IMG/VR virus record: IMGVR_UViG_3300044974_000721
Coordinates: 1-64,000 of that record
Strand: one strand, 5' to 3'
Origin: a virus
Length of the DNA stretch: 64,000 nucleotides
Shown here: in pieces, positions 1 to 64,000 of the stretch
Position numbering within the stretch: position 1 is the stretch's first letter
How the letters are laid out: every line of letters starts with the position of its first letter
Notes under the pieces: generated by a model
The model's database searches: none
The model's input: the letters and a program-made list of their open reading frames with translations, nothing else
Told to the model about the DNA's origin: nothing
Program-made: the position numbers and the translations under genes

Positions 1-655
1 GTAGAGAGTACCTGTAAGCCTTACCTGTAGAGAGTACCTGTAAGCCTTACCTGTAGAGAGTACCTGTAAGCCTTACCTGTAGAGAGTACCTGTAAGCCTT
101 ACCTGTAGAGAGTACCTGTAAGCCTTACCTGTAGAGAGTACCCATAGAGATTACCTGTAGAGAGTACCTGTAAGCCTTACCTGTAGAGAGTACCTGTAAG
201 CCTTACCCATAGAGATTACCTGTACAGATTACCTGTAGAGATTACCTGTAGAGAGTACCTATGCGCCTTACCTGTAGAGAGTACCTGTAGAGATTACCTG
301 TAGAGATTACCTGTAGAGATTACCTGTAGAGATTACCTATGCGCCTTACCTGTAGAGATTACCCATAGAGAGTACCTGTAGAGAGTACCTGTAGAGAGTA
401 CCTGTAGAGAGTACCTGTAGAGAGTACTCATAGAGATTACCTGTAAGCCTTACCCATAGAGAGTACCCATAGAGAGTACCCATAGAGATTACCCATAGAG
501 ATTACCCATAGAGATTACCCATAGAGAGTACCCATAGAGATTACCCATAGAGATTACCTATAGAGATTACCTATGCGCCTTACATATAGTTATTATGTAT
601 GTGCCTTACATATAGAGATTATCTATAGAGATTACCTATGCCTTACGAATAGGTT
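1..655. repeat. Tandem array of a degenerate 13-bp unit
   Basis: About 50 head-to-tail 13-bp units fill this stretch and continue off the left edge. The main versions are gtagagagtacct, gtagagattacct, gtaagccttacct and atgcgccttacct, with a cccatagagatta phase variant. The first ~125 bases alternate two versions strictly, giving a 26-bp higher-order repeat. The version with core GTAAGcCTTAC is a perfect 5-bp inverted repeat around one base, and the others keep GTA...TAC ends. Because 13 is not a multiple of 3, stops occur in every frame on both strands, so it is not coding. It decays between about 580 and 655. An iteron-like binding array, replication origin or simple minisatellite are all possible; the sequence does not decide. 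It is not a CRISPR array, as there are no unique spacers. Confidence 0.93.
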
Positions 656-669
656 ACAAAGGGGAGATG

Positions 670-675
670 TATAAT
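670..675 (+). promoter_or_regulatory. Possible -10 element upstream of the first gene
   Basis: A perfect TATAAT hexamer lies between the end of the repeat array and the ATG at 713. No convincing TTGACA-like -35 sits at 16-18 bp; the nearest weak match (ttacga, 643-648) is 21 bp upstream. It is offered only as the best candidate promoter for the small plus-strand operon at 713-2466. AT-rich DNA produces this hexamer by chance fairly often. Confidence 0.3.
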
Positions 676-712
676 AGTAGGATAGGACGTATAAAAGATA
701 TGGAGAGAAAAG

Positions 713-1561
713 ATGTACAAACCGATAGAGCCTGTAGAGATACCCAGCATGAAGGATGTGTTATTAGGAGTAAGAGGGGGGCCGATAGACGTGGGGGTAG
801 TAAAGAATTTAGAGGAAGAGGAGAGTGTAGTAGCGGTGAATTTAGGTATACCTGTAAGGGATATAATAGGGTATAGGAGGAGTCATGTGTTTTACAGGTT
901 AAACGAGAAGCCGGTGAAGGTAAGGCACAATGGGTTAACAGCGGATTTAGAGGTATATGTAGACATGTTTACGTTTGTGCAGGAGAGGGAGGTATTAAAG
1001 GGGGAGGGGGAGGTATATCCGCCGGGGGATCCATTTAGGAGGGATTGGGGGGAGGGGTCATACTATGAGAGGTTTACGATGATGTATGTATATGAGGGGA
1101 TAGTAGTAGAGGAGAGGAGTAAGATGATATGGGATGGGAGGCATGGGAAGTGTATAACAAGGGATGGGGTAGAAGTGAGTGCGGGGGACAGGGTAGGGGT
1201 AGTGAGGGGGATAGTGAGGGGGAGGTTAGACAATCCTGGGATGCCGAAGAGGACGTATTCGATAGGGAATGAGGGGAAGACGAGGGTAGCGAGTAAATAT
1301 AGCCCGGCGGTTAACCGAGATGAGTATATAAATAGGATAGAGAGTTGGTTAGCGGAGAATTACAATGCGAGTATGGTACCGTCTAAGCCAATAAACACAA
1401 CAGGTTTAAGGAAGTATTATAGGACAACAGAGGCTGGTAGTGGTAGTGGGGGTAGTGGTAGTAGTACAGGGGATATAGAGGAGTTAGTAGCGGTGTTAAG
1501 TGGTAATAATTTTATAGAGTGGGCGGCGTTAGTTACGACGACTACTAGCAGTAGTAGTTAA
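713..1561 (+). CDS. Unknown protein upstream of the PAAR tip gene
   Basis: A 282-aa protein that I do not recognise. The ATG at 713 has GGAG about 10 bases upstream, so this start is favoured. The body is rich in Val, Arg and Gly. The last ~45 residues are a Gly/Ser stretch followed by a run of Thr and Ser, which looks like a flexible linker or tail. No signal peptide or membrane segment is apparent. It is the first gene of a four-gene plus-strand cluster and lies 32 bp before the PAAR gene, so a baseplate or spike-tip role is a reasonable guess from context only. The coding strand is extremely purine-rich (AGG, GGG and ATA codons), unlike most genes further right. The end of the gene and the 3' gap contain three copies of agttaatag. 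Confidence 0.8.
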   Translation: MYKPIEPVEIPSMKDVLLGVRGGPIDVGVVKNLEEEESVVAVNLGIPVRDIIGYRRSHVFYRLNEKPVKVRHNGLTADLEVYVDMFTFVQEREVLKGEGEVYPPGDPFRRDWGEGSYYERFTMMYVYEGIVVEERSKMIWDGRHGKCITRDGVEVSAGDRVGVVRGIVRGRLDNPGMPKRTYSIGNEGKTRVASKYSPAVNRDEYINRIESWLAENYNASMVPSKPINTTGLRKYYRTTEAGSGSGGSGSSTGDIEELVAVLSGNNFIEWAALVTTTTSSSS

Positions 1562-1593
1562 TAGTTAATAGTTAATAGTAAGGAGATAGAGAT

Positions 1594-1896
1594 ATGAATG
1601 CGGCGTTATTAGGGGATAAGATAGGGTGTCCAGACGGGGTATGTGTGCATGTAAACAGGGGGCCGTATGTACCGGTAGGGTCGATAAGTTACTGTAAGGT
1701 ATCGAAGGTACTGATAGAGGGAAAGAGGCCGGCGGTGGTAGGGGACAGAGGGATGTGTGGGGGGACAACGGTATTAACGACGGGGTCATCGAGGGTATTA
1801 ATTGAGGGGATGATGGCGCACCGGGTAGGGGACAAGAATGGGTGTACAGGGAGTACAACGGGGCCGGGGAGCAGCCGAGTAAGGATAGGGGGATAG
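1594..1896 (+). CDS. PAAR-like tail spike tip protein
   Basis: A 100-aa protein with the PAAR pattern: repeated short beta segments carrying G-D-K/R and Cys (about residues 7-17 GDKIGCPDG, 50-55 GDRGMC, 79-84 GDKNGC), each followed by a GSxxV-I-G/E-G turn. PAAR proteins form a sharp cone, usually metal-binding through His/Cys, that caps the central spike of contractile tails and type VI secretion systems and pierces the cell envelope. The length is normal for a stand-alone PAAR protein. The start is well supported by AAGGAG at 1580-1585, eight bases before the ATG. It sits apart from the main tail cluster (33-50 kb) but in the same genome block. The assignment is from motif pattern; no toxin extension is fused to it. 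Confidence 0.88.
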   Translation: MNAALLGDKIGCPDGVCVHVNRGPYVPVGSISYCKVSKVLIEGKRPAVVGDRGMCGGTTVLTTGSSRVLIEGMMAHRVGDKNGCTGSTTGPGSSRVRIGG

Positions 1897-1943
1897 ATTG
1901 GATAGAGAGTATAAGATAGGAATAGAGATATAAGGAAAGAAAA

Positions 1944-2333
1944 ATGAAGAAACTAAGAGAGATAGTATATAGAGTAAGAGGGGTTATAAAGGTATTAAAG
2001 CTACTAAAAGAGATAGAGGTTAAAGAGAGTAAAAGTGGGATAGAGATAGAGTTAAGGGGGGTAAAGGTAAAGATAGAGGGGAGGGTAGTAGAGGTAGAGT
2101 ATGATGGGGTAATGATGTTAGAGCCGAAGTATTTATCGATGTGTTTAAAGGCAGGTAAAAAGACAGAGGAGGGGAGGAGAGAGGTAGAAGAGAAGATAGA
2201 GAGGTTAAAGTGGTTAGTAGAGAACGAGGAAAAAGGGGATGAAGAGAGAGAGTATAAAGAGGATAGAAGGGATAGGGAAGAAGAGGGGGATAAAGGGAGG
2301 GGAAGTTGTGGAGTACCTGTTAGATTTTTATAG
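1944..2333 (+). CDS. Small charged unknown protein
   Basis: A 129-aa protein, very rich in Lys, Glu, Arg and Val, with alternating hydrophobic/charged strands in the first 60 residues and a Glu/Lys/Arg-rich, probably helical, second half. The ATG is preceded by AAGGAA (1932-1937). The last ~32 codons overlap the next gene in another frame and read as low-complexity charged sequence. The real protein may therefore be mostly the first ~97 residues, or ribosomes may change frame here. I do not recognise a family. It is downstream of the PAAR gene in the same purine-rich operon. Confidence 0.65.
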   Translation: MKKLREIVYRVRGVIKVLKLLKEIEVKESKSGIEIELRGVKVKIEGRVVEVEYDGVMMLEPKYLSMCLKAGKKTEEGRREVEEKIERLKWLVENEEKGDEEREYKEDRRDREEEGDKGRGSCGVPVRFL

Positions 2334-2466
2334 TATGGAGCATATAGACTTATGGATTGAGAGGATAAAAGAGGAGGAGGAGGAGGGGTTAAAAGTAAGG
2401 ACAAGGGCGCAGTTATCGGTATTATACTCGTATTTACAGACGTTACATGACAGGATAATACTTTAA
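2239..2466 (+). CDS. Small unknown protein overlapping the previous gene
   Basis: A 75-aa frame ending at the TAA at 2464-2466. It overlaps the preceding gene by 95 bases in the +1 (equivalently -2) frame. The C-terminal half looks like real protein (an amphipathic helix with a run of Glu, then Leu/Tyr-rich sequence). Two starts are possible: ATG 2239, or ATG 2335, which begins one base after the stop of the upstream gene (TAG 2331-2333) and gives 43 aa. A third option is a frameshift fusion to the upstream gene; I see no clear slippery site. Its stop codon shares two bases with the stop of the convergent minus-strand gene. Confidence 0.5.
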   Translation: MKRESIKRIEGIGKKRGIKGGEVVEYLLDFYSMEHIDLWIERIKEEEEEGLKVRTRAQLSVLYSYLQTLHDRIIL

Positions 2467-3449
2467 GCGAAGGCGGTGATATCAAGGCGGGGGTGTGTAT
2501 CCTTAAAAGGTTTTAAGGTATAGATATTGTTTTTAGAGATTAAGCGAGAGATATCACCGATGGAGTCGGAGACAGAGAGGGTTTTAAAGGAGAAGGATTC
2601 TTTAATAGAGGAGAAAACAGTGGGGCCCGAGAAAGAGACTTTTAGGCGGTGTGACAAGTCATTAGAGAGCCAGTAATGGGATTGAGAGAGGGAGTCAAAG
2701 AATATTTTTTGATAAGAGGGGGAGAGAGTAGAGATAAGTTCAAGTTCAGTAAGGCCTATTAAGGTATTAAAAGGTGAGTTAGAGATAGAAGTGATACAGA
2801 AGGTAATGGGAGAGGAGGAGGAGAGATAGAGTTGAGGGGAATCAAAAGAGGATTGATTAGAGGGGGAGAGAAGGGTAGTAAGGGGTTGAGAAGGTGGGCA
2901 GGAGAAGAGGTAGAGGAGAGGGTAAGAGAAATTGACATAAATATTATCAACAACAGATTTAAAAGAAGAGGAGCGTTTAAGATTACGATAAGAGGAGAGA
3001 ACGGAGTCAAAGACAGATTGAGGAGCGCGGGTAAGGGAGATAACTTGGATAGTATTAGATAATTGATAGGTAGGGAAATGAAAGAGAAAGCGGTTAAAGT
3101 GTTTACTATAAAGGAGAAGGCGTTCTTGTTGAGTGGTACCGAAGAGGTAGACAGTTTTGCCTTGTATAGAAGTAGGTTTAAGGATAGAGGAGTAGAGGGG
3201 GGTAAAGGATTCAGAGAGGACGGTGAGATAGGTTTGAGGGATATAGCCGTATAATTGGAGGTCATAGGAGAGAAGGGTATCAGGGGAGGAAGCGAGGATA
3301 GACATATAAAGAGTCTGTCCAGGGAAGAAGACAGCGCGGGCTATAGTTTCAAAACTCATATATTTAGATAATTCTTTATAGCCTCCCAACGCGACGAAAC
3401 TTTCGTCGCTCAAAGTTTTTATTACTTCTATTGTTTCTACAGTTGTCAT
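2463..3449 (-). CDS. Unknown 328-aa protein, last gene of the minus-strand block
   Basis: A protein of 328 residues with ordinary amino-acid composition in its first ~180 residues and a Ser/Leu/Pro-rich second half. No motif is recognisable and no membrane segment is clear. It starts at the ATG at 3449 (complement), 14 bases after the stop of the next minus-strand gene, so it probably shares that transcript. Its coding strand is strongly pyrimidine-rich, the reverse of the adjacent plus-strand genes, so the top strand stays purine-rich across the junction. The plus-strand frames inside it are charged, low-complexity shadows. By location in a run of virion genes it may be a baseplate or tail protein, but nothing in the sequence proves it. 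Confidence 0.72.
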   Translation of the reverse strand: MTTVETIEVIKTLSDESFVALGGYKELSKYMSFETIARAVFFPGQTLYMSILASSPDTLLSYDLQLYGYIPQTYLTVLSESFTPLYSSILKPTSIQGKTVYLFGTTQQERLLLYSKHFNRFLFHFPTYQLSNTIQVISLTRAPQSVFDSVLSSYRNLKRSSSFKSVVDNIYVNFSYPLLYLFSCPPSQPLTTLLSPSNQSSFDSPQLYLSSSSPITFCITSISNSPFNTLIGLTELELISTLSPSYQKIFFDSLSQSHYWLSNDLSHRLKVSFSGPTVFSSIKESFSFKTLSVSDSIGDISRLISKNNIYTLKPFKDTHPRLDITAFA

Positions 3450-3463
3450 ATGTTTTTGCTCTT

Positions 3464-4738
3464 TTATAATAGATTTACACGACTGTTGTCTAGTTTGTTA
3501 ATGTACTCAATCTGTTTAAGTTTAGTAGAGTGTCCTGTACCAGAGGTAATTATTTTTAAGTAAACGTTAGGTTCATTTCCTCTTTTTCCCTTGTCAGTTC
3601 TTATAAAAATAAAAAAATGGGTTCCATTTGTATTTAAGTAGTTTTCACTGTAAAAGAAAGTTTTACATTTTTGCACTAGATTTTGTAGAGCAGTTGTATA
3701 AGAAGTTCTTTTTGTTATTCCAGCTGCGGCTATAAACGCTCGTGCATTACTTAACTCGTTAATAGAAGCTTGATTTCGTGTATTATACTGCCGAACTCCT
3801 TGAGGTATAGAAGGAAGCCTTAACGCTAGCTGGTCACCATAATCTGGACCTGGTGTAATAGGCGGAAGGGGGGTATTATTTGTGTTTGGGGGTTCCGCTG
3901 CAGTAGCAGACCCAAAAAAAGGATTACTTTGGTTATTAGGAGTAGTAGCTACAGGAGTAGTTGCTGTTTCTGTTGCGGCAGCAACAGCAGCAGGGGTTAC
4001 TTTTACACCAATTTCGGTAGGAGTTAACTGTTTAGTAGTAGTGTCAAAGCTAAGTTGGGTATAATTAGCCTTATTAAAGTTAGAGGAGAAGTAAAGGATA
4101 GAAAGAGAGTAATAAGTCAAGTTATTACGAACGCAGTAGTATTTAAAATCTAGGATAGAGCCTGTAAAGAACACAGATTCTGTAAATTTAGGGGAGGGGA
4201 CTTTAATAGATACAGTAATTATAGCCCCGCGCCGCACTATATTTTCTTCAATAAAGTTAGCAGTTTCGTAAGTGTTAGAGGATGTTTTGCCGGGTATAAT
4301 AGCGCCTACGAGGAAGATAGATTTTCTATCAATACTAAGGTTTTGTAGCATATAGTTACTACCGGGCACAAGATGGTTTTTTACTCGCATTTGTGTGCGA
4401 ATAGGGATACCTGGTTGAACCTCAGGGACGCCTGGGCCGCCGCGAAACTTAGATGTAGGGCTTGAGTAGTTAAGAACAGTTTCAATAGCGGGGAGAAGGG
4501 TAAAATCAATTTTTTTATCTCCGTTTTTATCTGTGTATTTAAGGCTAAAAGTATCCGCCCTAGCGACTAGTTTATTAAGGGAGTTTAGGCTACTAGATAT
4601 ATTAGGAGGGTTAGTTTCTACAGTTTTTGTTGAGTTTGGAGAATAAGGGCTGGAAGGGTTAGTAGAGTTAATAACAGAGGAGGAGGAAGCTATAAGGTTA
4701 GAAACAGCCCCATCAAGGGCTAAGATTTGAGGGCTCAT
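3464..4738 (-). CDS. Fibre/baseplate-like paralogue A (424 aa)
   Basis: The first ~225 residues are nearly identical to the N-terminus of the 852-aa protein at 4892-7450 and clearly related to the 279-aa protein at 7495-8334. The shared domain carries the landmarks KTVETNPP, LPAIET, FRG, VPEV and GIPIRT, followed by a beta-rich part ending in YYCVRNNLTYYS. Then comes an Ala/Thr/Pro linker (about 245-305) and a different C-terminal module of ~110 residues that weakly resembles a segment of the 852-aa protein (about residues 447-550). A common anchoring domain with variable ends is typical of tail-fibre or baseplate-attached proteins; this is inference from architecture. The domain also slightly recalls baseplate hub/wedge beta domains, but I cannot name a family. 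No Shine-Dalgarno site precedes the ATG. Confidence 0.78.
   Translation of the reverse strand: MSPQILALDGAVSNLIASSSSVINSTNPSSPYSPNSTKTVETNPPNISSSLNSLNKLVARADTFSLKYTDKNGDKKIDFTLLPAIETVLNYSSPTSKFRGGPGVPEVQPGIPIRTQMRVKNHLVPGSNYMLQNLSIDRKSIFLVGAIIPGKTSSNTYETANFIEENIVRRGAIITVSIKVPSPKFTESVFFTGSILDFKYYCVRNNLTYYSLSILYFSSNFNKANYTQLSFDTTTKQLTPTEIGVKVTPAAVAAATETATTPVATTPNNQSNPFFGSATAAEPPNTNNTPLPPITPGPDYGDQLALRLPSIPQGVRQYNTRNQASINELSNARAFIAAAGITKRTSYTTALQNLVQKCKTFFYSENYLNTNGTHFFIFIRTDKGKRGNEPNVYLKIITSGTGHSTKLKQIEYINKLDNSRVNLL
4063..4738 (-). repeat. Direct repeat copy 1 (5' part of paralogue A)
   Basis: About 675 bp almost identical to 6775-7450. Long exact stretches are visible, for example around 4600-4700 versus 7310-7412. 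The identity falls off where the Ala/Thr linker begins. This marks a recent duplication or gene conversion of the shared N-terminal domain. Confidence 0.85.
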
Positions 4739-4891
4739 AAAGATATTTATTATAGTTTTATAGAAGCTTAGAGGCTGCAGAAGATATCGCGGGGGCTATA
4801 GTTTCAACGTTATATATACTGCTTACTACAATATACGACTTCTAGTTTACTCTACCTCTATGTTATTCTTCGTTGGGGTATGTTAAACGTA
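4739..4891. other. Gap between two minus-strand paralogues
   Basis: No gene is supported here. The complement has a 27-codon open stretch without a start codon. The segment around 4790-4806 (cgggggctatagtttcaa) resembles 3335-3352 inside the 328-aa gene (cgggctatagtttcaaaa), with a shared ETIA-like translation. It may be a scrap of a lost paralogue or chance. Confidence 0.4.
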
Positions 4892-7450
4892 TTAGCGCAG
4901 GGTTCTTCTAGCTATATAGTTGTCTACATATAATTTTTCTTCTGAACTAGTTAAGGTTCTATGCACGTCTGGATGACTCATAATTACTATTTGAGTTTCA
5001 TGTATATTTATTATTACGTAGTTATCTACCCAAACTACCCTACTACCTCTAAAAACCAGCTTCTGTTTATTGAAGGTCCTACCGTCATGTCTTAGCGGAG
5101 AAGGTATGTATGTAAACGCACTTGTTAGCGCTTGTCTTATTTTATTATCGGGGGTATTAGGTTTTATTTTCTTGGTATCTATCAAGTCGGTAGCAAGATT
5201 TTCCATAAATTCTACTATTTCTAGTGCTTTTGCAGTCGGCGGGGGTAGTGGATTATTAACGTTAACTGAGTTTGAGCTACGGGAAAACGGGGATAAATCA
5301 TTACCTTGTAAGTTAGTACGGCTGAGAGGGGTTCCTGGGGTAGCTCCGGGATTAATTCTTTCTCGAACGACATGATTCGTTAAAATATGTCTTTCGGCCT
5401 CTGGTAAACTGTCATCCAATTCATGAGTAGTTCTAATTTCTAGAGTAGCCTTTCCAACGATAACTATTGATACGTATTTATCTAAATAAACCCCGTTTCC
5501 GTCGTCGCCTGCGTTGTACGTTCGTTTATTTTTGTTAAGCCTTGTACCATCGTGTTTACGTCTGTCACCTATTGCATCTAATGCATCATTGTGCATTTGC
5601 GTTATATTATCTACGGGTGTAGTAGGGGTTATACGGTTATATTTTCCGGTGGCTATTAAGTCTTTAGCAAGCTTTTCCATAAATGCTTTAATGTTTCTGA
5701 CTCTATTAGTCTGATTACGTCCTTGATTACCGCCCCTTGGGGTTTGTAAGGAGGTATTAGCTGGCGGATTTGGTTTTAAAGTTATCTGTGTATATTCTGT
5801 TTTGGTTGTGTTCCAAGTTAGGCGTTTAGCGAAGACTCCTATTCTTTCTATAGTGTTAGTATTATTATTACCTTGCTTTAGTTTTACGAATATGTAAACT
5901 TCATAGTCCTGGGTAAGAGTATTTTTCTGCAAAAAAAACACTTCTGTATTATCTTCATTAGAGCCGTTCTTACCGTATTTTTTTTCGGTATTAGCCTTAA
6001 ATATAAGTTCTATGTTTCTACTATAAGGGAAGCCCTTGTAAATAATATTATTGTTTACAATATTGTTTGCTTTATCTACACCTTTTTGTATAGCTGTACG
6101 TAGAGCTCGCTCTTTTGTATTAATATTATTATTATTGTTTGAATTGGAGCTTGTTTGAGTTGTGGAGCTTGCTGGTATTGTTTTTCTAACAGAAAAACTC
6201 TGTAAAATAATTTTTTCTTGTGGCGTTAATGTGTTATCTAAAGCACGCGTAGTTACAATTAATAGAGTAGCCGGTATTTCCATAATTACTTCTGCGTATT
6301 TATCTACAAGAACATTACGATATCGCAGATAAGACTGATTATCGGGGATGAAATAAAGGTCATCTTCATCTTTTCTAAGCTGTCCACCATCATGTTTAGT
6401 TATATTAGATATTGCTCTAAATGCCTCTCTGTGCATTTGTCTTATGGTATCAGCGGGGGTATTATTGTTTATACGTTTATATTTTCCTGTGGCTATTAAG
6501 CTGTTAGCAAGCTTTTCCATAAAGGCTTTAATTTTTGTGACTCTATCAGTCTGATTAGAAGTAGACCCAGGAGGAGTAGGAGGAGTAGTAGGAGTAGTAG
6601 TAGGCGCAGGAGAAGTAGTAGGCGCAGGAGAAGACTCAGAAGAAGAATTAGGAGTAGACTCAGTAGTAGAAGTAGTAGTAGTAGCTGCGGCAGAAATGCT
6701 GCTCTGGGTTACTTTTACGTTAATACTAGTTGGGGTTAAAGTAGGTGTAGTTCTGTTAAAAGGGAGTTGGTTATAAGTAGGAGAAGAGAAGTTAGAGGAG
6801 GAGTAAATAATAGAGAAAGAGTAATAAGTCAAGTTATTACGAACGCAGTAGTATTTAAACTCAGCGATAGAGCCGGTAAATGAGAGAGATTCTGTGAAGT
6901 TAGGTGATGGGACTTTAATAGAGACAGTAATTATAGCCCCGCGCCGCACTACATTTTCTTCGATAAAGTTAGCAGTTTCATAAGTATTAGGAGAGGTTTT
7001 GCTGGGTATAATAGCGCCCACAAGAAAGATAGATTTTCTATCAATACTAAGGTTTTGTAGAATATAGTTACTACCAGGCACAAGATGGTTTTTTACTCGC
7101 ATTTGAGTACGAATAGGAATACCTGGTTGAACCTCAGGGACGCCTGGGCCGCCGCGAAACTTAGATGTAGGGCTTGAGTAGTTAAGAACAGTTTCAATAG
7201 CAGGAAGAAGAGTAAATTTAATTTCTTTTGTACTACCATCTTTATATTTAAGGCTAAAGGTATCCGCCCTAGCGACTAGTTTATTAAGGGAGTTTAGGCT
7301 ACTAGAGATATTAGGAGGGTTAGTTTCTACAGTTTTTATTGAGTTTGGAGAATAAGGGCTGGAGGGGTTAGTAGAGTTAATAACAGAGGAGGAGGAAGCT
7401 ATAAGGTTAGAAATAGTAGCGTCAAGGGCTAGAGGGGTGTCTGAAACCAT
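4892..7450 (-). CDS. Modular fibre/baseplate-like paralogue B (852 aa)
   Basis: Residues 1-225 repeat the N-terminal domain of the 424-aa neighbour almost exactly. A Ser/Thr/Pro/Ala linker follows (about 250-298, with an APTTSP-type repeat). Then come three copies of a ~115-residue module at about 301-426, 581-700 and 738-852. Each copy has FME(K/N)LA.(D/S)LI near its start, then TP.D.I.Q, HDG about 40 residues on, and D(K/N)Y followed by beta strands and an (LD).(T/S)L...E...V(R)-like end. Between copies 1 and 2 is another ~110-residue segment (about 447-560) that resembles the C-terminus of the 424-aa protein. The module family is not one I recognise. The design suggests an extended fibre-like or adhesin-like virion protein with exchangeable domains. 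No Shine-Dalgarno site is visible. Confidence 0.8.
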   Translation of the reverse strand: MVSDTPLALDATISNLIASSSSVINSTNPSSPYSPNSIKTVETNPPNISSSLNSLNKLVARADTFSLKYKDGSTKEIKFTLLPAIETVLNYSSPTSKFRGGPGVPEVQPGIPIRTQMRVKNHLVPGSNYILQNLSIDRKSIFLVGAIIPSKTSPNTYETANFIEENVVRRGAIITVSIKVPSPNFTESLSFTGSIAEFKYYCVRNNLTYYSFSIIYSSSNFSSPTYNQLPFNRTTPTLTPTSINVKVTQSSISAAATTTTSTTESTPNSSSESSPAPTTSPAPTTTPTTPPTPPGSTSNQTDRVTKIKAFMEKLANSLIATGKYKRINNNTPADTIRQMHREAFRAISNITKHDGGQLRKDEDDLYFIPDNQSYLRYRNVLVDKYAEVIMEIPATLLIVTTRALDNTLTPQEKIILQSFSVRKTIPASSTTQTSSNSNNNNNINTKERALRTAIQKGVDKANNIVNNNIIYKGFPYSRNIELIFKANTEKKYGKNGSNEDNTEVFFLQKNTLTQDYEVYIFVKLKQGNNNTNTIERIGVFAKRLTWNTTKTEYTQITLKPNPPANTSLQTPRGGNQGRNQTNRVRNIKAFMEKLAKDLIATGKYNRITPTTPVDNITQMHNDALDAIGDRRKHDGTRLNKNKRTYNAGDDGNGVYLDKYVSIVIVGKATLEIRTTHELDDSLPEAERHILTNHVVRERINPGATPGTPLSRTNLQGNDLSPFSRSSNSVNVNNPLPPPTAKALEIVEFMENLATDLIDTKKIKPNTPDNKIRQALTSAFTYIPSPLRHDGRTFNKQKLVFRGSRVVWVDNYVIINIHETQIVIMSHPDVHRTLTSSEEKLYVDNYIARRTLR
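6775..7450 (-). repeat. Direct repeat copy 2 (5' part of paralogue B)
   Basis: The partner of 4063-4738. Both copies encode the same ~225-residue anchoring domain in the same orientation, 2.7 kb apart, so they could recombine and delete or exchange the intervening C-terminal modules. Confidence 0.85.
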
Positions 7451-7494
7451 AGGTTTTTATACTGTTCTTTTTTTGTATTTTTTTTAGGAGTAAG

Positions 7495-8334
7495 TTATTT
7501 AGTAATGCTTATAGTAATAGAATAGTAAGCTTTGTTACGGCGTACGACGTAGAGTCTAAAATCAGTAATAGTACCAGCGAGGTTAATAGTAGAGGTTTTT
7601 TTGTTAGGTTCCTGAGTCTTAATAAAGACGCGAATTGGGCGTCCGGGTTGAACTACTTTTTCATCAAAGAGTTTTGCTTTAGTATAAGCGCTGTCGTTAT
7701 TAGAGTTTGGGTCAACGTAAATTGGATTAAGGGATGCGGAGGTCTTGGCCTCTAAAGTACTAGATTCGTTGCCGATAAACGCGCCGACTAGTGTTAAAAA
7801 ACTACTTTCTACACCAATAGTTTGGGTAATAGGGGTATTACCTAGAAAGTTAATAATACGATGTTTAACAACTGTTCTTATAGGGATACCAGCTTTTACT
7901 TCGGGTACGTTGCTGTTACCTCTAAAAGGCCCTGAAGCTGAGTATTGCATAGTAGTTTCTATAGCAGGGGGCAGCGAGAAGTTAAAGTAGTTAATTTTAT
8001 TTGTACTGTCTTTAGAGTATTCCTGATACTTAATATAAAAGGTATCTTTAGGGAAAATAAGCGTCTCCATAGCTTTTATATCTTTTTTGCTAATAGAGGG
8101 AGGATTAGTTTCCACCGTTTTTATAGGTTTATAGTTGGGGGTAGGACCCGAAGGTTTAGAGGGTTTGTTGGGGTTATTGTTGGGAGTATTGTTGCTGTTA
8201 TTGTCGGGAGTATTGTTGGGAGTATTGTTGGGAGTATTGTTGGGAGTATTGTTGGGAGTATTGTTGGGGGTTGTAGGGACCTCGGGGAATAAGTTATCTA
8301 TTCTTCTTCGTGGGCTGTCATGCAATATCGCCAT
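7495..8334 (-). CDS. Fibre/baseplate-like paralogue C (279 aa)
   Basis: A short member of the same three-gene family. Residues ~1-20 form a unique head, then comes a low-complexity Asn/Thr/Pro repeat of NTPN type (~20-60). The shared domain follows (KTVETNPP, LPPAIET, FRG, VPEV, GIPIRT), and the protein ends after the beta-rich FRLYVVRRNKAYYSI segment. It has no variable C-terminal module. It is more diverged from the other two than they are from each other, so it is probably the older copy or the founder. The gene ends 44 bases before the 852-aa gene starts, in the same direction, suggesting co-transcription. No Shine-Dalgarno site precedes the ATG. Confidence 0.78.
   Translation of the reverse strand: MAILHDSPRRRIDNLFPEVPTTPNNTPNNTPNNTPNNTPNNTPDNNSNNTPNNNPNKPSKPSGPTPNYKPIKTVETNPPSISKKDIKAMETLIFPKDTFYIKYQEYSKDSTNKINYFNFSLPPAIETTMQYSASGPFRGNSNVPEVKAGIPIRTVVKHRIINFLGNTPITQTIGVESSFLTLVGAFIGNESSTLEAKTSASLNPIYVDPNSNNDSAYTKAKLFDEKVVQPGRPIRVFIKTQEPNKKTSTINLAGTITDFRLYVVRRNKAYYSITISITK
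8167..8274 (-). repeat. 12-bp coding tandem repeat (NTPN-type)
   Basis: About nine 12-bp units, with top-strand form gttgggagtatt; four consecutive copies at 8215-8262 are identical and the outer copies vary by 1-4 bases. The unit keeps the reading frame and encodes an Asn/Thr/Pro linker in paralogue C. Copy number could change by slippage without breaking the gene. Confidence 0.9.
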
Positions 8335-8349
8335 GGTTGGTATAAGAGG

Positions 8350-8886
8350 TTATAAAAGGTTAGTAATAGGTAGTAATAAGCGAAGGGTTTCAGAGACGTT
8401 AAGTTCTTTAGTTTTAGGGCCGGAGTGTTGGAGATAGAGATGAGAGAGGGAAGAGAGGTTAGAGGAGAGAATAGTATTAGAGGTAACAGGGGTAGGGGAT
8501 ATAGCTAAGCCTAGCCCGCGCCAGGATGATTGTGGTAATTGACTATGAACTAATATAGATTCAAAGCAGATATTAAAGCAGTTATAGGAAGAGATATCAG
8601 AGAAGGTGGGGGCTAGTTTTTTATAAAAAAGGCCATTAAAAGAGAAATCCGAGGTTGTAGAGCTAGAGATTTGGATAACTGGCGAAGCGCTGGCTACCTT
8701 TAGGTACCCAAATAACTCAACTGGATTAGTTATATTAGGAGTTACTGATGGAGGTATATATTCTATAGGCCATGGAGTATACTTACTAAAAGTAAAAACA
8801 TAAGTACTACTAGCATTAGTAATTGTGGAGCAGATATTAGATATTTTTAGAAAGGCGTTAGTGTTAAGAAAAGAGGTAGAAATCAT
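8350..8886 (-). CDS. Unknown 178-aa virion-region protein
   Basis: A protein of 178 residues with no clear motif. It is beta-rich and Ser-rich, with a TPWP...PPS patch near residue 40, followed by a KV..ASPVI strand. That patch faintly recalls T4 gp8-like baseplate proteins, but the match is too weak to assign. It starts at the ATG at 8886 (complement), 3 bases after the stop of the 4483-aa giant, so the two are almost certainly translated from one message. It lies between the giant and the fibre-like paralogues, which makes a baseplate or tail accessory role plausible by context. Confidence 0.68.
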   Translation of the reverse strand: MISTSFLNTNAFLKISNICSTITNASSTYVFTFSKYTPWPIEYIPPSVTPNITNPVELFGYLKVASASPVIQISSSTTSDFSFNGLFYKKLAPTFSDISSYNCFNICFESILVHSQLPQSSWRGLGLAISPTPVTSNTILSSNLSSLSHLYLQHSGPKTKELNVSETLRLLLPITNLL

Positions 8887-8888
8887 AA

Positions 8889-11800
8889 TTAAATGTAGTT
8901 ATCGTATTGTTGGTCTAATTCCGACATGTTTTCATCGTATAAATTTAATGTACCTAGTATTTGGTTTCTTTCAGTATTAGATACACCCTCTTCAGAAAAG
9001 TCTACTTGAGCATAATAGTAAGAGTCATTATTATCATAGACAATCTCGCTCATAGAGGATATAACAGCTTCTATATAGTTGTTAGTAGCAGCTTGAGAAG
9101 ACTGTCGTATTTGGTCAATAACTCTAAGGGCTATATTGCTTTCGGTATAATCTTCAGTAGGTAATCCAGCCTGGCTATTAGTCATAAGACCAGCAAGACC
9201 TAATCCTATTATACCCCCAGCGAACTCGGCTAAGAATCTACCTTTAACAGTACTAGAGAAACCGTCTTGTAAGTTATCAAAATAATCAACGGCTTGTTTA
9301 GTTAGAGCCTGGGACGCTTTAAATATACCTTCAAAAGCTACACCAGCAGCCAGCCCTGCTGTAAAGCTATCATTATATTTAAGTTGATTACGAATTCTAG
9401 TTACTTGCATTGACTGCATAACCCTATGAGATTTTAGTAATTCCTCTGGGCTTGGAGTAGAAAGGGGGCTTGCCATAATACCCATAGCTGTAGGAGACCC
9501 TACCATAGACTGGTACATATCTAGAGTGCCTGCTGCTATTTGCTCTACTGAGTCTCCAGGGTTTTGCATAATAGCAAATAATGCAGGAATAGCTAGTATA
9601 CTAAGACCTTCTGACATGCTATTAATTCTAGATGCGGTTTTTCCTAGTACTACTCTTGCTTGTTCATTCTGTTCTTTTTGTACTTGTTTAGTGTGCGTGG
9701 CTATTGTTTGCTCTAATTTATTTACTAGGTCCTCTGCACCACTATCCACACCTAAATTTCTGAATTCATTTATTAACGCCTGTCTATTGTCTTGTGGTCT
9801 AAACAACATATTTTCTAGTTCTAGTCCCCTTTCCCTTAATCTTTTTTCATCTTCATCTGATAAATCTGGGCTTCTTAACTTCTCTCCTATATCTATCATC
9901 TCTGTAGTTAACTGCTGAACAGCGTAACTAAATGCATTTGTCTCAGCTGCGTAATCTACAGATGATTTATTTAAATGCTTAATTGTAGATAAATCTTGCT
10001 TAAACTCTGTATACTTAGCTATTTCTTTGTCTAAGTCTACTCCTGTAGTGGTTTGTTTTTTAAGTTCATGCGCTCTAGAAACTAACTTTTCTATCTGTAA
10101 AGACTGCCTATCAAATTCTGATAATTTATCTGACTCAGACAAACTCTCATCTATACTTGAAAACGTAAGGGCATCTAGATTGGCTATTAAGTCTGTATCA
10201 CCTTGGGCATAATTTAGTTTAGTATGTTCTTTAGCTAGTTGTAACCTCTGGTCAAAAGTAGCTTTATGTGTACCTGCTTGTTTATAAGCGTTGGTAAACT
10301 CTGTTTCATCTACACCAGTGGGTGTAATTAAATTAGGAGAGAATAAACTGTCTGCATTATTAATACCGGCTAAGCTATATAGTAAGTTATCATACATAGA
10401 GGAATCGCCGGCTGCATTTTTAACATCAGCTGTTTGTTTTAGTTCTGCTAGTTTAGGAATAATAGTAGCAAAGAATCCTGTAAATAAATTAAGGTCTGTA
10501 TGCCCACTACCCAGTCTATTAGCAAACGCTGTGCTATATAACCCTAGTTCCTGTTCTAATTGGTCAACTCCAGGTAGGTTATTAGCTTTCATATTCTGTA
10601 TAGTGCTATGTAACCCTTTTAGTTGCTGTAACCCCTTTATAAAAGACTCAGAATCCTGTTCTATGTTTTTGGAGATTAGCGCCTCCATTGCCGTTTGATA
10701 AACTATACCTTCGTCAGACTTACCTCCTGCACTTAACGCTTTTATAGCAGTTGATACTGCATCCGAACGTTCTGTTAATTTTTTATAATATTCCTCTCTA
10801 AATTCTTCAGCATCTTTATCTCCGCTCGTATACTCTCTAAATAAAGATTTTTCTTTTAGGTAGTCCTCTGTAATTTTATTTAGTTTAGTATCTCTATCAC
10901 TTAGGATATTTCCTTCTCTATCTAACCCGTAATACTCTAGTAATTCATAGCCTTTATTAAACTGTTCTTTCCTGTTAGCTAAGTCTACAGAAACGTTGCT
11001 CACAGTATATTTTAGTTGAAAGTCTGAGTACAAATTTGCTATGTATTTAGTTATAAAATCATCACTAGTATAGCCTTCGTATTCTTTGCTAGATTGTGCA
11101 CTCTTTAAAGCAGTGGATAAGGGGCTATTATTTATAAGGTCATCTGCTGTCTTATATTTACCTGATAAGTAATCAGTTACTATCTGTAAAGCTGCAAAGG
11201 ACCTTAAAGTTGATAGCGCTTCATCATCTTTATACATTTGAGCTGCTATTAGAGGTTCTCCTACTTTTGTGGAGAGAAATCTGTTTAATAGCTCTTCTCT
11301 GAATTTATTAGCATTCTTAGGGTCGTTTGCTTCTTCTATTGCTCTAATAATACTTGTTAACCCTTGGAGCTTTTCTGCTTTTTCTTTATCTATATTGTAT
11401 TCCGAGGCTATTTTCGGGTCAATTGTATATGTATCAACTGCTTCTAAGAGAGACTTAGGCCCACTTTTTCCAGAAGTGTCTCCTTTTCTTTCCTTAGGTT
11501 TTAATCCTGCGTCTCTAATAAACTGTTGTGTTGTAGTTACAAACCGCATAGCTACTTCGATGTCTTTTTCAGCTTGCAGCTGGGCTATCTTTGCTTTTGC
11601 TGAATACTGCCCAGTTAGTAACTGTTCTTTTAAGTTATTCAGCTCTGCTATAGGTACAGAAGGTATACTTAAAGTTGAAGAAGCACTTGTTTGAGCCATA
11701 ATTCCAGCAGCTAAAGCTAACCTGTAAGATTTATCTTCTTTGCTGCTTAAAGCTTTTAAAGCTCCAATATTAGCCATTTGCAATGCTATTAGAGGTACTA

Positions 11801-14800
11801 CTGTGTTATACGTAGTTCCTAGTAATCCCCCGGTTGACGTTCCTATAATAGCTTGCAGCTCTTGTAGTGTTTGGTCGTTAATTATGCTTCCCTGGGCTGA
11901 TTTTAGTATTTTACTTGTAATTGTACTAGTAGCAGCTCCTAATTGCGCTACAGTAGCTATTTCAGTTTGTACATATTTAACTAAGGGAGCCATTAAGTCT
12001 TCCTGAGTAGCTTTATTGCTTTTTGCTTGTATTATAGTACGCTGTTGTCTTGTTAAGACTTCTAGTAAGTTTTGCTCTTCCGCAGTAAGATCACTTTCCT
12101 CTTTACCTAAGAAAGTTAGATATTGCTGTAGGGTTCTAAACTCTTCGCTATCACGAGATACACCTTCAAACCCAGAGAGTAACCTACGGCTTATATCATT
12201 TGAATGAATAGAGTTTAGTCTAGCTTGTTGTTGTGCTTCTGTAGTACCCTCGGTTAAAAATCTTAAACTAGAAAGGAATTTTGGAGATAATTGTTGAGTG
12301 GCAGTCATTACTGAACCTACATGGTCAGCAGCTCCTATAGTGTCTCTAAACTGTTTTACAAACGTTTGAAGATGTATATCTTTTATAAATTTGCTATCTC
12401 CTATTAGTTCTTCAGGTAATGCTGAGTAAACTCTAGCAAAAGTTCTAATACCTTTTTTAGCTCTGCTAACTGCGTTATTTCTAATAAGCTCAAACTGTTT
12501 TAGAGCTTCATTATGCTGACGCGTTAGGTTTTCTAATTTATGTTCTTCTTCTTGTATATCTTGTCTTCTAACTTCTTGAGCCAACTCTTTAGCTGTATCA
12601 TTATTTTCTATTCTTGGCTGATGCTTTAGACTAATTCTATCTTGTAGTTCTTTTATCTTTTGACTTTGTTCTTTTATTCTTCTTGTTAGTACCGCCATTT
12701 GTGTTACAGCGCTCTGGAAACTATCCCCGTCGTTATCTCCTAGTTGGGTATAATGCGTACCTAAAGCCGACATTAAAACTAAAGTGTTACTGCCCTCCTC
12801 CGCCGGGCTAATATTAGTATTTAATATATCTGCCCTCTCTCTTAACTCTTCTACTGTGCGTGTCTCATTTAACAAGGTTCCTGTCTCGGACAATAAACTA
12901 GTACCGCTAGGAGACCCCGCCCTCAGCGTTGTAGCAAACGTTATGCTTCCTTTTATTTTGTTCTTGTTCTGTTCATAACTTCTTTTAGCTTCCTCTTGTG
13001 TCTCTGCTACTCTTGCAGCGTTCATGCCCTCTGCGTCTGTAGCTAAGACTAACTTTAATATAAAATCATTTATCTGGTCTACAGATAGGTATTTGTTATT
13101 TGTATACCTTGCTATCTGATCTATATGACTCTTTGTTATCTCTAAGTCTACTGGCATTGCTGCCGTTTCTCCTCCTCTCAAATAATATTCTCTCTTTATT
13201 AGATTGTATTCCTCAACCCCTTTGTTTAAAATTTCTTCTCCTACTTCCCTTCTAAATAATGTTTCACTATTTATAACTCCTCTGTCTATTGTTGTATCTA
13301 TGCTGCTAGTCAGCATACGCGCTACTGCTTTTTCTTCATTTGTCAGCTCGCTATACTTCTTATATTTTGTGTAAGTCGTTTCTTTATATCTTTCTCTTTG
13401 TACTTTTAACTCTGCTTTTTGCTGCTCTAGCCTAGCTCTTTCAACATCTCTACCCTCCTCTAACCTGGCTATTTCTCTCTCTTTATCTCTTATTTCTTTA
13501 CTTAATCTTTTATACTCTTTGTAGTTACTGTATCTTACTTCTTTTCTGTATAAGCTTTTAAGGTCTCTCTTAGAACGTCTTAGGGTACTTAACTGACTTC
13601 TAATATCATTTATTCTTTCTGTCTCATCTGCAATCTCGCCCCTTTCAGAATCTAACTGAATATTAAGTGCTTCTATCCTGCGCTCCATAGCGCTTTCTAA
13701 TCTAGTAATAGTTTGGTTGAGTTGGGCAATTTGTTGCTCATACCTATTAATAACTGCTTGCCTTCTATTTATACGTTCTTTATAACTTTGTTCTTCTTGT
13801 TGTTGAGCTAGTAACAGATTTGATCTTCTAGTATCAGCAGTTAAAGTAAAGTCATTTATTCTAGCTTGACGATTCTCAAGTAGACGTTGTCTAATCTGTT
13901 GGTCATTATAGGTTCCTTCTTGGATTAAGCTAGCCCTTAAGATTGTATTTTCTTGCTCTATACTTCTTAATAACGATCTTCTATCTTGTCTTATTTGATT
14001 GTTTAAGTCTGTTGTTTGCCTTCTATGTCGTGTAGACATATCGCGCTCTAAGGTAGATATCGTATTTTGAGATCTTGTAATCAAAGACCTTATATTGGCC
14101 GACTTTTGTAGCTTATCTTCTATATTTCCTATATAAAGGGCTAAGATATCTGTGTTAGTATTTAAATTTAGTTGTGATTCTAATCTTCTTATATTACCTT
14201 CTATTTCTTCTATGAGGTATATTTGACTTTGAGCAGCGTTTGGTAGTCTACTTGGAAAGCGTCCAGAAGGTGTTTCTATAAAACTATTAGTTTGTTGCTC
14301 AGCACTTAATTGAGCATAATTTCTTCGGGCTATATTTAATAATTCTCTTTGCGTTAGCAGTTCTTGTTGTAGTGTACTATCAAGGTTTGTTATCTGTTCT
14401 ATATTTGATATACTTACGTTATATTCTCGTCTATATGTTTGTAGCTCTTGATGTCTTAACTCAAGTTGTCTTATATTACCCTGTATTTCTTCTATAAGGT
14501 ATATATAACTTTGAGCAGCGTTTGGTAGTCTACTTGGAAAGCGTCCAGAAGGTGTTTCTATAAAACTATTAGTTTGTTGCTCAGCAGTTAATTGAGCATA
14601 ATTTCTTCTTGCTATATTTAATAACCTTCTTTGCCTTACCAGTTCTGCATTTGTAGCTTCTACATTTAGTGGTCCTGTATTTAAAGATCTTAGGTTGTTT
14701 TTTATAGTTTGTAACTGTGAGATTAATGAAGATTGTGATGCAGCATAACTTAAAATATCAGCTAGCTGCTGTTCTCTTCTTTCTTGTCTTAATCTTGGAT

Positions 14801-17800
14801 TAAGTATACTAGGTTGCGAGCGCGTATTTCTTAGATTACGTATAACGGTTAGAGAATTAGAGTAGACGTTAACATTATCCTGTCTTGTTTGTATTTCTAG
14901 GTTACGCTGGTCTCTATTAGCTATGCCTGTGTTTAGTCTTTCTGTAGTATCTGTAATTTGTTGTTCTATACTACTTAACTCTTCTCTATATTGTTGTGCT
15001 GTTTTTGTATCATCCCCAGTATAATATCTTATAGAGTTATTAGTAATAGAAGACCCTGGTTGTTTCTTTGCTTCTAATAGTATAGTTTCTGTTCTTTCTT
15101 CCCCCGTAGTAGTAATACGTTTTAGTTTTACATTATTCTGGTCATCTTTATCAATTATTACGTAGTTATTATCAGAGTAAGCTGAACTTCCATAAACAAA
15201 TGACTTTAGTGCATCATCTGAGTCAATAAGAGTATTTAATGCATGAAGGTCATAGTTTTTACCTCTTAGTCTTCTTTCTACACTCCCTTTAGCTTCCTTA
15301 AACTTTTTATTAAGTTTAAAGGACACATCTGAGATGTTTTTAGTTAATATTTCAGGTGTATTAGTATCCTGTGAAATTTCCTCAAATTTAGACCCAGCGG
15401 CTATTTCATGGCTACTTAGAAGAAAAGAACTCATAGCAATAGAGCTAAATCCCACCAATTTTAGTCTATCTGAACCCGCCTGCCGTATTGTTTCTTGGTT
15501 ATTTATTAGGTCCATTGTTGTAGCTTGAGTCTGCAGCAAAAGCGTTTGAAGATTCTCATATTGCTTTTTCTCTTCAGCACTTATAGTAGGCAGATTATCT
15601 AAGCTAGCCGGATTTAATAGTTGATGGTCTGCTATTCTTTTTAGTAGAGGTGCTGTTTCTTCTAGCGCGTATCTTAGTCTGATTTGTGCTACTAGTGCAT
15701 CATGGCTTTGACCTTGAAATACTAAAGATAATTTTTCCAGGAGGTCTAATCCCAGTAAAATTCCATGTGTACCTGTTTGTTTGCTATCTGGTGAATAGAA
15801 CACATCATATTTACCAGATTCTGTTGTACTCAACCCTATATAAAGCGCGGGTAATGTTACCAACTGTGTATTAGTCACACTCTTATATAGCGATTCTGCT
15901 CTTTCTCTTTGTTCTCTATTTAATGAGCTTGTGCTACTTATATTCTTTAGTAGTTTACTATATGACCTAAGACTTTCAAGACTTTGATTTACATATTCTG
16001 TCCCTATTGATGTACCTTTAGCACTTTCTATTCTACTTCTTAATTGTTCTCTATATACTGTAAATACTCCCGCGTCTTCTAGAAGCTCTTTAGTTAAAAA
16101 CCTATCTATATTAGTAGCAGTTGCTCCACTATCATATAAGGATGTAAAAAGACTTACATAATATTCTTCAGGTACAGATACAGTTCCTGTTCGTTTTTGA
16201 TGCTGCAGAGCAAATTTAACCAATGTATTTGTATCAGTACTTGTTGGAAACAAGGTTCTAAAATAGGTAATTAATCGAAGTGTTCCTTGAATCTTGCTTT
16301 TTTGCGCATCATCAGATAACAATGTAGCAAGCATTATATCTTCTATCTTGCTTAATCTAAGGCTTGTGCTGTCTTCTTGTGCCTCACTTGCTCTGTTACT
16401 TAATAGTCCTAGTAATATATTTTTAGTATTGCTTAGTTCTGATAAAGCCACGTTGGATTTTTCGTTGTCCCCCAGAACATAATTTAGGATAGCCTCTTTT
16501 GCTAAGCTAGTAGTTTTGTTATCTGTATTAACAATTGTAGGTAAACCTTTATCTGCTTGTTCTGTATAAGCTGTTGTAAATTTAGATATAAATTCTAAAG
16601 GACTACCAGTTTGGCCAATAAGAGCTAAGTTATTAGCTTGTATTTTGTATTTAGTTTTAGCTTTTGTAGGGTCAATAAGTTCTCCTTCTACAATACTACC
16701 AAGCATGAGTACAGCCTGTTGTATATTAAGAATGTCTTCGCTTTCTTTATGTCTATCTGTGTACAAACCCATTTGGTTTTTAGTCAGTTCGTACATATAC
16801 TGACCTTCCATTTTGGTCATATTTTGCATACCAATAGCCACTGCGATACGGCTAGGCATTTGCTCTACACCAAACTCTAAAAAGCGGTTTAAACGTAAGA
16901 TTGTATCAAGCTGTCGAAGTCCTAACTGTAACTCTCTTATCTTTGTTTTTCTTTTGTCTTCTTCTAATGTTTGTATCTCTTCTGGAGTAGGTAAGTGTAT
17001 ATTTAACACTGAACCTATTACCTGTACAGATTGTATTAAAGCTAATACTGCAGCTTTATTTTTACTTTCTAAATTATTATTTGAGTAGTAATGTTCTATG
17101 TTATTCCCTTGTAGGAAGTACCCAGCGTTTATCTCACTTATAGATTTACCTGTTAATCTGTCATTTATATTTATGTTTCTAAACAAGTCTTGAGAGGCTT
17201 TAGTAAAGAAGGCTAATACACTAGCTGTTCTAGTAGATTCATCATTAAATATAAACCTGTTGTTATAGTTAAAGCTATTAGGGTTACTTCTAGCAGTTTC
17301 AAAAAGTTTAATTGACTGTGTTCTTATATGAGAAAGTGCTGCCGAATCACCGCGTAAAGCTGCCGCTACAGTTTTTATTAGAGCCTGAGATATATCTGGG
17401 GTATCTTTAGCTAGTTCTTGTTTTACATATGCAGGTAGAGCTAAACTAGAAAGTTCTCCAAATACTGTAAACGTAGGTTCAAGATTATCAGTTTTAGTAG
17501 CTGTATCTCCCAGTTTACGTTTAGGTAATTTCATTTTTTTAGCATAGTCGTGCTTTGCTAATATATCAAGTGCTTTTGCAGCTTGAGTCTTACTATCCTG
17601 CTGATTTAAAGATGTAGCGAGTAATTGCATTATAGTATCACTCCCCGCTTTTTCACCCAGCATCATTAAAGCTAAGCCTTCTGCTAATGCTTTGGACCCA
17701 TCTGTTTTTTTTATTTCTTTCAGGAAAGATGAGTCTTTATCCTCTATAAGCATTAACCCCTGCTCAAAGTTAAACCCTTTTATTTGTGACGGGGAGAGAA

Positions 17801-20800
17801 TAGCGTATATGTCTTGCTTTCTTATTCTTTGTGGTAGTAATGTATCTAGTTTTCTTTCTTCTTGTTCTTTTTTAAGTTGCTCGAATATTCTGCTTTCTAA
17901 TAAGTACGCTGGACCTTTACTTGTATCACTCCCAGGACGTAAGTTTGATACCATATCGCGCCGCGTGGCTGTTGTTAACTCTAATTGTATACTTGATGCC
18001 CCTGAGTGATATATATAAGGATTCTCTACTAAAAAGCTTACCCCTCTATATTCCCTTGCTGATGTTGCTGGTAACTTAAATTTTATATACTCTTGTCTTC
18101 TTCTCTGCCCATCTTGTTTTGTATACTGGCTAAACGCATTTATTGTAAAATACCCGGCGTTTATATCTATATCTCCTATGCGCCTTACACTCTTTAACCT
18201 ATCTAATATATTATTACTACTACTACTAACAGGTGAGTAAACACCTCCTTTATAGTAAAAACTATTAGTATCTCCTCTAAAGTTTACACTTTCGTAAGTA
18301 AGTCCTAACAACTTATTTATTACGTTAAGCTGTCTTCTATCCAGGTTTCTTACATCTTCAAACCTAGTAATAGTCGTCGCATCTCCGTACTCTCCAAACT
18401 TTGCTATTAAGTTTCTTAGCGTGTTTGATAATTTACTACTTTCTAAACCTAATCTACTAGCAATATCATCCGCACTTATATTGCTTATTAATAAATTAGC
18501 TACATTTACAGTCTCTTGTTTTAGAGCTGTTTTTACGTTTTCATTTACTATTAGCTGGTCTTTATGTATAAAGCTTGTTCCTTGCTTTAAATGCTTTTCA
18601 ATGTCTGCTTTAAAACTAGTGTTTCCTAATAAATTAGCGCTGTCTAGACTAATGTTAGTCACATGATATTGTACATATTCTGGTCTTGTCTTATTATTTC
18701 CTGCTTCGTATCTAAACCCTTCATTAACATACGAAAAGTCAGACATAGTTGATATGCCGATGGACTGTAGAACGCGCTTGGGGGCTTTACCTCCAAGAAA
18801 CCCTCTAACTAGTAGTTGGGAGTTAGCGTAATCTACCTTTAGCTTCTGTAGTATAGTAACAGCATCCTCTCCTGTGTTTAACCTATCCTGTATAATTCTA
18901 AATTGGTGCGGCGCTAAGCTCGTAAGAAACGTATTATCAATTAGCGTCTCAGGATTACTTAACACATCTCCTATGGCGCTGTCTGCCCCTAAAGTATCTG
19001 CTGCTAATCCAAATTTATACGACGCTGATTCTACCGGTCTTGTACTCTGTAAGTTTCTCATCCGTTCTGGAATCTGTTCTGTTACTCTATATGGAAAGTA
19101 CATAACAGTCTCATTATCTATATCCCCAGATACATTCTTATTTATACTGAATAACTCATTAGTCATTGCATCTACTATGCGGGTTATTTCTTCTTTTGTA
19201 TAGCCTTGGTTCTTTAGGCTTCTTCTTACTTGGTTTTTGTACTCTTTCTTGTTTATAACCGACAACCCTCTCATAGTCTGCATCATTAAATGCGTCTGTC
19301 TTATAGTTACTGCCCCCTCCGCTACGTTATATATCCCACCTAAGTTATCGTATAACTCAGGTTTTATAAACCTCTTGTGGTCAGCTTTTCCTCTTATAAA
19401 TCCTTTCCCATCTACTTCAAGAGTCTCTCCGTGTCTTAAAGGATGAGGGCTTAATAGTAAGTCTAGGGTACCTTGTTCTTCAGCTAAGTCATATATATCA
19501 TCGTTTATACCATATACAGGTCTTTTAAACATAGCTTGGCCCATAGAGTATCTTAACTCATGCGGCTGCATAAAAGGACTTGTTATTTGGTTAAACATTT
19601 CTGTTTTGATTCTTCTTATTCTATTGTCGTAAAAGACTTGCGCCCTTCTGTCACTTTTTACCATTAACCTCTGTATATCAGAAAACATAGTAGCGGTTTC
19701 TTTATTAGACCTAGTATTTTCTATAATATCTAATAGCTCTGCTACTATTGCATCTCCTTGATTTCTAGCATCTAACGGTTTTTTAAAGAAGTCCGCTGCT
19801 GTTTTATCCTTGTACAAATTACTTATAAGGTCTCCTCTAGCTTTTAGATGAGAAGGATTCATACCGGGGACAGCATATACTTTATCATACGTTTTTAGCC
19901 TATTAAGAGTGTCTGTAAGTATTTTTTGTTTTAGGTTATTATTAATAGATTGAGATTGTAATTGCATAAGAAGAGCGCTAAAATTCTTCTCTCTTGATGT
20001 AAGAGAAGGAAAATGCTTATTCATTTCAAGGCTAAGAATTGTCCCTAATATTTTTTGTAGTGCAGTTGTTTTATCTGCAGCAGTCATAATATTAAGCGCT
20101 TGGTTTATAGACCCCCGCGTAGCTTCAAAAGTCAACATATGTCTCATAGTGTTAACCAAGCCTCCTACTACCTCAAGAGCATTAAAGGTTTGTTGTCCTC
20201 TTGGGTTTATTGTTTTATCTCCTAACACTTTCAGCGCGCGGCTACTGTTATTCACAAATGTCATGCCGTTTATTACTCTTCCTGTTTTTGATAAGTACGC
20301 TACCGGCTCTACTTGTCCACTTATCCCTCTCTCTTCTCCTAATGTTACCGAAAAACTATACCCCGGTAACTCCCCATTTAATGACCCTATACTTATATCT
20401 ACACCTATACGCTTATAAGTATTTGGGTCGTAGATTATTGTGTAAGAAAACTCTTTGCCTTTAGGAGTACCTTCAGTAGAGTATACTCCCCCCATTTTTT
20501 TTAGAATACTAATTAGTTCATCTGTTTGTTGTTGACTTCCTCTTCTCTGTGTAGGAGAACTAAGATTAGCTCCTCTGTTTAACTTAGAAAAGTTACTCAC
20601 ACCGTAGTAGTAATAGTCTGCTATTTCTTGTTGTTCTTTATCTGTTAAGCCCCCTACTGTGTTTTTGTCTAACATCATAAACACTTCAAGGTTATCTTTA
20701 TAAGCTTTATAGCTTAAGTTGCTAGAACCAATACCATATTGTAAAAGTTTTAGGTCTTGCGCATTACTATCATCTATAACTGCAAAGCTTTTACTATGCG

Positions 20801-22340
20801 CAAATCTAGTAGGTAAAATAGAAAAGGATTTATGTTCTAACAATACCTTCATAGTATTCTTAGCTAAGTGATATAAATCATCACCATCTGCTTTTGTTCT
20901 AGCTAAATCTTCATTGTAGTATCTATCTAACAAAGGGAATAAACCTTGGCTATCCCCATAACTTTTACCCGCTACTCCTATACTTAACCTATCTTGCTCT
21001 GCTAGTCTTCTAAAGACCTTAAGCATTTCTTTTCTTATATTCTTGTTATACTCTGAGTATGCGGCATCTTTAGGCCCATCTTTCTTGCCCCCAAAGCCTG
21101 ATTTTGATTGGATAAATAGGCTCTCTACATATTGCATAGAGATAACTACTTTAGATTTCTCCCCGTCTTTACTTAATTTTCTTAATTTATTTAGCAGTTC
21201 AGTTTGTATTTCATCTCTAATAAATACAGTTCTATTAGGACCTACTCCGCTTCTTTTAGATTGAAAACTACGTTTAATATCTTCAACAAACTCTTTAGGG
21301 TTTACTAGAGATAGGCTATTTATAACTTCTGACACTTCTAAGGAAGCCAAATTGTATTTAGGGTCAGAAGCTACGGTATATATACTATCCGTTATATCTT
21401 TTATTTCTTGTATTAAGTTATTTCTAATAAAAGTTCTTTTACTGTCTGAGAAGTTATGCGATCTTAAAATAAGCATTTCCTCAGTAGTATGAGCACGGCT
21501 TAAAGTATCTGTAATATTTTGAGTACTAATAAAAGCTATAGAAGCGGTATCAGGAGTATTATAAAGGTAACCAACTTTAGCGTGCAAGCTAAAGTTATTA
21601 AATCCCACAGTAGCGACAGTTTTACCTTGTTCTGTAAGAACTTTAGTAGCAATATCGTTACCTAAAAGGACGTTCATTGCAGTTTTATTTTGATTTTTTA
21701 TAAGTTCTGCTTCATTGCTAATGTCGGGGAGAGGACTTTTAAGATAAGACTGAGTAACTAACTCAACAGAGCCAGGGCGTTGGCTTAAAGCAGAGAAGAC
21801 ACTGTTTTCTTGTACTTGGTACAAGGAGGTACGAAGAGTAAGGTCTTGAGTTTCTTTGCTATTAAAGAGGGAAAATAGGTCGTAGTGTGTAGGTCGAGAA
21901 ACAAAGCCATCTGCGGAATATAGGTCTCTATGAAGTGTGGATGGATTAACAGTTTGAGTATTATTAATAGTGTAAAGAGTAGCTTGCTCCATTTGACTAA
22001 GATAAGAGCCAAGGGAGTTTTGAAGCCTATTTGCTTGATAGTTTACTAAAAGTTCAGTACGCAGGCGAAGTTCAGCTTGGTCGTAATTAAATGACGATTG
22101 AGTCATTTTATTGAAAAAATCGTTGCTGTGTTTTTTAGCAGCAACAAAAGGGTCATTAGCATTTTCATCAAAGCTTGAGAAAAACTGGGTAATAGGGCTA
22201 CCCGCGTTCATATTGTATTCTACAAGGCTTTGGAAAACATCATCTTTAGGGTGGGGTCTGCCCTTTAAAGAGGATTCATCATCAGAAATATCTGACCCAT
22301 CATCGGACAATCCCGATGTAGTTTTTTCTTCTTCGTCCAT
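8889..22340 (-). CDS. Giant 4483-aa virion-type protein with two-motif phospholipase D domain
   Basis: This single reading frame takes up 21% of the window. The N-terminal ~30 residues are acidic. Residues ~130-560 form a PLD-superfamily domain with two HxK motifs: HAK at 253 with STQN 20 residues on, and HSK at 515 with GSSN at 538-541. PLD enzymes use the two HxK motifs as one active site to cut phosphodiester bonds (nuclease or lipase). A long, mostly helical body follows, with a strong coiled-coil stretch at about 2450-3010 that includes a 94-residue duplication. Hydrophobic Gly/Ala-rich segments lie near 4170 and 4330-4380. The sequence is consistent with a tape-measure or ejected virion protein. 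The adjacent divergent chaperone gene supports the tape-measure idea, but the enzyme domain is atypical. There is no Shine-Dalgarno site at the ATG. Function is inferred; the PLD call is from motifs. Confidence 0.85.
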   Translation of the reverse strand: MDEEEKTTSGLSDDGSDISDDESSLKGRPHPKDDVFQSLVEYNMNAGSPITQFFSSFDENANDPFVAAKKHSNDFFNKMTQSSFNYDQAELRLRTELLVNYQANRLQNSLGSYLSQMEQATLYTINNTQTVNPSTLHRDLYSADGFVSRPTHYDLFSLFNSKETQDLTLRTSLYQVQENSVFSALSQRPGSVELVTQSYLKSPLPDISNEAELIKNQNKTAMNVLLGNDIATKVLTEQGKTVATVGFNNFSLHAKVGYLYNTPDTASIAFISTQNITDTLSRAHTTEEMLILRSHNFSDSKRTFIRNNLIQEIKDITDSIYTVASDPKYNLASLEVSEVINSLSLVNPKEFVEDIKRSFQSKRSGVGPNRTVFIRDEIQTELLNKLRKLSKDGEKSKVVISMQYVESLFIQSKSGFGGKKDGPKDAAYSEYNKNIRKEMLKVFRRLAEQDRLSIGVAGKSYGDSQGLFPLLDRYYNEDLARTKADGDDLYHLAKNTMKVLLEHKSFSILPTRFAHSKSFAVIDDSNAQDLKLLQYGIGSSNLSYKAYKDNLEVFMMLDKNTVGGLTDKEQQEIADYYYYGVSNFSKLNRGANLSSPTQRRGSQQQTDELISILKKMGGVYSTEGTPKGKEFSYTIIYDPNTYKRIGVDISIGSLNGELPGYSFSVTLGEERGISGQVEPVAYLSKTGRVINGMTFVNNSSRALKVLGDKTINPRGQQTFNALEVVGGLVNTMRHMLTFEATRGSINQALNIMTAADKTTALQKILGTILSLEMNKHFPSLTSREKNFSALLMQLQSQSINNNLKQKILTDTLNRLKTYDKVYAVPGMNPSHLKARGDLISNLYKDKTAADFFKKPLDARNQGDAIVAELLDIIENTRSNKETATMFSDIQRLMVKSDRRAQVFYDNRIRRIKTEMFNQITSPFMQPHELRYSMGQAMFKRPVYGINDDIYDLAEEQGTLDLLLSPHPLRHGETLEVDGKGFIRGKADHKRFIKPELYDNLGGIYNVAEGAVTIRQTHLMMQTMRGLSVINKKEYKNQVRRSLKNQGYTKEEITRIVDAMTNELFSINKNVSGDIDNETVMYFPYRVTEQIPERMRNLQSTRPVESASYKFGLAADTLGADSAIGDVLSNPETLIDNTFLTSLAPHQFRIIQDRLNTGEDAVTILQKLKVDYANSQLLVRGFLGGKAPKRVLQSIGISTMSDFSYVNEGFRYEAGNNKTRPEYVQYHVTNISLDSANLLGNTSFKADIEKHLKQGTSFIHKDQLIVNENVKTALKQETVNVANLLISNISADDIASRLGLESSKLSNTLRNLIAKFGEYGDATTITRFEDVRNLDRRQLNVINKLLGLTYESVNFRGDTNSFYYKGGVYSPVSSSSNNILDRLKSVRRIGDIDINAGYFTINAFSQYTKQDGQRRRQEYIKFKLPATSAREYRGVSFLVENPYIYHSGASSIQLELTTATRRDMVSNLRPGSDTSKGPAYLLESRIFEQLKKEQEERKLDTLLPQRIRKQDIYAILSPSQIKGFNFEQGLMLIEDKDSSFLKEIKKTDGSKALAEGLALMMLGEKAGSDTIMQLLATSLNQQDSKTQAAKALDILAKHDYAKKMKLPKRKLGDTATKTDNLEPTFTVFGELSSLALPAYVKQELAKDTPDISQALIKTVAAALRGDSAALSHIRTQSIKLFETARSNPNSFNYNNRFIFNDESTRTASVLAFFTKASQDLFRNININDRLTGKSISEINAGYFLQGNNIEHYYSNNNLESKNKAAVLALIQSVQVIGSVLNIHLPTPEEIQTLEEDKRKTKIRELQLGLRQLDTILRLNRFLEFGVEQMPSRIAVAIGMQNMTKMEGQYMYELTKNQMGLYTDRHKESEDILNIQQAVLMLGSIVEGELIDPTKAKTKYKIQANNLALIGQTGSPLEFISKFTTAYTEQADKGLPTIVNTDNKTTSLAKEAILNYVLGDNEKSNVALSELSNTKNILLGLLSNRASEAQEDSTSLRLSKIEDIMLATLLSDDAQKSKIQGTLRLITYFRTLFPTSTDTNTLVKFALQHQKRTGTVSVPEEYYVSLFTSLYDSGATATNIDRFLTKELLEDAGVFTVYREQLRSRIESAKGTSIGTEYVNQSLESLRSYSKLLKNISSTSSLNREQRERAESLYKSVTNTQLVTLPALYIGLSTTESGKYDVFYSPDSKQTGTHGILLGLDLLEKLSLVFQGQSHDALVAQIRLRYALEETAPLLKRIADHQLLNPASLDNLPTISAEEKKQYENLQTLLLQTQATTMDLINNQETIRQAGSDRLKLVGFSSIAMSSFLLSSHEIAAGSKFEEISQDTNTPEILTKNISDVSFKLNKKFKEAKGSVERRLRGKNYDLHALNTLIDSDDALKSFVYGSSAYSDNNYVIIDKDDQNNVKLKRITTTGEERTETILLEAKKQPGSSITNNSIRYYTGDDTKTAQQYREELSSIEQQITDTTERLNTGIANRDQRNLEIQTRQDNVNVYSNSLTVIRNLRNTRSQPSILNPRLRQERREQQLADILSYAASQSSLISQLQTIKNNLRSLNTGPLNVEATNAELVRQRRLLNIARRNYAQLTAEQQTNSFIETPSGRFPSRLPNAAQSYIYLIEEIQGNIRQLELRHQELQTYRREYNVSISNIEQITNLDSTLQQELLTQRELLNIARRNYAQLSAEQQTNSFIETPSGRFPSRLPNAAQSQIYLIEEIEGNIRRLESQLNLNTNTDILALYIGNIEDKLQKSANIRSLITRSQNTISTLERDMSTRHRRQTTDLNNQIRQDRRSLLRSIEQENTILRASLIQEGTYNDQQIRQRLLENRQARINDFTLTADTRRSNLLLAQQQEEQSYKERINRRQAVINRYEQQIAQLNQTITRLESAMERRIEALNIQLDSERGEIADETERINDIRSQLSTLRRSKRDLKSLYRKEVRYSNYKEYKRLSKEIRDKEREIARLEEGRDVERARLEQQKAELKVQRERYKETTYTKYKKYSELTNEEKAVARMLTSSIDTTIDRGVINSETLFRREVGEEILNKGVEEYNLIKREYYLRGGETAAMPVDLEITKSHIDQIARYTNNKYLSVDQINDFILKLVLATDAEGMNAARVAETQEEAKRSYEQNKNKIKGSITFATTLRAGSPSGTSLLSETGTLLNETRTVEELRERADILNTNISPAEEGSNTLVLMSALGTHYTQLGDNDGDSFQSAVTQMAVLTRRIKEQSQKIKELQDRISLKHQPRIENNDTAKELAQEVRRQDIQEEEHKLENLTRQHNEALKQFELIRNNAVSRAKKGIRTFARVYSALPEELIGDSKFIKDIHLQTFVKQFRDTIGAADHVGSVMTATQQLSPKFLSSLRFLTEGTTEAQQQARLNSIHSNDISRRLLSGFEGVSRDSEEFRTLQQYLTFLGKEESDLTAEEQNLLEVLTRQQRTIIQAKSNKATQEDLMAPLVKYVQTEIATVAQLGAATSTITSKILKSAQGSIINDQTLQELQAIIGTSTGGLLGTTYNTVVPLIALQMANIGALKALSSKEDKSYRLALAAGIMAQTSASSTLSIPSVPIAELNNLKEQLLTGQYSAKAKIAQLQAEKDIEVAMRFVTTTQQFIRDAGLKPKERKGDTSGKSGPKSLLEAVDTYTIDPKIASEYNIDKEKAEKLQGLTSIIRAIEEANDPKNANKFREELLNRFLSTKVGEPLIAAQMYKDDEALSTLRSFAALQIVTDYLSGKYKTADDLINNSPLSTALKSAQSSKEYEGYTSDDFITKYIANLYSDFQLKYTVSNVSVDLANRKEQFNKGYELLEYYGLDREGNILSDRDTKLNKITEDYLKEKSLFREYTSGDKDAEEFREEYYKKLTERSDAVSTAIKALSAGGKSDEGIVYQTAMEALISKNIEQDSESFIKGLQQLKGLHSTIQNMKANNLPGVDQLEQELGLYSTAFANRLGSGHTDLNLFTGFFATIIPKLAELKQTADVKNAAGDSSMYDNLLYSLAGINNADSLFSPNLITPTGVDETEFTNAYKQAGTHKATFDQRLQLAKEHTKLNYAQGDTDLIANLDALTFSSIDESLSESDKLSEFDRQSLQIEKLVSRAHELKKQTTTGVDLDKEIAKYTEFKQDLSTIKHLNKSSVDYAAETNAFSYAVQQLTTEMIDIGEKLRSPDLSDEDEKRLRERGLELENMLFRPQDNRQALINEFRNLGVDSGAEDLVNKLEQTIATHTKQVQKEQNEQARVVLGKTASRINSMSEGLSILAIPALFAIMQNPGDSVEQIAAGTLDMYQSMVGSPTAMGIMASPLSTPSPEELLKSHRVMQSMQVTRIRNQLKYNDSFTAGLAAGVAFEGIFKASQALTKQAVDYFDNLQDGFSSTVKGRFLAEFAGGIIGLGLAGLMTNSQAGLPTEDYTESNIALRVIDQIRQSSQAATNNYIEAVISSMSEIVYDNNDSYYYAQVDFSEEGVSNTERNQILGTLNLYDENMSELDQQYDNYI
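14200..14640 (-). repeat. 94-codon duplication inside the giant gene
   Basis: Two nearly identical ~150-bp stretches (around 14200-14345 and 14482-14627) are spaced exactly 282 bp apart (agcagcgtttgg at 14232 and 14514). They encode LLNIARRNYAQL, then a PSGRFPSRLPNAAQS loop, then a coiled-coil heptad region. A 282-bp period keeps frame and adds 94 residues of coiled coil, as expected for growth of a length-setting protein by duplication. Confidence 0.88.
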
Positions 22341-22398
22341 TTTTTATAGTTATATTAAGTGTACAGAACTTTTTAAACAGGCAAACAGCTAATAATAT
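22341..22398. promoter_or_regulatory. Divergent intergenic region between giant and chaperone genes
   Basis: Only 58 bases separate the ATG of the 4483-aa giant (complement) from the ATG at 22399. Any promoters for the two major virion transcripts must lie here or inside the genes. The stretch is AT-rich, with tatatt and taataat words but no well-spaced sigma-70 pair and no Shine-Dalgarno site on either side. Regulation by a phage-specific factor is possible. Confidence 0.4.
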
Positions 22399-23181
22399 AT
22401 GACTGGTAAACAGGTTTTAACAATTGATGCATCTTCAACACCTAACCAGGTATTAACAGTAAGTTTTTACGTACCGGATTATGGTGATTACGTAAAGGTA
22501 AAGAGGTTATATCCTTATCCTACCAGGGATGGAGAGCAAAGACCCCCCTATAGTGTTGAGGAACTATTATTTGCTTATCTTATTGCTGAGATAAAGAAAA
22601 AGGGAAAAGCCTTACCTATAGACCCTCAAGACTTACCCTCTAGACTAGAACCTTTTCCTATAGATGATCGTCAAGCTATCATGCAGGAGTTTATAGCTAC
22701 TTGTTTTCCAGACGATGAGCAACAAAAAACGGCTAGAAACTTTGCGTTGGAGCAACGAAAAGGAGAACCTAAACCCTCTATAGTTGTGCCAGCTTTAATT
22801 ACTCCTAGTGGACGTAGCTACACTTTTGTAAGACCCAATACAGGGGCTCAATGGAAAGCGGACAACAGTTGGAAGAGTGCTTCGGAGAACGGCTGTACTT
22901 TAGATGAATATTTACTAGCAATGTGTTTAACACATGTAGACGGTAAAGAGATAGAACCTCAAAAAGACCCTATTGAGGTTTTTACAGGAGAGAGTATAGA
23001 GTTAGTACAGTTTCTAGCTATGATTTTTGTTAACGCCTTTTTATTAGACGACAAGGCGGCTGAAGAAGCAAAAAAGAGGGGAAAACTGAACAAGCAGAAA
23101 TTGAGAGCCGCATTTGGGAACAGCAAGTCTGCTACACACCGAACAGTAGATACTACACCGACATCAGCTGCACAAGTTTAA
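22399..23181 (+). CDS. Tail assembly chaperone-like protein (short, unshifted form)
   Basis: A 260-aa protein. Its second half (about 130-215) has the usual layout of phage tail assembly chaperones: a GR(S/T)YTF.RP strand, then helices with an E..L..CL..VDGKEI-like stretch, then a DPIEVF / L.F.....FL helix. The first half shows the same pattern more loosely (VKVKRLYPYP, then EELLFAYLIAEI, then a final helix), so the domain seems duplicated. Such chaperones coat the tape-measure protein before the tail tube polymerises. In most tailed phages a short form is made normally and a longer form by a -1 ribosomal slip near the end. That slip site is present here (23070-23076). The gene is divergent from the 4483-aa giant and sits upstream of the portal gene. 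Confidence 0.75.
   Translation: MTGKQVLTIDASSTPNQVLTVSFYVPDYGDYVKVKRLYPYPTRDGEQRPPYSVEELLFAYLIAEIKKKGKALPIDPQDLPSRLEPFPIDDRQAIMQEFIATCFPDDEQQKTARNFALEQRKGEPKPSIVVPALITPSGRSYTFVRPNTGAQWKADNSWKSASENGCTLDEYLLAMCLTHVDGKEIEPQKDPIEVFTGESIELVQFLAMIFVNAFLLDDKAAEEAKKRGKLNKQKLRAAFGNSKSATHRTVDTTPTSAAQV
23070..23076 (+). promoter_or_regulatory. Programmed -1 frameshift site A AAA AAG
   Basis: The heptamer A AAA AAG lies exactly in the zero frame of the chaperone gene (codons gcA AAA AAG at 23068-23076). This is the most slip-prone type of X XXY YYZ site in bacteria (as in dnaX). The -1 frame is closed by TGA at 23061-23063, six bases upstream of the heptamer, and is then open to 23660. A weak AAGG at 23053-23056 could act as a stimulatory Shine-Dalgarno. 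I did not identify a downstream pseudoknot. Confidence 0.8.
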
Positions 23182-23660
23182 GTATAGGAAAAGGTAATCT
23201 ACCTTATTGCTATTATGTTCCAGCAAAGCCTATGGCTGCTAATATACTAATATCAGGTAGATTATGTATATATCCAAGTTGGTACCCGGTACCAAGAGGG
23301 TTAATGTTTAACACACAGCAAGAGGCAGATAATTTTACCATATCTGAGAGTTTAAGATTGGATGCTGAATCTGAGTACTTTTCTAAAAGATATGATTTAG
23401 GTAGTTTTATTGCTATAAACCAATATATTAAGTTAGATATAACTGATTGGTTAGGACTGAGGGAATCTCCTTTTGTTAAGCATTATGGCATACCTGATTG
23501 TATTAAAAAAGCTTTAGCATTTGAGGTTGCAAATATAGCCCGCGAGCAAGAAAGTAAACGCCGCGAACAAGAACGCCAACTTGAAATGAAAAGTATGGAG
23601 TACTCCAGCCAACTTAAATTCGGCTCTAATAACACTTCTTTTGGTAAGGTATATAATTAA
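23076..23660 (+). CDS. -1 frame extension of the tail assembly chaperone (long form)
   Basis: After a slip at A AAA AAG the ribosome would read 194 more residues, giving a product of about 420 aa (226 + 194). The segment from 23076 to 23231 reads as normal protein (Trp, Tyr, Cys and Pro present), while the competing zero frame is Ser/Thr/Ala low-complexity. The only early ATG of this frame, at 23232 (142 aa), has no Shine-Dalgarno site, which argues against independent initiation. The C-terminal part has a charged helix rich in Glu, Gln and Arg (about residues 95-125 counted from 23232). By analogy with lambda gpG/gpGT this would be the T-like part that recruits tail tube subunits. If no frameshifting occurs, 23232-23660 is a separate unknown gene. 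Confidence 0.72.
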   Translation, partial: EGKTEQAEIESRIWEQQVCYTPNSRYYTDISCTSLSIGKGNLPYCYYVPAKPMAANILISGRLCIYPSWYPVPRGLMFNTQQEADNFTISESLRLDAESEYFSKRYDLGSFIAINQYIKLDITDWLGLRESPFVKHYGIPDCIKKALAFEVANIAREQESKRREQERQLEMKSMEYSSQLKFGSNNTSFGKVYN

Positions 23661-23727
23661 CTTTTTACCTTTTTATACTTCCTTTTAATATCTTTGGTAC
23701 CTTTTAGGTGTTGCGCTGCATAGGCTT

Positions 23728-25152
23728 ATGACTGATATAGATTATCCAGATAAACGGTCCGCACGGGGCAAATTTACACAACTGGGCATGCATAGTTCTT
23801 TGACTTATGCTCGTAGATTACCTCATGTTAGAATTAGATTGTACGAACGATTAGCTAAACAAGACTTAACTATAAAAACTGCTTTAAACACACTAATAGA
23901 TTATGTAATATCAACTATAGGAGATGTAACACATCCTGATCCAGAAATAGCTGATTTTCTTAACACTAATCTTAGAAGAATGGAAGATACTCTCGGCGTA
24001 AGCTGGAAAAACTGCCTTCGTGTAGCTGAATTTACTAAGTCTTGGGCCGGCTCTTCTGTCTCTGAACTAATGTTTAATCTGGAATTTGGTACTCTTACAT
24101 TAGCTGATATTATAACCTATCACCCCTCTACTATTTTTATATACACAAATAAAAAAGGACGATTAGTAGATGGAGAAGCAACCTGGGATGGTCATAGAAA
24201 GTCTGGCGTATACCAAACTGTTGTAGGCTCAACAACTGCAGAAAAGAAGTTAGACCTTTGGAAAGTTCTTTATTTATGTAATGAACAAGACTTTGGTAAC
24301 TATTATGGTCAATCTCTAGTAGCCCCTTGTTATAAATGGGAACGGTTAAAAAATGCTTTAATTGATTTGATGATGATTTATATGGAGAAAGCTGGTCATA
24401 GGTTAACATGGATAGCCTCTACTAGTTCACCTACAAATCAATCCAGAGTAAATCCGTCTACAGGAGAAGAGGAACCTATAACTACCTTTGACTTACTAAA
24501 AGAGCAGATTGACGCGGATGAGGGAATAAAAAATACGTTAATGCTCCCTTTTAATATAGACGGCGCTAGACCAGAAGTCGGTTCTATAGCTCAAGCGGAC
24601 ATAATAGGAAACACGTATTTAGACGCTATATGGTATGCTGACCAAGAATGCATAAGGCATATAATACCTTATTTTCTTATTTCTGACAGGAGTTTAGGAT
24701 TAAATCCTGAGTCTGTAGAACGAAGGATGGAGGTATTTTATGAGTCTTTAGAAGCTAAACGCGAGCAGTTAACTTCAGCTTTAATTAAGCAAGTATTTAC
24801 ATTGTTAATTCAATGGAATTTTAACCGTGAGTCCGCTAAAACTCCTCCCAGATTTACTAGAATATACTCCGACCGCTCTGAAGACAGAGTAGCAACTATG
24901 CAGGTAATTAAGGGTTTAACAGAAATTGGCTGTTTAAACCCTCGGAATGACGAAGACTGGAAGATGATACGTCAAATGGTAAGATTAGGTGGAAGACAAA
25001 TTGAGCCTGATGATTTGAAGTTTATACAGCAAGTTGTTATTGAACCTAGACAGAAAACCCAATTGTCAGATGTAGGCCCTAATGGCGCTGGTAAACCTGG
25101 TAGGTCTACGGGGTCTACTACTAAACAGATTAAAGCTAGAGATAAACAGTAG
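23728..25152 (+). CDS. Portal protein (Mu gp29-like)
   Basis: A 474-aa protein. The portal forms the ring at one head vertex through which DNA enters and leaves and to which the terminase and tail connect. The sequence shows the layout of the Mu gp29 / DUF935 portal family: a helical N-terminus with an LxxLxxYV segment, a YGQS.....Y.W...K.AL.D....YMEKAG core near residues 195-230, the Y.D...W.....I..IIPYFL segment near 300-320, and a charged C-terminal helix with a basic tail. Length is normal (typically 450-530). It is the first head gene of the plus-strand block. Its TAG stop lies within the left arm of a strong hairpin. No Shine-Dalgarno site is visible before the ATG at 23728. Confidence 0.85.
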   Translation: MTDIDYPDKRSARGKFTQLGMHSSLTYARRLPHVRIRLYERLAKQDLTIKTALNTLIDYVISTIGDVTHPDPEIADFLNTNLRRMEDTLGVSWKNCLRVAEFTKSWAGSSVSELMFNLEFGTLTLADIITYHPSTIFIYTNKKGRLVDGEATWDGHRKSGVYQTVVGSTTAEKKLDLWKVLYLCNEQDFGNYYGQSLVAPCYKWERLKNALIDLMMIYMEKAGHRLTWIASTSSPTNQSRVNPSTGEEEPITTFDLLKEQIDADEGIKNTLMLPFNIDGARPEVGSIAQADIIGNTYLDAIWYADQECIRHIIPYFLISDRSLGLNPESVERRMEVFYESLEAKREQLTSALIKQVFTLLIQWNFNRESAKTPPRFTRIYSDRSEDRVATMQVIKGLTEIGCLNPRNDEDWKMIRQMVRLGGRQIEPDDLKFIQQVVIEPRQKTQLSDVGPNGAGKPGRSTGSTTKQIKARDKQ

Positions 25153-25170
25153 CCGCGCGGCTACTGTTTA
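25143..25170. terminator. Bidirectional hairpin terminator between convergent genes
   Basis: A perfect inverted repeat: 12-bp arms taaacagtagcc / ggctactgttta around loop gcgc. It separates the portal gene from the convergent SWIM gene (stop at 25168) and includes the portal stop codon. The arms end in A-rich/T-rich runs, so it could stop transcription in both directions. Its 16-nt core gtagccgcgcggctac recurs at 53442-53457. Confidence 0.8.
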
Positions 25171-25779
25171 CTCAATCTGTATTATAGAACTTACCTTACT
25201 TCTATTACTTATTATTGCTTTAGCAGCTCTATTATGCTCACAGTCTTTATACAAACTAAAGTCATCACATGTACAATTGTACCTTGTAACCATATTTGGT
25301 ACTGAATCCTCTCCTGTAATTATAAAGTGGCTTCCCTTTACTTCTTTTATATAATACCCTCTACTTAAAATACTACATAGCAGTAAATCGTTATAGCTCG
25401 TCTCTACTATAGGCTTTGAAGGTAAATCTATCTCTATATCCGAGGAGTTAAGAATATAAAGCAGTTTTCCATTTTTTATAGCTGAGTACTTTATACTTCT
25501 TTTTATTATCTCTTGTATATATAAGTTAGCTATAGATAACTCTAGAGTTGAATAGTCCATTTTTAAATTTAGGACTTGCGACTGTACTTGTACTATGTTT
25601 TTAGCGTATTGGTAGAAACCAGGTATTGACTCGAAGTTTATTTCTAAACTTTGTTCTTTGCTGTTAAGCATTGTATTATAGATCTGAACTTCTATACAGT
25701 TTGACAGCACTTTTGCTTCTTTAATACTTAGGTCTTTATAGATATCAAAGAACGACAACAAAAAAGATTTAGATTCCAT
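25168..25779 (-). CDS. SWIM zinc-finger protein
   Basis: The C-terminus has a clear SWIM-type motif: Cys169-x-Cys171-x8-Cys180-x-His182 (CTCDD....DCEH), preceded by a FIITGEDSVPN..TRYN strand pair as usual in this fold. SWIM fingers bind zinc and mediate DNA or protein contacts; they occur in MuDR-type transposases, SWI2/SNF2 ATPases and many small bacterial and phage proteins. The first ~150 residues are helical and unrecognised. The frame continues to a TTG at 25806, but ATG 25779 is preferred because it abuts the divergent ATG at 25782. It is the only minus-strand gene in the 22.4-64 kb virion block, inserted between portal and protease genes, so it is probably a later insertion (moron-like) or a regulator. 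Role unknown. Confidence 0.72.
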   Translation of the reverse strand: MESKSFLLSFFDIYKDLSIKEAKVLSNCIEVQIYNTMLNSKEQSLEINFESIPGFYQYAKNIVQVQSQVLNLKMDYSTLELSIANLYIQEIIKRSIKYSAIKNGKLLYILNSSDIEIDLPSKPIVETSYNDLLLCSILSRGYYIKEVKGSHFIITGEDSVPNMVTRYNCTCDDFSLYKDCEHNRAAKAIISNRSKVSSIIQIE

Positions 25780-25781
25780 AT

Positions 25782-26573
25782 ATGAATGACAACCAATTAA
25801 TATCAATGCTAATGAACGGTACAGATTTACAAGAAGTAGCTAAAATAGATGTGGAGCCTATTGTAGCTCAATCAGAAGCACTCCTTAGAAAAGATGTACA
25901 AAAAGTGGTAGAAAGTCCCGCAGAAAGTCCCGCAGAAAGTCCTATAGAAAGTAAAACTTTAGGTACTAAAGACTTAATAAAGTTATCTGATTATGTATAT
26001 TCTATGCCTGCAGGGGATTTAGGTATGCTAGAAAACTGTGGTGTACCTAATTATAGACTAGCGCAATGCTGCGCTAACTGCGCCTTTTCTGTATACGACC
26101 CCGTATTAAATAGCGCGCGCTGTGTTAAGTGGGATTGTTGTATAGTACCTGTATATTATTGTGATGAACATAAAGACCCCAGAAGTTTAATAAGTAAAGA
26201 GGATAATGTAGAAGAAACAGAGGAGAGAGAAGAGGAAGAGTATAAAGAAGAGATAGGCTTAGAAGTATTAAGTGAACAGCAGCCCCGCGCGGCTACATTT
26301 AATCAAGATTCTACCCCTCTAGAAGACTCTACAACCCCTCTAGAAGACTCTATAAGCCCTTTAGATTCTTCTCACAATACAACCTCTATAACTTCACCCG
26401 ACACCCCCTTACAACTAATATCTAACCACTATAAAGACCAAGAACTCTTTTTAGCCGCAACTACTAATGTCCCCGCTATTGAACCTGAGGTATACAAACA
26501 AGCTTATATTAAGAAGAAGTATTTACAGCTCTATAAAGAAAAGTATGGTTCTTTTGAAGGAGCTGTTATTTAG
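25782..26573 (+). CDS. Cys-rich unknown protein
   Basis: A protein of 263 residues. The centre (about residues 95-130) holds a Cys cluster (CC.NC, RC, DCC, YYCDEH) that looks like a zinc or iron-sulfur site. Around it are disordered stretches: three ESPA-like repeats near 45-60, a Glu-rich run near 145-165, and PLEDS repeats near 180-200. No family is recognised. It sits between portal and protease/scaffold genes, where Mu-like phages encode head morphogenesis proteins, but it shows no similarity I can name. Its ATG starts two bases from the ATG of the divergent SWIM gene. Confidence 0.72.
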   Translation: MNDNQLISMLMNGTDLQEVAKIDVEPIVAQSEALLRKDVQKVVESPAESPAESPIESKTLGTKDLIKLSDYVYSMPAGDLGMLENCGVPNYRLAQCCANCAFSVYDPVLNSARCVKWDCCIVPVYYCDEHKDPRSLISKEDNVEETEEREEEEYKEEIGLEVLSEQQPRAATFNQDSTPLEDSTTPLEDSISPLDSSHNTTSITSPDTPLQLISNHYKDQELFLAATTNVPAIEPEVYKQAYIKKKYLQLYKEKYGSFEGAVI

Positions 26574-26602
26574 TTTTATATACTTTTAACATTACAGTTA
26601 AT

Positions 26603-27589
26603 ATGACCAAGTTTATAGAGATACAAAAGCAAGAACTAGCTGAAGTATCAAATTCAGTAAAAAAGCTATTAAAAGTACCTATAGCAACAATAGGAAGTTG
26701 GGTACACCCAGAGTACGGTGAGGTAAAGTTTTCTCAAGAGGATTTTAGCCAGATAGTAGGTAATTGGAGTAATAATATAGCAGGGTACGAACCTCCTTTA
26801 TTTTTAGGTCATCCTACAGATATAAATAGTGTAGAAGGAGCCCCTTCAGTAGGTTTTTTAGAGAAACTATACCAAGAGGGTTCTGTATTATATGGTTTAT
26901 TTGACCCCGTAGACGATAAAGTATTTAACGATGTTGCTAAAGGGTCATACAGATACTCAAGTGCAGAGTTGTCCAGAAACGCTTTAAGCAAAGAGACTGG
27001 TGAATCTATAGGAACTTTACTGCGCGGGGCTGCGCTTACTAACAGACCTTTTCTAACTGGCTTACCTCGTGTAGAAGCTGTTTACCAACAGTTTAGTGAA
27101 CAACAACCTGAATCAAATTTTACCTTTTTATTTCATTTAAATACTATGTCAAACTCTTTTGAAACTACAGCTGCAGCTCCCTCTGTATCTGTCTCTGAAC
27201 AAAAACTGGCCGAAGTCGCCGCTGATTTAACTCTTAAACTTGAAGAACTCAGCAAAAAACTAGAAGCTACTGAACTTAAACTCTCCGAAGCTAACTCCGA
27301 AATCGACCGCCTGACTTCAGAGTCAACTCTTAAACAAGTTTCTCTTCTAAATATCTCCTCTGATACTAAACAGGTATTCTCTGAACTATTACCCTCCCTC
27401 AGCAAACAACAACGTCAAGAACAATTAGAAAAACTTATTAAACTCTCTGAAGGTAACTCCCTAAAGTTTAATGAGCCTCAAGGTCAATCTAAACCAGATA
27501 CCTCTGACCAACCTTCTAACCCTTACGAAGATATCATTAAACGTAATCAACAAGTCTTTGCTGACCTTCAGAAGGCTAAACTCTACTAA
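26603..27589 (+). CDS. Prohead protease/scaffold (Mu gpI-like)
   Basis: A 328-aa protein. The first ~165 residues match the Mu gpI protease layout: an IGSW.HP.YG strand, LGHP followed by GAPSVGFL, and a late LRGAALTNRP segment. Residues ~190-300 are a charged coiled coil, as expected of an internal scaffold, and the last ~40 residues are polar. In Mu the scaffold is also made separately from an internal start. Here an in-frame ATG lies at 27146 (residue 182) just before the coiled coil, though without a Shine-Dalgarno site. Codon style changes at the same place, from A-ending to pyrimidine-ending codons. It lies directly upstream of the capsid gene, the usual position. Confidence 0.82.
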   Translation: MTKFIEIQKQELAEVSNSVKKLLKVPIATIGSWVHPEYGEVKFSQEDFSQIVGNWSNNIAGYEPPLFLGHPTDINSVEGAPSVGFLEKLYQEGSVLYGLFDPVDDKVFNDVAKGSYRYSSAELSRNALSKETGESIGTLLRGAALTNRPFLTGLPRVEAVYQQFSEQQPESNFTFLFHLNTMSNSFETTAAAPSVSVSEQKLAEVAADLTLKLEELSKKLEATELKLSEANSEIDRLTSESTLKQVSLLNISSDTKQVFSELLPSLSKQQRQEQLEKLIKLSEGNSLKFNEPQGQSKPDTSDQPSNPYEDIIKRNQQVFADLQKAKLY

Positions 27590-27640
27590 TTATACCCATA
27601 TAGAAAATATTCTTTGTTTTAATCTTTATAGGAATTTATT

Positions 27641-28957
27641 ATGACAATCCCATTTGATGCTGAAGTAAGCCCTTATAAGTATATAGGGGATGAATACACT
27701 TTTGGTTCGTTACAGCTAACAATGTTAGCAAGGTCATTTGAACAGTTAGCAGTAACTTCGTTACAAGAGTTTTTCCCCTCAAGATTAATTAATGAGCGGA
27801 CTATTGTAGTTGAACAAATTATTGAAGGCGTAGGTATTATGCCTATCGTTCGCTTTGGTGTTCCTAGCGGCGGTTATTTAGAACAAAACCGCGTCCGCTC
27901 AATGACCGCCCGCCCCGCTGTTGTTCGTGAAGATGATTTTATTGAACAACATTTTATTAACCAAGTACGCCGTGTCGGTACTTTTAATGAAGCTTACCGC
28001 CCTGAAGAATTTATCCAACGCCGCGTTCAACAACTTGTTGCTCGCCATTCTCGTACTAAAGACCTTTTTATTACTAAAGCTCTTCTCGGTGGTATAAAGT
28101 ATACTGACCCTCGTACTGGCGTTAGTATAGATGTATCTTCTAATATTCCTGCTCATAACTTATTTAAGTACGACGGTTATAACAGTACCGCTGCTTCCGG
28201 TGATTTGAATGTCGCTGGCTCTGGATTAAAAGCTAATAAAGCTCTAAGTAACACTAAGGGCAGACCTGAAGCTCTTATGTTTAAATCTACTGATGGTCGC
28301 TGCGCTGTGCCTTGGACTGATAATAAAGCAGATATTATTTACTGCTTACGTCTTATTAAAGAATATCTTTATAAAACTAACAAAAACCGCCCTACTGATA
28401 TCATAATGAGCTCCGATTTACTCACTATCTTAATGGAAAATGAGTATATTAAAGCTCTAAGCAATGTACCTGGCGTTGTAATTCTTAACCAACCAACCAC
28501 CTCAGTTGCTGGTAATGCTAATATTGCTTCTACCTCTAATACCCCAGCAAGCTATATCACAATGGGTGCAGGTGGCGAAATCTCTTCTATCGCAGGCCTT
28601 CGCATTATTGGCGTAGATGGTCTATACCGCGACCCTGTAGATAATGTTATTAAAACCTATTGGCCTGCTCATAAAGTCGCTATCGTCTCCCGGTCCGCTT
28701 CTGGTGACCCCTCCTCTACTCTAGGCTTTACTTACCACTGTAGCGGTGAAGCCCCAGATGGTCAGCCCGGAATGTACATGCGCACCTCCGCTATGTCTGA
28801 ACCCCCCGCACCTCCAGGTCGTGTAATGCAGCTCGGTGACGCTTTCCTCCCTGTTGTTATTTACCCTCACTGGATTTCTATCCTTGATGTGTGCGAACCT
28901 AATGAACTATCCAATAAGTTCATTATTCAATCCAACCTCAGCTACGGTACTTTCTAA
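27641..28957 (+). CDS. Major capsid protein
   Basis: A 438-aa protein, right size and position (after protease/scaffold) for the HK97-fold shell protein. It has an N-terminal arm, an R-x-x-V stretch with GGYLEQNR, a long helix with RRVQQLVARHSR..DLFI.KAL, and a C-terminal strand pair around GMYMRTSA....PP and LPVVIYPHWISILDV. The general plan resembles the lambda gpE / Mu-type capsid group, but family-level assignment is inference. AGGA lies about 9 bases before the ATG. From about 27830 on the codons become rich in CGT, CGC and CTC-type choices, as often seen in highly expressed genes. A hairpin follows the stop. Confidence 0.85.
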   Translation: MTIPFDAEVSPYKYIGDEYTFGSLQLTMLARSFEQLAVTSLQEFFPSRLINERTIVVEQIIEGVGIMPIVRFGVPSGGYLEQNRVRSMTARPAVVREDDFIEQHFINQVRRVGTFNEAYRPEEFIQRRVQQLVARHSRTKDLFITKALLGGIKYTDPRTGVSIDVSSNIPAHNLFKYDGYNSTAASGDLNVAGSGLKANKALSNTKGRPEALMFKSTDGRCAVPWTDNKADIIYCLRLIKEYLYKTNKNRPTDIIMSSDLLTILMENEYIKALSNVPGVVILNQPTTSVAGNANIASTSNTPASYITMGAGGEISSIAGLRIIGVDGLYRDPVDNVIKTYWPAHKVAIVSRSASGDPSSTLGFTYHCSGEAPDGQPGMYMRTSAMSEPPAPPGRVMQLGDAFLPVVIYPHWISILDVCEPNELSNKFIIQSNLSYGTF

Positions 28958-28963
28958 TTCTTT

Positions 28964-28989
28964 TACTCCTAGTCTTTTTTCTAGGAGTA
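28964..28989 (+). terminator. Hairpin after the capsid gene
   Basis: An inverted repeat tactcctag ... ctaggagta (9-bp perfect arms) around an 8-base T-rich loop, starting 7 bases after the capsid stop. There is no T-run directly 3' of the hairpin, so it may be a partial terminator or an mRNA 3'-end stabiliser rather than a full stop. It would help set capsid message above downstream genes. Confidence 0.6.
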
Positions 28990-29034
28990 TACACATACTT
29001 ATAAACATCATAAACATATTATTAAGAGGTTTAA

Positions 29035-29823
29035 ATGACCACTCCTATTGAATTACAGGTAGCACCTGGTTTCCGTTTTTTAAAAGATTTATATCCTGAA
29101 TCTAGAGGCATGGGGCTTAGCTATTATCCCTACTCCTCTATCTACTCTGGTTTAGTTCCTAGTTGGACTGCAACAGCTGGTAATTTGTCTACTCCTCCAG
29201 CTCAAACTGTATCTATTAGTGCAGGTTCAGCTTATTTAGATAGCCAATTGTCTACTTTAGCTAGTTCTGTAGATATAACAGTACCTACAACTTCCGCAGC
29301 AGTTGGCGATAACTATTATTATATTATTCTTAACCCTAGCCGCCGCGTTGTCCCTTATGTTGGCTCTACTAAACCTTCTACTCTATTAAATGGTGATAGT
29401 GTTACTGAAGGAGATTGGGCAGTTCAATGCGCTGATTTAGATGAATACCTGATCGCTAATTCTTTCTTTAAAAGAGTAGGCTCTTCTTGGCAACAATCTA
29501 TCTCTAACGACCCTATTAACGATCTTATCTTCCAAGCCCCTATTGTCCCTTCCCAAAAAGGTAAAAACCGTCATTGGGGTAACCAAGTAGCTTCTAAGGT
29601 TACTGCTTCTAACTTCCAAGTAAATATTGTTGAAAAACGTGTTTATATCGGCAGCGTTTACCCCCCATATGTTAACTCTAACTCTTTGGCTCTCTTACGC
29701 GATTGCGCTTCCCTTCATATTGCTACTCTGGTTATTAACTTTAATGAGGGCACTGGTACTGCTAGAACCTTAAATACTGATAAAAGCTATTTGACAGTAG
29801 TAAATAACGTTAAGAACCCTTAG
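29035..29823 (+). CDS. Unknown virion protein after the capsid gene
   Basis: A 262-aa, beta-rich protein with many Ser, Thr, Tyr and Gly residues and no recognised motif. A good AAGAGG site precedes the ATG. It is the first gene after the capsid and its hairpin, a common place for capsid decoration or head-fibre proteins, so that is a reasonable guess from position. Alternatives include a minor structural protein of the head-tail junction. Confidence 0.72.
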   Translation: MTTPIELQVAPGFRFLKDLYPESRGMGLSYYPYSSIYSGLVPSWTATAGNLSTPPAQTVSISAGSAYLDSQLSTLASSVDITVPTTSAAVGDNYYYIILNPSRRVVPYVGSTKPSTLLNGDSVTEGDWAVQCADLDEYLIANSFFKRVGSSWQQSISNDPINDLIFQAPIVPSQKGKNRHWGNQVASKVTASNFQVNIVEKRVYIGSVYPPYVNSNSLALLRDCASLHIATLVINFNEGTGTARTLNTDKSYLTVVNNVKNP

Positions 29824-29854
29824 AACCAATAGTAGTTAAAAGTAAAAGGTTTGT

Positions 29855-30445
29855 ATGAGTTATAGACTATTAGCTGTAAAACCGGAAATATTATATATAA
29901 ATGGGAAAGGTCAAACAGTAACAGCCGGAGACTGTCTACATCTAAGTAATGTAGACGCTCAAGCTTTATTAGCCTCACCTATTAGTTCTTCTTTTGTTGT
30001 TATTGCTAGTGATGACCCCCAAGACGTTACACAATTATCTAGCTTTACTGAAGGGTCCGCTACTGAAACTGTAGCCCCTCCTCAAGAAAACTCTGTTTTG
30101 GGATCTGCTGTAACTGACCCTTTGGAGGAAGTTTATGGGGAGTACAAACAAGATGGCGAACCTCTCTTTGCTTCTCTACAGAACCCCCAATCTTTACCTT
30201 CTACTGAGCCCTCTCTAGACCCTTCCCCTATAACCGGCTTTGACTCCGAAATTATTCGAGTTTTAGGTGAAACCCCTAACTGGAAAAGCTTAGTTAATTA
30301 TGTTAGAGAACTCGGTACCCAATCCCTTCCTAACCTTGAACTTATAAACTATATCCAGCAAAAGTATTCTTCTATGGGATCTGTAGTTAATGAGTGCAAA
30401 CGCGTTATTACCTCTATTCAAGAAAAACAGATAGAAGAAAACTAA
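29855..30445 (+). CDS. Unknown connector-region protein
   Basis: A protein of 196 residues. The N-terminal ~50 residues make a small beta unit (INGKG.TV.AGD.LHLS..DA..LL.SP). A disordered Pro/Ser/Glu-rich middle follows, then a helical C-terminus of about 65 residues. An AAAAGG site lies about 8 bases before the ATG. The next gene begins one base after its stop, so they are translationally coupled. A head-tail connector role is suggested by position only. Confidence 0.68.
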   Translation: MSYRLLAVKPEILYINGKGQTVTAGDCLHLSNVDAQALLASPISSSFVVIASDDPQDVTQLSSFTEGSATETVAPPQENSVLGSAVTDPLEEVYGEYKQDGEPLFASLQNPQSLPSTEPSLDPSPITGFDSEIIRVLGETPNWKSLVNYVRELGTQSLPNLELINYIQQKYSSMGSVVNECKRVITSIQEKQIEEN

Positions 30446-30446
30446 T

Positions 30447-32087
30447 ATGAGCATTCAGTTAAACTTTTCAGATAGATTTAGCTATCCCGCGCCAAACGGC
30501 ATCCCCGGATATCCCTCTGATAGTATGGATAGTTTAACTGAGGCTCAAATATTAGAAGCCTCGTCTGAACTGTCTAGTATGGTAGACATTGTTAGACGGG
30601 CTTCTGTCCTTTTGAGACGTAAATCCGCTCTAGAAATCTTTAAAATAATTACCTTTGAATCGGACCCCCGTATCGCTCTTATTCTAGCTTCTGCTAAACG
30701 TCGCTCTGATAGTACTTACCTATTCCAGGGTCTTACTCAAGTACAAGAAGTTATGTTTGCCTCTACTCAACGAGGGGTCTCTGGTCAAACTAACCGAAAT
30801 CTCTTCTCTGATGGCATAAAACGTGTCTCTGCTATACTAACTGCTTCTGTCTTAATAGGACAGTTAGCTCAAGTAACAGAGCAAGCTGAACATTCTAAAG
30901 TTCTTGAAAAGCAAGCTCTTGAAGATTTAGATAGAATTTGCTTAACCTATGAATTATCCAGCAGCACTTCTAGTGGTCATTTAGCTGAGATTGAAGAGCA
31001 GCCCGGTTTTATCTTTAACTCTACTAATATAGTATTAAATACCTCTGAATCTGTTAGGGTTAGTTGGTATGCTACCCATTTAACTAACTCTTGGATTAAT
31101 TTACCTCCTTATACTTCTTCATTGCCTGTATGGCGTATAGTATCAGATTTAGCTGACTCTATTAATGCTGTAAGTGTCTTATATGAAGGCATAGGCTTAG
31201 TAGCATCAGTACAGTTAGCAGGTAAGAAGAATGAATTTTATTCAAATACTCATATCCTTAGGTTTTATGCCCGGAATACAAACTCAGGATTAACAACATA
31301 CTCTTTAAATATAAAGATAGAAAAATACACCGATACTACTTCTACTAATGTTTCCCCGTTTGTATGGGGTATTAATATGAATTCATTAACTAGTAATATC
31401 CTTAATGGTTTAATTCTAGTTATAAAAGATAGTAAGACATCTACTATAAATAAAGATGTAGAGATAGAGCCCCAGGTATTATATATAAGAAACAAAGTAC
31501 AGTATAGTGTAGGAGGTCCAACACCTCCAACTACAGCTAAAGTAAAGTATAGATTGCAGTTTTGGTCCCCTACTGAAATAATATCAAGTACAGACTTTCA
31601 AGAGATAACAATAACAAGAAGAATAGATAGTAACGCTGAGGTACAAAAAGACTTAGATAATTTAAGGTACTCACAGGTAGCTGTTAGTTTAATGGAAGCT
31701 ATTACTGTTGAAAGAAATTATTCTGGCATGACCGGAGCGTTAATAAAAAATGATCCTTTAACTGCTTACCCCCCAGAAGCTGCTATTGAACTAATTGCTT
31801 GGACTCTTTCTAGATTAAATGTGTATGTAGTATTAGATATATTAGAGGTTCCTATAGATATTGATATAGCTACAGGTAATCTTATGAGCGCGTATAGTTT
31901 ATATAGTAGTAATCCAAAATCTGTGAGAGTACAAGCAAGAACGTTAGCCGGCGGGGCTATAATTAACAATACCTCTTATACACAACCCCCTCTATTATCA
32001 ACCCAACCTAAACGTAGTAATATACTGCGTAACATAGAAGACGAAGTGAAGAATTTAGGATACGGTCAATGGCCACAAATACTGTAG
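30447..32087 (+). CDS. Unknown connector-region protein (546 aa)
   Basis: The first ~175 residues are mainly helical (an AQILEASSELSSMV..VRRAS segment and a QLAQVTEQAEHSKVLEKQ helix). Residues ~190-400 are beta-rich and the end is again helical and beta mixed. I do not recognise a family. The gene overlaps the next by 19 bases and follows the previous one by one base, so the three form a translationally coupled set, as usual for neck and connector genes. Synonymous codon style flips inside it: at 30663-30722 only 3 of 20 third bases are purines, while at 31440-31499 13 of 20 are. Confidence 0.7.
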   Translation: MSIQLNFSDRFSYPAPNGIPGYPSDSMDSLTEAQILEASSELSSMVDIVRRASVLLRRKSALEIFKIITFESDPRIALILASAKRRSDSTYLFQGLTQVQEVMFASTQRGVSGQTNRNLFSDGIKRVSAILTASVLIGQLAQVTEQAEHSKVLEKQALEDLDRICLTYELSSSTSSGHLAEIEEQPGFIFNSTNIVLNTSESVRVSWYATHLTNSWINLPPYTSSLPVWRIVSDLADSINAVSVLYEGIGLVASVQLAGKKNEFYSNTHILRFYARNTNSGLTTYSLNIKIEKYTDTTSTNVSPFVWGINMNSLTSNILNGLILVIKDSKTSTINKDVEIEPQVLYIRNKVQYSVGGPTPPTTAKVKYRLQFWSPTEIISSTDFQEITITRRIDSNAEVQKDLDNLRYSQVAVSLMEAITVERNYSGMTGALIKNDPLTAYPPEAAIELIAWTLSRLNVYVVLDILEVPIDIDIATGNLMSAYSLYSSNPKSVRVQARTLAGGAIINNTSYTQPPLLSTQPKRSNILRNIEDEVKNLGYGQWPQIL

Positions 32088-33253
32088 ACACTCAAGCATT
32101 AGATAATGTATTTCCTACTCATGACCAAGCAGTATTAGCACTACTTAGTGCTATTCTAAATCACCCTGAGATAAAAAATAGTCAAATATATTATCCTGTG
32201 TTATTAGGAGAGTCCTCAGTAACCGAGCGTATTACAATAACAAGCGCTAGAGATTTTAGCGGTATCGAATTAATAGAGCCGGGGCTAACTTTAGCTGTTT
32301 TTCCTTTACATGATGATTACGACCAAAAGTCTTCTACTTTTACAGCCCGTAAGTCTACTAAGTCTGTTATATATGACGACCAGTATCTCGGCAGAAGCTC
32401 TACTTATAACTATGGCGTTAAATGCACCTTTAACTTTGTAGTCCAACTCTATTATCAAGATTCTATTTTTAACGCCCCTGTAGAGCTTTTATCCGATGTC
32501 GTAAACTTTGACAGCGAAACCCCAGGTTTTTACCCCTTAACTATCCCCGCTGTTGACTCTATTCAATATAAAGATAGATTACTCCCCCCTAACATTCTTA
32601 GCCTTCAAGAACGTCTTCAATCTTCTCTCTTTGAATTCCCTTTCTCTGAAAACCCTAATGTACCAGGTACAACTCTAAAAAAACCTACTAAGTTACGCTC
32701 GGATCCTCAAACTCTCTCTAAAGAATCTAGATTAGGTGGTTTAGATAGCTCCGTCTCTGTAACTACTCTGCCCGGAGAACGTATTATAAGATCTTGGATG
32801 TCTTTATTAGTTAAAGTTATACGGTCTTTAGTCTACCTTAAACCCTTTGCTCTAAGAAACCCTACTATTAGTATGGTTGATTATCCCTCTACTAATTGGT
32901 ATAGAAACTCTGAAAACTTAGTATTTCATACCGGTTACTGTTTGGTTAGCTATGACTTAATTGAGGCAGATGAACATACTGTATACTCTTTTCCTCAACC
33001 ACCAAATGATCCTGACCCTTTTGACCCCCCAGAACCCCCAGAACCTCCTTTTCCTAATGTTAATGAATTAGTTATTCAACACGAAGTTGATAACCCTATA
33101 ACTATAAATTTAACTTCCCAAGAACAACCTCTTACCCCTAGCTCAGAATTACAAACAGAACGAATTGTTTATGCCCAACCCGATAACGAAGTGAAACTCT
33201 CTCAAATCCGTGAGATGTTAAATCTACTTAATGTAGACGGTGGATTTTTTTAA
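32069..33253 (+). CDS. Possible tail terminator/connector protein
   Basis: A 394-aa protein. Residues ~40-150 (an IEPGLTLAVFPLHDDY strand, then SSTYNYGVKCTFNFVVQLYY) have the alternation expected of a tail-terminator-like alpha/beta fold. The middle is helical. A Pro-rich linker (PNDPDPFDPPEPPEPPFP) near residues 310-330 leads to a short C-terminal tail. No firm family match. The position, after the connector genes and just before sheath and tube, fits a tail terminator or neck protein. It overlaps the upstream gene by 19 bases. Confidence 0.6.
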   Translation: MATNTVDTQALDNVFPTHDQAVLALLSAILNHPEIKNSQIYYPVLLGESSVTERITITSARDFSGIELIEPGLTLAVFPLHDDYDQKSSTFTARKSTKSVIYDDQYLGRSSTYNYGVKCTFNFVVQLYYQDSIFNAPVELLSDVVNFDSETPGFYPLTIPAVDSIQYKDRLLPPNILSLQERLQSSLFEFPFSENPNVPGTTLKKPTKLRSDPQTLSKESRLGGLDSSVSVTTLPGERIIRSWMSLLVKVIRSLVYLKPFALRNPTISMVDYPSTNWYRNSENLVFHTGYCLVSYDLIEADEHTVYSFPQPPNDPDPFDPPEPPEPPFPNVNELVIQHEVDNPITINLTSQEQPLTPSSELQTERIVYAQPDNEVKLSQIREMLNLLNVDGGFF

Positions 33254-33283
33254 CAACTACACTACCTTTATATAACTTTTAGT

Positions 33284-33463
33284 ATGAATAGTGTTTACTA
33301 CCGTTTTCATAAACAAACTGGTTGCTTTGCTGGAGAAACTTCTCAACCAGTTAATGACGAACTTTTTAGTTCTACCCCAATACCTTATCCTTTTTATGAC
33401 TTTGATAGCCAAGAGCCTATTTGGGACGGCTTTTCTTGGTCTATAAAGAATATTCTTATATAA
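33284..33463 (+). CDS. Small unknown protein upstream of the sheath gene
   Basis: A 59-aa frame beginning MNSVYYRF and ending at TAA 33461-33463. It has ordinary composition with many aromatic residues (PYPFYDFD, then WDGFSW) and fills the 242-bp space between the connector gene and the sheath gene. Short proteins with a W-D-G/P...W pattern are common among phage tail accessory genes, but no family can be named. No Shine-Dalgarno site, like most neighbours. Confidence 0.6.
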   Translation: MNSVYYRFHKQTGCFAGETSQPVNDELFSSTPIPYPFYDFDSQEPIWDGFSWSIKNILI

Positions 33464-33495
33464 AATTACTTATTCTTATACTTATTTAAACTTAT

Positions 33496-36400
33496 ATGCC
33501 TGCACCTAGTATTAAATTTATAGACAGTTTGGTAGGACCCTCTCCTGTAACTAAGCAATGGCGAGACTTAGTTGGAGTTGTAGGTACTTTTAGTAGAGGA
33601 CCCGAAATCCCTATTGAAGTAGAAGACATAAAAACCTTTGCTAGTACTTATGGTGTAGATTCTAGCACCGGGTCTTTATTTGTGCAACAAGCTATGGCTA
33701 ACGGATTAAACCGTTTTGTTGTTGTTAGGTCTTCTGCTAGCTCTAATCCCGCTTCCTCTAAAATTACATTCTCTTCTGAAAGCCCTCAGTTAAGCCCACA
33801 AGTTGGTTTTGTTAGAGTAGGTAACTCCCTTGAACCTTCTAGTCAAAGAACTACTGGTTTTAAACTGGACTTTAATTACATAGGCAAACCAATTGTTACT
33901 AACTCTATCTACACAACTGTAGATACTCGCCGTGGCCAGGTTAATTTGCCAAGTTTTCAAGGTATAGCTCGCTTTAATTTCTTTGTTACTAAAGCAGTTG
34001 AAGGACGCAGCTCTTCTAATATTCTTCACTCTGAATCTAACTTGAACAGCTTAACTATTGAGGTGGATACTGTACACTCCCCCTCTCCTGGTTATATTGT
34101 TGGGTTAATAAAAAAAGATGCCTTAAACTACTCGTTATTAAAAGAGTATATCCGCCCAGGATACTCTTTAACTTTAGTCGCTGAGACACCATCTGATGAC
34201 TTAATTATTGCTTCTAGTATTATAGAAAATTACTCTTTAGACTATGATGCTATCCTGTTACGGTCTGATAAAAAACACAGCCATGTCGTTTGGGGTTTAG
34301 CTCAGGGTATAGAAAATACTACTACTTCCTCTAGTAAACTTAGAGTAGGTAAAATCAGAACTATATTGGGTAATTATAGCTCTCAAGTCTCTACTGGTAC
34401 TCCCTCTGTTGAAACTTCTACTTTTAAAGCTCTCAAACAGATGGTACTTTTAATTGACGGCAAGGAGTATACTCAATCTTCAGCTCCAGTAGCTATAACT
34501 ACTGGAGTATACCCAATCAATACCTCAGTAGCTACTGAAAACTCTACAGGCCAAGACTTACCCTTTAGCTTTGATGACCTTATTGACGAGAGTATTAGTG
34601 AAGCAACTAATTTAGAAAATATTGATGGTACTTCTTTTGAGTTTAGTTTAAGCGGGAGTATTCCCTCTATACAAGGAGGCAGTTCTGTTAGTTTTCTTCC
34701 AGTTGTAGAAACTGTTACTAACTCTAACAATTCTAGTACTTTTACTGTTACTGGTTTGTTTTCTGCTTTGCTTACTAATAGTACTGACGCTAAACGTCTT
34801 CAATCTTCTACTAAAGATAACTACTATATAGTTATAAATAATATTAAGTACTCTATAACACAGGTTGCTGCTTCTACAGATGACCATAAACTAGATATAA
34901 CAGTAGCTGGAACGGTATCAGGTGTTGAAGGTAAAGCTGTTTATATATACTATGAACCTAATACTGCAGACCAATCATTCCAAATAAGGGCGCCTAGGGT
35001 AGCTCAATATGTACTGGGTTACTCCTTTGATAGTCAATCTGGTAGTTTAGGAAATGATTATTTTACTTTAAGACAGGATTACAACACAGGCACCTATAAT
35101 GTTGCTTTAGATAATACTTTCTTGTTAACAGAAATGTCAGCCGGCCGCTACATTTCTTTTGGTTACTTTATCAAACCTTTGTTTGAAACAGAATTTGATA
35201 ATAAGGCTTACCCCCTAAATACCAAAAGCTTTGGTATAGAACTCATATTCGGCGCTCAATCTAATAATATTTCTTCTTTACCTTTAGCTGAGGGAGGATC
35301 TTTTTCTGTTCCTTTTGCTAAAACATCAATTAGTGTCGGTTCCTCTACTAGCACTTCTGCTACCTCTTTTAAAGACGGAGATAGTTTTACTGAAATTGTA
35401 AAAGACTTTGAATCTGCTCTGCGCTCTAATAATATTATTTCTTCTTTGATAAATAACATTACTATAGAAGAATCTATACTTGTTAATGGATTACAGGAAT
35501 TTAGACCTACTATTACTCTTAACTCAACCCATAGTGGAGACCAAGCTAATAGAATTAACTGGTCCTTAACTAGATATACAACTGATGCTAGTACAGTAAC
35601 AGAAGCAAATAAAGTAAAAGATGTTATCTTAGGTAATTCTATAGGTAATTTTGGTAAAATACATTATTTTGAAGGAGGCTACAACGGGTCTCAAGCTGCT
35701 TTTAGAGATTTATACTCGGCTGACGGCACTTTGTTGTGGAGAATAGAAGCTGTTACACCTGGAGTGCACGGAAATAACATTTCTTGCTCAGTTCGTAACC
35801 AAAAAACATCAGGTAAAAATAGCTCTTTTGAGTTGGAAGTTCAAGATCTTAATACTACAGTTATAGCTTCTGACTCTCGCTTTGTTACTACTGTTACTAC
35901 AGCTAATTTAGATTTTACTACCGGACGTAGTTTAGCTTTTAGCACTACTAGCTTAGTTCAAATTTACTTTATGCCTGTAGTTAATTCTTTAGCTAGAAAT
36001 GTAACTATAGATAGTACTCATAAAGTATTTAGATTAGTTCCCCAACGTTTGGCACCACCTTTACAACGTATTAGTTCCGCTTTTTCTGGGGGCGATACCG
36101 GGTTCTCTCGTCAAGGTGCCAGTGTTCTTTCTCTATTCTATTTAAGTAACGGTAGTGATAGTACTCAACAAAACCCCTCTAAACAATCACTAGCTCAAGG
36201 CTTAGTTAAAGGTATTACTTCTTTAGATAGTATTAATCTAGCCTGTTTGGCTCTCCCAGGTATTTACTATGGAGACCCAGATTTTGATGCTGTATTTGAA
36301 AAAGCTATTGATAGTGTTAACAAATCAACACCAGAAAGTGGGTTAAGGTCCGCTGTATTTGAGCTTCCACCTGGTATAGACCCGGATAGAGCTAAGTTAT

Positions 36401-37050
36401 TAGCTGATAGATTAGATAACGAACGAATTGTATTAATCGCGGGCACACAACTAATGCGCGGCGCTAACGGATTACTTGTACCTAATGTCGGTTCTTCTGG
36501 TTCTTATCTCGGTTACGATTTATCCCGCTCCCCTAATCTTTCCCCCGCTGCTTCTTACTCTGGTTCTCTTGTAAGAAATGTTATTTCCGTTGATACTTTA
36601 ACTACAGGTAGTTATTTAGATAGAATGTCTGATGCAGGTATAGAAGTCTTACTTTTTGATTCTAATCTCGGCGGCTTCCGTTTCTGCAATGGGTTAACTA
36701 CTAGCAGACAACTTGCTAAACGCTATCGCTCTATTAGCCGTACTTTAGACCAAGTTAAAACTGATCTATATCTTGCTCTTCAATGGTGCCGTTCTAGACC
36801 TAATACTCCCGCTCTACAGTCTGAAGTTGCTAGCTCCTGTGACACTTACCTCTATTCTAAACTTAGAGACGGTTGGTTTACTAATCTAGAACCTACTATC
36901 TGCTCTGCTGCTAATAATACTGTACGAGACCAGCTTGAAGGTCGTCTTAATATACGTATTCGCTTTACACCTTCCTTCCCCGCTGATAATATAATAGTTT
37001 CTACTATTATGGATATAAGTGATGACCTTACTATTCAAACCTCAGTTTAA
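33496..37050 (+). CDS. Tail sheath protein, exceptionally long
   Basis: A protein of 1184 residues, versus roughly 400-700 in most contractile phages. The sheath forms the contracting outer tube. The N-terminus (IDSLVGPSPVTKQWRDLVGVVGTFSRGPE.P..V.....F...YG) is the classic sheath start. The last ~330 residues (GDPDFDAVFEKAID, RAKLLADRLDNERIVLIAG, a SLVRNVISVDTLTTGS stretch, the VKTDLYLALQWCRSRPN helix and the DISDDLTIQT end) are the conserved sheath core and C-terminal arm. Residues ~150-850 hold several beta-rich insertions that probably decorate the tail surface. It is followed after 41 bases by the tube gene, the usual pairing. Confidence 0.88.
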   Translation: MPAPSIKFIDSLVGPSPVTKQWRDLVGVVGTFSRGPEIPIEVEDIKTFASTYGVDSSTGSLFVQQAMANGLNRFVVVRSSASSNPASSKITFSSESPQLSPQVGFVRVGNSLEPSSQRTTGFKLDFNYIGKPIVTNSIYTTVDTRRGQVNLPSFQGIARFNFFVTKAVEGRSSSNILHSESNLNSLTIEVDTVHSPSPGYIVGLIKKDALNYSLLKEYIRPGYSLTLVAETPSDDLIIASSIIENYSLDYDAILLRSDKKHSHVVWGLAQGIENTTTSSSKLRVGKIRTILGNYSSQVSTGTPSVETSTFKALKQMVLLIDGKEYTQSSAPVAITTGVYPINTSVATENSTGQDLPFSFDDLIDESISEATNLENIDGTSFEFSLSGSIPSIQGGSSVSFLPVVETVTNSNNSSTFTVTGLFSALLTNSTDAKRLQSSTKDNYYIVINNIKYSITQVAASTDDHKLDITVAGTVSGVEGKAVYIYYEPNTADQSFQIRAPRVAQYVLGYSFDSQSGSLGNDYFTLRQDYNTGTYNVALDNTFLLTEMSAGRYISFGYFIKPLFETEFDNKAYPLNTKSFGIELIFGAQSNNISSLPLAEGGSFSVPFAKTSISVGSSTSTSATSFKDGDSFTEIVKDFESALRSNNIISSLINNITIEESILVNGLQEFRPTITLNSTHSGDQANRINWSLTRYTTDASTVTEANKVKDVILGNSIGNFGKIHYFEGGYNGSQAAFRDLYSADGTLLWRIEAVTPGVHGNNISCSVRNQKTSGKNSSFELEVQDLNTTVIASDSRFVTTVTTANLDFTTGRSLAFSTTSLVQIYFMPVVNSLARNVTIDSTHKVFRLVPQRLAPPLQRISSAFSGGDTGFSRQGASVLSLFYLSNGSDSTQQNPSKQSLAQGLVKGITSLDSINLACLALPGIYYGDPDFDAVFEKAIDSVNKSTPESGLRSAVFELPPGIDPDRAKLLADRLDNERIVLIAGTQLMRGANGLLVPNVGSSGSYLGYDLSRSPNLSPAASYSGSLVRNVISVDTLTTGSYLDRMSDAGIEVLLFDSNLGGFRFCNGLTTSRQLAKRYRSISRTLDQVKTDLYLALQWCRSRPNTPALQSEVASSCDTYLYSKLRDGWFTNLEPTICSAANNTVRDQLEGRLNIRIRFTPSFPADNIIVSTIMDISDDLTIQTSV

Positions 37051-37091
37051 CACTCATACCTTTATAACCTATACTTTAAAACATAATTATT

Positions 37092-37781
37092 ATGGCTAAT
37101 ACTAATAATAGAATTGTTGTTAATAACGCGACTTTAGACCCTATTCAAGGTTTTCACCTAAATGTTTACATGAATGACCAAGCAAACGGTGAGCCAGTTT
37201 TAGTTGGAGGATTTACCTCTTTCCAAAAAACTATGCGTAACGCTACTGAAGCTTATATGCCTTTTGGACGTAAAACCCCCCGCTTGTTAGATGGCGAGTT
37301 TCAGTATGGTTGGGTCCTTGAACGTGGCCTATTAGATATAGGTATATTAAAAGACGTTTTTGGAGTTGACGAAGTTGGACCTGAGTTTAAAGCTGACCCA
37401 ACTCCTCGATTTGTTATAACTGTTGAAGTAAATGCACCAGAATTAGACCAGAAGGGAGTAAATTTTCCTATTAGGGGTAGTCGTAACCAAAGCGGTTCTA
37501 ATAACGGCGGCCGCGCAAGAAATGCTAGCGGAAAATATCAACTTATCTATGCTAAAATTGACTCAGTTACTTTAGGGGCAATGGCAGGTCGCTCTGTAGT
37601 AGCTACTAGATTTGAAGGCCTGTGCGAAAGTATTAGATTTATTGATAATAGCGCAAATAATGGCCTTCTACCAACCTCTAGTGAGAGATTAGGAGTTAAA
37701 GATCCTCAGCTAGATGGCCGTCCTCGTACAGTTGCTACTGGTAATAATGCCGGTACCGGCCAAAATTATTTATATACTTAA
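37092..37781 (+). CDS. Tail tube protein
   Basis: A 229-aa protein directly after the sheath gene. It has the pattern of myovirus tube subunits: an LDPIQGFHLNVY opening strand, a PVLVGGFTSFQKTMRNATEAYMPFGRKTPRLLDGEF beta hairpin region (about residues 35-75), a YGWVLERGLLDIGILKDVFG helix, and closing strands with FEGLCESIRF. Tube subunits stack as hexamer rings and form the inner channel. Slightly longer than the usual 140-200 residues because of a Gly/Asn loop near 130-150. A strong terminator follows, so tube and sheath messages can be made in excess. Confidence 0.85.
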   Translation: MANTNNRIVVNNATLDPIQGFHLNVYMNDQANGEPVLVGGFTSFQKTMRNATEAYMPFGRKTPRLLDGEFQYGWVLERGLLDIGILKDVFGVDEVGPEFKADPTPRFVITVEVNAPELDQKGVNFPIRGSRNQSGSNNGGRARNASGKYQLIYAKIDSVTLGAMAGRSVVATRFEGLCESIRFIDNSANNGLLPTSSERLGVKDPQLDGRPRTVATGNNAGTGQNYLYT

Positions 37782-37829
37782 CAGCTTTTATTATCTTCAA
37801 AGTTTATAGTATAGTAGTATAATAGTATT

Positions 37830-37860
37830 AAGGGGGTATACCTACCCCCTTTATTATTTT
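37830..37860 (+). terminator. Rho-independent terminator after the tail tube gene
   Basis: An inverted repeat aagggggta ... taccccctt (9-bp perfect arms, 4-base loop, 37830-37851) is followed directly by a T-rich stretch. It is in the gap between the tube gene and the hub gene, 48 bases after the tube stop. This is the clearest terminator on the plus strand in the tail block. Confidence 0.8.
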
Positions 37861-37872
37861 TATTTAGTTTTT

Positions 37873-39813
37873 ATGCCAAACGTACAAGCTAGGTTTAGTG
37901 CCGACCCCCAAAAACCTGTTTTAGGAAGCTCTTTTCATCAACAAGCAGACGGTCAAGTTCCTGTCTGTTTTATTACCGATATAAGTAACAATATACTTAT
38001 ACAACATAAACCAACAGAGACAAGTAAGTGGGTTGTATCAAGATCAAGAATAAATATTACTAGGCTATGGGCTTGCTCTACAGCTTTTATAAAGTGTGTT
38101 TGCGCTATACCAGATAATGATGTCCCTACTCCCCCTTTAACAAATAAACCCGTATTTAGACCAAAACCCCAAGATCCTAGTTCTACTGAAATAATAAAAG
38201 ACGACGCTAGTACTCCTTACCCATTAGGTATAGGAGATGAAATCTGTGTTTATTTTGGTTATTTAAATAACATTTCTGAAGATATAAAAACTGAGGACAT
38301 AGGGGCTAAATTTAGAAGAGTTTTTATAGGGGGTATTGACACTATTACAGAAGCTAGTAACTTTAATGAGGGCGTTACCTTAGCTATAGAATGCAGGGAT
38401 AGAATGAAATATTTAATGGATTCTATTTCTAATTATAACCCTGCTGATACTTCTAAACCTTCACTCGCAGAAAGTGAACGCAATAAGGCCAGAAGCCAAG
38501 TAATTCTAGAAATTGCTAGATCCGCTGTAGGAGACTTCACTGACAGCACTAGTTGTACTACTAACGGGTGTGGGTATAAAATACAACAACAAGCTGCTAG
38601 TGGTAATGATTATACAGACATAGATTATTTTTATACTTCTAGTGTGAAGGGAAGTTTAGCTGTTATAGATGGAAATAAGAAACAACCACCTGTTTCTATA
38701 ATGCCTATATTCTATATTCAAAGTACTAGACAGGATTATGGGGGGGAGGATAAACTCAATTATACTATAGTTGTTGATAGATTACCTATTGATTATTTAA
38801 AGTATATGTCTCTGCAAGAGATCTATTACACTGAAGTATTTGCTCATAACGTTACTGGAGATTATTACTATTCTGCCAGATTTGTTAGTACAGAAGGCTT
38901 AAACAATCCTAAACTCTTATATAGAACTTATTTTAATAGGATAACTCCTCCCGGTTTAGGCAAGCTATACAATAAAGATAATTCTATAGACAATTTACAT
39001 CCTAGTCAAATAGCAATAGCTTATCAAGAAGAAAACAGTTTAATCTCTTGGAGATCAAATGTAATTATTAAAAATGATGCTACTGGTACTAGTCCATCAT
39101 CTAACTTTCTTCATGTTAAAAGTACCCCTGCAAGATTTGAGAAGAGAGGTTTTCCCTGTAGCTATGTTTTTATCACCGATTCTACTTTAAGTAAACCAGC
39201 TGAGTATGCTGCGACTGCTATTGCTTATATACGCCGTGTTGGTAAGCCTGTTAGAGCGGCTGAGCTACATTTACTAGGAGACCCTAGTTTATCCCCTGGA
39301 GAACTTATTCAGGTTATTGGCTCTATGCCTAAAAATACCACTACCCCTCAAGACCAAAAAACTCTTTTAGAAGAATCTTTTAAACAAAGACAAAATGCTA
39401 TGTCTTATGCCAATCTTTACAAACAAGAGATTAAAGAGATAGTAAGCGCTATTGACAGAGATGTATCTGTAACTGAAAGTTCATCTTCTGAGTCTACCTC
39501 TATTTCTGTTAATGGTATAAAAACAACAGGTAGCGTGACAGTACAAACTATAACTGAAAGTACAAACATTTATTGCTCTGCTACTACTAACTCCTCCACT
39601 GAAGCCACGGAAAACCAATCCTCTGCTACTACTGACTCTCCCACTGAAGCCACGGAAAACCAATCCTCTGCTACTAGTGAGAGCTCTAACATAGCTGATA
39701 TAACTGTACTAGAGGATATAGATAGTATGTGGAGAATAGAGAATGTTCAACACCAATTTAATGACGGCAAACCAGGTTTTTACAGTATATTAGCATTAAC
39801 AAATCCTTATTGA
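37873..39813 (+). CDS. Baseplate hub protein (gp27/Mu gp44-like)
   Basis: A 646-aa protein. The middle part shows the hub fold signature: GDEICVYFGYLN, then F.GGIDTITEASNFNEGVTLAIECRDRMKYLMDS at about 110-190. Later comes a VRAAELHLLGDPSLSPGELIQVIGS segment at about 460-490, typical of the last hub domain. Hubs of this type form the trimeric base between the tail tube and the central spike. The C-terminal ~120 residues are low-complexity Ser/Thr/Glu, with a 15-residue repeat (SATTNSSTEATENQS type) before a final folded strand. Longer than Mu gp44 (~380) because of insertions. The next gene starts one base after its stop. Confidence 0.72.
   Translation: MPNVQARFSADPQKPVLGSSFHQQADGQVPVCFITDISNNILIQHKPTETSKWVVSRSRINITRLWACSTAFIKCVCAIPDNDVPTPPLTNKPVFRPKPQDPSSTEIIKDDASTPYPLGIGDEICVYFGYLNNISEDIKTEDIGAKFRRVFIGGIDTITEASNFNEGVTLAIECRDRMKYLMDSISNYNPADTSKPSLAESERNKARSQVILEIARSAVGDFTDSTSCTTNGCGYKIQQQAASGNDYTDIDYFYTSSVKGSLAVIDGNKKQPPVSIMPIFYIQSTRQDYGGEDKLNYTIVVDRLPIDYLKYMSLQEIYYTEVFAHNVTGDYYYSARFVSTEGLNNPKLLYRTYFNRITPPGLGKLYNKDNSIDNLHPSQIAIAYQEENSLISWRSNVIIKNDATGTSPSSNFLHVKSTPARFEKRGFPCSYVFITDSTLSKPAEYAATAIAYIRRVGKPVRAAELHLLGDPSLSPGELIQVIGSMPKNTTTPQDQKTLLEESFKQRQNAMSYANLYKQEIKEIVSAIDRDVSVTESSSSESTSISVNGIKTTGSVTVQTITESTNIYCSATTNSSTEATENQSSATTDSPTEATENQSSATSESSNIADITVLEDIDSMWRIENVQHQFNDGKPGFYSILALTNPY
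39577..39680 (+). repeat. 45-bp coding tandem repeat in the hub gene
   Basis: Two full copies and part of a third of a 45-bp unit containing actgaagccacggaaaacca, in frame, encoding a Ser/Thr/Glu-rich 15-residue linker. The two full copies differ by only a few bases, so it is recent. Confidence 0.82.
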
Positions 39814-39814
39814 T

Positions 39815-42031
39815 ATGGCAGCCCTAAATATATCTCCTTTAGTAACACAAAGCCTTAGGCACAATAAAGTTCCAGACAAGATAGTTTTTGGTAGGGTTAT
39901 AAAAGGGCCAACTGAACTAAAACTTAACAGAGCTATTGTATATTTAATAGCCGATGGTTCTAAAATTGAAGTAGAATTATCAGCGGCGGTTGCAGACCAA
40001 AATCCAAAACCAGGAGATTTAGTAGCTATACTTTTTTCTGCGGCGGACCAAGGACTAAATCCTTTAATTATAAACTCCTACAATGTTAAGGATGAAAACA
40101 CACTAAGAGATTCCGCATTTAAAGATATTAAAGATGGTAAAAGTGACGAGCTTTTACTACCCCCTAAGATATATAATCCGACAGAATTGTCTACTGCGGG
40201 CTATTCTCTCCCAAACGTAGGGTTTAGGAGGTCAAAGAATAAAAATGATATATTAAAACTTACATTTGAAGCAGACACTAAAGAAGGTATAAAGGTTTTT
40301 GCACCAGGTAACAAAGAGTTTAAACTAAATGGAGACCTGGTTCACGCACAGACAGAGGAGGGAGATATTGCTCTTAGTTTAAAAGACAAATATCAAACTC
40401 CAACTCAGAAAGAAGCTAGGATAAAGAAGCAGGAAGAAGATATAAAGAATCTACAGACAGCTTTAAACTTCCAGCAGGCAAACTATGTTAACCGTTTAAT
40501 AAAAGACGACGGGACTATTAACATTGAAGTTTTTAAGAAAGATGATAATTATACTCTATACACTGATACTGAAGTAACACAAGCCTTTGCAAAAATATAT
40601 ACAACCAAATCAGCTAGTGAAAATAAAGAGTTACAAGCATATCTAAAGAGGCTTAGAGAAGTAACTAAGTGTATGGAGGAGACTGCTAAACAGTCTAAAA
40701 AAAAGACTAAGACTTTTCTAGAACAGGTTGGAGATGAATTTGTTAATCAAGTACTATTAGGAGTAGCTAAAGAGTTTGCATTAACTGCTTTAAACAGTGT
40801 ATTACCGGACTATCTTAAAGTAAATATAGTTATAGAAAGAGATGAGAATGGGGATGTTTTTGTAAAAAACTTTTCTATTGGGCAAATAGTGTATGACGTT
40901 AGGGAAGATACTGTAACTGTAGGCGGCGACATCTTTAACCCTTTTATAAACTCTGGTGTAGATGAGGTTAATAAGTTATTACCCCCCTTTCTTCAAGTAA
41001 GCGCATCAGAATTAGGCTTAGAAGTTGGTGATATTGTAATAAGAAAAAATGAGCTTGAACAAGATACTCAAAAAGAATATAGAGTTAGAGATGATATTAT
41101 AGTAGTTAATGGTAACGCAACTACTTATATACAAATGCGCGGACAGAAGTTTAACTTAGGTAGAGCATCAGATATATATGTCGATAGAACAATAAGTTAC
41201 GGCTTAGACGAGCTTAACAAAAACCTACCAGACTTATTTCACGTATCTGTTAGCAGAGACCCAGATGATAATTCTAGAGTTTTTGAATCCGGTCCCTTTA
41301 CTATAAAGGCAAGCGGTAAGAACGCCGGGCTATCCGTTGACCAAGAAAAACTAACACAAACTATAGAGCAGCTACCTAATGAACTATTAAATCAGGTCCC
41401 AGCTCCTCTACAAGGTACCGCTAGAGCTTTATGGAGTCAAGCTAGTAAATATATAGTAGATGATATTTTATATAGCAAAGCAACTGAAGCTAAACGAGAA
41501 CGAGAACGAAAAGAAAAAGAAATAGCTACAACCTTTGTTAAAAAACAAAACAACCTCCTAAAGAGAAAGCAAGCCCTTGAGAGTGCTGAACAAAGTTTAC
41601 TAGTAGATAAAGAGTTATTAGAAATCAATAAGCAAATTCTAAAAGATAAAAAAGAAGAATCGTATCTTTATAGTAAAGATAGTATAGATAAAACACAAAA
41701 AGAAATAGATCGGCTTACAAAAAAAATAGAGGCTGAAGAAAAAAGAATACCAGAAGAAAAACTTAGTATTCAGACAGAGGAACAGAGACTAGCTAAGATT
41801 GAGCCTGATATCTCTCCTGAGTTAATTGCACAGGCTCAACAAGAAGAAGCTTCAACTGTAGCCGCGCGCTATGATGCCTGCGTCGCTACTCTTAAAAGTG
41901 ATACCCCAAAAACCAAACCTATAGCAGGTACAGCTGTTGGCGCACCTTTAGCTCCCCCAGGGCAGTCCCCTAGTGCACCTCGTTTAAGCCCGGGTAACCC
42001 TGCCTCCTCCCGACTTGCTTCTACCCCTTAA
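39815..42031 (+). CDS. Baseplate spike-associated protein with OB-like N-terminus and coiled-coil tail
   Basis: A 738-aa protein. Residues ~20-75 (FGRVIKG, then AIVYLIADGSKIEVEL, then PKPGDLVAILF) resemble the OB-fold that begins many phage spike proteins (gpV, Mu gp45). The middle has repeated pieces with FDVRED/YRVRDD-like turns around residues 350-480, which look like two related domains. Residues ~545-690 are a long charged coiled coil, followed by a Pro-rich tail. The position right after the hub fits a spike or hub-associated protein. The coiled coil is unusual for a spike and might reach up into the tube or bind another baseplate protein. Family assignment is tentative. Confidence 0.6.
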   Translation: MAALNISPLVTQSLRHNKVPDKIVFGRVIKGPTELKLNRAIVYLIADGSKIEVELSAAVADQNPKPGDLVAILFSAADQGLNPLIINSYNVKDENTLRDSAFKDIKDGKSDELLLPPKIYNPTELSTAGYSLPNVGFRRSKNKNDILKLTFEADTKEGIKVFAPGNKEFKLNGDLVHAQTEEGDIALSLKDKYQTPTQKEARIKKQEEDIKNLQTALNFQQANYVNRLIKDDGTINIEVFKKDDNYTLYTDTEVTQAFAKIYTTKSASENKELQAYLKRLREVTKCMEETAKQSKKKTKTFLEQVGDEFVNQVLLGVAKEFALTALNSVLPDYLKVNIVIERDENGDVFVKNFSIGQIVYDVREDTVTVGGDIFNPFINSGVDEVNKLLPPFLQVSASELGLEVGDIVIRKNELEQDTQKEYRVRDDIIVVNGNATTYIQMRGQKFNLGRASDIYVDRTISYGLDELNKNLPDLFHVSVSRDPDDNSRVFESGPFTIKASGKNAGLSVDQEKLTQTIEQLPNELLNQVPAPLQGTARALWSQASKYIVDDILYSKATEAKRERERKEKEIATTFVKKQNNLLKRKQALESAEQSLLVDKELLEINKQILKDKKEESYLYSKDSIDKTQKEIDRLTKKIEAEEKRIPEEKLSIQTEEQRLAKIEPDISPELIAQAQQEEASTVAARYDACVATLKSDTPKTKPIAGTAVGAPLAPPGQSPSAPRLSPGNPASSRLASTP

Positions 42032-42115
42032 CAAACTCTTAGTATTTTACTAAACTAAGTTTACTTTATACGTTAAATACTTGTTAAGTTCATAACCACT
42101 AACTCTATTACTTTT

Positions 42116-42745
42116 ATGTTTAAATCATATACTAATACTATTACACCCCCACCAGCTTTCTTAGATGAGGACGAAGATACTGATACTCTCTTAGTAGACA
42201 AACTTTACCTTTATTCTGTTAGATTTCCGACTGAAGTAGTTAAAGCATATAGCAATCTTATTACTTATTCCTCTTTCTATGATCTCTTTGATCTTGTTCT
42301 TTTTTCTTGCCCTGATTCCCTTTTTGGTATCCCTGTCTGTTCTCTTCAGTTTTTTATTACTAAATCTCTTAACTCTACTTTTATTCAATCTTTTAAGTAT
42401 AGCAGCTCCTACATCGAACAAACTATTAAGTCTTTAACTTCACAATCTTTACTTCAACAGTATCTTGAAACTTTTCTTCTACTTAAACCTTTTAGTATTG
42501 ATTCTTTCCTTAAAGACCCTATGTACCTTATCGACTGGTGTTTGCTTATTGACCCTTCTTATACTAGTATCTTACAACCTATTAAAGATAGAGATATTAA
42601 TAAGTTCTTTATAGAACTAGTAAATAAATCTAGTAACTGCTATATTACTATACATACCAAACCTCTATCTGACTTGCTAGAAAACATCCAACGATATTAT
42701 TTTAATTACGTTTTAGGAGCAATACCAGTTCATGGTACAGTATAA
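42116..42745 (+). CDS. Unknown baseplate-region protein (209 aa)
   Basis: A 209-aa protein with a Pro-rich and acidic start (TPPPAFLDEDEDTD), then mostly helical, Leu/Ser/Phe-rich sequence. No motif recognised. It overlaps the next gene by 14 bases, so the two are coupled. It is in the baseplate gene run between spike-like genes; a wedge or assembly role is possible by position only. Confidence 0.65.
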   Translation: MFKSYTNTITPPPAFLDEDEDTDTLLVDKLYLYSVRFPTEVVKAYSNLITYSSFYDLFDLVLFSCPDSLFGIPVCSLQFFITKSLNSTFIQSFKYSSSYIEQTIKSLTSQSLLQQYLETFLLLKPFSIDSFLKDPMYLIDWCLLIDPSYTSILQPIKDRDINKFFIELVNKSSNCYITIHTKPLSDLLENIQRYYFNYVLGAIPVHGTV

Positions 42746-43844
42746 AGTTGGTTTACCTTTATCTCCGTATAGCCAGAAATTTGGCTATGAAATACCAGAG
42801 CGCCTTTCTACAGAACAATGGCGCAGTATTGATATAACTTTAGCTCAGGCTAATTTACAAGAACAAGCATCTAAATACAACCCCCTTAACCTAAAATCTC
42901 CTACTCTTCTTAACTATAGAGATTATTTTGTATATAAAGCCTATGAGCATTTTATAAGAAATACTCAGTACTCAGATACACAAGAAACTTCTTTAACTAA
43001 TAAGGCTGTACAAACATGGCAAACTCTCTCTTTTGATGATATATGGCCCTATACCGGCCCTAGTATAGCAGAGTTGAAAGACCCCCCTACTTATGGTGGG
43101 GAGCTCGGCTCTTTAGCTTATTACAGCCAGTACGTTGATAGCGAGCTGCCTTTTCCTCTAGTTATAGAAGAAACTCTAAAATTTATATGGTCTATCTGTG
43201 GCTCAAACTATGATAAATTACCTAACCAACGCTTGCTAGATATTGTTAATGATTGTGGCTTTACTCCTGAAATTGTTAATCTGATAGAAACCTACAGCAA
43301 AGCCCTCTTTGATTTACAACCTACTTCAAAAGAATATTTCCTTTTAGTCTACGCCAGAACGCGCGCTGTAATTCCTTCCTCTTTCTCTAATCTTTTACTT
43401 CGCGTTCTTTTCCACGAATACCAACCTGAAATCTTTAGCTCCGTCCTCCCTTTAGTTCCTGTTATACAACAAGATAAGACTCAAAATGCTCTCTATAATG
43501 TCTCTCGCTTACTCCCTCCTTCTGGCTTTATTCTCCTCTTTCAATCCCTTATCTGTGAATCTTATATACGCTGCGCTTTGTTTATAACTTACCTCGACCC
43601 CTCTTTCTACTCCCTTTCCCTTGCACAAATTGAATCTTCTAAAGAGTTTAACTTTATTACCCTTCAAATCTCTCGTCTACTCTGTCTCGCTTTTGATTCT
43701 TTATCCGCTTTATCCGCTTTCTCTACTTTTACTCAAACTGATTCTGAACTCTCTTCTATCCAAAAAGATATAACTGCTTGGCTCGCTTTGTCTAAATCTA
43801 CTATCTCTGATAAAGATGATTACAGGTTGTACTCTTTTGTATAA
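42732..43844 (+). CDS. Unknown baseplate-region protein (370 aa)
   Basis: A protein of 370 residues, largely helical, with aromatic-rich stretches (DIWPYTGPS, AYYSQYVD, LVYARTRAV). No family recognised. It starts inside the upstream gene (14-base overlap) and ends 30 bases before a spike-like gene. The second half has a Leu/Ser/Phe-rich run of helices but no clear membrane segment. Confidence 0.65.
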   Translation: MVQYKVGLPLSPYSQKFGYEIPERLSTEQWRSIDITLAQANLQEQASKYNPLNLKSPTLLNYRDYFVYKAYEHFIRNTQYSDTQETSLTNKAVQTWQTLSFDDIWPYTGPSIAELKDPPTYGGELGSLAYYSQYVDSELPFPLVIEETLKFIWSICGSNYDKLPNQRLLDIVNDCGFTPEIVNLIETYSKALFDLQPTSKEYFLLVYARTRAVIPSSFSNLLLRVLFHEYQPEIFSSVLPLVPVIQQDKTQNALYNVSRLLPPSGFILLFQSLICESYIRCALFITYLDPSFYSLSLAQIESSKEFNFITLQISRLLCLAFDSLSALSAFSTFTQTDSELSSIQKDITAWLALSKSTISDKDDYRLYSFV

Positions 43845-43874
43845 GAATTATTATGTTACTAAAGGGCTTATTTT

Positions 43875-45680
43875 ATGGCAAAACAATTTTCGGGTAATAC
43901 CGTAGAGAGTACAAAAACTATTCCTGGGATAGGCAGCTTAAAAACTATAAACATAACCTGTGATAACCCTATCTGCACTAAATCTACTGTTATACGTGTG
44001 TCTGGCGCTAATCCAGACGCTTATAAGTTAATTCCTGTCTATACCGGAGATATAACACCACAGGTTACTATTACTATTAACAACAGCTCGGCTAATAGTT
44101 CTCTCCATAACATTGAATTTGATTCCGAAGGTCAAGTCCAAGTCTATGCTGTCCCCTCTGATTACCCTAAAGAATATGCTCTTTTCTCTCAGCTTTCTTC
44201 TATTAATAACTACAGCCGCTCTGTCTCTATCTCTTGCTCTAAACCCTCTTCCTCCCTCTCTAACTCCTCTACCTCTCTTAACTCTTCTACTTTTTCTGTC
44301 GATAACGATTTAAAAACTGCTAATAACCTCAGTAAGTGCTTCCCTAATACTAAGCCTAAATTTAATCAAAAGCCTGACCATAACTACATCAAAGCCGCTT
44401 ATTATGAAGAAGACCACTGCGTATCTAAACAAGTTAATAACTTATATAGCCTCGCAGGTGTTTCTTTTAATGTTAAAGATAATCACGTTGATAATGACTT
44501 ACAAGCTATAACTAACTGGATTAAAAGTCTTAACCCTTCAAACAGACATAAAAACAGTGTCGATTATCTAAAAGGATATAAGACTCAACTAGATTCTTCT
44601 AATAATAAATGGAATGTATGGGTTCAAGACTCTAAAAATCTATACTCCAAAGACAGGCATATCCAAACCTATCAGTCCTATTTCTGTAAAACATACACTA
44701 CTCTTTTTAACTGTGATAGAGACTTTTCTATTAATACTCCTTTATTTTATGTTAACAGCAGTACCACTGCCTTTAAAAGCTCTTGTTTTACCCTCATTAG
44801 CGATATTAATAGACTAAATGCACAATATAAGTGGGATTCAGTAGACTCTTTATATACTACACGAACATCAACTAAAATAGATTACTGCAGTGAAGGACTA
44901 TATCAGTATCTAAATAAACATTATGTAAAATGTGATGGGGAAGTAGTTCTATCTTCTTACTCTAAATCTGAAGAAATACTAACAACTTCTTCCTTAGAAG
45001 CACTAAGCTCTACTACTACTTGTCTTAAAGACTATACCGTAAGAGCCCATCAGTTAGTCTACCATCAATCCTATAAAGACTTGTATTCTATCTCTAAGAA
45101 AGACTCTAAGTATATATCCGGCGGCGAATCTATCTACTCTAGTAAGGAGTCTACTACTATTGTTTCTGGCGGAGAAACCTATATAACATCCTATAAGGAT
45201 ATACAAGTATCTGCTACTAATATTTTAGCTTTAGATGGAAGTACAGTTCGTATTGGTATGGGCGCTTCTCGTAAAGTTACTTATAATTTAGATACTAATA
45301 AATTTGAGTCAACCTCTGAGGCAACTGGTTTACCTCCTACTAATACTAGCCCCGCTCAATCCGCTAGTACTGCCGCTTCCTCAGATTCTAATGTCCCCTC
45401 CTCTATCGTTCCTACTAGCCCTTCTACTAATACAAACTCTGTTAAGGACCAAGAAGTAAAATCTTCTATAGAAGATGTTATAAGCCCTAAAGCCGTTGCA
45501 GACGCAGCTAGCGGTAATACTAGTACAGCAGTCTCAGAACTTAGCAGTAAAGGTCTTTCTATGGCCTCTAGTACTATCTCTAAGCTATTCTCTAAAACAG
45601 ATAAACCTAAACCTTCATCTCCACCTAACCCCCCGTCTGTCTCTACTCCTCCTCCGGTTAAACCTACTACCTTAGTCTAA
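43875..45680 (+). CDS. Spike-like beta-repeat protein
   Basis: A 601-aa protein. Residues ~410-470 (KYISGGESIYSS, TTIVSGGETYITSYKDIQ, NILALDGSTVRIG) look like the repeating short strands of the triple-stranded beta-helix in gp5, gpV and VgrG spikes, ending in a G-S-x-V-x-I-G motif. The first ~130 residues are beta-rich. The last ~125 are disordered (Ser/Pro/Thr/Ala). Together with the PAAR protein at 1594 this could build the cell-piercing spike. The match is by pattern, and a baseplate fibre with a beta-helix is an alternative. Confidence 0.55.
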   Translation: MAKQFSGNTVESTKTIPGIGSLKTINITCDNPICTKSTVIRVSGANPDAYKLIPVYTGDITPQVTITINNSSANSSLHNIEFDSEGQVQVYAVPSDYPKEYALFSQLSSINNYSRSVSISCSKPSSSLSNSSTSLNSSTFSVDNDLKTANNLSKCFPNTKPKFNQKPDHNYIKAAYYEEDHCVSKQVNNLYSLAGVSFNVKDNHVDNDLQAITNWIKSLNPSNRHKNSVDYLKGYKTQLDSSNNKWNVWVQDSKNLYSKDRHIQTYQSYFCKTYTTLFNCDRDFSINTPLFYVNSSTTAFKSSCFTLISDINRLNAQYKWDSVDSLYTTRTSTKIDYCSEGLYQYLNKHYVKCDGEVVLSSYSKSEEILTTSSLEALSSTTTCLKDYTVRAHQLVYHQSYKDLYSISKKDSKYISGGESIYSSKESTTIVSGGETYITSYKDIQVSATNILALDGSTVRIGMGASRKVTYNLDTNKFESTSEATGLPPTNTSPAQSASTAASSDSNVPSSIVPTSPSTNTNSVKDQEVKSSIEDVISPKAVADAASGNTSTAVSELSSKGLSMASSTISKLFSKTDKPKPSSPPNPPSVSTPPPVKPTTLV

Positions 45681-45721
45681 CTTTTTTACTAACCTCTACG
45701 TAACAGAAACCTTCTTGTATA

Positions 45722-46360
45722 ATGGATAACTCTATTTTTGAACCAGCTTCTAGTTTTATTGCTAATAAATATAACCCTACCGAACACTACTCTATTACTA
45801 GTCTTGACCTCTCTAACCCCTCTAAACCTCTAGCTGTCCTCTCCCCTACCTCTACTTTTGTTATCCCAAAACCGGGTCAGCTAGTCTCTTTTCTTAACGG
45901 TACTTGTACTTTCTATATAGATTCTATTTCTTCCGGTATTAAAGCTGTATATGTCAGTGGTGATACTGCACAGCTAAAAGAAAAAGATTTAGGTACAATA
46001 CAAAATATATATAAACCACAAGATATAAGATATAAGATTATAAACAAAACTGCAAAGCTGGGAGCGTTAAAGGTAAAGGTAAATACTCCTGTGCATCATA
46101 AGGATGGTTACTTAGGATGGACACTATATTTATATGACAGCGTGCTATTAGTAGGAAATGATCTTAATTCTAAAGGCTATATAGAGTTTTATGGTTCTTC
46201 AGTATGGGAGCCTGGTTTATATAGAATAGTAGTATCAGCTTATGACCAATACACTAAGGGACTATTAAATATAGCTGATAAAGAAATTGAAATTACAGCC
46301 CCCGCTGCTTCCTTTGATATCGGCACTCCTTATTCCCTCCATAAACCTATAACCTTTTAA
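45722..46360 (+). CDS. Unknown baseplate protein with Ig-like C-terminus
   Basis: A 212-aa protein. Residues ~95-200 (LGALKVKVNTPV, GYLGWTLYLYD, GYIEFYGSSVWEPGLYRIVVSAYDQYTKG) form a run of alternating strands resembling an Ig/PKD-type beta sandwich, which is common on virion surfaces. The first part has a PKPGQLVSFLNGTCTFYID strand pair. No named family. It is immediately upstream of the gp25-like gene. Codon style switches in mid-gene, from pyrimidine-ending to A-ending near 45960 and back near 46310. Confidence 0.62.
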   Translation: MDNSIFEPASSFIANKYNPTEHYSITSLDLSNPSKPLAVLSPTSTFVIPKPGQLVSFLNGTCTFYIDSISSGIKAVYVSGDTAQLKEKDLGTIQNIYKPQDIRYKIINKTAKLGALKVKVNTPVHHKDGYLGWTLYLYDSVLLVGNDLNSKGYIEFYGSSVWEPGLYRIVVSAYDQYTKGLLNIADKEIEITAPAASFDIGTPYSLHKPITF

Positions 46361-46383
46361 CCTCTTAACCTCTTAATCCCTTT

Positions 46384-46794
46384 ATGCGTGGCTTAATCTT
46401 TACACAAGGTGATTTGTCCCTTGATTGGGTATACTACCCCCAAATCTTTCAACACGAAGTCTCTACCCGTCTTTCTACTAATCCCTCTTCCTACTCCAGA
46501 TACTGCCTTCTAACTACTGTCGACGACAATGACCAACCCTCTTATAATATCTTCCCCCTCGACGAAAACTACGGCTGCTATCTCAGTTCTTTCCTCTCTG
46601 TCCCTGAATCAGAACTCAATGACTCCGAAATTCAAGATACTATCCAATCCTCTCTCTCTCTAGACCCTAGAGTTACTTTTATCTCCTCTGATTATATTGG
46701 TAATGGTAATATCTCTGTTACATATAAACCCTCTGACTCCTTTGACCCAACTGACTCTAACTCTTTTACTTCTACTATAGTTAATAACTCTTAG
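46384..46794 (+). CDS. Baseplate wedge protein, gp25/W-like
   Basis: A protein of 136 residues, the usual size for T4 gp25 / P2 gpW. The key segment is NYGCYLSSFLS...(L/I)...IQSSLSLDPRVTFIS (about residues 60-105), which keeps the family pattern of a P/N-x-x-G-x-x-L helix start followed by a helix ending in DPRV and then paired strands. gp25-like proteins join the wedge to the sheath initiation complex. The gene directly before gpJ is the normal order. The coding strand is extremely pyrimidine-rich and no Shine-Dalgarno site is present. Confidence 0.75.
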   Translation: MRGLIFTQGDLSLDWVYYPQIFQHEVSTRLSTNPSSYSRYCLLTTVDDNDQPSYNIFPLDENYGCYLSSFLSVPESELNDSEIQDTIQSSLSLDPRVTFISSDYIGNGNISVTYKPSDSFDPTDSNSFTSTIVNNS

Positions 46795-46819
46795 CTCTTT
46801 CTCTTCTATTCTTACTTAT

Positions 46820-47920
46820 ATGTACTACCCTAGACTTTTTCAAGATATCTTTGATGACTATTTAAACTCAATTGAACAAGCTGGCTTCGGCTTAGACCTC
46901 CAACTTAACCCCTCTTCCCCTCTCTATGTTCTCGCCCGCGCTAATTCTACTGTTATAGCTGACCTTGAATCTCAACTTGTTAATGTTTTTACCTCCTCTT
47001 CCCCTCTTACAGCTACAGGCTTAGACCTTGATAATCTTATATATACACCCTCTATAAAACGCTTTCCTGCTTCCTTGTCTTTTGGTTCCGTTATCGTTAA
47101 ACCTACTCCTACTTCTCTCTCTATCCCTAATAATACTATTCTTACAGACCTCGATAACGGCCTTCAATTTGCTACATCTCAGTCCGCTGTAACTACAACA
47201 TTTGCTAACACTATTATCCCTGTTTCTTCCCTTACAACTGGCTTCTCTAATAATTTACCCGCAGGGACAGTTCTTTTCACACCCGATTTTCCTACTATTG
47301 ACTTTTTTGTTGGCTCTTCTATCTCCTCTAACAATATTTTCTTTGGCGACTTTACCGGCGGCGCTGATGAAGAAGACGATGATTCTCTTAGAAGTAGGTT
47401 CTTAAATTTTATTACCACTCTTGACCGCACTTCCTCTCTTCCTTTTATTAAAAACGCTGTTCAATTACAACCTAATGTCTCTAAATCTTTTGTAAAAAAT
47501 CGCCTTCCCGGTATCATTGAACTTTGGGTTCGCTTCTCTTCCCTTGATGGTACTACTTTTTATTCTGATACTGAAGTAGATGAATTAAAATCCTCTTTAC
47601 TACCTTATATACCCGCTGGTATAAGTATCTCTATTAATGAAGCAAAAATAAAATATGTTCAACTAGCTATATCTGTTGTACCTTACTCCTCTTCCTCAGA
47701 TTTTACAACTATAAACTCTCAAATCTCTTTTGCTATTGAAGACCTCGTAGCTACCTTAGATTTGGGACAAACTTTATTTCTATCTTCTATTACTACTGCT
47801 ATACTCCCTTTTGTATCTAAAGTAGTTATTACAGAACCTACTACAGATATTGTCCCTGATATGGATCAAGTTGTTGTTGTCTCTTCAATTAAACTAACTC
47901 TTCCTACTTATCAATTATAA
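46820..47920 (+). CDS. Baseplate wedge protein J (gp6-like)
   Basis: A 366-aa protein with the gpJ/gp6 family layout: an N-terminal helical part, a VIVKPTPTSLSIPNNTIL strand region, the hallmark GGADEEDDDSLRSRFL near residues 175-190, and C-terminal helical/beta repeats. J proteins build the wedge that surrounds the hub and triggers sheath contraction. Length is in the usual range (300-400). It follows the gp25-like gene as in P2 and Mu, and the next gene begins 2 bases after its stop. Confidence 0.88.
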   Translation: MYYPRLFQDIFDDYLNSIEQAGFGLDLQLNPSSPLYVLARANSTVIADLESQLVNVFTSSSPLTATGLDLDNLIYTPSIKRFPASLSFGSVIVKPTPTSLSIPNNTILTDLDNGLQFATSQSAVTTTFANTIIPVSSLTTGFSNNLPAGTVLFTPDFPTIDFFVGSSISSNNIFFGDFTGGADEEDDDSLRSRFLNFITTLDRTSSLPFIKNAVQLQPNVSKSFVKNRLPGIIELWVRFSSLDGTTFYSDTEVDELKSSLLPYIPAGISISINEAKIKYVQLAISVVPYSSSSDFTTINSQISFAIEDLVATLDLGQTLFLSSITTAILPFVSKVVITEPTTDIVPDMDQVVVVSSIKLTLPTYQL

Positions 47921-47922
47921 CT

Positions 47923-50157
47923 ATGCATCAAACTTTATCTTCTCTTTTCTTTAAATCCCAAGGCTCTTCTAGTTTTTCTGACTTAGAATTATCTTATTCT
48001 AACCTTAGCTCTGACCCCTCTCTTTATTCCCGCTCTCTTTATATTTCTCCTCTCTCCCCCTCCTTTTCCCCTTTTACTCTTACTGCCCCTCTCCATTCTA
48101 CTCCTATTACCTGTTCCCATCCTGTACTTCTTAGTAGCAAATCGGCTATTAACTCTACTTTAACTATTTCTTCTGTTACTAGTACCATTACTCCTAGTCA
48201 GGAAACTAGACTTATAACATTCCTAAATACTAATCAACCTAAACTAAAGCCTTATATAGGTAACTCTTATACATACCAAATTGTTTTTCCTTTTGATGGT
48301 TCTAATATACTAAAATTCCCTAATGAATCTGTTGTAGTTACTTCGGGTTTTGACTCTAATAACACACCAGTTACTTATACTTTACCAAACTATAAAACTG
48401 GCTGTAAGTGTTCAGTATCAGTAACAGATACTACTAAATCTATATCTTCTATAGCTTGGGGTTTAATACTAGCCGCCGCAACTGACTCCGACTCTTTAGT
48501 TATCTCTACTCTTAATGGACTTATTAACTCCTTTATAGATAATCAAAGCCTTTCTCAAACTGACGGCGGGGTTGTTATTAACTCCTCTTTGACCCCTCTC
48601 TCTAATTCTATATACGATAACTCCCTTCTTGGTCTCTCCGTCTGCTTATCACTTCAATATCTAACTTCTAAGTCTAACCTTCATCTTGCTATTAATAACT
48701 TCTATGAAGATTGTATTCAATTAGCTCGTTTACTCTCTTTTATCTCCTCTCAATATGTTAACCCCGTTAATAACTTTGTTTATGGCTCTTTTTCTGCTGA
48801 GGGTATTAATACCGAAGACCTCTCTTTTATAACCTCTTGCGTTACTTCTCTCTTCTTTAACTCTTTTCTCTCTATTGATTATGACTCTATTATCCATTAT
48901 AAAGCAGCTAAACTCTATCTGGCTATTCTTGAACTTCCAGTTGTACCCGATATCCTTCAATATTCTATCTTTTCTGACTCTTCTACTTTAAGTACTATCG
49001 CCTATAAACTCTGGTGGCACTGCGAATTTGACCTCCCAAGAGCTCCTTTGCTTTTGACTAGCTATAACTCCTCTCGTCTCTCTACTTTAGAAGGTACTAA
49101 CTCAACTTATACAGAACTAGATTTCTTAGTCGCTTCTCTTACAAATCTCTATCTTTTTGACTTCAGGCCTACTTGGGTATTTTGGCTATTTGAACAGTTT
49201 AAACTGGATTCTCAACTTAAATCTGTTTCAACCCTTAATATTAACTCCTTAACTCCTATTGTATGCTACTCCTTTAAGTTTAAACTTATATCTAACTACG
49301 TTTTTGATACGGGTGCTACTAGCTGCCGCGCTTATTCCTCTTATATTAAAAATCTCTTTATCCTATCTCTCCCAGAAGGCCCCTTCTGGTCTTCTCGCAC
49401 TAACGAAGAAAACTCTTATACTACTATAGGCTCACTTATCCACGCGTATTCATCTGCTTTTTTTTATATTACTTTACACCTCTTCTTACTAAAACAGCCT
49501 TTATTCTCTTCTAGTTCCTACATACTGCGCCGCCTGGCTAGTTTTATCTTAAAACCTTCTGTATACCTAGCAGAACCTCTTATAAAAAGTTATATCTCTA
49601 TCTTGTTAGATGCCACTTTAAGCCCTATAGAAAAACTAAACCTATTCTTTAAATCTAACTTCACACGCTATTTTGATACTGTACCTAACTATAAAATTCT
49701 TTTAGATAGACAAACTAAAACTTATACTACAGATATAACAGTATATAACCATGAATTCCTTACGGGCCCACAATATCAATCTATTGTCTTCTACCCTGTA
49801 TCAAGAGAAATTAACACTCAAGCTTCTAATGCTCTCGCTTTAAGAACTACTCCAGGATTACCTTATTCTTCTCCTAAAACTAGCCCCGCTCCCGGTACTT
49901 CCCCCTCCCCTAATGAATCTAATACTCATATCCTTCCCCTCTCTAACTTAACCGGTTTGGTTAATCTTACAGATAATATACCCGCTCCTAATAATCTCCA
50001 CCACATTACTACTCTTGTTGCCCCCGCTGGTGTTATATATAAATACTCTTTTCATTATTTTAATACCGTTGCTACTAACTACGTTATCTCCTCTTTCTCT
50101 ACTACTGTCTCTATAGGCGCTAAAATATCTGTAGGTTCTACTGTTTTTATTGTCTGA
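47923..50157 (+). CDS. Baseplate protein, possibly gpI/Mu gp48-like at its centre
   Basis: A 744-aa protein following J at 2 bases, the position of gpI-type wedge proteins. A segment near residues 480-520 (LPEGPFW, then SLIHAYSSAFFYI) matches the start of the Mu gp48/YmfQ family (LP.G..W ... L......A). The regions before it (several beta and helical stretches) and after it (a Pro/Ser linker, then a beta-rich C-terminus) are not recognised. The usual member is ~200 residues, so this would be an enlarged version. Assignment is tentative. Confidence 0.62.
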   Translation: MHQTLSSLFFKSQGSSSFSDLELSYSNLSSDPSLYSRSLYISPLSPSFSPFTLTAPLHSTPITCSHPVLLSSKSAINSTLTISSVTSTITPSQETRLITFLNTNQPKLKPYIGNSYTYQIVFPFDGSNILKFPNESVVVTSGFDSNNTPVTYTLPNYKTGCKCSVSVTDTTKSISSIAWGLILAAATDSDSLVISTLNGLINSFIDNQSLSQTDGGVVINSSLTPLSNSIYDNSLLGLSVCLSLQYLTSKSNLHLAINNFYEDCIQLARLLSFISSQYVNPVNNFVYGSFSAEGINTEDLSFITSCVTSLFFNSFLSIDYDSIIHYKAAKLYLAILELPVVPDILQYSIFSDSSTLSTIAYKLWWHCEFDLPRAPLLLTSYNSSRLSTLEGTNSTYTELDFLVASLTNLYLFDFRPTWVFWLFEQFKLDSQLKSVSTLNINSLTPIVCYSFKFKLISNYVFDTGATSCRAYSSYIKNLFILSLPEGPFWSSRTNEENSYTTIGSLIHAYSSAFFYITLHLFLLKQPLFSSSSYILRRLASFILKPSVYLAEPLIKSYISILLDATLSPIEKLNLFFKSNFTRYFDTVPNYKILLDRQTKTYTTDITVYNHEFLTGPQYQSIVFYPVSREINTQASNALALRTTPGLPYSSPKTSPAPGTSPSPNESNTHILPLSNLTGLVNLTDNIPAPNNLHHITTLVAPAGVIYKYSFHYFNTVATNYVISSFSTTVSIGAKISVGSTVFIV

Positions 50158-50203
50158 TTTTTTGTCTTATTATTTCTTCCCTTTATACCTCTACTAATCT
50201 TTT

Positions 50204-50593
50204 ATGCTTAATTCTTCTATCTCTTCCTCTATACTTAAGTCTATTGTCTATGGCGGTACTATCTCTAGTAACTCTACCCCCTCTCTCCCTACTTCTTTTA
50301 CTCCTGTAACCTCTATACGCTTCTATACCTCTAACCCTTTCCTAAACCCTACTACCGGTACTATCTCCGCTATCTTTACTCCCGCTATTTCTGTTGATAA
50401 TTTATATATCTACAATACTAATACTATTCAAGTAAATATTATATCCAATAATACTCTTTACTATGCTGGTCTTTTAGCTGCTGATACCACTATTCTACTG
50501 GCATCTAAACTGTCTACCCCCCTCACTGTTGTCGCTGGGCAACAACTCTCTATTCAACCTAATGAATTTGCTGTCTCTTTTATTAACCTTTAA
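50204..50593 (+). CDS. Small beta-rich virion protein
   Basis: A 129-aa, Ser/Thr/Ile-rich protein that is almost entirely alternating beta strands, with no charged coiled coil and very few charged residues. The look is that of a small fibre-tip, fibre-attachment or capsid-decoration protein, but no family is recognised. It lies between the baseplate genes and the terminase gene. Confidence 0.65.
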   Translation: MLNSSISSSILKSIVYGGTISSNSTPSLPTSFTPVTSIRFYTSNPFLNPTTGTISAIFTPAISVDNLYIYNTNTIQVNIISNNTLYYAGLLAADTTILLASKLSTPLTVVAGQQLSIQPNEFAVSFINL

Positions 50594-50634
50594 GAGTACA
50601 TTTACCTAGTTTTAACAGTTTACTAACTATATTT

Positions 50635-52431
50635 ATGTCTATTAAGAATAAAGGGTTTGACCTTGATGGATTTCTTGATGATTTAGCTGATAGTATCCAA
50701 GATGAGTTTGGTGCCTCAACTGAAGAGTTTAATATTGTAGACTTTGTAGAGAATCAAATAGATAAACTTAGCTGGGGCGTTAAAGAATTAAACCCCCGTC
50801 AATGGGTTCTTCTTAAAACTTTTTATAGCCTCCCTTTATCTGACGACGAAATCTCTATACTCGAGGCTTGGTACGCTCTTGACCGTACTTCCCTTAACCC
50901 TATTTCTAATTACCCCCCTCAACAACCTTTCCAAGCTCTTATTGTTGAAGCTGGTCGTAGAGGTAGTAAAAGCTTTACCGCTTCTATTATTGTCGCCTTT
51001 GAGTTCTGTAGACTCTGTCTTATGAAATCTCCCCAACTCTACTACGGTATTGCTACCTCTACCCCTATTTCTATCTACTGTATCGCTACTAGTGCTACTC
51101 AAACTAAACGTACTATATTCGCTCAAGCAAAAGCTTTACTTGAGCACATACCTGCTATAAAAAGGTTAGTTGATAGAAAGAAAGTAATTATAGGCGAAGA
51201 AGAAATAAAGTACCCTGATAAGTTGTTATATATATACAGCGGTAACTCAAATTCAGCTTCTCAGGTCGGCTCTTCTGTTATTTGCTTAGTTATGGATGAA
51301 GTGGCTAGATTTGATGACGAAGGTAAAGATAATGATGAAAGCAATGCTCTCCAATTATGGTCAAATATTGGTATCTCTGGTGTAACTTTTGGTAAAGATG
51401 CTAAACGCATCGCTATTAGTTCCGCTTGGTGTGATGGCGATGCTATACAAAAGCTGTACAGTCTTACTAAAGAGTCTCCCGGTACTTTAGGCTTTAGGTT
51501 ACGTTCTTGGGATTTAAACCCCGTACACGCCGCTAGAGACAATCCTGTAGTTCAATCTGAATATTTGTTAGACCCTAGAAAAGCTGCTCTTGAATTTGAA
51601 GGTATTCGCTTTAATAAAGCTTACTCTTTCTTTACTGATGATGATATACAAAAAGCTTTTAGAGGCTCTACTTCTATCTCTGTCTCTAAATTAAAATCTC
51701 CTGATTCTATTGTTCGCCTTCAAATTGATGATATTCTACCTACTATTAACGGTAGCGTTATGCACTTAGACCCAGCTTTCGTTCGTGATAGCTATGCCAT
51801 TGCATTTGGTCATAGAGAAACTATTAAAGGTGATAGGTTTGCTATTATTGATGGTCTTCTTGTCTGGGAACCTGATGTTAACCAACAAGTTGGTATAACT
51901 AATATTTATAAATGCATTTATGAAATACATAACCGCCGCCCTCTATCTAAAATAACTTCTGACCACTATAACCCCGAAACCGTTCAACATCTTAGAAATA
52001 ACGGCCTAAACGCTTCCGTTATTACTTTCTCTCAAGGTAAACAACTTGAATTGTACGACTTCTTTAGAAAAATGCTTCATGAGGAGCGTGTTATTCTACC
52101 TAATAACTCCCCTTGGTCTTCTAAGCTAAAAGATGAGCTTTTTGGTATACAATTAATAAAGGGTAAAAAGATTGATCATAGGCGAGACGGTTCTAAAGAC
52201 ATCGCAGATGCTTGTGTAGCCGTAGTGTGGCATCTAATGTCAGACTTTAATTTAACAGCAACTCCTGTTAGTAACTCCGTAAAACCTACTCAACCTATAC
52301 CTTTTAAAGATGATTTAGCAGATTTAGGATTCTCTTCAGCTAAAGAGTTAGTAACTCAAGTTAAAAGATCTTATTCTAAATGGGATTCTAAATATCTTAG
52401 TGAACCTTCCTGGCTCTCTGATGATATTTAG
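50635..52431 (+). CDS. Terminase large subunit
   Basis: A 598-aa DNA-packaging motor with ATPase and nuclease parts. Visible motifs are Walker A GRRGSKS (107-113), Walker B VICLVMDE (215-222) and a coupling S-S-A-W stretch (262-265). The nuclease carries acidic residues in MHLDPA (Asp379), TSDHYN (Asp443) and KDIADA (Asp522, Asp525). The length is normal for the family. It cuts concatemeric DNA and drives it into the head through the portal. Its place after the baseplate genes, far from portal and capsid, is less common than a terminase at the start of the head cluster. No small subunit is recognised in the window. Confidence 0.92.
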   Translation: MSIKNKGFDLDGFLDDLADSIQDEFGASTEEFNIVDFVENQIDKLSWGVKELNPRQWVLLKTFYSLPLSDDEISILEAWYALDRTSLNPISNYPPQQPFQALIVEAGRRGSKSFTASIIVAFEFCRLCLMKSPQLYYGIATSTPISIYCIATSATQTKRTIFAQAKALLEHIPAIKRLVDRKKVIIGEEEIKYPDKLLYIYSGNSNSASQVGSSVICLVMDEVARFDDEGKDNDESNALQLWSNIGISGVTFGKDAKRIAISSAWCDGDAIQKLYSLTKESPGTLGFRLRSWDLNPVHAARDNPVVQSEYLLDPRKAALEFEGIRFNKAYSFFTDDDIQKAFRGSTSISVSKLKSPDSIVRLQIDDILPTINGSVMHLDPAFVRDSYAIAFGHRETIKGDRFAIIDGLLVWEPDVNQQVGITNIYKCIYEIHNRRPLSKITSDHYNPETVQHLRNNGLNASVITFSQGKQLELYDFFRKMLHEERVILPNNSPWSSKLKDELFGIQLIKGKKIDHRRDGSKDIADACVAVVWHLMSDFNLTATPVSNSVKPTQPIPFKDDLADLGFSSAKELVTQVKRSYSKWDSKYLSEPSWLSDDI

Positions 52432-52453
52432 CTCGCTTTAAACTCTGCTTGTT

Positions 52454-52485
52454 TAGGCTGTTATTACAGCATAGCGCCTATTTTT
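52454..52485 (+). terminator. Possible terminator after the terminase gene
   Basis: An imperfect hairpin: outer arms taggc / gccta with a small inner stem (tgt / aca) and a bulge, followed directly by ttttt. It is weaker than the other hairpins but correctly placed after the terminase stop and before the ATPase gene. Confidence 0.45.
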
Positions 52486-52543
52486 CTAACTTATTTTGTT
52501 CTTGGTTACAGTGTTTTTAGCTCTATAGTTACTGTTATTTATT

Positions 52544-53407
52544 ATGTTAACAAAACACCAGATTGATAGGTTTAACTCCTGCCATAACCTACATTTCTCT
52601 CTCTCGCCTATTACCCTTTTTATGGGGCATAACAACACAGGTAAATCATCTATCCTTAGACATATTTATTATAAACGTAACGCAGAACATGTTCTTTATC
52701 TTAACTCCCGCCGCGCTATTATTCCTAACTATTACTACCTTAAAGACCCTATCACTTTCTTAGCCGGCATTAATGGTCAGTATATCTATCCTTTCTTTAT
52801 AGCTCTTAAAAAAAGTGTCCCTAACTTTGAAGCTACTCTCTCTAAAACTCTCTCTGACCTTAATCTTGTTCAATCTATATCGTTAAAACAATCTACTACT
52901 AAACCTAATAAGTATAAGATTATTGCTAAAACGTTTGATGGCTTTAAAGTCGAGGTTAATAAACTTGGTACTTCTGTTAACTCTATTCTACAATTACTAA
53001 TCTTATTAGAATTTGTTAGTCACGATACTACTTTGGCTTTAGATAACCCTGATGCAGGCTTAGACCCCCAATTACAAGTAGCTCTAGCTGATATATTAAT
53101 AGATTACTATAAAACTAAAAACTTACAGTTTTTAGTGGAAACTAACAGCATTAACTTTCTTACAAGATTTCGACGAAGGATAGCAGAAGGTTCTTACTAT
53201 AACACTAAGTTTAAAGTATATAACGTTTACTTAGATAATAATTACAAAACTAAGCTAACTACAGCACTTGTAGATGAGGAAGGAACTATAAGTAACTGGG
53301 ACGATATACTAGGAGATTCCTCAACAGCAATAGAGATAGAAGATTTAGATGCTATACTCCAAGCTAATATTCTAAAACAATTAGAAAGTACTAAAAAGCC
53401 AGAGTAG
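52544..53407 (+). CDS. Small SMC/OLD-like ATPase with altered catalytic motifs
   Basis: A 287-aa protein. Walker A is intact: GHNNTGKS (28-35). The second half has the family layout TLALDNPDAGLDP (163-174) followed by FLVETNSINFLTRFRRRI (196-212). In related ATPases these read DEPE.GLHP and ETHS. Here the expected catalytic Glu is Asn168 and the switch His is Asn201, so ATP may bind but hydrolysis is probably weak or lost. There is no coiled-coil arm and no TOPRIM nuclease domain, so it is not a full OLD or SMC protein. It lies between terminase and the 187-aa gene with terminator-like hairpins on both sides, that is, as its own small unit. Role unknown; an ATP-dependent switch, an anti-defence protein or a packaging helper are possibilities. 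Confidence 0.75.
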   Translation: MLTKHQIDRFNSCHNLHFSLSPITLFMGHNNTGKSSILRHIYYKRNAEHVLYLNSRRAIIPNYYYLKDPITFLAGINGQYIYPFFIALKKSVPNFEATLSKTLSDLNLVQSISLKQSTTKPNKYKIIAKTFDGFKVEVNKLGTSVNSILQLLILLEFVSHDTTLALDNPDAGLDPQLQVALADILIDYYKTKNLQFLVETNSINFLTRFRRRIAEGSYYNTKFKVYNVYLDNNYKTKLTTALVDEEGTISNWDDILGDSSTAIEIEDLDAILQANILKQLESTKKPE

Positions 53408-53437
53408 TAACTAAACATTTTTTATCTTGTCTGTTTT

Positions 53438-53464
53438 AAAGGTAGCCGCGCGGCTACCTTTTTA
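53438..53464 (+). terminator. Rho-independent terminator after the ATPase gene
   Basis: A perfect palindrome: 10-bp arms aaaggtagcc / ggctaccttt around loop gcgc, followed by a short T-run. It lies 31 bases after the ATPase stop. Its 16-nt core is identical to that of the hairpin at 25143-25170, while the outer arms differ but still pair. Confidence 0.82.
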
Positions 53465-53568
53465 ATTTCTCTTACTTTTTTCTATACGTTAGTTTAGCTA
53501 TTACTTTCTAGCTCCTCTCCTCCCTCTCTCCTTTCATCTCTTCTACCCTCTAATACTATCTTCCCTCT

Positions 53569-54132
53569 ATGTCTAATACTAATCTTTTTTATAATCCTGT
53601 CCTACCTTTAACTTATAGCCCTATTGCTTTAGAACTAGTCTCTGCTTATAAACTTAACGAGGTAACCCCAACTATCGACTTTACTAAGTATTCTCTTTAT
53701 ATCCAACCACCTCGTTCTTCTCGCCCTTCTATTCAACACTACCTCCCTCAACCTTTTCGCATTCAATTCCCTTCAAACGGTATTCTTAAACTACAACTTG
53801 TCCCATCTGATATTTACCTTCCTATTGGTCGCTACCATGTCTCTTACTATAAAGAAGATGTCTCTAAACCACTTGATAAACAAGTTTGGATTGTTCGTAG
53901 CCGCCCTCTTATCTCTTCCTATTCTTTCTTACTTAATACTAACCCCTACTTTCTCCCCCTCACTTTCTGGGACGTTCTCTCCGTTAACTCCTCTTCCTCT
54001 TTCTCTTACGAGAATAATATGCTTAATGTCTTCTCTGACAACCTTCTTAATACTATCATCAATATTACATTTCAACCTGCTCTAACTGTCGACCAGCTGG
54101 TTGAATATAACATAAATACACTACCAAATTAA
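53569..54132 (+). CDS. Unknown beta-rich tail-type protein (187 aa)
   Basis: A 187-aa protein. The central part (IQFPSNGILKLQLVPSD, then LPIGRYHVSYYKE, then QVWIVRS) resembles a small beta sandwich seen in many phage tail-tip or minor tail proteins, where a G-x-Y-x-V strand is followed by a W-x-V strand. The rest is Ser/Leu/Asn-rich. No family named. It is the last gene before the second giant, 63 bases upstream of it. The coding strand is strongly pyrimidine-rich. Confidence 0.65.
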   Translation: MSNTNLFYNPVLPLTYSPIALELVSAYKLNEVTPTIDFTKYSLYIQPPRSSRPSIQHYLPQPFRIQFPSNGILKLQLVPSDIYLPIGRYHVSYYKEDVSKPLDKQVWIVRSRPLISSYSFLLNTNPYFLPLTFWDVLSVNSSSSFSYENNMLNVFSDNLLNTIINITFQPALTVDQLVEYNINTLPN

Positions 54133-54195
54133 CAGTACTGGTTATTAATAAACAACTTATACTTATAAGCTTAGGATTAAGGGTATAAACATATA

Positions 54196-57100
54196 ATGCT
54201 TCCATTTATTTCAAAACACTTGATGGCTCCATTAGGTCTGGCAGCAACAGCAGGTTTAGCTGGTGCTACTCTTTTTTCGTCTATGACTTTAAATTCAGAC
54301 CCATTAAAACCAGCAAAGTCATCCTTTTATTTAGCATCTGAGTTTGTACAAAACTCCCTGTTCCTTAACCCTTATGAAAATCTATATAATCAGTACGGTC
54401 AACAATACTCTCCTAAACTTCAAGGGCGTTTTAGCCATGATTACAGTACATTCTTTCAAGATGGCAATTTCTTTAAACCTATTTCCGTAAGTGATGATAC
54501 TTATGCTTTGCCTTCCTTTTCTCAATCAGAAGAAAGACAGCGCTCTATTGATGCTGCCGATAAGCTTTTTGAGCGCGATAAATATATAACTCCTTATGAA
54601 AGAGCCACTTATACCTCTGTTGGTGCTTTATCTGGTCTAGCTTTAACAGGTGTTTTATACGGTGCCAGCAATCTTATTGTTAAAACTGGAGACTTACCTA
54701 CTAAAAACTATACAGCATTTCAGTATCTATTTGAAAGCGAAGTTATTAATTATAACAAAAGTAGTGGCACCTTACCAAAACCAACACGCTATTTACCCAC
54801 AAATTTTATGCCTGCTACTATAGGCGCTCTTACTGGTTACTCTGTCTCTGGTACTGAGGGGGCTGTTATTGGTACTATGCTTGGTAGTTATATAGGGGGT
54901 TATCTTCTTATGAAGGAAGAGTATGGACCTCAACTTAAACCTCTTGTAGCCGGTGCTTTATATGGGGCCTTAGCGGCTAATATTATTTTGGATAGTTTAA
55001 AAACGTTTACCCAGGAAAAGACTCAATCTCAATCCTTTACGTCCTCTTCTTTAATCAAAAACTCTGGTATTAAATCTCGATTACTTAACCAAGATTTTTA
55101 TAAGTCATCTAACCCTTATTCCTTTTCCTTTACAGAGTTAAAGAGTTTAGTTGATAGTAGCGTTACTAATAACATTTATTATACCAACTTTGTTGATAAT
55201 ACTTATAGTCCTGGATACAAAAGCGTTAAACGGTTAAATTTTAAAGATACTATATTAAGTTCTTATAAACCTAACTATAGCGCTAATAAGCTGTATAGAA
55301 TAGAAAAGGGACAAAAGAGTAATGAGCTAAAAACTGAAACTAATGTATTTGATTTTCTTAAACCATTACCTACGGCTATATCTGCTTCGTTTTTTGCTTC
55401 TTTACCTCTTCTTTTAACTGCAGCTTTGGGGACTGAAAAAGCTGACTCTGTTAAGAAAGAAGTTAATAAAGGACTTGTCAATTTCTGGAATATCTTTGGA
55501 GCCTATGAAGCTCGACAAGCAAATATTAAAGCTCAAGGTGAGATAGTAGAAAGCAGCAAGGGCTTATTATCTAGTCTTAATGAAGGAAAACTGTCCGGGA
55601 GTTTTAAATCTACTCTTACTCTTGGTAAATCAACTTTTAACTACTTTAGATCCGAAGTTGTAAAAAACCTTAAAGCTCCTTTACCTATTGCGGCAGGTGC
55701 TCTTGTATATAGTCTACTATCTACTTATCAATATAATAGGTCTTCTGAGTTAGTAAAAGACATAGATAAAGATTATATACCTAGTAATAGTATTAAACTT
55801 AATAACGCTCCTTTAAATATTTTAAGTTATGCAGCACTTGGGGGAGTTGTTGGGGGAACTACAAGTCATTTTTTATCAAAGTTTCCCGCCTATAGAAAGC
55901 TTTCTTACAGTCTACCTTTTACTAGTTTAATAGGAGGAGCTATAACTGGGGCTGCTGAACTACAAAGGGCAAATTTAATAAATGATAGCAGCTCTGTCTT
56001 ACCTAATACTCTTTTAGGGACCACTATGGGGTTTGGTTTAGCTTTTCCCTTAACCCAATATTCTAAAAGCTTACATACAAAAGGTGAAAAGTACCTTAAG
56101 GGTAATACTATCAGTTCTGCTCTATTTGGCTCTATTATTGGGGCTATCTCCGGTTTTATATCTTCATATCAATTTGAATCAAAGTCTGAAACTCCTAGTA
56201 ATTATAATAAAGACCCTATAATAGTAATCAATCAAGCAGTAGCACCACCAGGTACAGACAAAGAGACTGTTAATTATGCTAATGAACTTATTAATAACTC
56301 AAGATACTTAGCGGAGGGTATGGCTGTTAGATTAGACAATAGTCATATATTTTACGATTCAGGTACTATAGGTACTGGTTTAATGAGTTTTCTTAAAGGC
56401 TCTAAAGATAATACTCTTTTAGGTGCCTTTTATGAGCTGTCTTCTGATAAAGAGTTTTTAGGACTACTTGCTACTAAAGCGAGAGATGAAGGTATTGTAG
56501 TTTCTATGGGAGGTAATATTTCTTTTACAGGTGGTCTTGAAGGGGCATATAAATCTATTCTTAACTCTTTTGGGTTAGGTGGACCAGGCGCGGCTATTAC
56601 TTATAAAATTTCTGAGGCTATCAACTCAGTATCTAAGAATATGACAGGTAAAAATGTCTATAAAACTTTAGAGGAAAAGGCTAATCCTAATACTGATAGT
56701 GATGATAGCGGCGCTAGAACTATTAATTCTTTACTTTTCGGCGGACTGGGTTTTATTACCGCGCCTACTATGACTAAAATTATATCTAATATATACTTTA
56801 ATCAGTCTACTTCTGGTATCTTCTCTAATAAGAACGTATTTAGTAGGCTGTTTATAGGCTTTACATTTGGCACATTAGGGTATAATTTTGCATCTACTAC
56901 TCTAGATAGTACACCTTATAGACATATTGAACAGGCAGCAGAGTATTTTGCGGGTACACCTATAGATTCTCTTAAAGCTTATGGTTTAACTATTGGAAAA
57001 AATGGACCTAATACTAAAAACTATTTTACAGGTAATTTTATAGACCATATGTTAGCTATGTTTAGTAGAACCACTTTACTAAGTGGTATAGACGTAACTA

Positions 57101-60100
57101 ACAAGACTACACCGTTCGCTTTAGGTTATAAATACGACCCTTCAAAGAAAAATGAAATATATAATTACATCCTTCATTCTAAATTTTTTGTAGAAGAAGA
57201 AGGTTATTCGGACCGATATTTTGTTTCTACAGGTAATCTTGAAACTGTAGTCCAAACCTCAAGAGGCGCTCGTAAACAACTTAACTATGCTATTTATGGC
57301 AAAGACCCCCAAATAGCTAAGGATCTAAGAACTGTAGCTAAATTTGTAGCTACGGCTAATACTTCCGATGATCTTAGTACTCTTACTAATCAACTTACAT
57401 CTAAAAAAGTTTCTATCGGCGGTTTTGGTAGTAACTCAGACCAACAAATTATTAATCTTATACGCGAATCTAAAGGACAGATCTACGGCGTTATGCCTTA
57501 CGCTTCAGATGTAGAAATAGCTAATGCCTTTGTTCAGGCACAAAAAGAAGGTAATGATGTAACTGTATTTATTCAAAATCCTTTAGGTGTAAAAGCAGGC
57601 GGTAGTCAAGTAGCTAGTTCTAACTTTGCTAGAATCCTATTTGAAGGCGGAGTTACTATCCAAATACTTCCAGAAGATTCTACTTACCTTCCCCACGCTA
57701 AAGTTATTGCTTCTAAAGATACTGTTCATCTAGGTAGTCATAACTTTTCCTCTAACTCTGCTCGTCACGTTATTGAAGCTAGTCTACAGTTTCGTTCTTC
57801 TAATATTGGCACCCCGGTTATACAAGCTATAAAACGAGATATATACACTACAGGCGCTATTGCTTTAAATACAAAAAACTATAAGGAAGTAGTAGACAAA
57901 GCTTTATCTTCTAAAGATTACTTTACACTACGCTTGTATAAAGCTTTATACGGTACTAGCAACTTAAAGGAAAATCAAACAAGAATATCTAATAAAAATG
58001 ATTTAGTAGAGTTTCTTACCCCGGATTTACTATCTATAAGTGGGATTATAGATAGTAACTTAAATTCAGGCGCTGTCTTTCTTCCCACTTCTATCCCAAC
58101 TGATTATTACTCTAGACACGGTTTTAGTGCTAAACCTAATATCTATCAACATATTCGCTACGGTCTTGATAAACAATCTTCTATTGAACGATTCTCTGCC
58201 TTCTACGCTGATTTTGCTCTTCAACATCCTTTGACTAAAGGCCTCGGCTCTTATATTAATTCTGTATTTCCTAACCTCTATAAACCTAATGATGGTTTAT
58301 TTACTACTGTTACTAAAGGGTTAGGTCGCTTTTTAGATACTATAACTGGACACTACACTAACATGTATTATAAGGACTTAAGACAAGGCCTTATATATGG
58401 GACAATAAAAGATTACCATAAGTCAGCTTATCGTAATGATAACAGAAGAGGCTTCTTTGAAAATACTTTGTCTACTGTTAGCTCCGCTATGTCTACTACA
58501 GTTTACTCTTTAGCTTTTTACTTCGGCGTAACACATAGTATGTCTATTGCTAGAGCTAAATTTGAAGATATAGGCACTGATTATATATCTCAATTAAACT
58601 TTGACTCCACCCCAGACTATATAAAAAAAATATACTTTGACTCTAGCTCTATAAAACGCTTTTCTCTTGTTAAAGATATAACAGATACCTTAAAAACAAC
58701 ATCCTCTACACAACTAGGTAAGGTTCTAGATCAGTATTATGATTACATTATTTCAGAAGCCTATTCCTCTACACCCACTACATCCTCTACAACTACTTCC
58801 GCTATAAAATCTATAGACTCTGATATAAAAACTCAGTTTGATACTTTAAGAACTAGCACTGACGGTCATAATCTTATTATAGAGCATGATATAGATTCTG
58901 TAAAAGAGGCTATAACTAATAAAAAAATAGACGTTAATGATTCTTCCTCTATAGCTAAGTTTAAAAAAGAAACTTTTGGTGTTGATGATACTAATATTAC
59001 CTTCCGTACAGTTGAAGGTAGACCGGCACTCTTTAATACTGTTAGCTACTTGAGAAACATTGATAACAGTCATTTTAATAATATCATTGAACCTATTATC
59101 AGAGATATAGCTATATACGACTCAGCTGATGCAGCTAGTTTTGAGAATACATTATTAGCCCTTAAACGTAGTATCTCTGGACCTATAACACTTAGTTTTA
59201 AAGAAGGAAGCGATTATAAAGACCTTTTAGATGTTGAAAACTTTGGTTATAAACGGTTAGAGAATATAGCTACTCAGTTAGATAAATTAGCTAGTTTTAT
59301 CCCCGCTAATCCTTTACTTTATTACAAACCTTATCGGCAAGCTCGTGGGGTTACTACTCTCTCTCAGTATAATATAAGCCCCTCCGGCGCTATTTTTAAA
59401 GATAGTATATCCCTAAAAAGCCTTATTGGCCCAGGCTTCTCCGGTCTTACTTCTTTTAGTACCCAAGTACTCCAACATATTAAAACTGTTAAGTTAGATA
59501 AATTTGTATCAGAGAGCTTTAACTCCTTTGTCCTACAAAATAAACTTATTAAAACTGAACTTAAAATAGCTAAGGAAGTAGATAACCTACTAAAACTAAA
59601 CACAGTGCCTGTAGATTTACTACAAGACTTAACTGATTTTAACAACAGTACTCTTACAAGTAAATCTCTAAAAGAGCTATCAGATAACCTTAAAGATAAT
59701 GTAGGAGAAGCTCTAAAAGACATAATAAATGATTCTAAACTATCTACGCTAATCCTTCAATATACACAAGATTATGACGCTTTTATATCTAATACTAAAT
59801 TTTATGGGAATGATTCTATAGAAAAAATTAAAGACAACAGTAATATAGGTTTGAATAGAACTTTACGTTCTATACTTTTTTCTGCGGGTCCTATTCTTAT
59901 TCTTGACCGTTTGCTAGACCCTCACTTAATGCAAAACAACGGCGACTTAATATCTCAAATCTTTGCTGACTTTAATCTTACTAGAACTAAAGATGATAAA
60001 CGTGTTAGTCAAATAGAATTTACTGGTGGCATACCTTTCTACATTAAGTACCCCGCTATACTTTCAGGTTTTGTTACTGGGGGCTTTGCTTTACCTGCTA

Positions 60101-63100
60101 GACAATCAACACATAGTGTTATCTCTCTTCTAAACACTACTTTACAGTCTCGTTACGCTAATGTAAACTTATCAGGCTTGACAGGTGCCGCAGATAGTTC
60201 TTTACTGAATGAAGCACACGAGTATTTAAAAACTCTATCCTCTTCTAGCTCTGCTGCTATTGACCTTGACTCTCCCGTGTCTAAATACTTATTTGGAGGG
60301 GGCGGTCAAAGACTTAAATTAAAATTCGGATATATGGGAGCTTTTGTAGGAGGCTCAGCGGCTCTTATTGCAACACAAACCTTATTTAATTTAACGGCTT
60401 TAACTCTTAACTTTATTAAATGGGCTGATAAAGGTGAGGGTCAAAAACCTAGTTCAGAAGAAATGGCAGCCGGCCTAAAAGTTATGAGCATTATTAAAAG
60501 GTCTTTAACTGCACAAAAAACCTCAAAAAAAGCTACTGTTGATGAAATAGCTTCTAGAGAAGTCTTACGGTTAGGAGCCCTTAATTTAACTTATGGGCGG
60601 GATAAACGTTCCTCTTACGTCTATACTTTCTCTAGTCAAATCCCAACACCTTTATTCCAAGCTACTCTAGTTAGTAAACTTGACAAACAAGGTAATGCTC
60701 TTACCTATGGTTTAGGGTTTCAATTTTTTCCTATTCTAGGCTCTGGTTCTATCCCTACTGCTCCTTTTAGCATTAGCCTTAGACCTTTACGTAATACTAT
60801 TGCTGATAAACGCTTATCTTATATCAATTATTTGTCTGGAACTACTTCTAATGAATACGAAAAGGTTAATGAATATAAAAGACAACTTAACCATAGCTTG
60901 GGTGTATCCCTATTATCATTGCCCGGACAGTTTATATCAGTCGATAAAGATACTACACTTTCTGCTGCTATTAACTTCTTGGGGGCTACTTCTTATCTCT
61001 CTAGCCTTGCTTCTAAAATACCTAAGTCTGTAAGTCCTTCTGATAAAGCTTTTAGATATACTACTGCTTTTGCTTTTGATACAGCGCGTAACATAGTTGG
61101 CTATAGTCAAGCATTAACTATAGCTCTTCCTAATGCTTTCTTTAAGGTAGGTACTTCTTTACTAGGTAATCCTAATATTAAACCGTTAGGCCCTGCATCT
61201 CGTAAATTGGCTCCTTTTATTCTTTCTTATATGTATGCTTCTGGTATTACTGCACCAGAAGGTTCTTTCTCTCATATAGGATCTCATATAGCCAACCCTG
61301 TAGATGCTGAATGGTATCGATTTATTACAGCTGTAGCACCAACAACACTAATTTACGGGGTTGGGTTACACCAGGCTAAGGTCTTTAGCAAAGCGCAAGA
61401 TATGGCTCCTCTTGATACTAGTACAGATTTCATATCTAATAAACAAAGAGCAATAAAAAACATTTACGATGCAGCAGTTAAGTCTATAGACCCTAAGTTA
61501 GTTGCTAACTATGAGCTTCCTTTAATAAGAACTGCTAACTTAAGGTTAAATATAGCCGCGCGCCGTATTTTCTCTATAACCTCTCTTCTTGTCGCCGGTG
61601 GCCTTATTAGCAACGTTAGTAACCTAAAAATCGGATTCCTTGATATTATTTCTGATTCTCAATCTAAACAGCTTTCTGAAGTAGAACGCGTTCTTCAAGG
61701 GGATAACTCTAATCTTGTCCGTTACCGCCCTTCTAATGTTTTTGATGCCGCTATCTCTTATGCTGACTTCCTTGCCCGCTCTGTTACTGGTATCTTTGGT
61801 GTTCAAAATCTATTCTATAGAGACGACCCTAATGCTTTTTTATCTCTTGGCGGCCCTTTTGGTATCAGCGAAACTCAACCTAATAAACATAGAGATTATG
61901 TCCAAAACCAAGCCTCATCAGCTGATATTAGTGGCTCTAAAGTAACTCTGGCAGCCCAATTAGCTAGCGCTGATTTCTCTATGCAGCTTAAAGCTATGCT
62001 AGACTTATCTGGCTCTAAAGACAAAACCTCTTCTCAAGTCTTTACCCGCCTTTTTGCTTACCCCAGAAAAGATTTTGCTAAAATAAGCCGCTACATATCC
62101 CAAAGTGAATACTCTTTAATTAGAAACCGTAGCGGGGCTTTTCAACTAGCTATCGCTACCCGCGAGTACCAATTACAACACCTTAAACACCAAAGACCTA
62201 TTGAACTAGCTTATACCTTACTTAAAGAACTTTACGCCGCCGGTAGAATTAATTCCCCTAAAACCCGTATTCCTGTTACATACACCCCTCTGGACTCTCT
62301 TCCAGATATGTTTGCAACTGTATACTCTACCCCTTCAGATTCCTCTCTCGATCTTTCTACCCGTATTACTCGACTTTTAAAAGGCTTTACTTCTAAATCT
62401 TCTACCTTTGTAGCACTAGAAGATATAGCTATGCAACAATATAAGGAAATGAGTAGCCAAATACCCTTTATTGGCTACTTTATTGATAACTTTAAAGATA
62501 TCGCTAGCTCTATTTCTGGTAATACTACAGCCTCTAGCGGCTTTGCTTTAGCTCTCCAAGCAGTTCCTTTAGCTACTTTTGCTCTTGGTGGTGTTTTCTC
62601 TGTTGGTTCACAACTTCTTACCTCTTTATATGCTGTTCAAACAGGTAACATACTTAAGTCTTCAAGAAATGAATTAGAAACAGTTAGGTCTAATTTAGAA
62701 CGTATTAAAAAAGCACCGTTTGGGTATGACCCTACTACTAAAAAGTTGAAATTTAACAACACCCCTATAAATGAGGCTATTATTGATGTAACTAATCCTA
62801 CTCTTTTGTCGTCTAATATACAAACTGCTCATACTAGTTTGTTTGACACAAACTTTATTGATAATGAAATAACTTCAGATATACAAGAAATTTCAACTCT
62901 AAAAAATTCACTAAGAACTGCTACCGACTCGTCTCATATTGCCTCTATTAAGAGTGATATAGAAACAAAAACACTCAGCTTAAAAGATAAATTGACAAAA
63001 AAACTAGAATATTTTCTAGATACTGATATTAATATTGGCCCCTCTAAATCCTTAAAAGTATCCGAGGTTTTGCAAATAACTTCGGAGGTTAAAGATAATC

Positions 63101-64000
63101 TATTGAGTAAAGCTAACAATATACTCACTGAATTAACCTCTATTATAGAAAGTACTCAATTAGAAGAAGTATTAGACCCTCGTATAAAACGGGCTTTGGG
63201 TCAAGCTTTGATAGAGTTACATAAAGATATATACAGTCAAGCACATTTACCACCTACAACTAAACCAAATGTGCAAACTAGTAGCTTGTCTTCAACTGTA
63301 GCCCGCGCTGATAAAACTGCTTCTATCCCTGTCAAAAATCTTAACTCTATTATTCAACAACGCGGTATTACTGGCCTTGTTTTACAATCCTCTCAAGGCG
63401 CTTTTAGTCTAGCTTCTAAATTCCAAGATTTACATGGCCCTTATGAAGTCCTCTCTGGCTTAACTTTAACTATCTCCTCTACTAACCGTCTTCAAAAATA
63501 TCAGGGTGCTTACGCTGCTTCTTCTGGCTTAATAACTACAGCCGCCGCTTTTGCGGCTATGTTGGCTATTAACAGCTTGGGTGTTAGCGCCCTTCCTCTT
63601 ATGATTGCTATGGGCCTTGGTGTTTGGGGCTTTACTTCTTGGGATTCTACTTTTAATAATAAACGCTTTACTAGGTCAGCTTTATCTACTATGCTTGCTA
63701 TAGATAAAGCAGTATTTGACCCTGTTCGCTACGGCACGGCTAACCTTTTATATAATCTCCCTACTATACCTATTTTAGGCCCCCTTTCTCACGCCCCCTT
63801 CTCTCTGTTTGACTCTTTTCTTAATAACATTTACTCCTCTTCTTTTGTATCAGAAAACCCTAACGTTCAAATGGGTTTATCTTTCATTTTGCCTGAAACA
63901 CCTCAAAGGTATGACCTCTTTAGAATGAGTAAAGTCCCTAACTCTTATACCTTTGCAGGCCCTAGACAAGAAATCCTCTCTTACGATGAATACCTTAAAA
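54196..64000 (+). CDS. Second giant virion-type protein with two-motif phospholipase D domain (partial, at least 3268 aa)
   Basis: The frame starts at ATG 54196 and stays open for 3268 codons to the window end. A PLD-superfamily domain spans about residues 980-1220: HSK at 994 followed by STGN, and HAK at 1167 followed by GSHN. This is the same two-motif arrangement as in the 4483-aa giant. More than ten hydrophobic Gly/Ala-rich segments are spread through the protein, for example near residues 11-30, 140-165, 205-240, 535-550, near 2150, and a long pair near 3110-3150. Polar helical stretches lie near 1540-1640 and 2830-3020. The combination suggests an ejected protein that crosses or inserts into the cell membrane, or a tape-measure protein. 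No Shine-Dalgarno site. The PLD call is from motifs; the role is inference. Confidence 0.85.
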   Translation, partial: MLPFISKHLMAPLGLAATAGLAGATLFSSMTLNSDPLKPAKSSFYLASEFVQNSLFLNPYENLYNQYGQQYSPKLQGRFSHDYSTFFQDGNFFKPISVSDDTYALPSFSQSEERQRSIDAADKLFERDKYITPYERATYTSVGALSGLALTGVLYGASNLIVKTGDLPTKNYTAFQYLFESEVINYNKSSGTLPKPTRYLPTNFMPATIGALTGYSVSGTEGAVIGTMLGSYIGGYLLMKEEYGPQLKPLVAGALYGALAANIILDSLKTFTQEKTQSQSFTSSSLIKNSGIKSRLLNQDFYKSSNPYSFSFTELKSLVDSSVTNNIYYTNFVDNTYSPGYKSVKRLNFKDTILSSYKPNYSANKLYRIEKGQKSNELKTETNVFDFLKPLPTAISASFFASLPLLLTAALGTEKADSVKKEVNKGLVNFWNIFGAYEARQANIKAQGEIVESSKGLLSSLNEGKLSGSFKSTLTLGKSTFNYFRSEVVKNLKAPLPIAAGALVYSLLSTYQYNRSSELVKDIDKDYIPSNSIKLNNAPLNILSYAALGGVVGGTTSHFLSKFPAYRKLSYSLPFTSLIGGAITGAAELQRANLINDSSSVLPNTLLGTTMGFGLAFPLTQYSKSLHTKGEKYLKGNTISSALFGSIIGAISGFISSYQFESKSETPSNYNKDPIIVINQAVAPPGTDKETVNYANELINNSRYLAEGMAVRLDNSHIFYDSGTIGTGLMSFLKGSKDNTLLGAFYELSSDKEFLGLLATKARDEGIVVSMGGNISFTGGLEGAYKSILNSFGLGGPGAAITYKISEAINSVSKNMTGKNVYKTLEEKANPNTDSDDSGARTINSLLFGGLGFITAPTMTKIISNIYFNQSTSGIFSNKNVFSRLFIGFTFGTLGYNFASTTLDSTPYRHIEQAAEYFAGTPIDSLKAYGLTIGKNGPNTKNYFTGNFIDHMLAMFSRTTLLSGIDVTNKTTPFALGYKYDPSKKNEIYNYILHSKFFVEEEGYSDRYFVSTGNLETVVQTSRGARKQLNYAIYGKDPQIAKDLRTVAKFVATANTSDDLSTLTNQLTSKKVSIGGFGSNSDQQIINLIRESKGQIYGVMPYASDVEIANAFVQAQKEGNDVTVFIQNPLGVKAGGSQVASSNFARILFEGGVTIQILPEDSTYLPHAKVIASKDTVHLGSHNFSSNSARHVIEASLQFRSSNIGTPVIQAIKRDIYTTGAIALNTKNYKEVVDKALSSKDYFTLRLYKALYGTSNLKENQTRISNKNDLVEFLTPDLLSISGIIDSNLNSGAVFLPTSIPTDYYSRHGFSAKPNIYQHIRYGLDKQSSIERFSAFYADFALQHPLTKGLGSYINSVFPNLYKPNDGLFTTVTKGLGRFLDTITGHYTNMYYKDLRQGLIYGTIKDYHKSAYRNDNRRGFFENTLSTVSSAMSTTVYSLAFYFGVTHSMSIARAKFEDIGTDYISQLNFDSTPDYIKKIYFDSSSIKRFSLVKDITDTLKTTSSTQLGKVLDQYYDYIISEAYSSTPTTSSTTTSAIKSIDSDIKTQFDTLRTSTDGHNLIIEHDIDSVKEAITNKKIDVNDSSSIAKFKKETFGVDDTNITFRTVEGRPALFNTVSYLRNIDNSHFNNIIEPIIRDIAIYDSADAASFENTLLALKRSISGPITLSFKEGSDYKDLLDVENFGYKRLENIATQLDKLASFIPANPLLYYKPYRQARGVTTLSQYNISPSGAIFKDSISLKSLIGPGFSGLTSFSTQVLQHIKTVKLDKFVSESFNSFVLQNKLIKTELKIAKEVDNLLKLNTVPVDLLQDLTDFNNSTLTSKSLKELSDNLKDNVGEALKDIINDSKLSTLILQYTQDYDAFISNTKFYGNDSIEKIKDNSNIGLNRTLRSILFSAGPILILDRLLDPHLMQNNGDLISQIFADFNLTRTKDDKRVSQIEFTGGIPFYIKYPAILSGFVTGGFALPARQSTHSVISLLNTTLQSRYANVNLSGLTGAADSSLLNEAHEYLKTLSSSSSAAIDLDSPVSKYLFGGGGQRLKLKFGYMGAFVGGSAALIATQTLFNLTALTLNFIKWADKGEGQKPSSEEMAAGLKVMSIIKRSLTAQKTSKKATVDEIASREVLRLGALNLTYGRDKRSSYVYTFSSQIPTPLFQATLVSKLDKQGNALTYGLGFQFFPILGSGSIPTAPFSISLRPLRNTIADKRLSYINYLSGTTSNEYEKVNEYKRQLNHSLGVSLLSLPGQFISVDKDTTLSAAINFLGATSYLSSLASKIPKSVSPSDKAFRYTTAFAFDTARNIVGYSQALTIALPNAFFKVGTSLLGNPNIKPLGPASRKLAPFILSYMYASGITAPEGSFSHIGSHIANPVDAEWYRFITAVAPTTLIYGVGLHQAKVFSKAQDMAPLDTSTDFISNKQRAIKNIYDAAVKSIDPKLVANYELPLIRTANLRLNIAARRIFSITSLLVAGGLISNVSNLKIGFLDIISDSQSKQLSEVERVLQGDNSNLVRYRPSNVFDAAISYADFLARSVTGIFGVQNLFYRDDPNAFLSLGGPFGISETQPNKHRDYVQNQASSADISGSKVTLAAQLASADFSMQLKAMLDLSGSKDKTSSQVFTRLFAYPRKDFAKISRYISQSEYSLIRNRSGAFQLAIATREYQLQHLKHQRPIELAYTLLKELYAAGRINSPKTRIPVTYTPLDSLPDMFATVYSTPSDSSLDLSTRITRLLKGFTSKSSTFVALEDIAMQQYKEMSSQIPFIGYFIDNFKDIASSISGNTTASSGFALALQAVPLATFALGGVFSVGSQLLTSLYAVQTGNILKSSRNELETVRSNLERIKKAPFGYDPTTKKLKFNNTPINEAIIDVTNPTLLSSNIQTAHTSLFDTNFIDNEITSDIQEISTLKNSLRTATDSSHIASIKSDIETKTLSLKDKLTKKLEYFLDTDINIGPSKSLKVSEVLQITSEVKDNLLSKANNILTELTSIIESTQLEEVLDPRIKRALGQALIELHKDIYSQAHLPPTTKPNVQTSSLSSTVARADKTASIPVKNLNSIIQQRGITGLVLQSSQGAFSLASKFQDLHGPYEVLSGLTLTISSTNRLQKYQGAYAASSGLITTAAAFAAMLAINSLGVSALPLMIAMGLGVWGFTSWDSTFNNKRFTRSALSTMLAIDKAVFDPVRYGTANLLYNLPTIPILGPLSHAPFSLFDSFLNNIYSSSFVSENPNVQMGLSFILPETPQRYDLFRMSKVPNSYTFAGPRQEILSYDEYLK

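Follow-up and report, generated by a model that had tools for sequence, protein, structure and literature searches.

Directly upstream of the portal gene of a virus related to the cyanophages, an open reading frame (ORF1) is overlapped on the same strand by a second one (ORF2) in the −1 frame. This arrangement raises the question of whether ribosomes cross from ORF1 to ORF2 by programmed frameshifting and, if so, at which site and to what end. The stretch of DNA analyzed here, 64,000 nucleotides and hereafter called the window, comes from a virus record of 71,227 bases. Its capsid protein is 30–32% identical to those of the Microcystis phages Ma-LMM01 (LMM01), MaMV-DC and others, and of the Microcoleus phage My-WqHQDG, so that the virus is distantly related to these cyanophages, which have contractile tails. 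The genes 3' of the ORF1/ORF2 pair include those for a Mu-type portal, a protease and the major capsid protein. The features discussed below are listed in Table 1.

Table 1. Features of the ORF1/ORF2 locus, in window coordinates.
Feature	Position	Strand	Remarks
ORF1	22399–23181	+	260 aa, zero-frame product; ≈110-aa domain in tandem duplication
ORF1 N-terminal domain copy	22399–22758	+	From hhalign of N against C copy and against the single-domain family
ORF1 C-terminal domain copy	22759–23085	+	Ends at the slip sites; from hhalign against the single-domain family
A AAA AAG slippery heptamer, in phase	23070–23076	+	Site of the original prediction
G GGA AAA slippery heptamer, in phase	23079–23085	+	Clade-conserved site (G GGA AAG in relatives)
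Extension in the −1 frame (191 aa if the slip is at G GGA AAA)	23085–23660	+	Open from 23064; first start codon ATG 23232
Predicted frameshift fusion, 420 aa	22399–23660	+	Same length from either slip site
Mu-type portal gene	23728–25152	+	Pfam Portal_Mu, E 1e-16; directly 3' of the pair, position kept in relatives
Giant 4483-aa gene	8889–22340	−	Transcribed away from ORF1; long gene at the same place in 22/22 relatives checked
Tail tube candidate	37092–37781		Based on position after the sheath gene; 14 kb from the ORF1/ORF2 pair

The original prediction placed a −1 slip at the heptamer A AAA AAG, and its description of the local sequence was accurate in most respects. The heptamer is in the phase of ORF1, where it is read as GCA AAA AAG; the last stop before the −1 frame is the TGA at 23061–23063, leaving that frame open from 6 bases before the heptamer to 23660; and the computed fusion has the anticipated length of about 420 residues. 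A second in-phase heptamer, G GGA AAA, located 9 nt 3' of the first, had been overlooked. The products of the two sites would be identical except at residue 227, which is R after a slip at the G site (predicted junction KKRGK|TEQ) and E after a slip at the A site (KK|EGK). The first in-frame start after the slip, ATG 23232, is preceded by GCTATTATGTTCCAGCAAAGCCT, in which there is no match to a Shine–Dalgarno sequence, as the prediction had stated; it is not the only internal ATG, as was also claimed, since others follow in frame at 23304, 23586 and 23595. Predicted −1-frame peptides encoded 5' of ATG 23232 include TEQAEIESR and IWEQQVCYTPNSR. Given the protein and the codon usage, synonymous codon choice would place one strong heptamer in the window overlap by chance with P ≈ 0.21. 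This is not rare, so relatives were needed, and any significance has to come from conservation. Simple folding, limited to pseudoknot-free structures, revealed no consistent downstream stimulatory RNA structure across the loci (z ≈ −0.9 for the window); such structures are frequent but not universal at frameshift sites.

Single-sequence searches with ORF1 and ORF2 returned just one near-identical contig and no match among phage records, and alignment-based searches with either ORF added no further loci. Relatives were collected via searches with the capsid protein, which yielded nine loci and later 62. About 25 distinct relatives, among them LMM01 and My-WqHQDG, had the same pair upstream of the portal, with ORF2 in the −1 frame; in the most divergent loci, L085 and L086, a scan upstream of the portal reported no pair. 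In 22 of 25 loci (counting the window), a strong in-phase heptamer occupied the homologous position, compared to about 4–5 expected from synonymous choice, a descriptive figure that sums the per-locus chances of loci that are related to each other. The heptamer is A AAA AAG or A AAA AAA in most loci, including an in-phase A AAA AAG in MaMV-DC and MaMV-CH01, and of the G GGA AAG type in the window clade and in L056/L065. Imperfect heptamers were found in L025 (7975–8412) and L060 (GCA AAG GAG) and in L080 (GCG AAA AAG), all of which keep the −1 ORF pair; these may be weaker or non-canonical slip sites. Within the close clade (L034/L011, L030/L007, L031/L008, L038/L012 and L033/L010), ORF1 is 55–76% and ORF2 42–68% identical to the window proteins, and ORF2 is in the −1 frame in every member. 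When ORF2 profiles of the window clade and the LMM01 clade were compared, homology was seen over the region of the C-terminal helix (hhalign E 3e-8). Judged by this pattern of conservation, the programmed −1 frameshift is real and ancient.

The conserved site itself is not the same throughout. In the wider family, LMM01 included, the usual site is A AAA AAG, which L040 and L045, in the same half of the tree as the window, also carry. Within the window clade, this heptamer is confined to the window and its (near-)identical contig: the A site reads A AAA AAC in L034, T AAA AAG in L030, T AAA GCA in L038 and GCG AAA AAT in L033, and A AAA AAG is missing from L030/31, L033, L038, L035 and L037. 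G GGA AAR, on the other hand, is present in all seven clade members, as G GGA AAA in the window and as G GGA AAG in the other six. Conservation of A AAA AAG, by which the original prediction proposed to judge its slip site, was thus observed in the wider family, while six other members of the window's own clade have the heptamer missing or altered; relatives of this kind were what the prediction had named as refuting it. Since the clade members without A AAA AAG all carry G GGA AAG 9 nt downstream, the frameshift survives while the conserved site moves. On a capsid tree, a quick tree with some long branches (e.g., L045), the G-site clade forms one supported branch inside the wider A AAA AAG group, with L040 and L045 outside it, and L056/L065 represents a second origin of the G site, giving at least two changes.

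ORF1 could be placed in a family by profile comparison. All 15 single-domain ORF1 members matched phrog_32670, annotated as "unknown function" and corresponding to LMM01 gp081. The L010 and L012 ORF1 sequences matched the same group at E 1e-4 and 2e-4, and the window ORF1 alone at E 0.056. When the window-clade ORF1 profile was aligned to the single-domain family with hhalign, the C-terminal half matched at E 4e-21; the N-terminal copy matched the C-terminal copy at E 7e-19 and the single-domain family at E 6.5e-19. The observed scores of 103–108 compare with at most 17–19 (maximum 19.3) in 100 column-shuffled controls, and an unrelated alignment gave no match. According to these alignments, the window-clade ORF1 is a tandem duplication of a domain of about 110 aa that is single in LMM01 gp081. 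Searches of Pfam, PHROG and PDB gave no functional assignment ("unknown function" in PHROG only), Foldseek with AlphaFold models, which were poor (pLDDT 50 and 62), returned no matches, and hhalign of ORF1 against Mu gp41 and lambda G showed no similarity.

Each of the 22 loci checked has a long gene adjoining the pair, and in 19 this gene is on the opposite strand; in the window this is the 4483-aa giant, and in LMM01 it is gp080. The giant is a candidate tape measure or injected protein; it had no tape measure match, and no tape measure gene was identified in the searches. A PLD-like domain hit (PF13091) was obtained for the giant at E 1.4e-5, below the curated cut-off, for a second giant gene of the window (54196–63999, + strand, at least 3268 aa) at E 1.3e-10, and for the minus-strand giant of the relative L068 at E 2e-9. 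The two PLD-like giants of the window could be injected proteins.

In several relatives, the −1 frame can be followed for a long distance before any start codon is reached. ORF2 lacks an ATG for 100–150 codons in these loci, the first one being codon 130 in L037 and codon 158 in L033, and L063 has no start codon of any kind before the GTG at codon 135 of 176. Over the 94–130 codons between the ORF1 stop and the first in-frame ATG, dN/dS was 0.10 (L035/L037), 0.08 (L063/L025) and 0.07 (L063/L060), ratios that indicate purifying selection on the startless −1 frame in the relatives; the corresponding stretch spans 14–16 codons in pairs involving the window, and 16 in the window itself, which is too short to judge selection alone. 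These data bear on the alternative that ORF2 is a separate gene, translated from ATG 23232 by coupling or reinitiation, with the heptamers present by chance. An in-frame ATG does exist there, and L034, L030 and L038 have ATGs at similar places. However, ATG 23232 has no Shine–Dalgarno sequence, L033, L035, L037, L063, L025, L060 and L045 have no ATG near the equivalent position, the codons preceding the ATG in relatives are under strong protein-level selection, and the heptamer recurs at the homologous position. We rejected translation of ORF2 from its own start on these grounds and consider it highly improbable. A sequencing error or assembly indel that broke a single gene has practically no probability: nothing was found in its favor, and it is refuted by the relatives, in which the same −1 relation is seen in independent contigs from different metagenomes and in the isolates LMM01, MaMV-DC and MaMV-CH01. 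This explanation was likewise rejected. Given a genuine frameshift, it might still take place almost solely at A AAA AAG 23070, with G GGA AAA as a remnant or of minor use. In bacteria, A AAA AAG is an efficient −1 heptamer; the ribosome encounters it before the G site, and it is the heptamer found in LMM01, L040 and L045; moreover, the window alone in its clade combines a strong A site with an altered G site (AAA for AAG). Against this stand the remaining six members of the clade, in which the A site is missing or changed and G GGA AAG is kept throughout, and the costly codon choice at the G site, where the probability of the observed codons under the window's codon usage is about 0.036 (for R-G-K), compared to 0.17 for A-K-K at the A site. 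We regard exclusive use of the A site as unlikely. By sequence comparison, G GGA AAA is most likely the main slip site of the window, A AAA AAG is probably an additional one, and the latter is possibly the stronger of the two. In E. coli, a strong tendency to shift has been described both for G GGA AAG and for A AAG when it follows A AA (PMC5009743). We suggest, tentatively and with more doubt than conviction, that the window is midway in the replacement of one slip site by another: the family-type A AAA AAG and the clade-type G GGA AAR would both drive the −1 shift, with the A site compensating for a G site weakened by the change from AAG to AAA, so that the ratio of short to long product is kept while the site moves.

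The identity of the products can be approached through the mechanism and the neighboring genes. The genes for chaperones of the lambda G/GT type lie between those for the major tail tube protein and the tape measure. The pair described here is instead directly upstream of the portal gene, and the tail tube candidate is 14 kb away. Of the proposed lambda G/GT arrangement, the mechanism thus fits and the gene order does not; the same holds for the designation as a tail assembly chaperone gene, which also finds no support in similarity to Mu gp41 or lambda G. The two discrepancies imply that the pair works like that family without being a demonstrated member of it. The position of the pair directly before the portal, protease and capsid genes and away from the tube gene makes it conceivable that the frameshift is real and that its products are head- or portal-assembly factors. 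The order portal–protease–capsid also follows directly in relatives, and a sequence link to known tail chaperones is absent. On the other side, we know of no head-assembly factor that is made as a short form with a −1 extension, nor of any other type of phage gene with this make-up. Tail chaperones typically consist of a short chaperone with a rare −1 extension, encoded beside the longest gene, and lambda gpG/gpGT is made by low-level −1 shifting (PMC5009743). A long gene is next to the pair in 22 of 22 loci, but in the window it matches no tape measure family and has a weak PLD-like hit. A role in head or portal assembly is in our estimation improbable. Because no other gene type of this kind is known to us and the neighbor is the longest gene, a tail chaperone is the best guess, and by analogy ORF1 and the fusion are likely, if unproven, tail assembly chaperones.

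The frameshift reading would then run as follows. One mRNA would give rise to two proteins. Most ribosomes would stop at the end of ORF1 and release the 260-aa product with its two copies of the small domain, while a minority would slip back by one base within the 16-base stretch A AAA AAG AG G GGA AAA and then read a further 191 codons in the −1 frame, producing the 420-aa fusion. The fusion would be made at a low, fixed ratio to the short form. The G GGA AAA/G heptamer would be the conserved slip site of the clade, and this phage probably uses the upstream A AAA AAG as well. If the parallel with lambda gpG/gpGT holds, the plentiful short form and the scarce fusion would serve as tail assembly chaperones: a partner, for instance the tape measure, would be coated by the short domain, and tail tube subunits would be recruited by the extension. 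The sequences themselves show the overlap and its phase, the heptamers and their conservation, the selection on the startless −1 frame of relatives and the duplication of ORF1, whereas the efficiency of slippage, the dominance of one site, the ratio of the products and the chaperone role are inferred. Taken as a whole, from the two-protein mRNA through the minority slip in this stretch to the lambda-like chaperone role, we consider this reading quite probable.

Comparison with known systems shows how far these likenesses extend. The window shares with lambda gpG/gpGT a short protein and a rare −1 fusion with a common N-terminus, as well as a heptamer of the G GGA AAR type; lambda's own heptamer is reportedly G GGA AAG. 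It differs from lambda in the lack of detectable sequence similarity, the position outside the interval between tube and tape measure, the two-domain ORF1 and the extra A AAA AAG 9 nt upstream. Counterparts are gp081/gp082 of LMM01 and the pairs of other Fukuivirus, which have a homologous ORF1 domain, a −1 ORF2 and an in-phase A AAA AAG and occupy the same location, flanked by the portal gene and by a giant gene on the minus strand. In LMM01, however, ORF1 has a single domain (120 aa), A AAA AAG is the only heptamer, and the genes are annotated as hypothetical with no frameshift. The LMM01 frameshift locus is L026:9991–10784 (NC_008562, 68445–69238), with L093 and L094 as relatives, and the shift at A AAA AAG is unannotated. 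My-WqHQDG likewise has a −1 pair before the portal (ORFs 7975–8412 and 8490–8867), but its heptamer is imperfect (GCA AAG GAG CTC) and its long upstream gene is on the same strand. In phage Mu, to which the portal and protease genes of the window are similar, the gp41 chaperone gene lies between tube and tape measure, unlike the pair in the window, and gp41 has no similarity to ORF1.

Frameshifting of this −1 type is textbook knowledge. As far as we have checked, the following is new: the gene model of the LMM01 group is corrected, ORF1 of the window clade is recognized as duplicated, and the slip site is double, with a switch between heptamers that can be traced. None of the LMM01-type records checked annotates the frameshift. 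As had been expected of ordinary gene calling, the pair is split: the downstream half is annotated only from a late GTG in LMM01 and is not annotated as a gene in MaMV-DC. In the papers found on LMM01 and frameshifting, the titles and opening lines of abstracts contained nothing on this gene, and the main text of the MaMV-DH01 genome paper mentions neither frameshift, chaperone nor tape measure. The results correct the gene model, and suggest a likely identity, for a pair that is called hypothetical, or is half missed, in the checked LMM01-type phages of bloom-forming cyanobacteria. They also add a family of frameshifted genes that includes a duplicated ORF1 and in which a change between A AAA AAG and G GGA AAG occurred at least twice on the tree, a natural series for studying how phages hold a protein ratio constant when the site of slippage is altered.

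Two further observations were made on this group of viruses. The tail sheath protein of the window (33496–37050, + strand) is unusually long, 1184 aa compared to 774 in LMM01, and the sheath families match its C-terminal part. One capsid relative, L089 (34% identity), lies within the genome assembly of the cyanobacterium Elainella saxicola (contig LUGL01000101.1), and may be a prophage or a contaminating phage contig.
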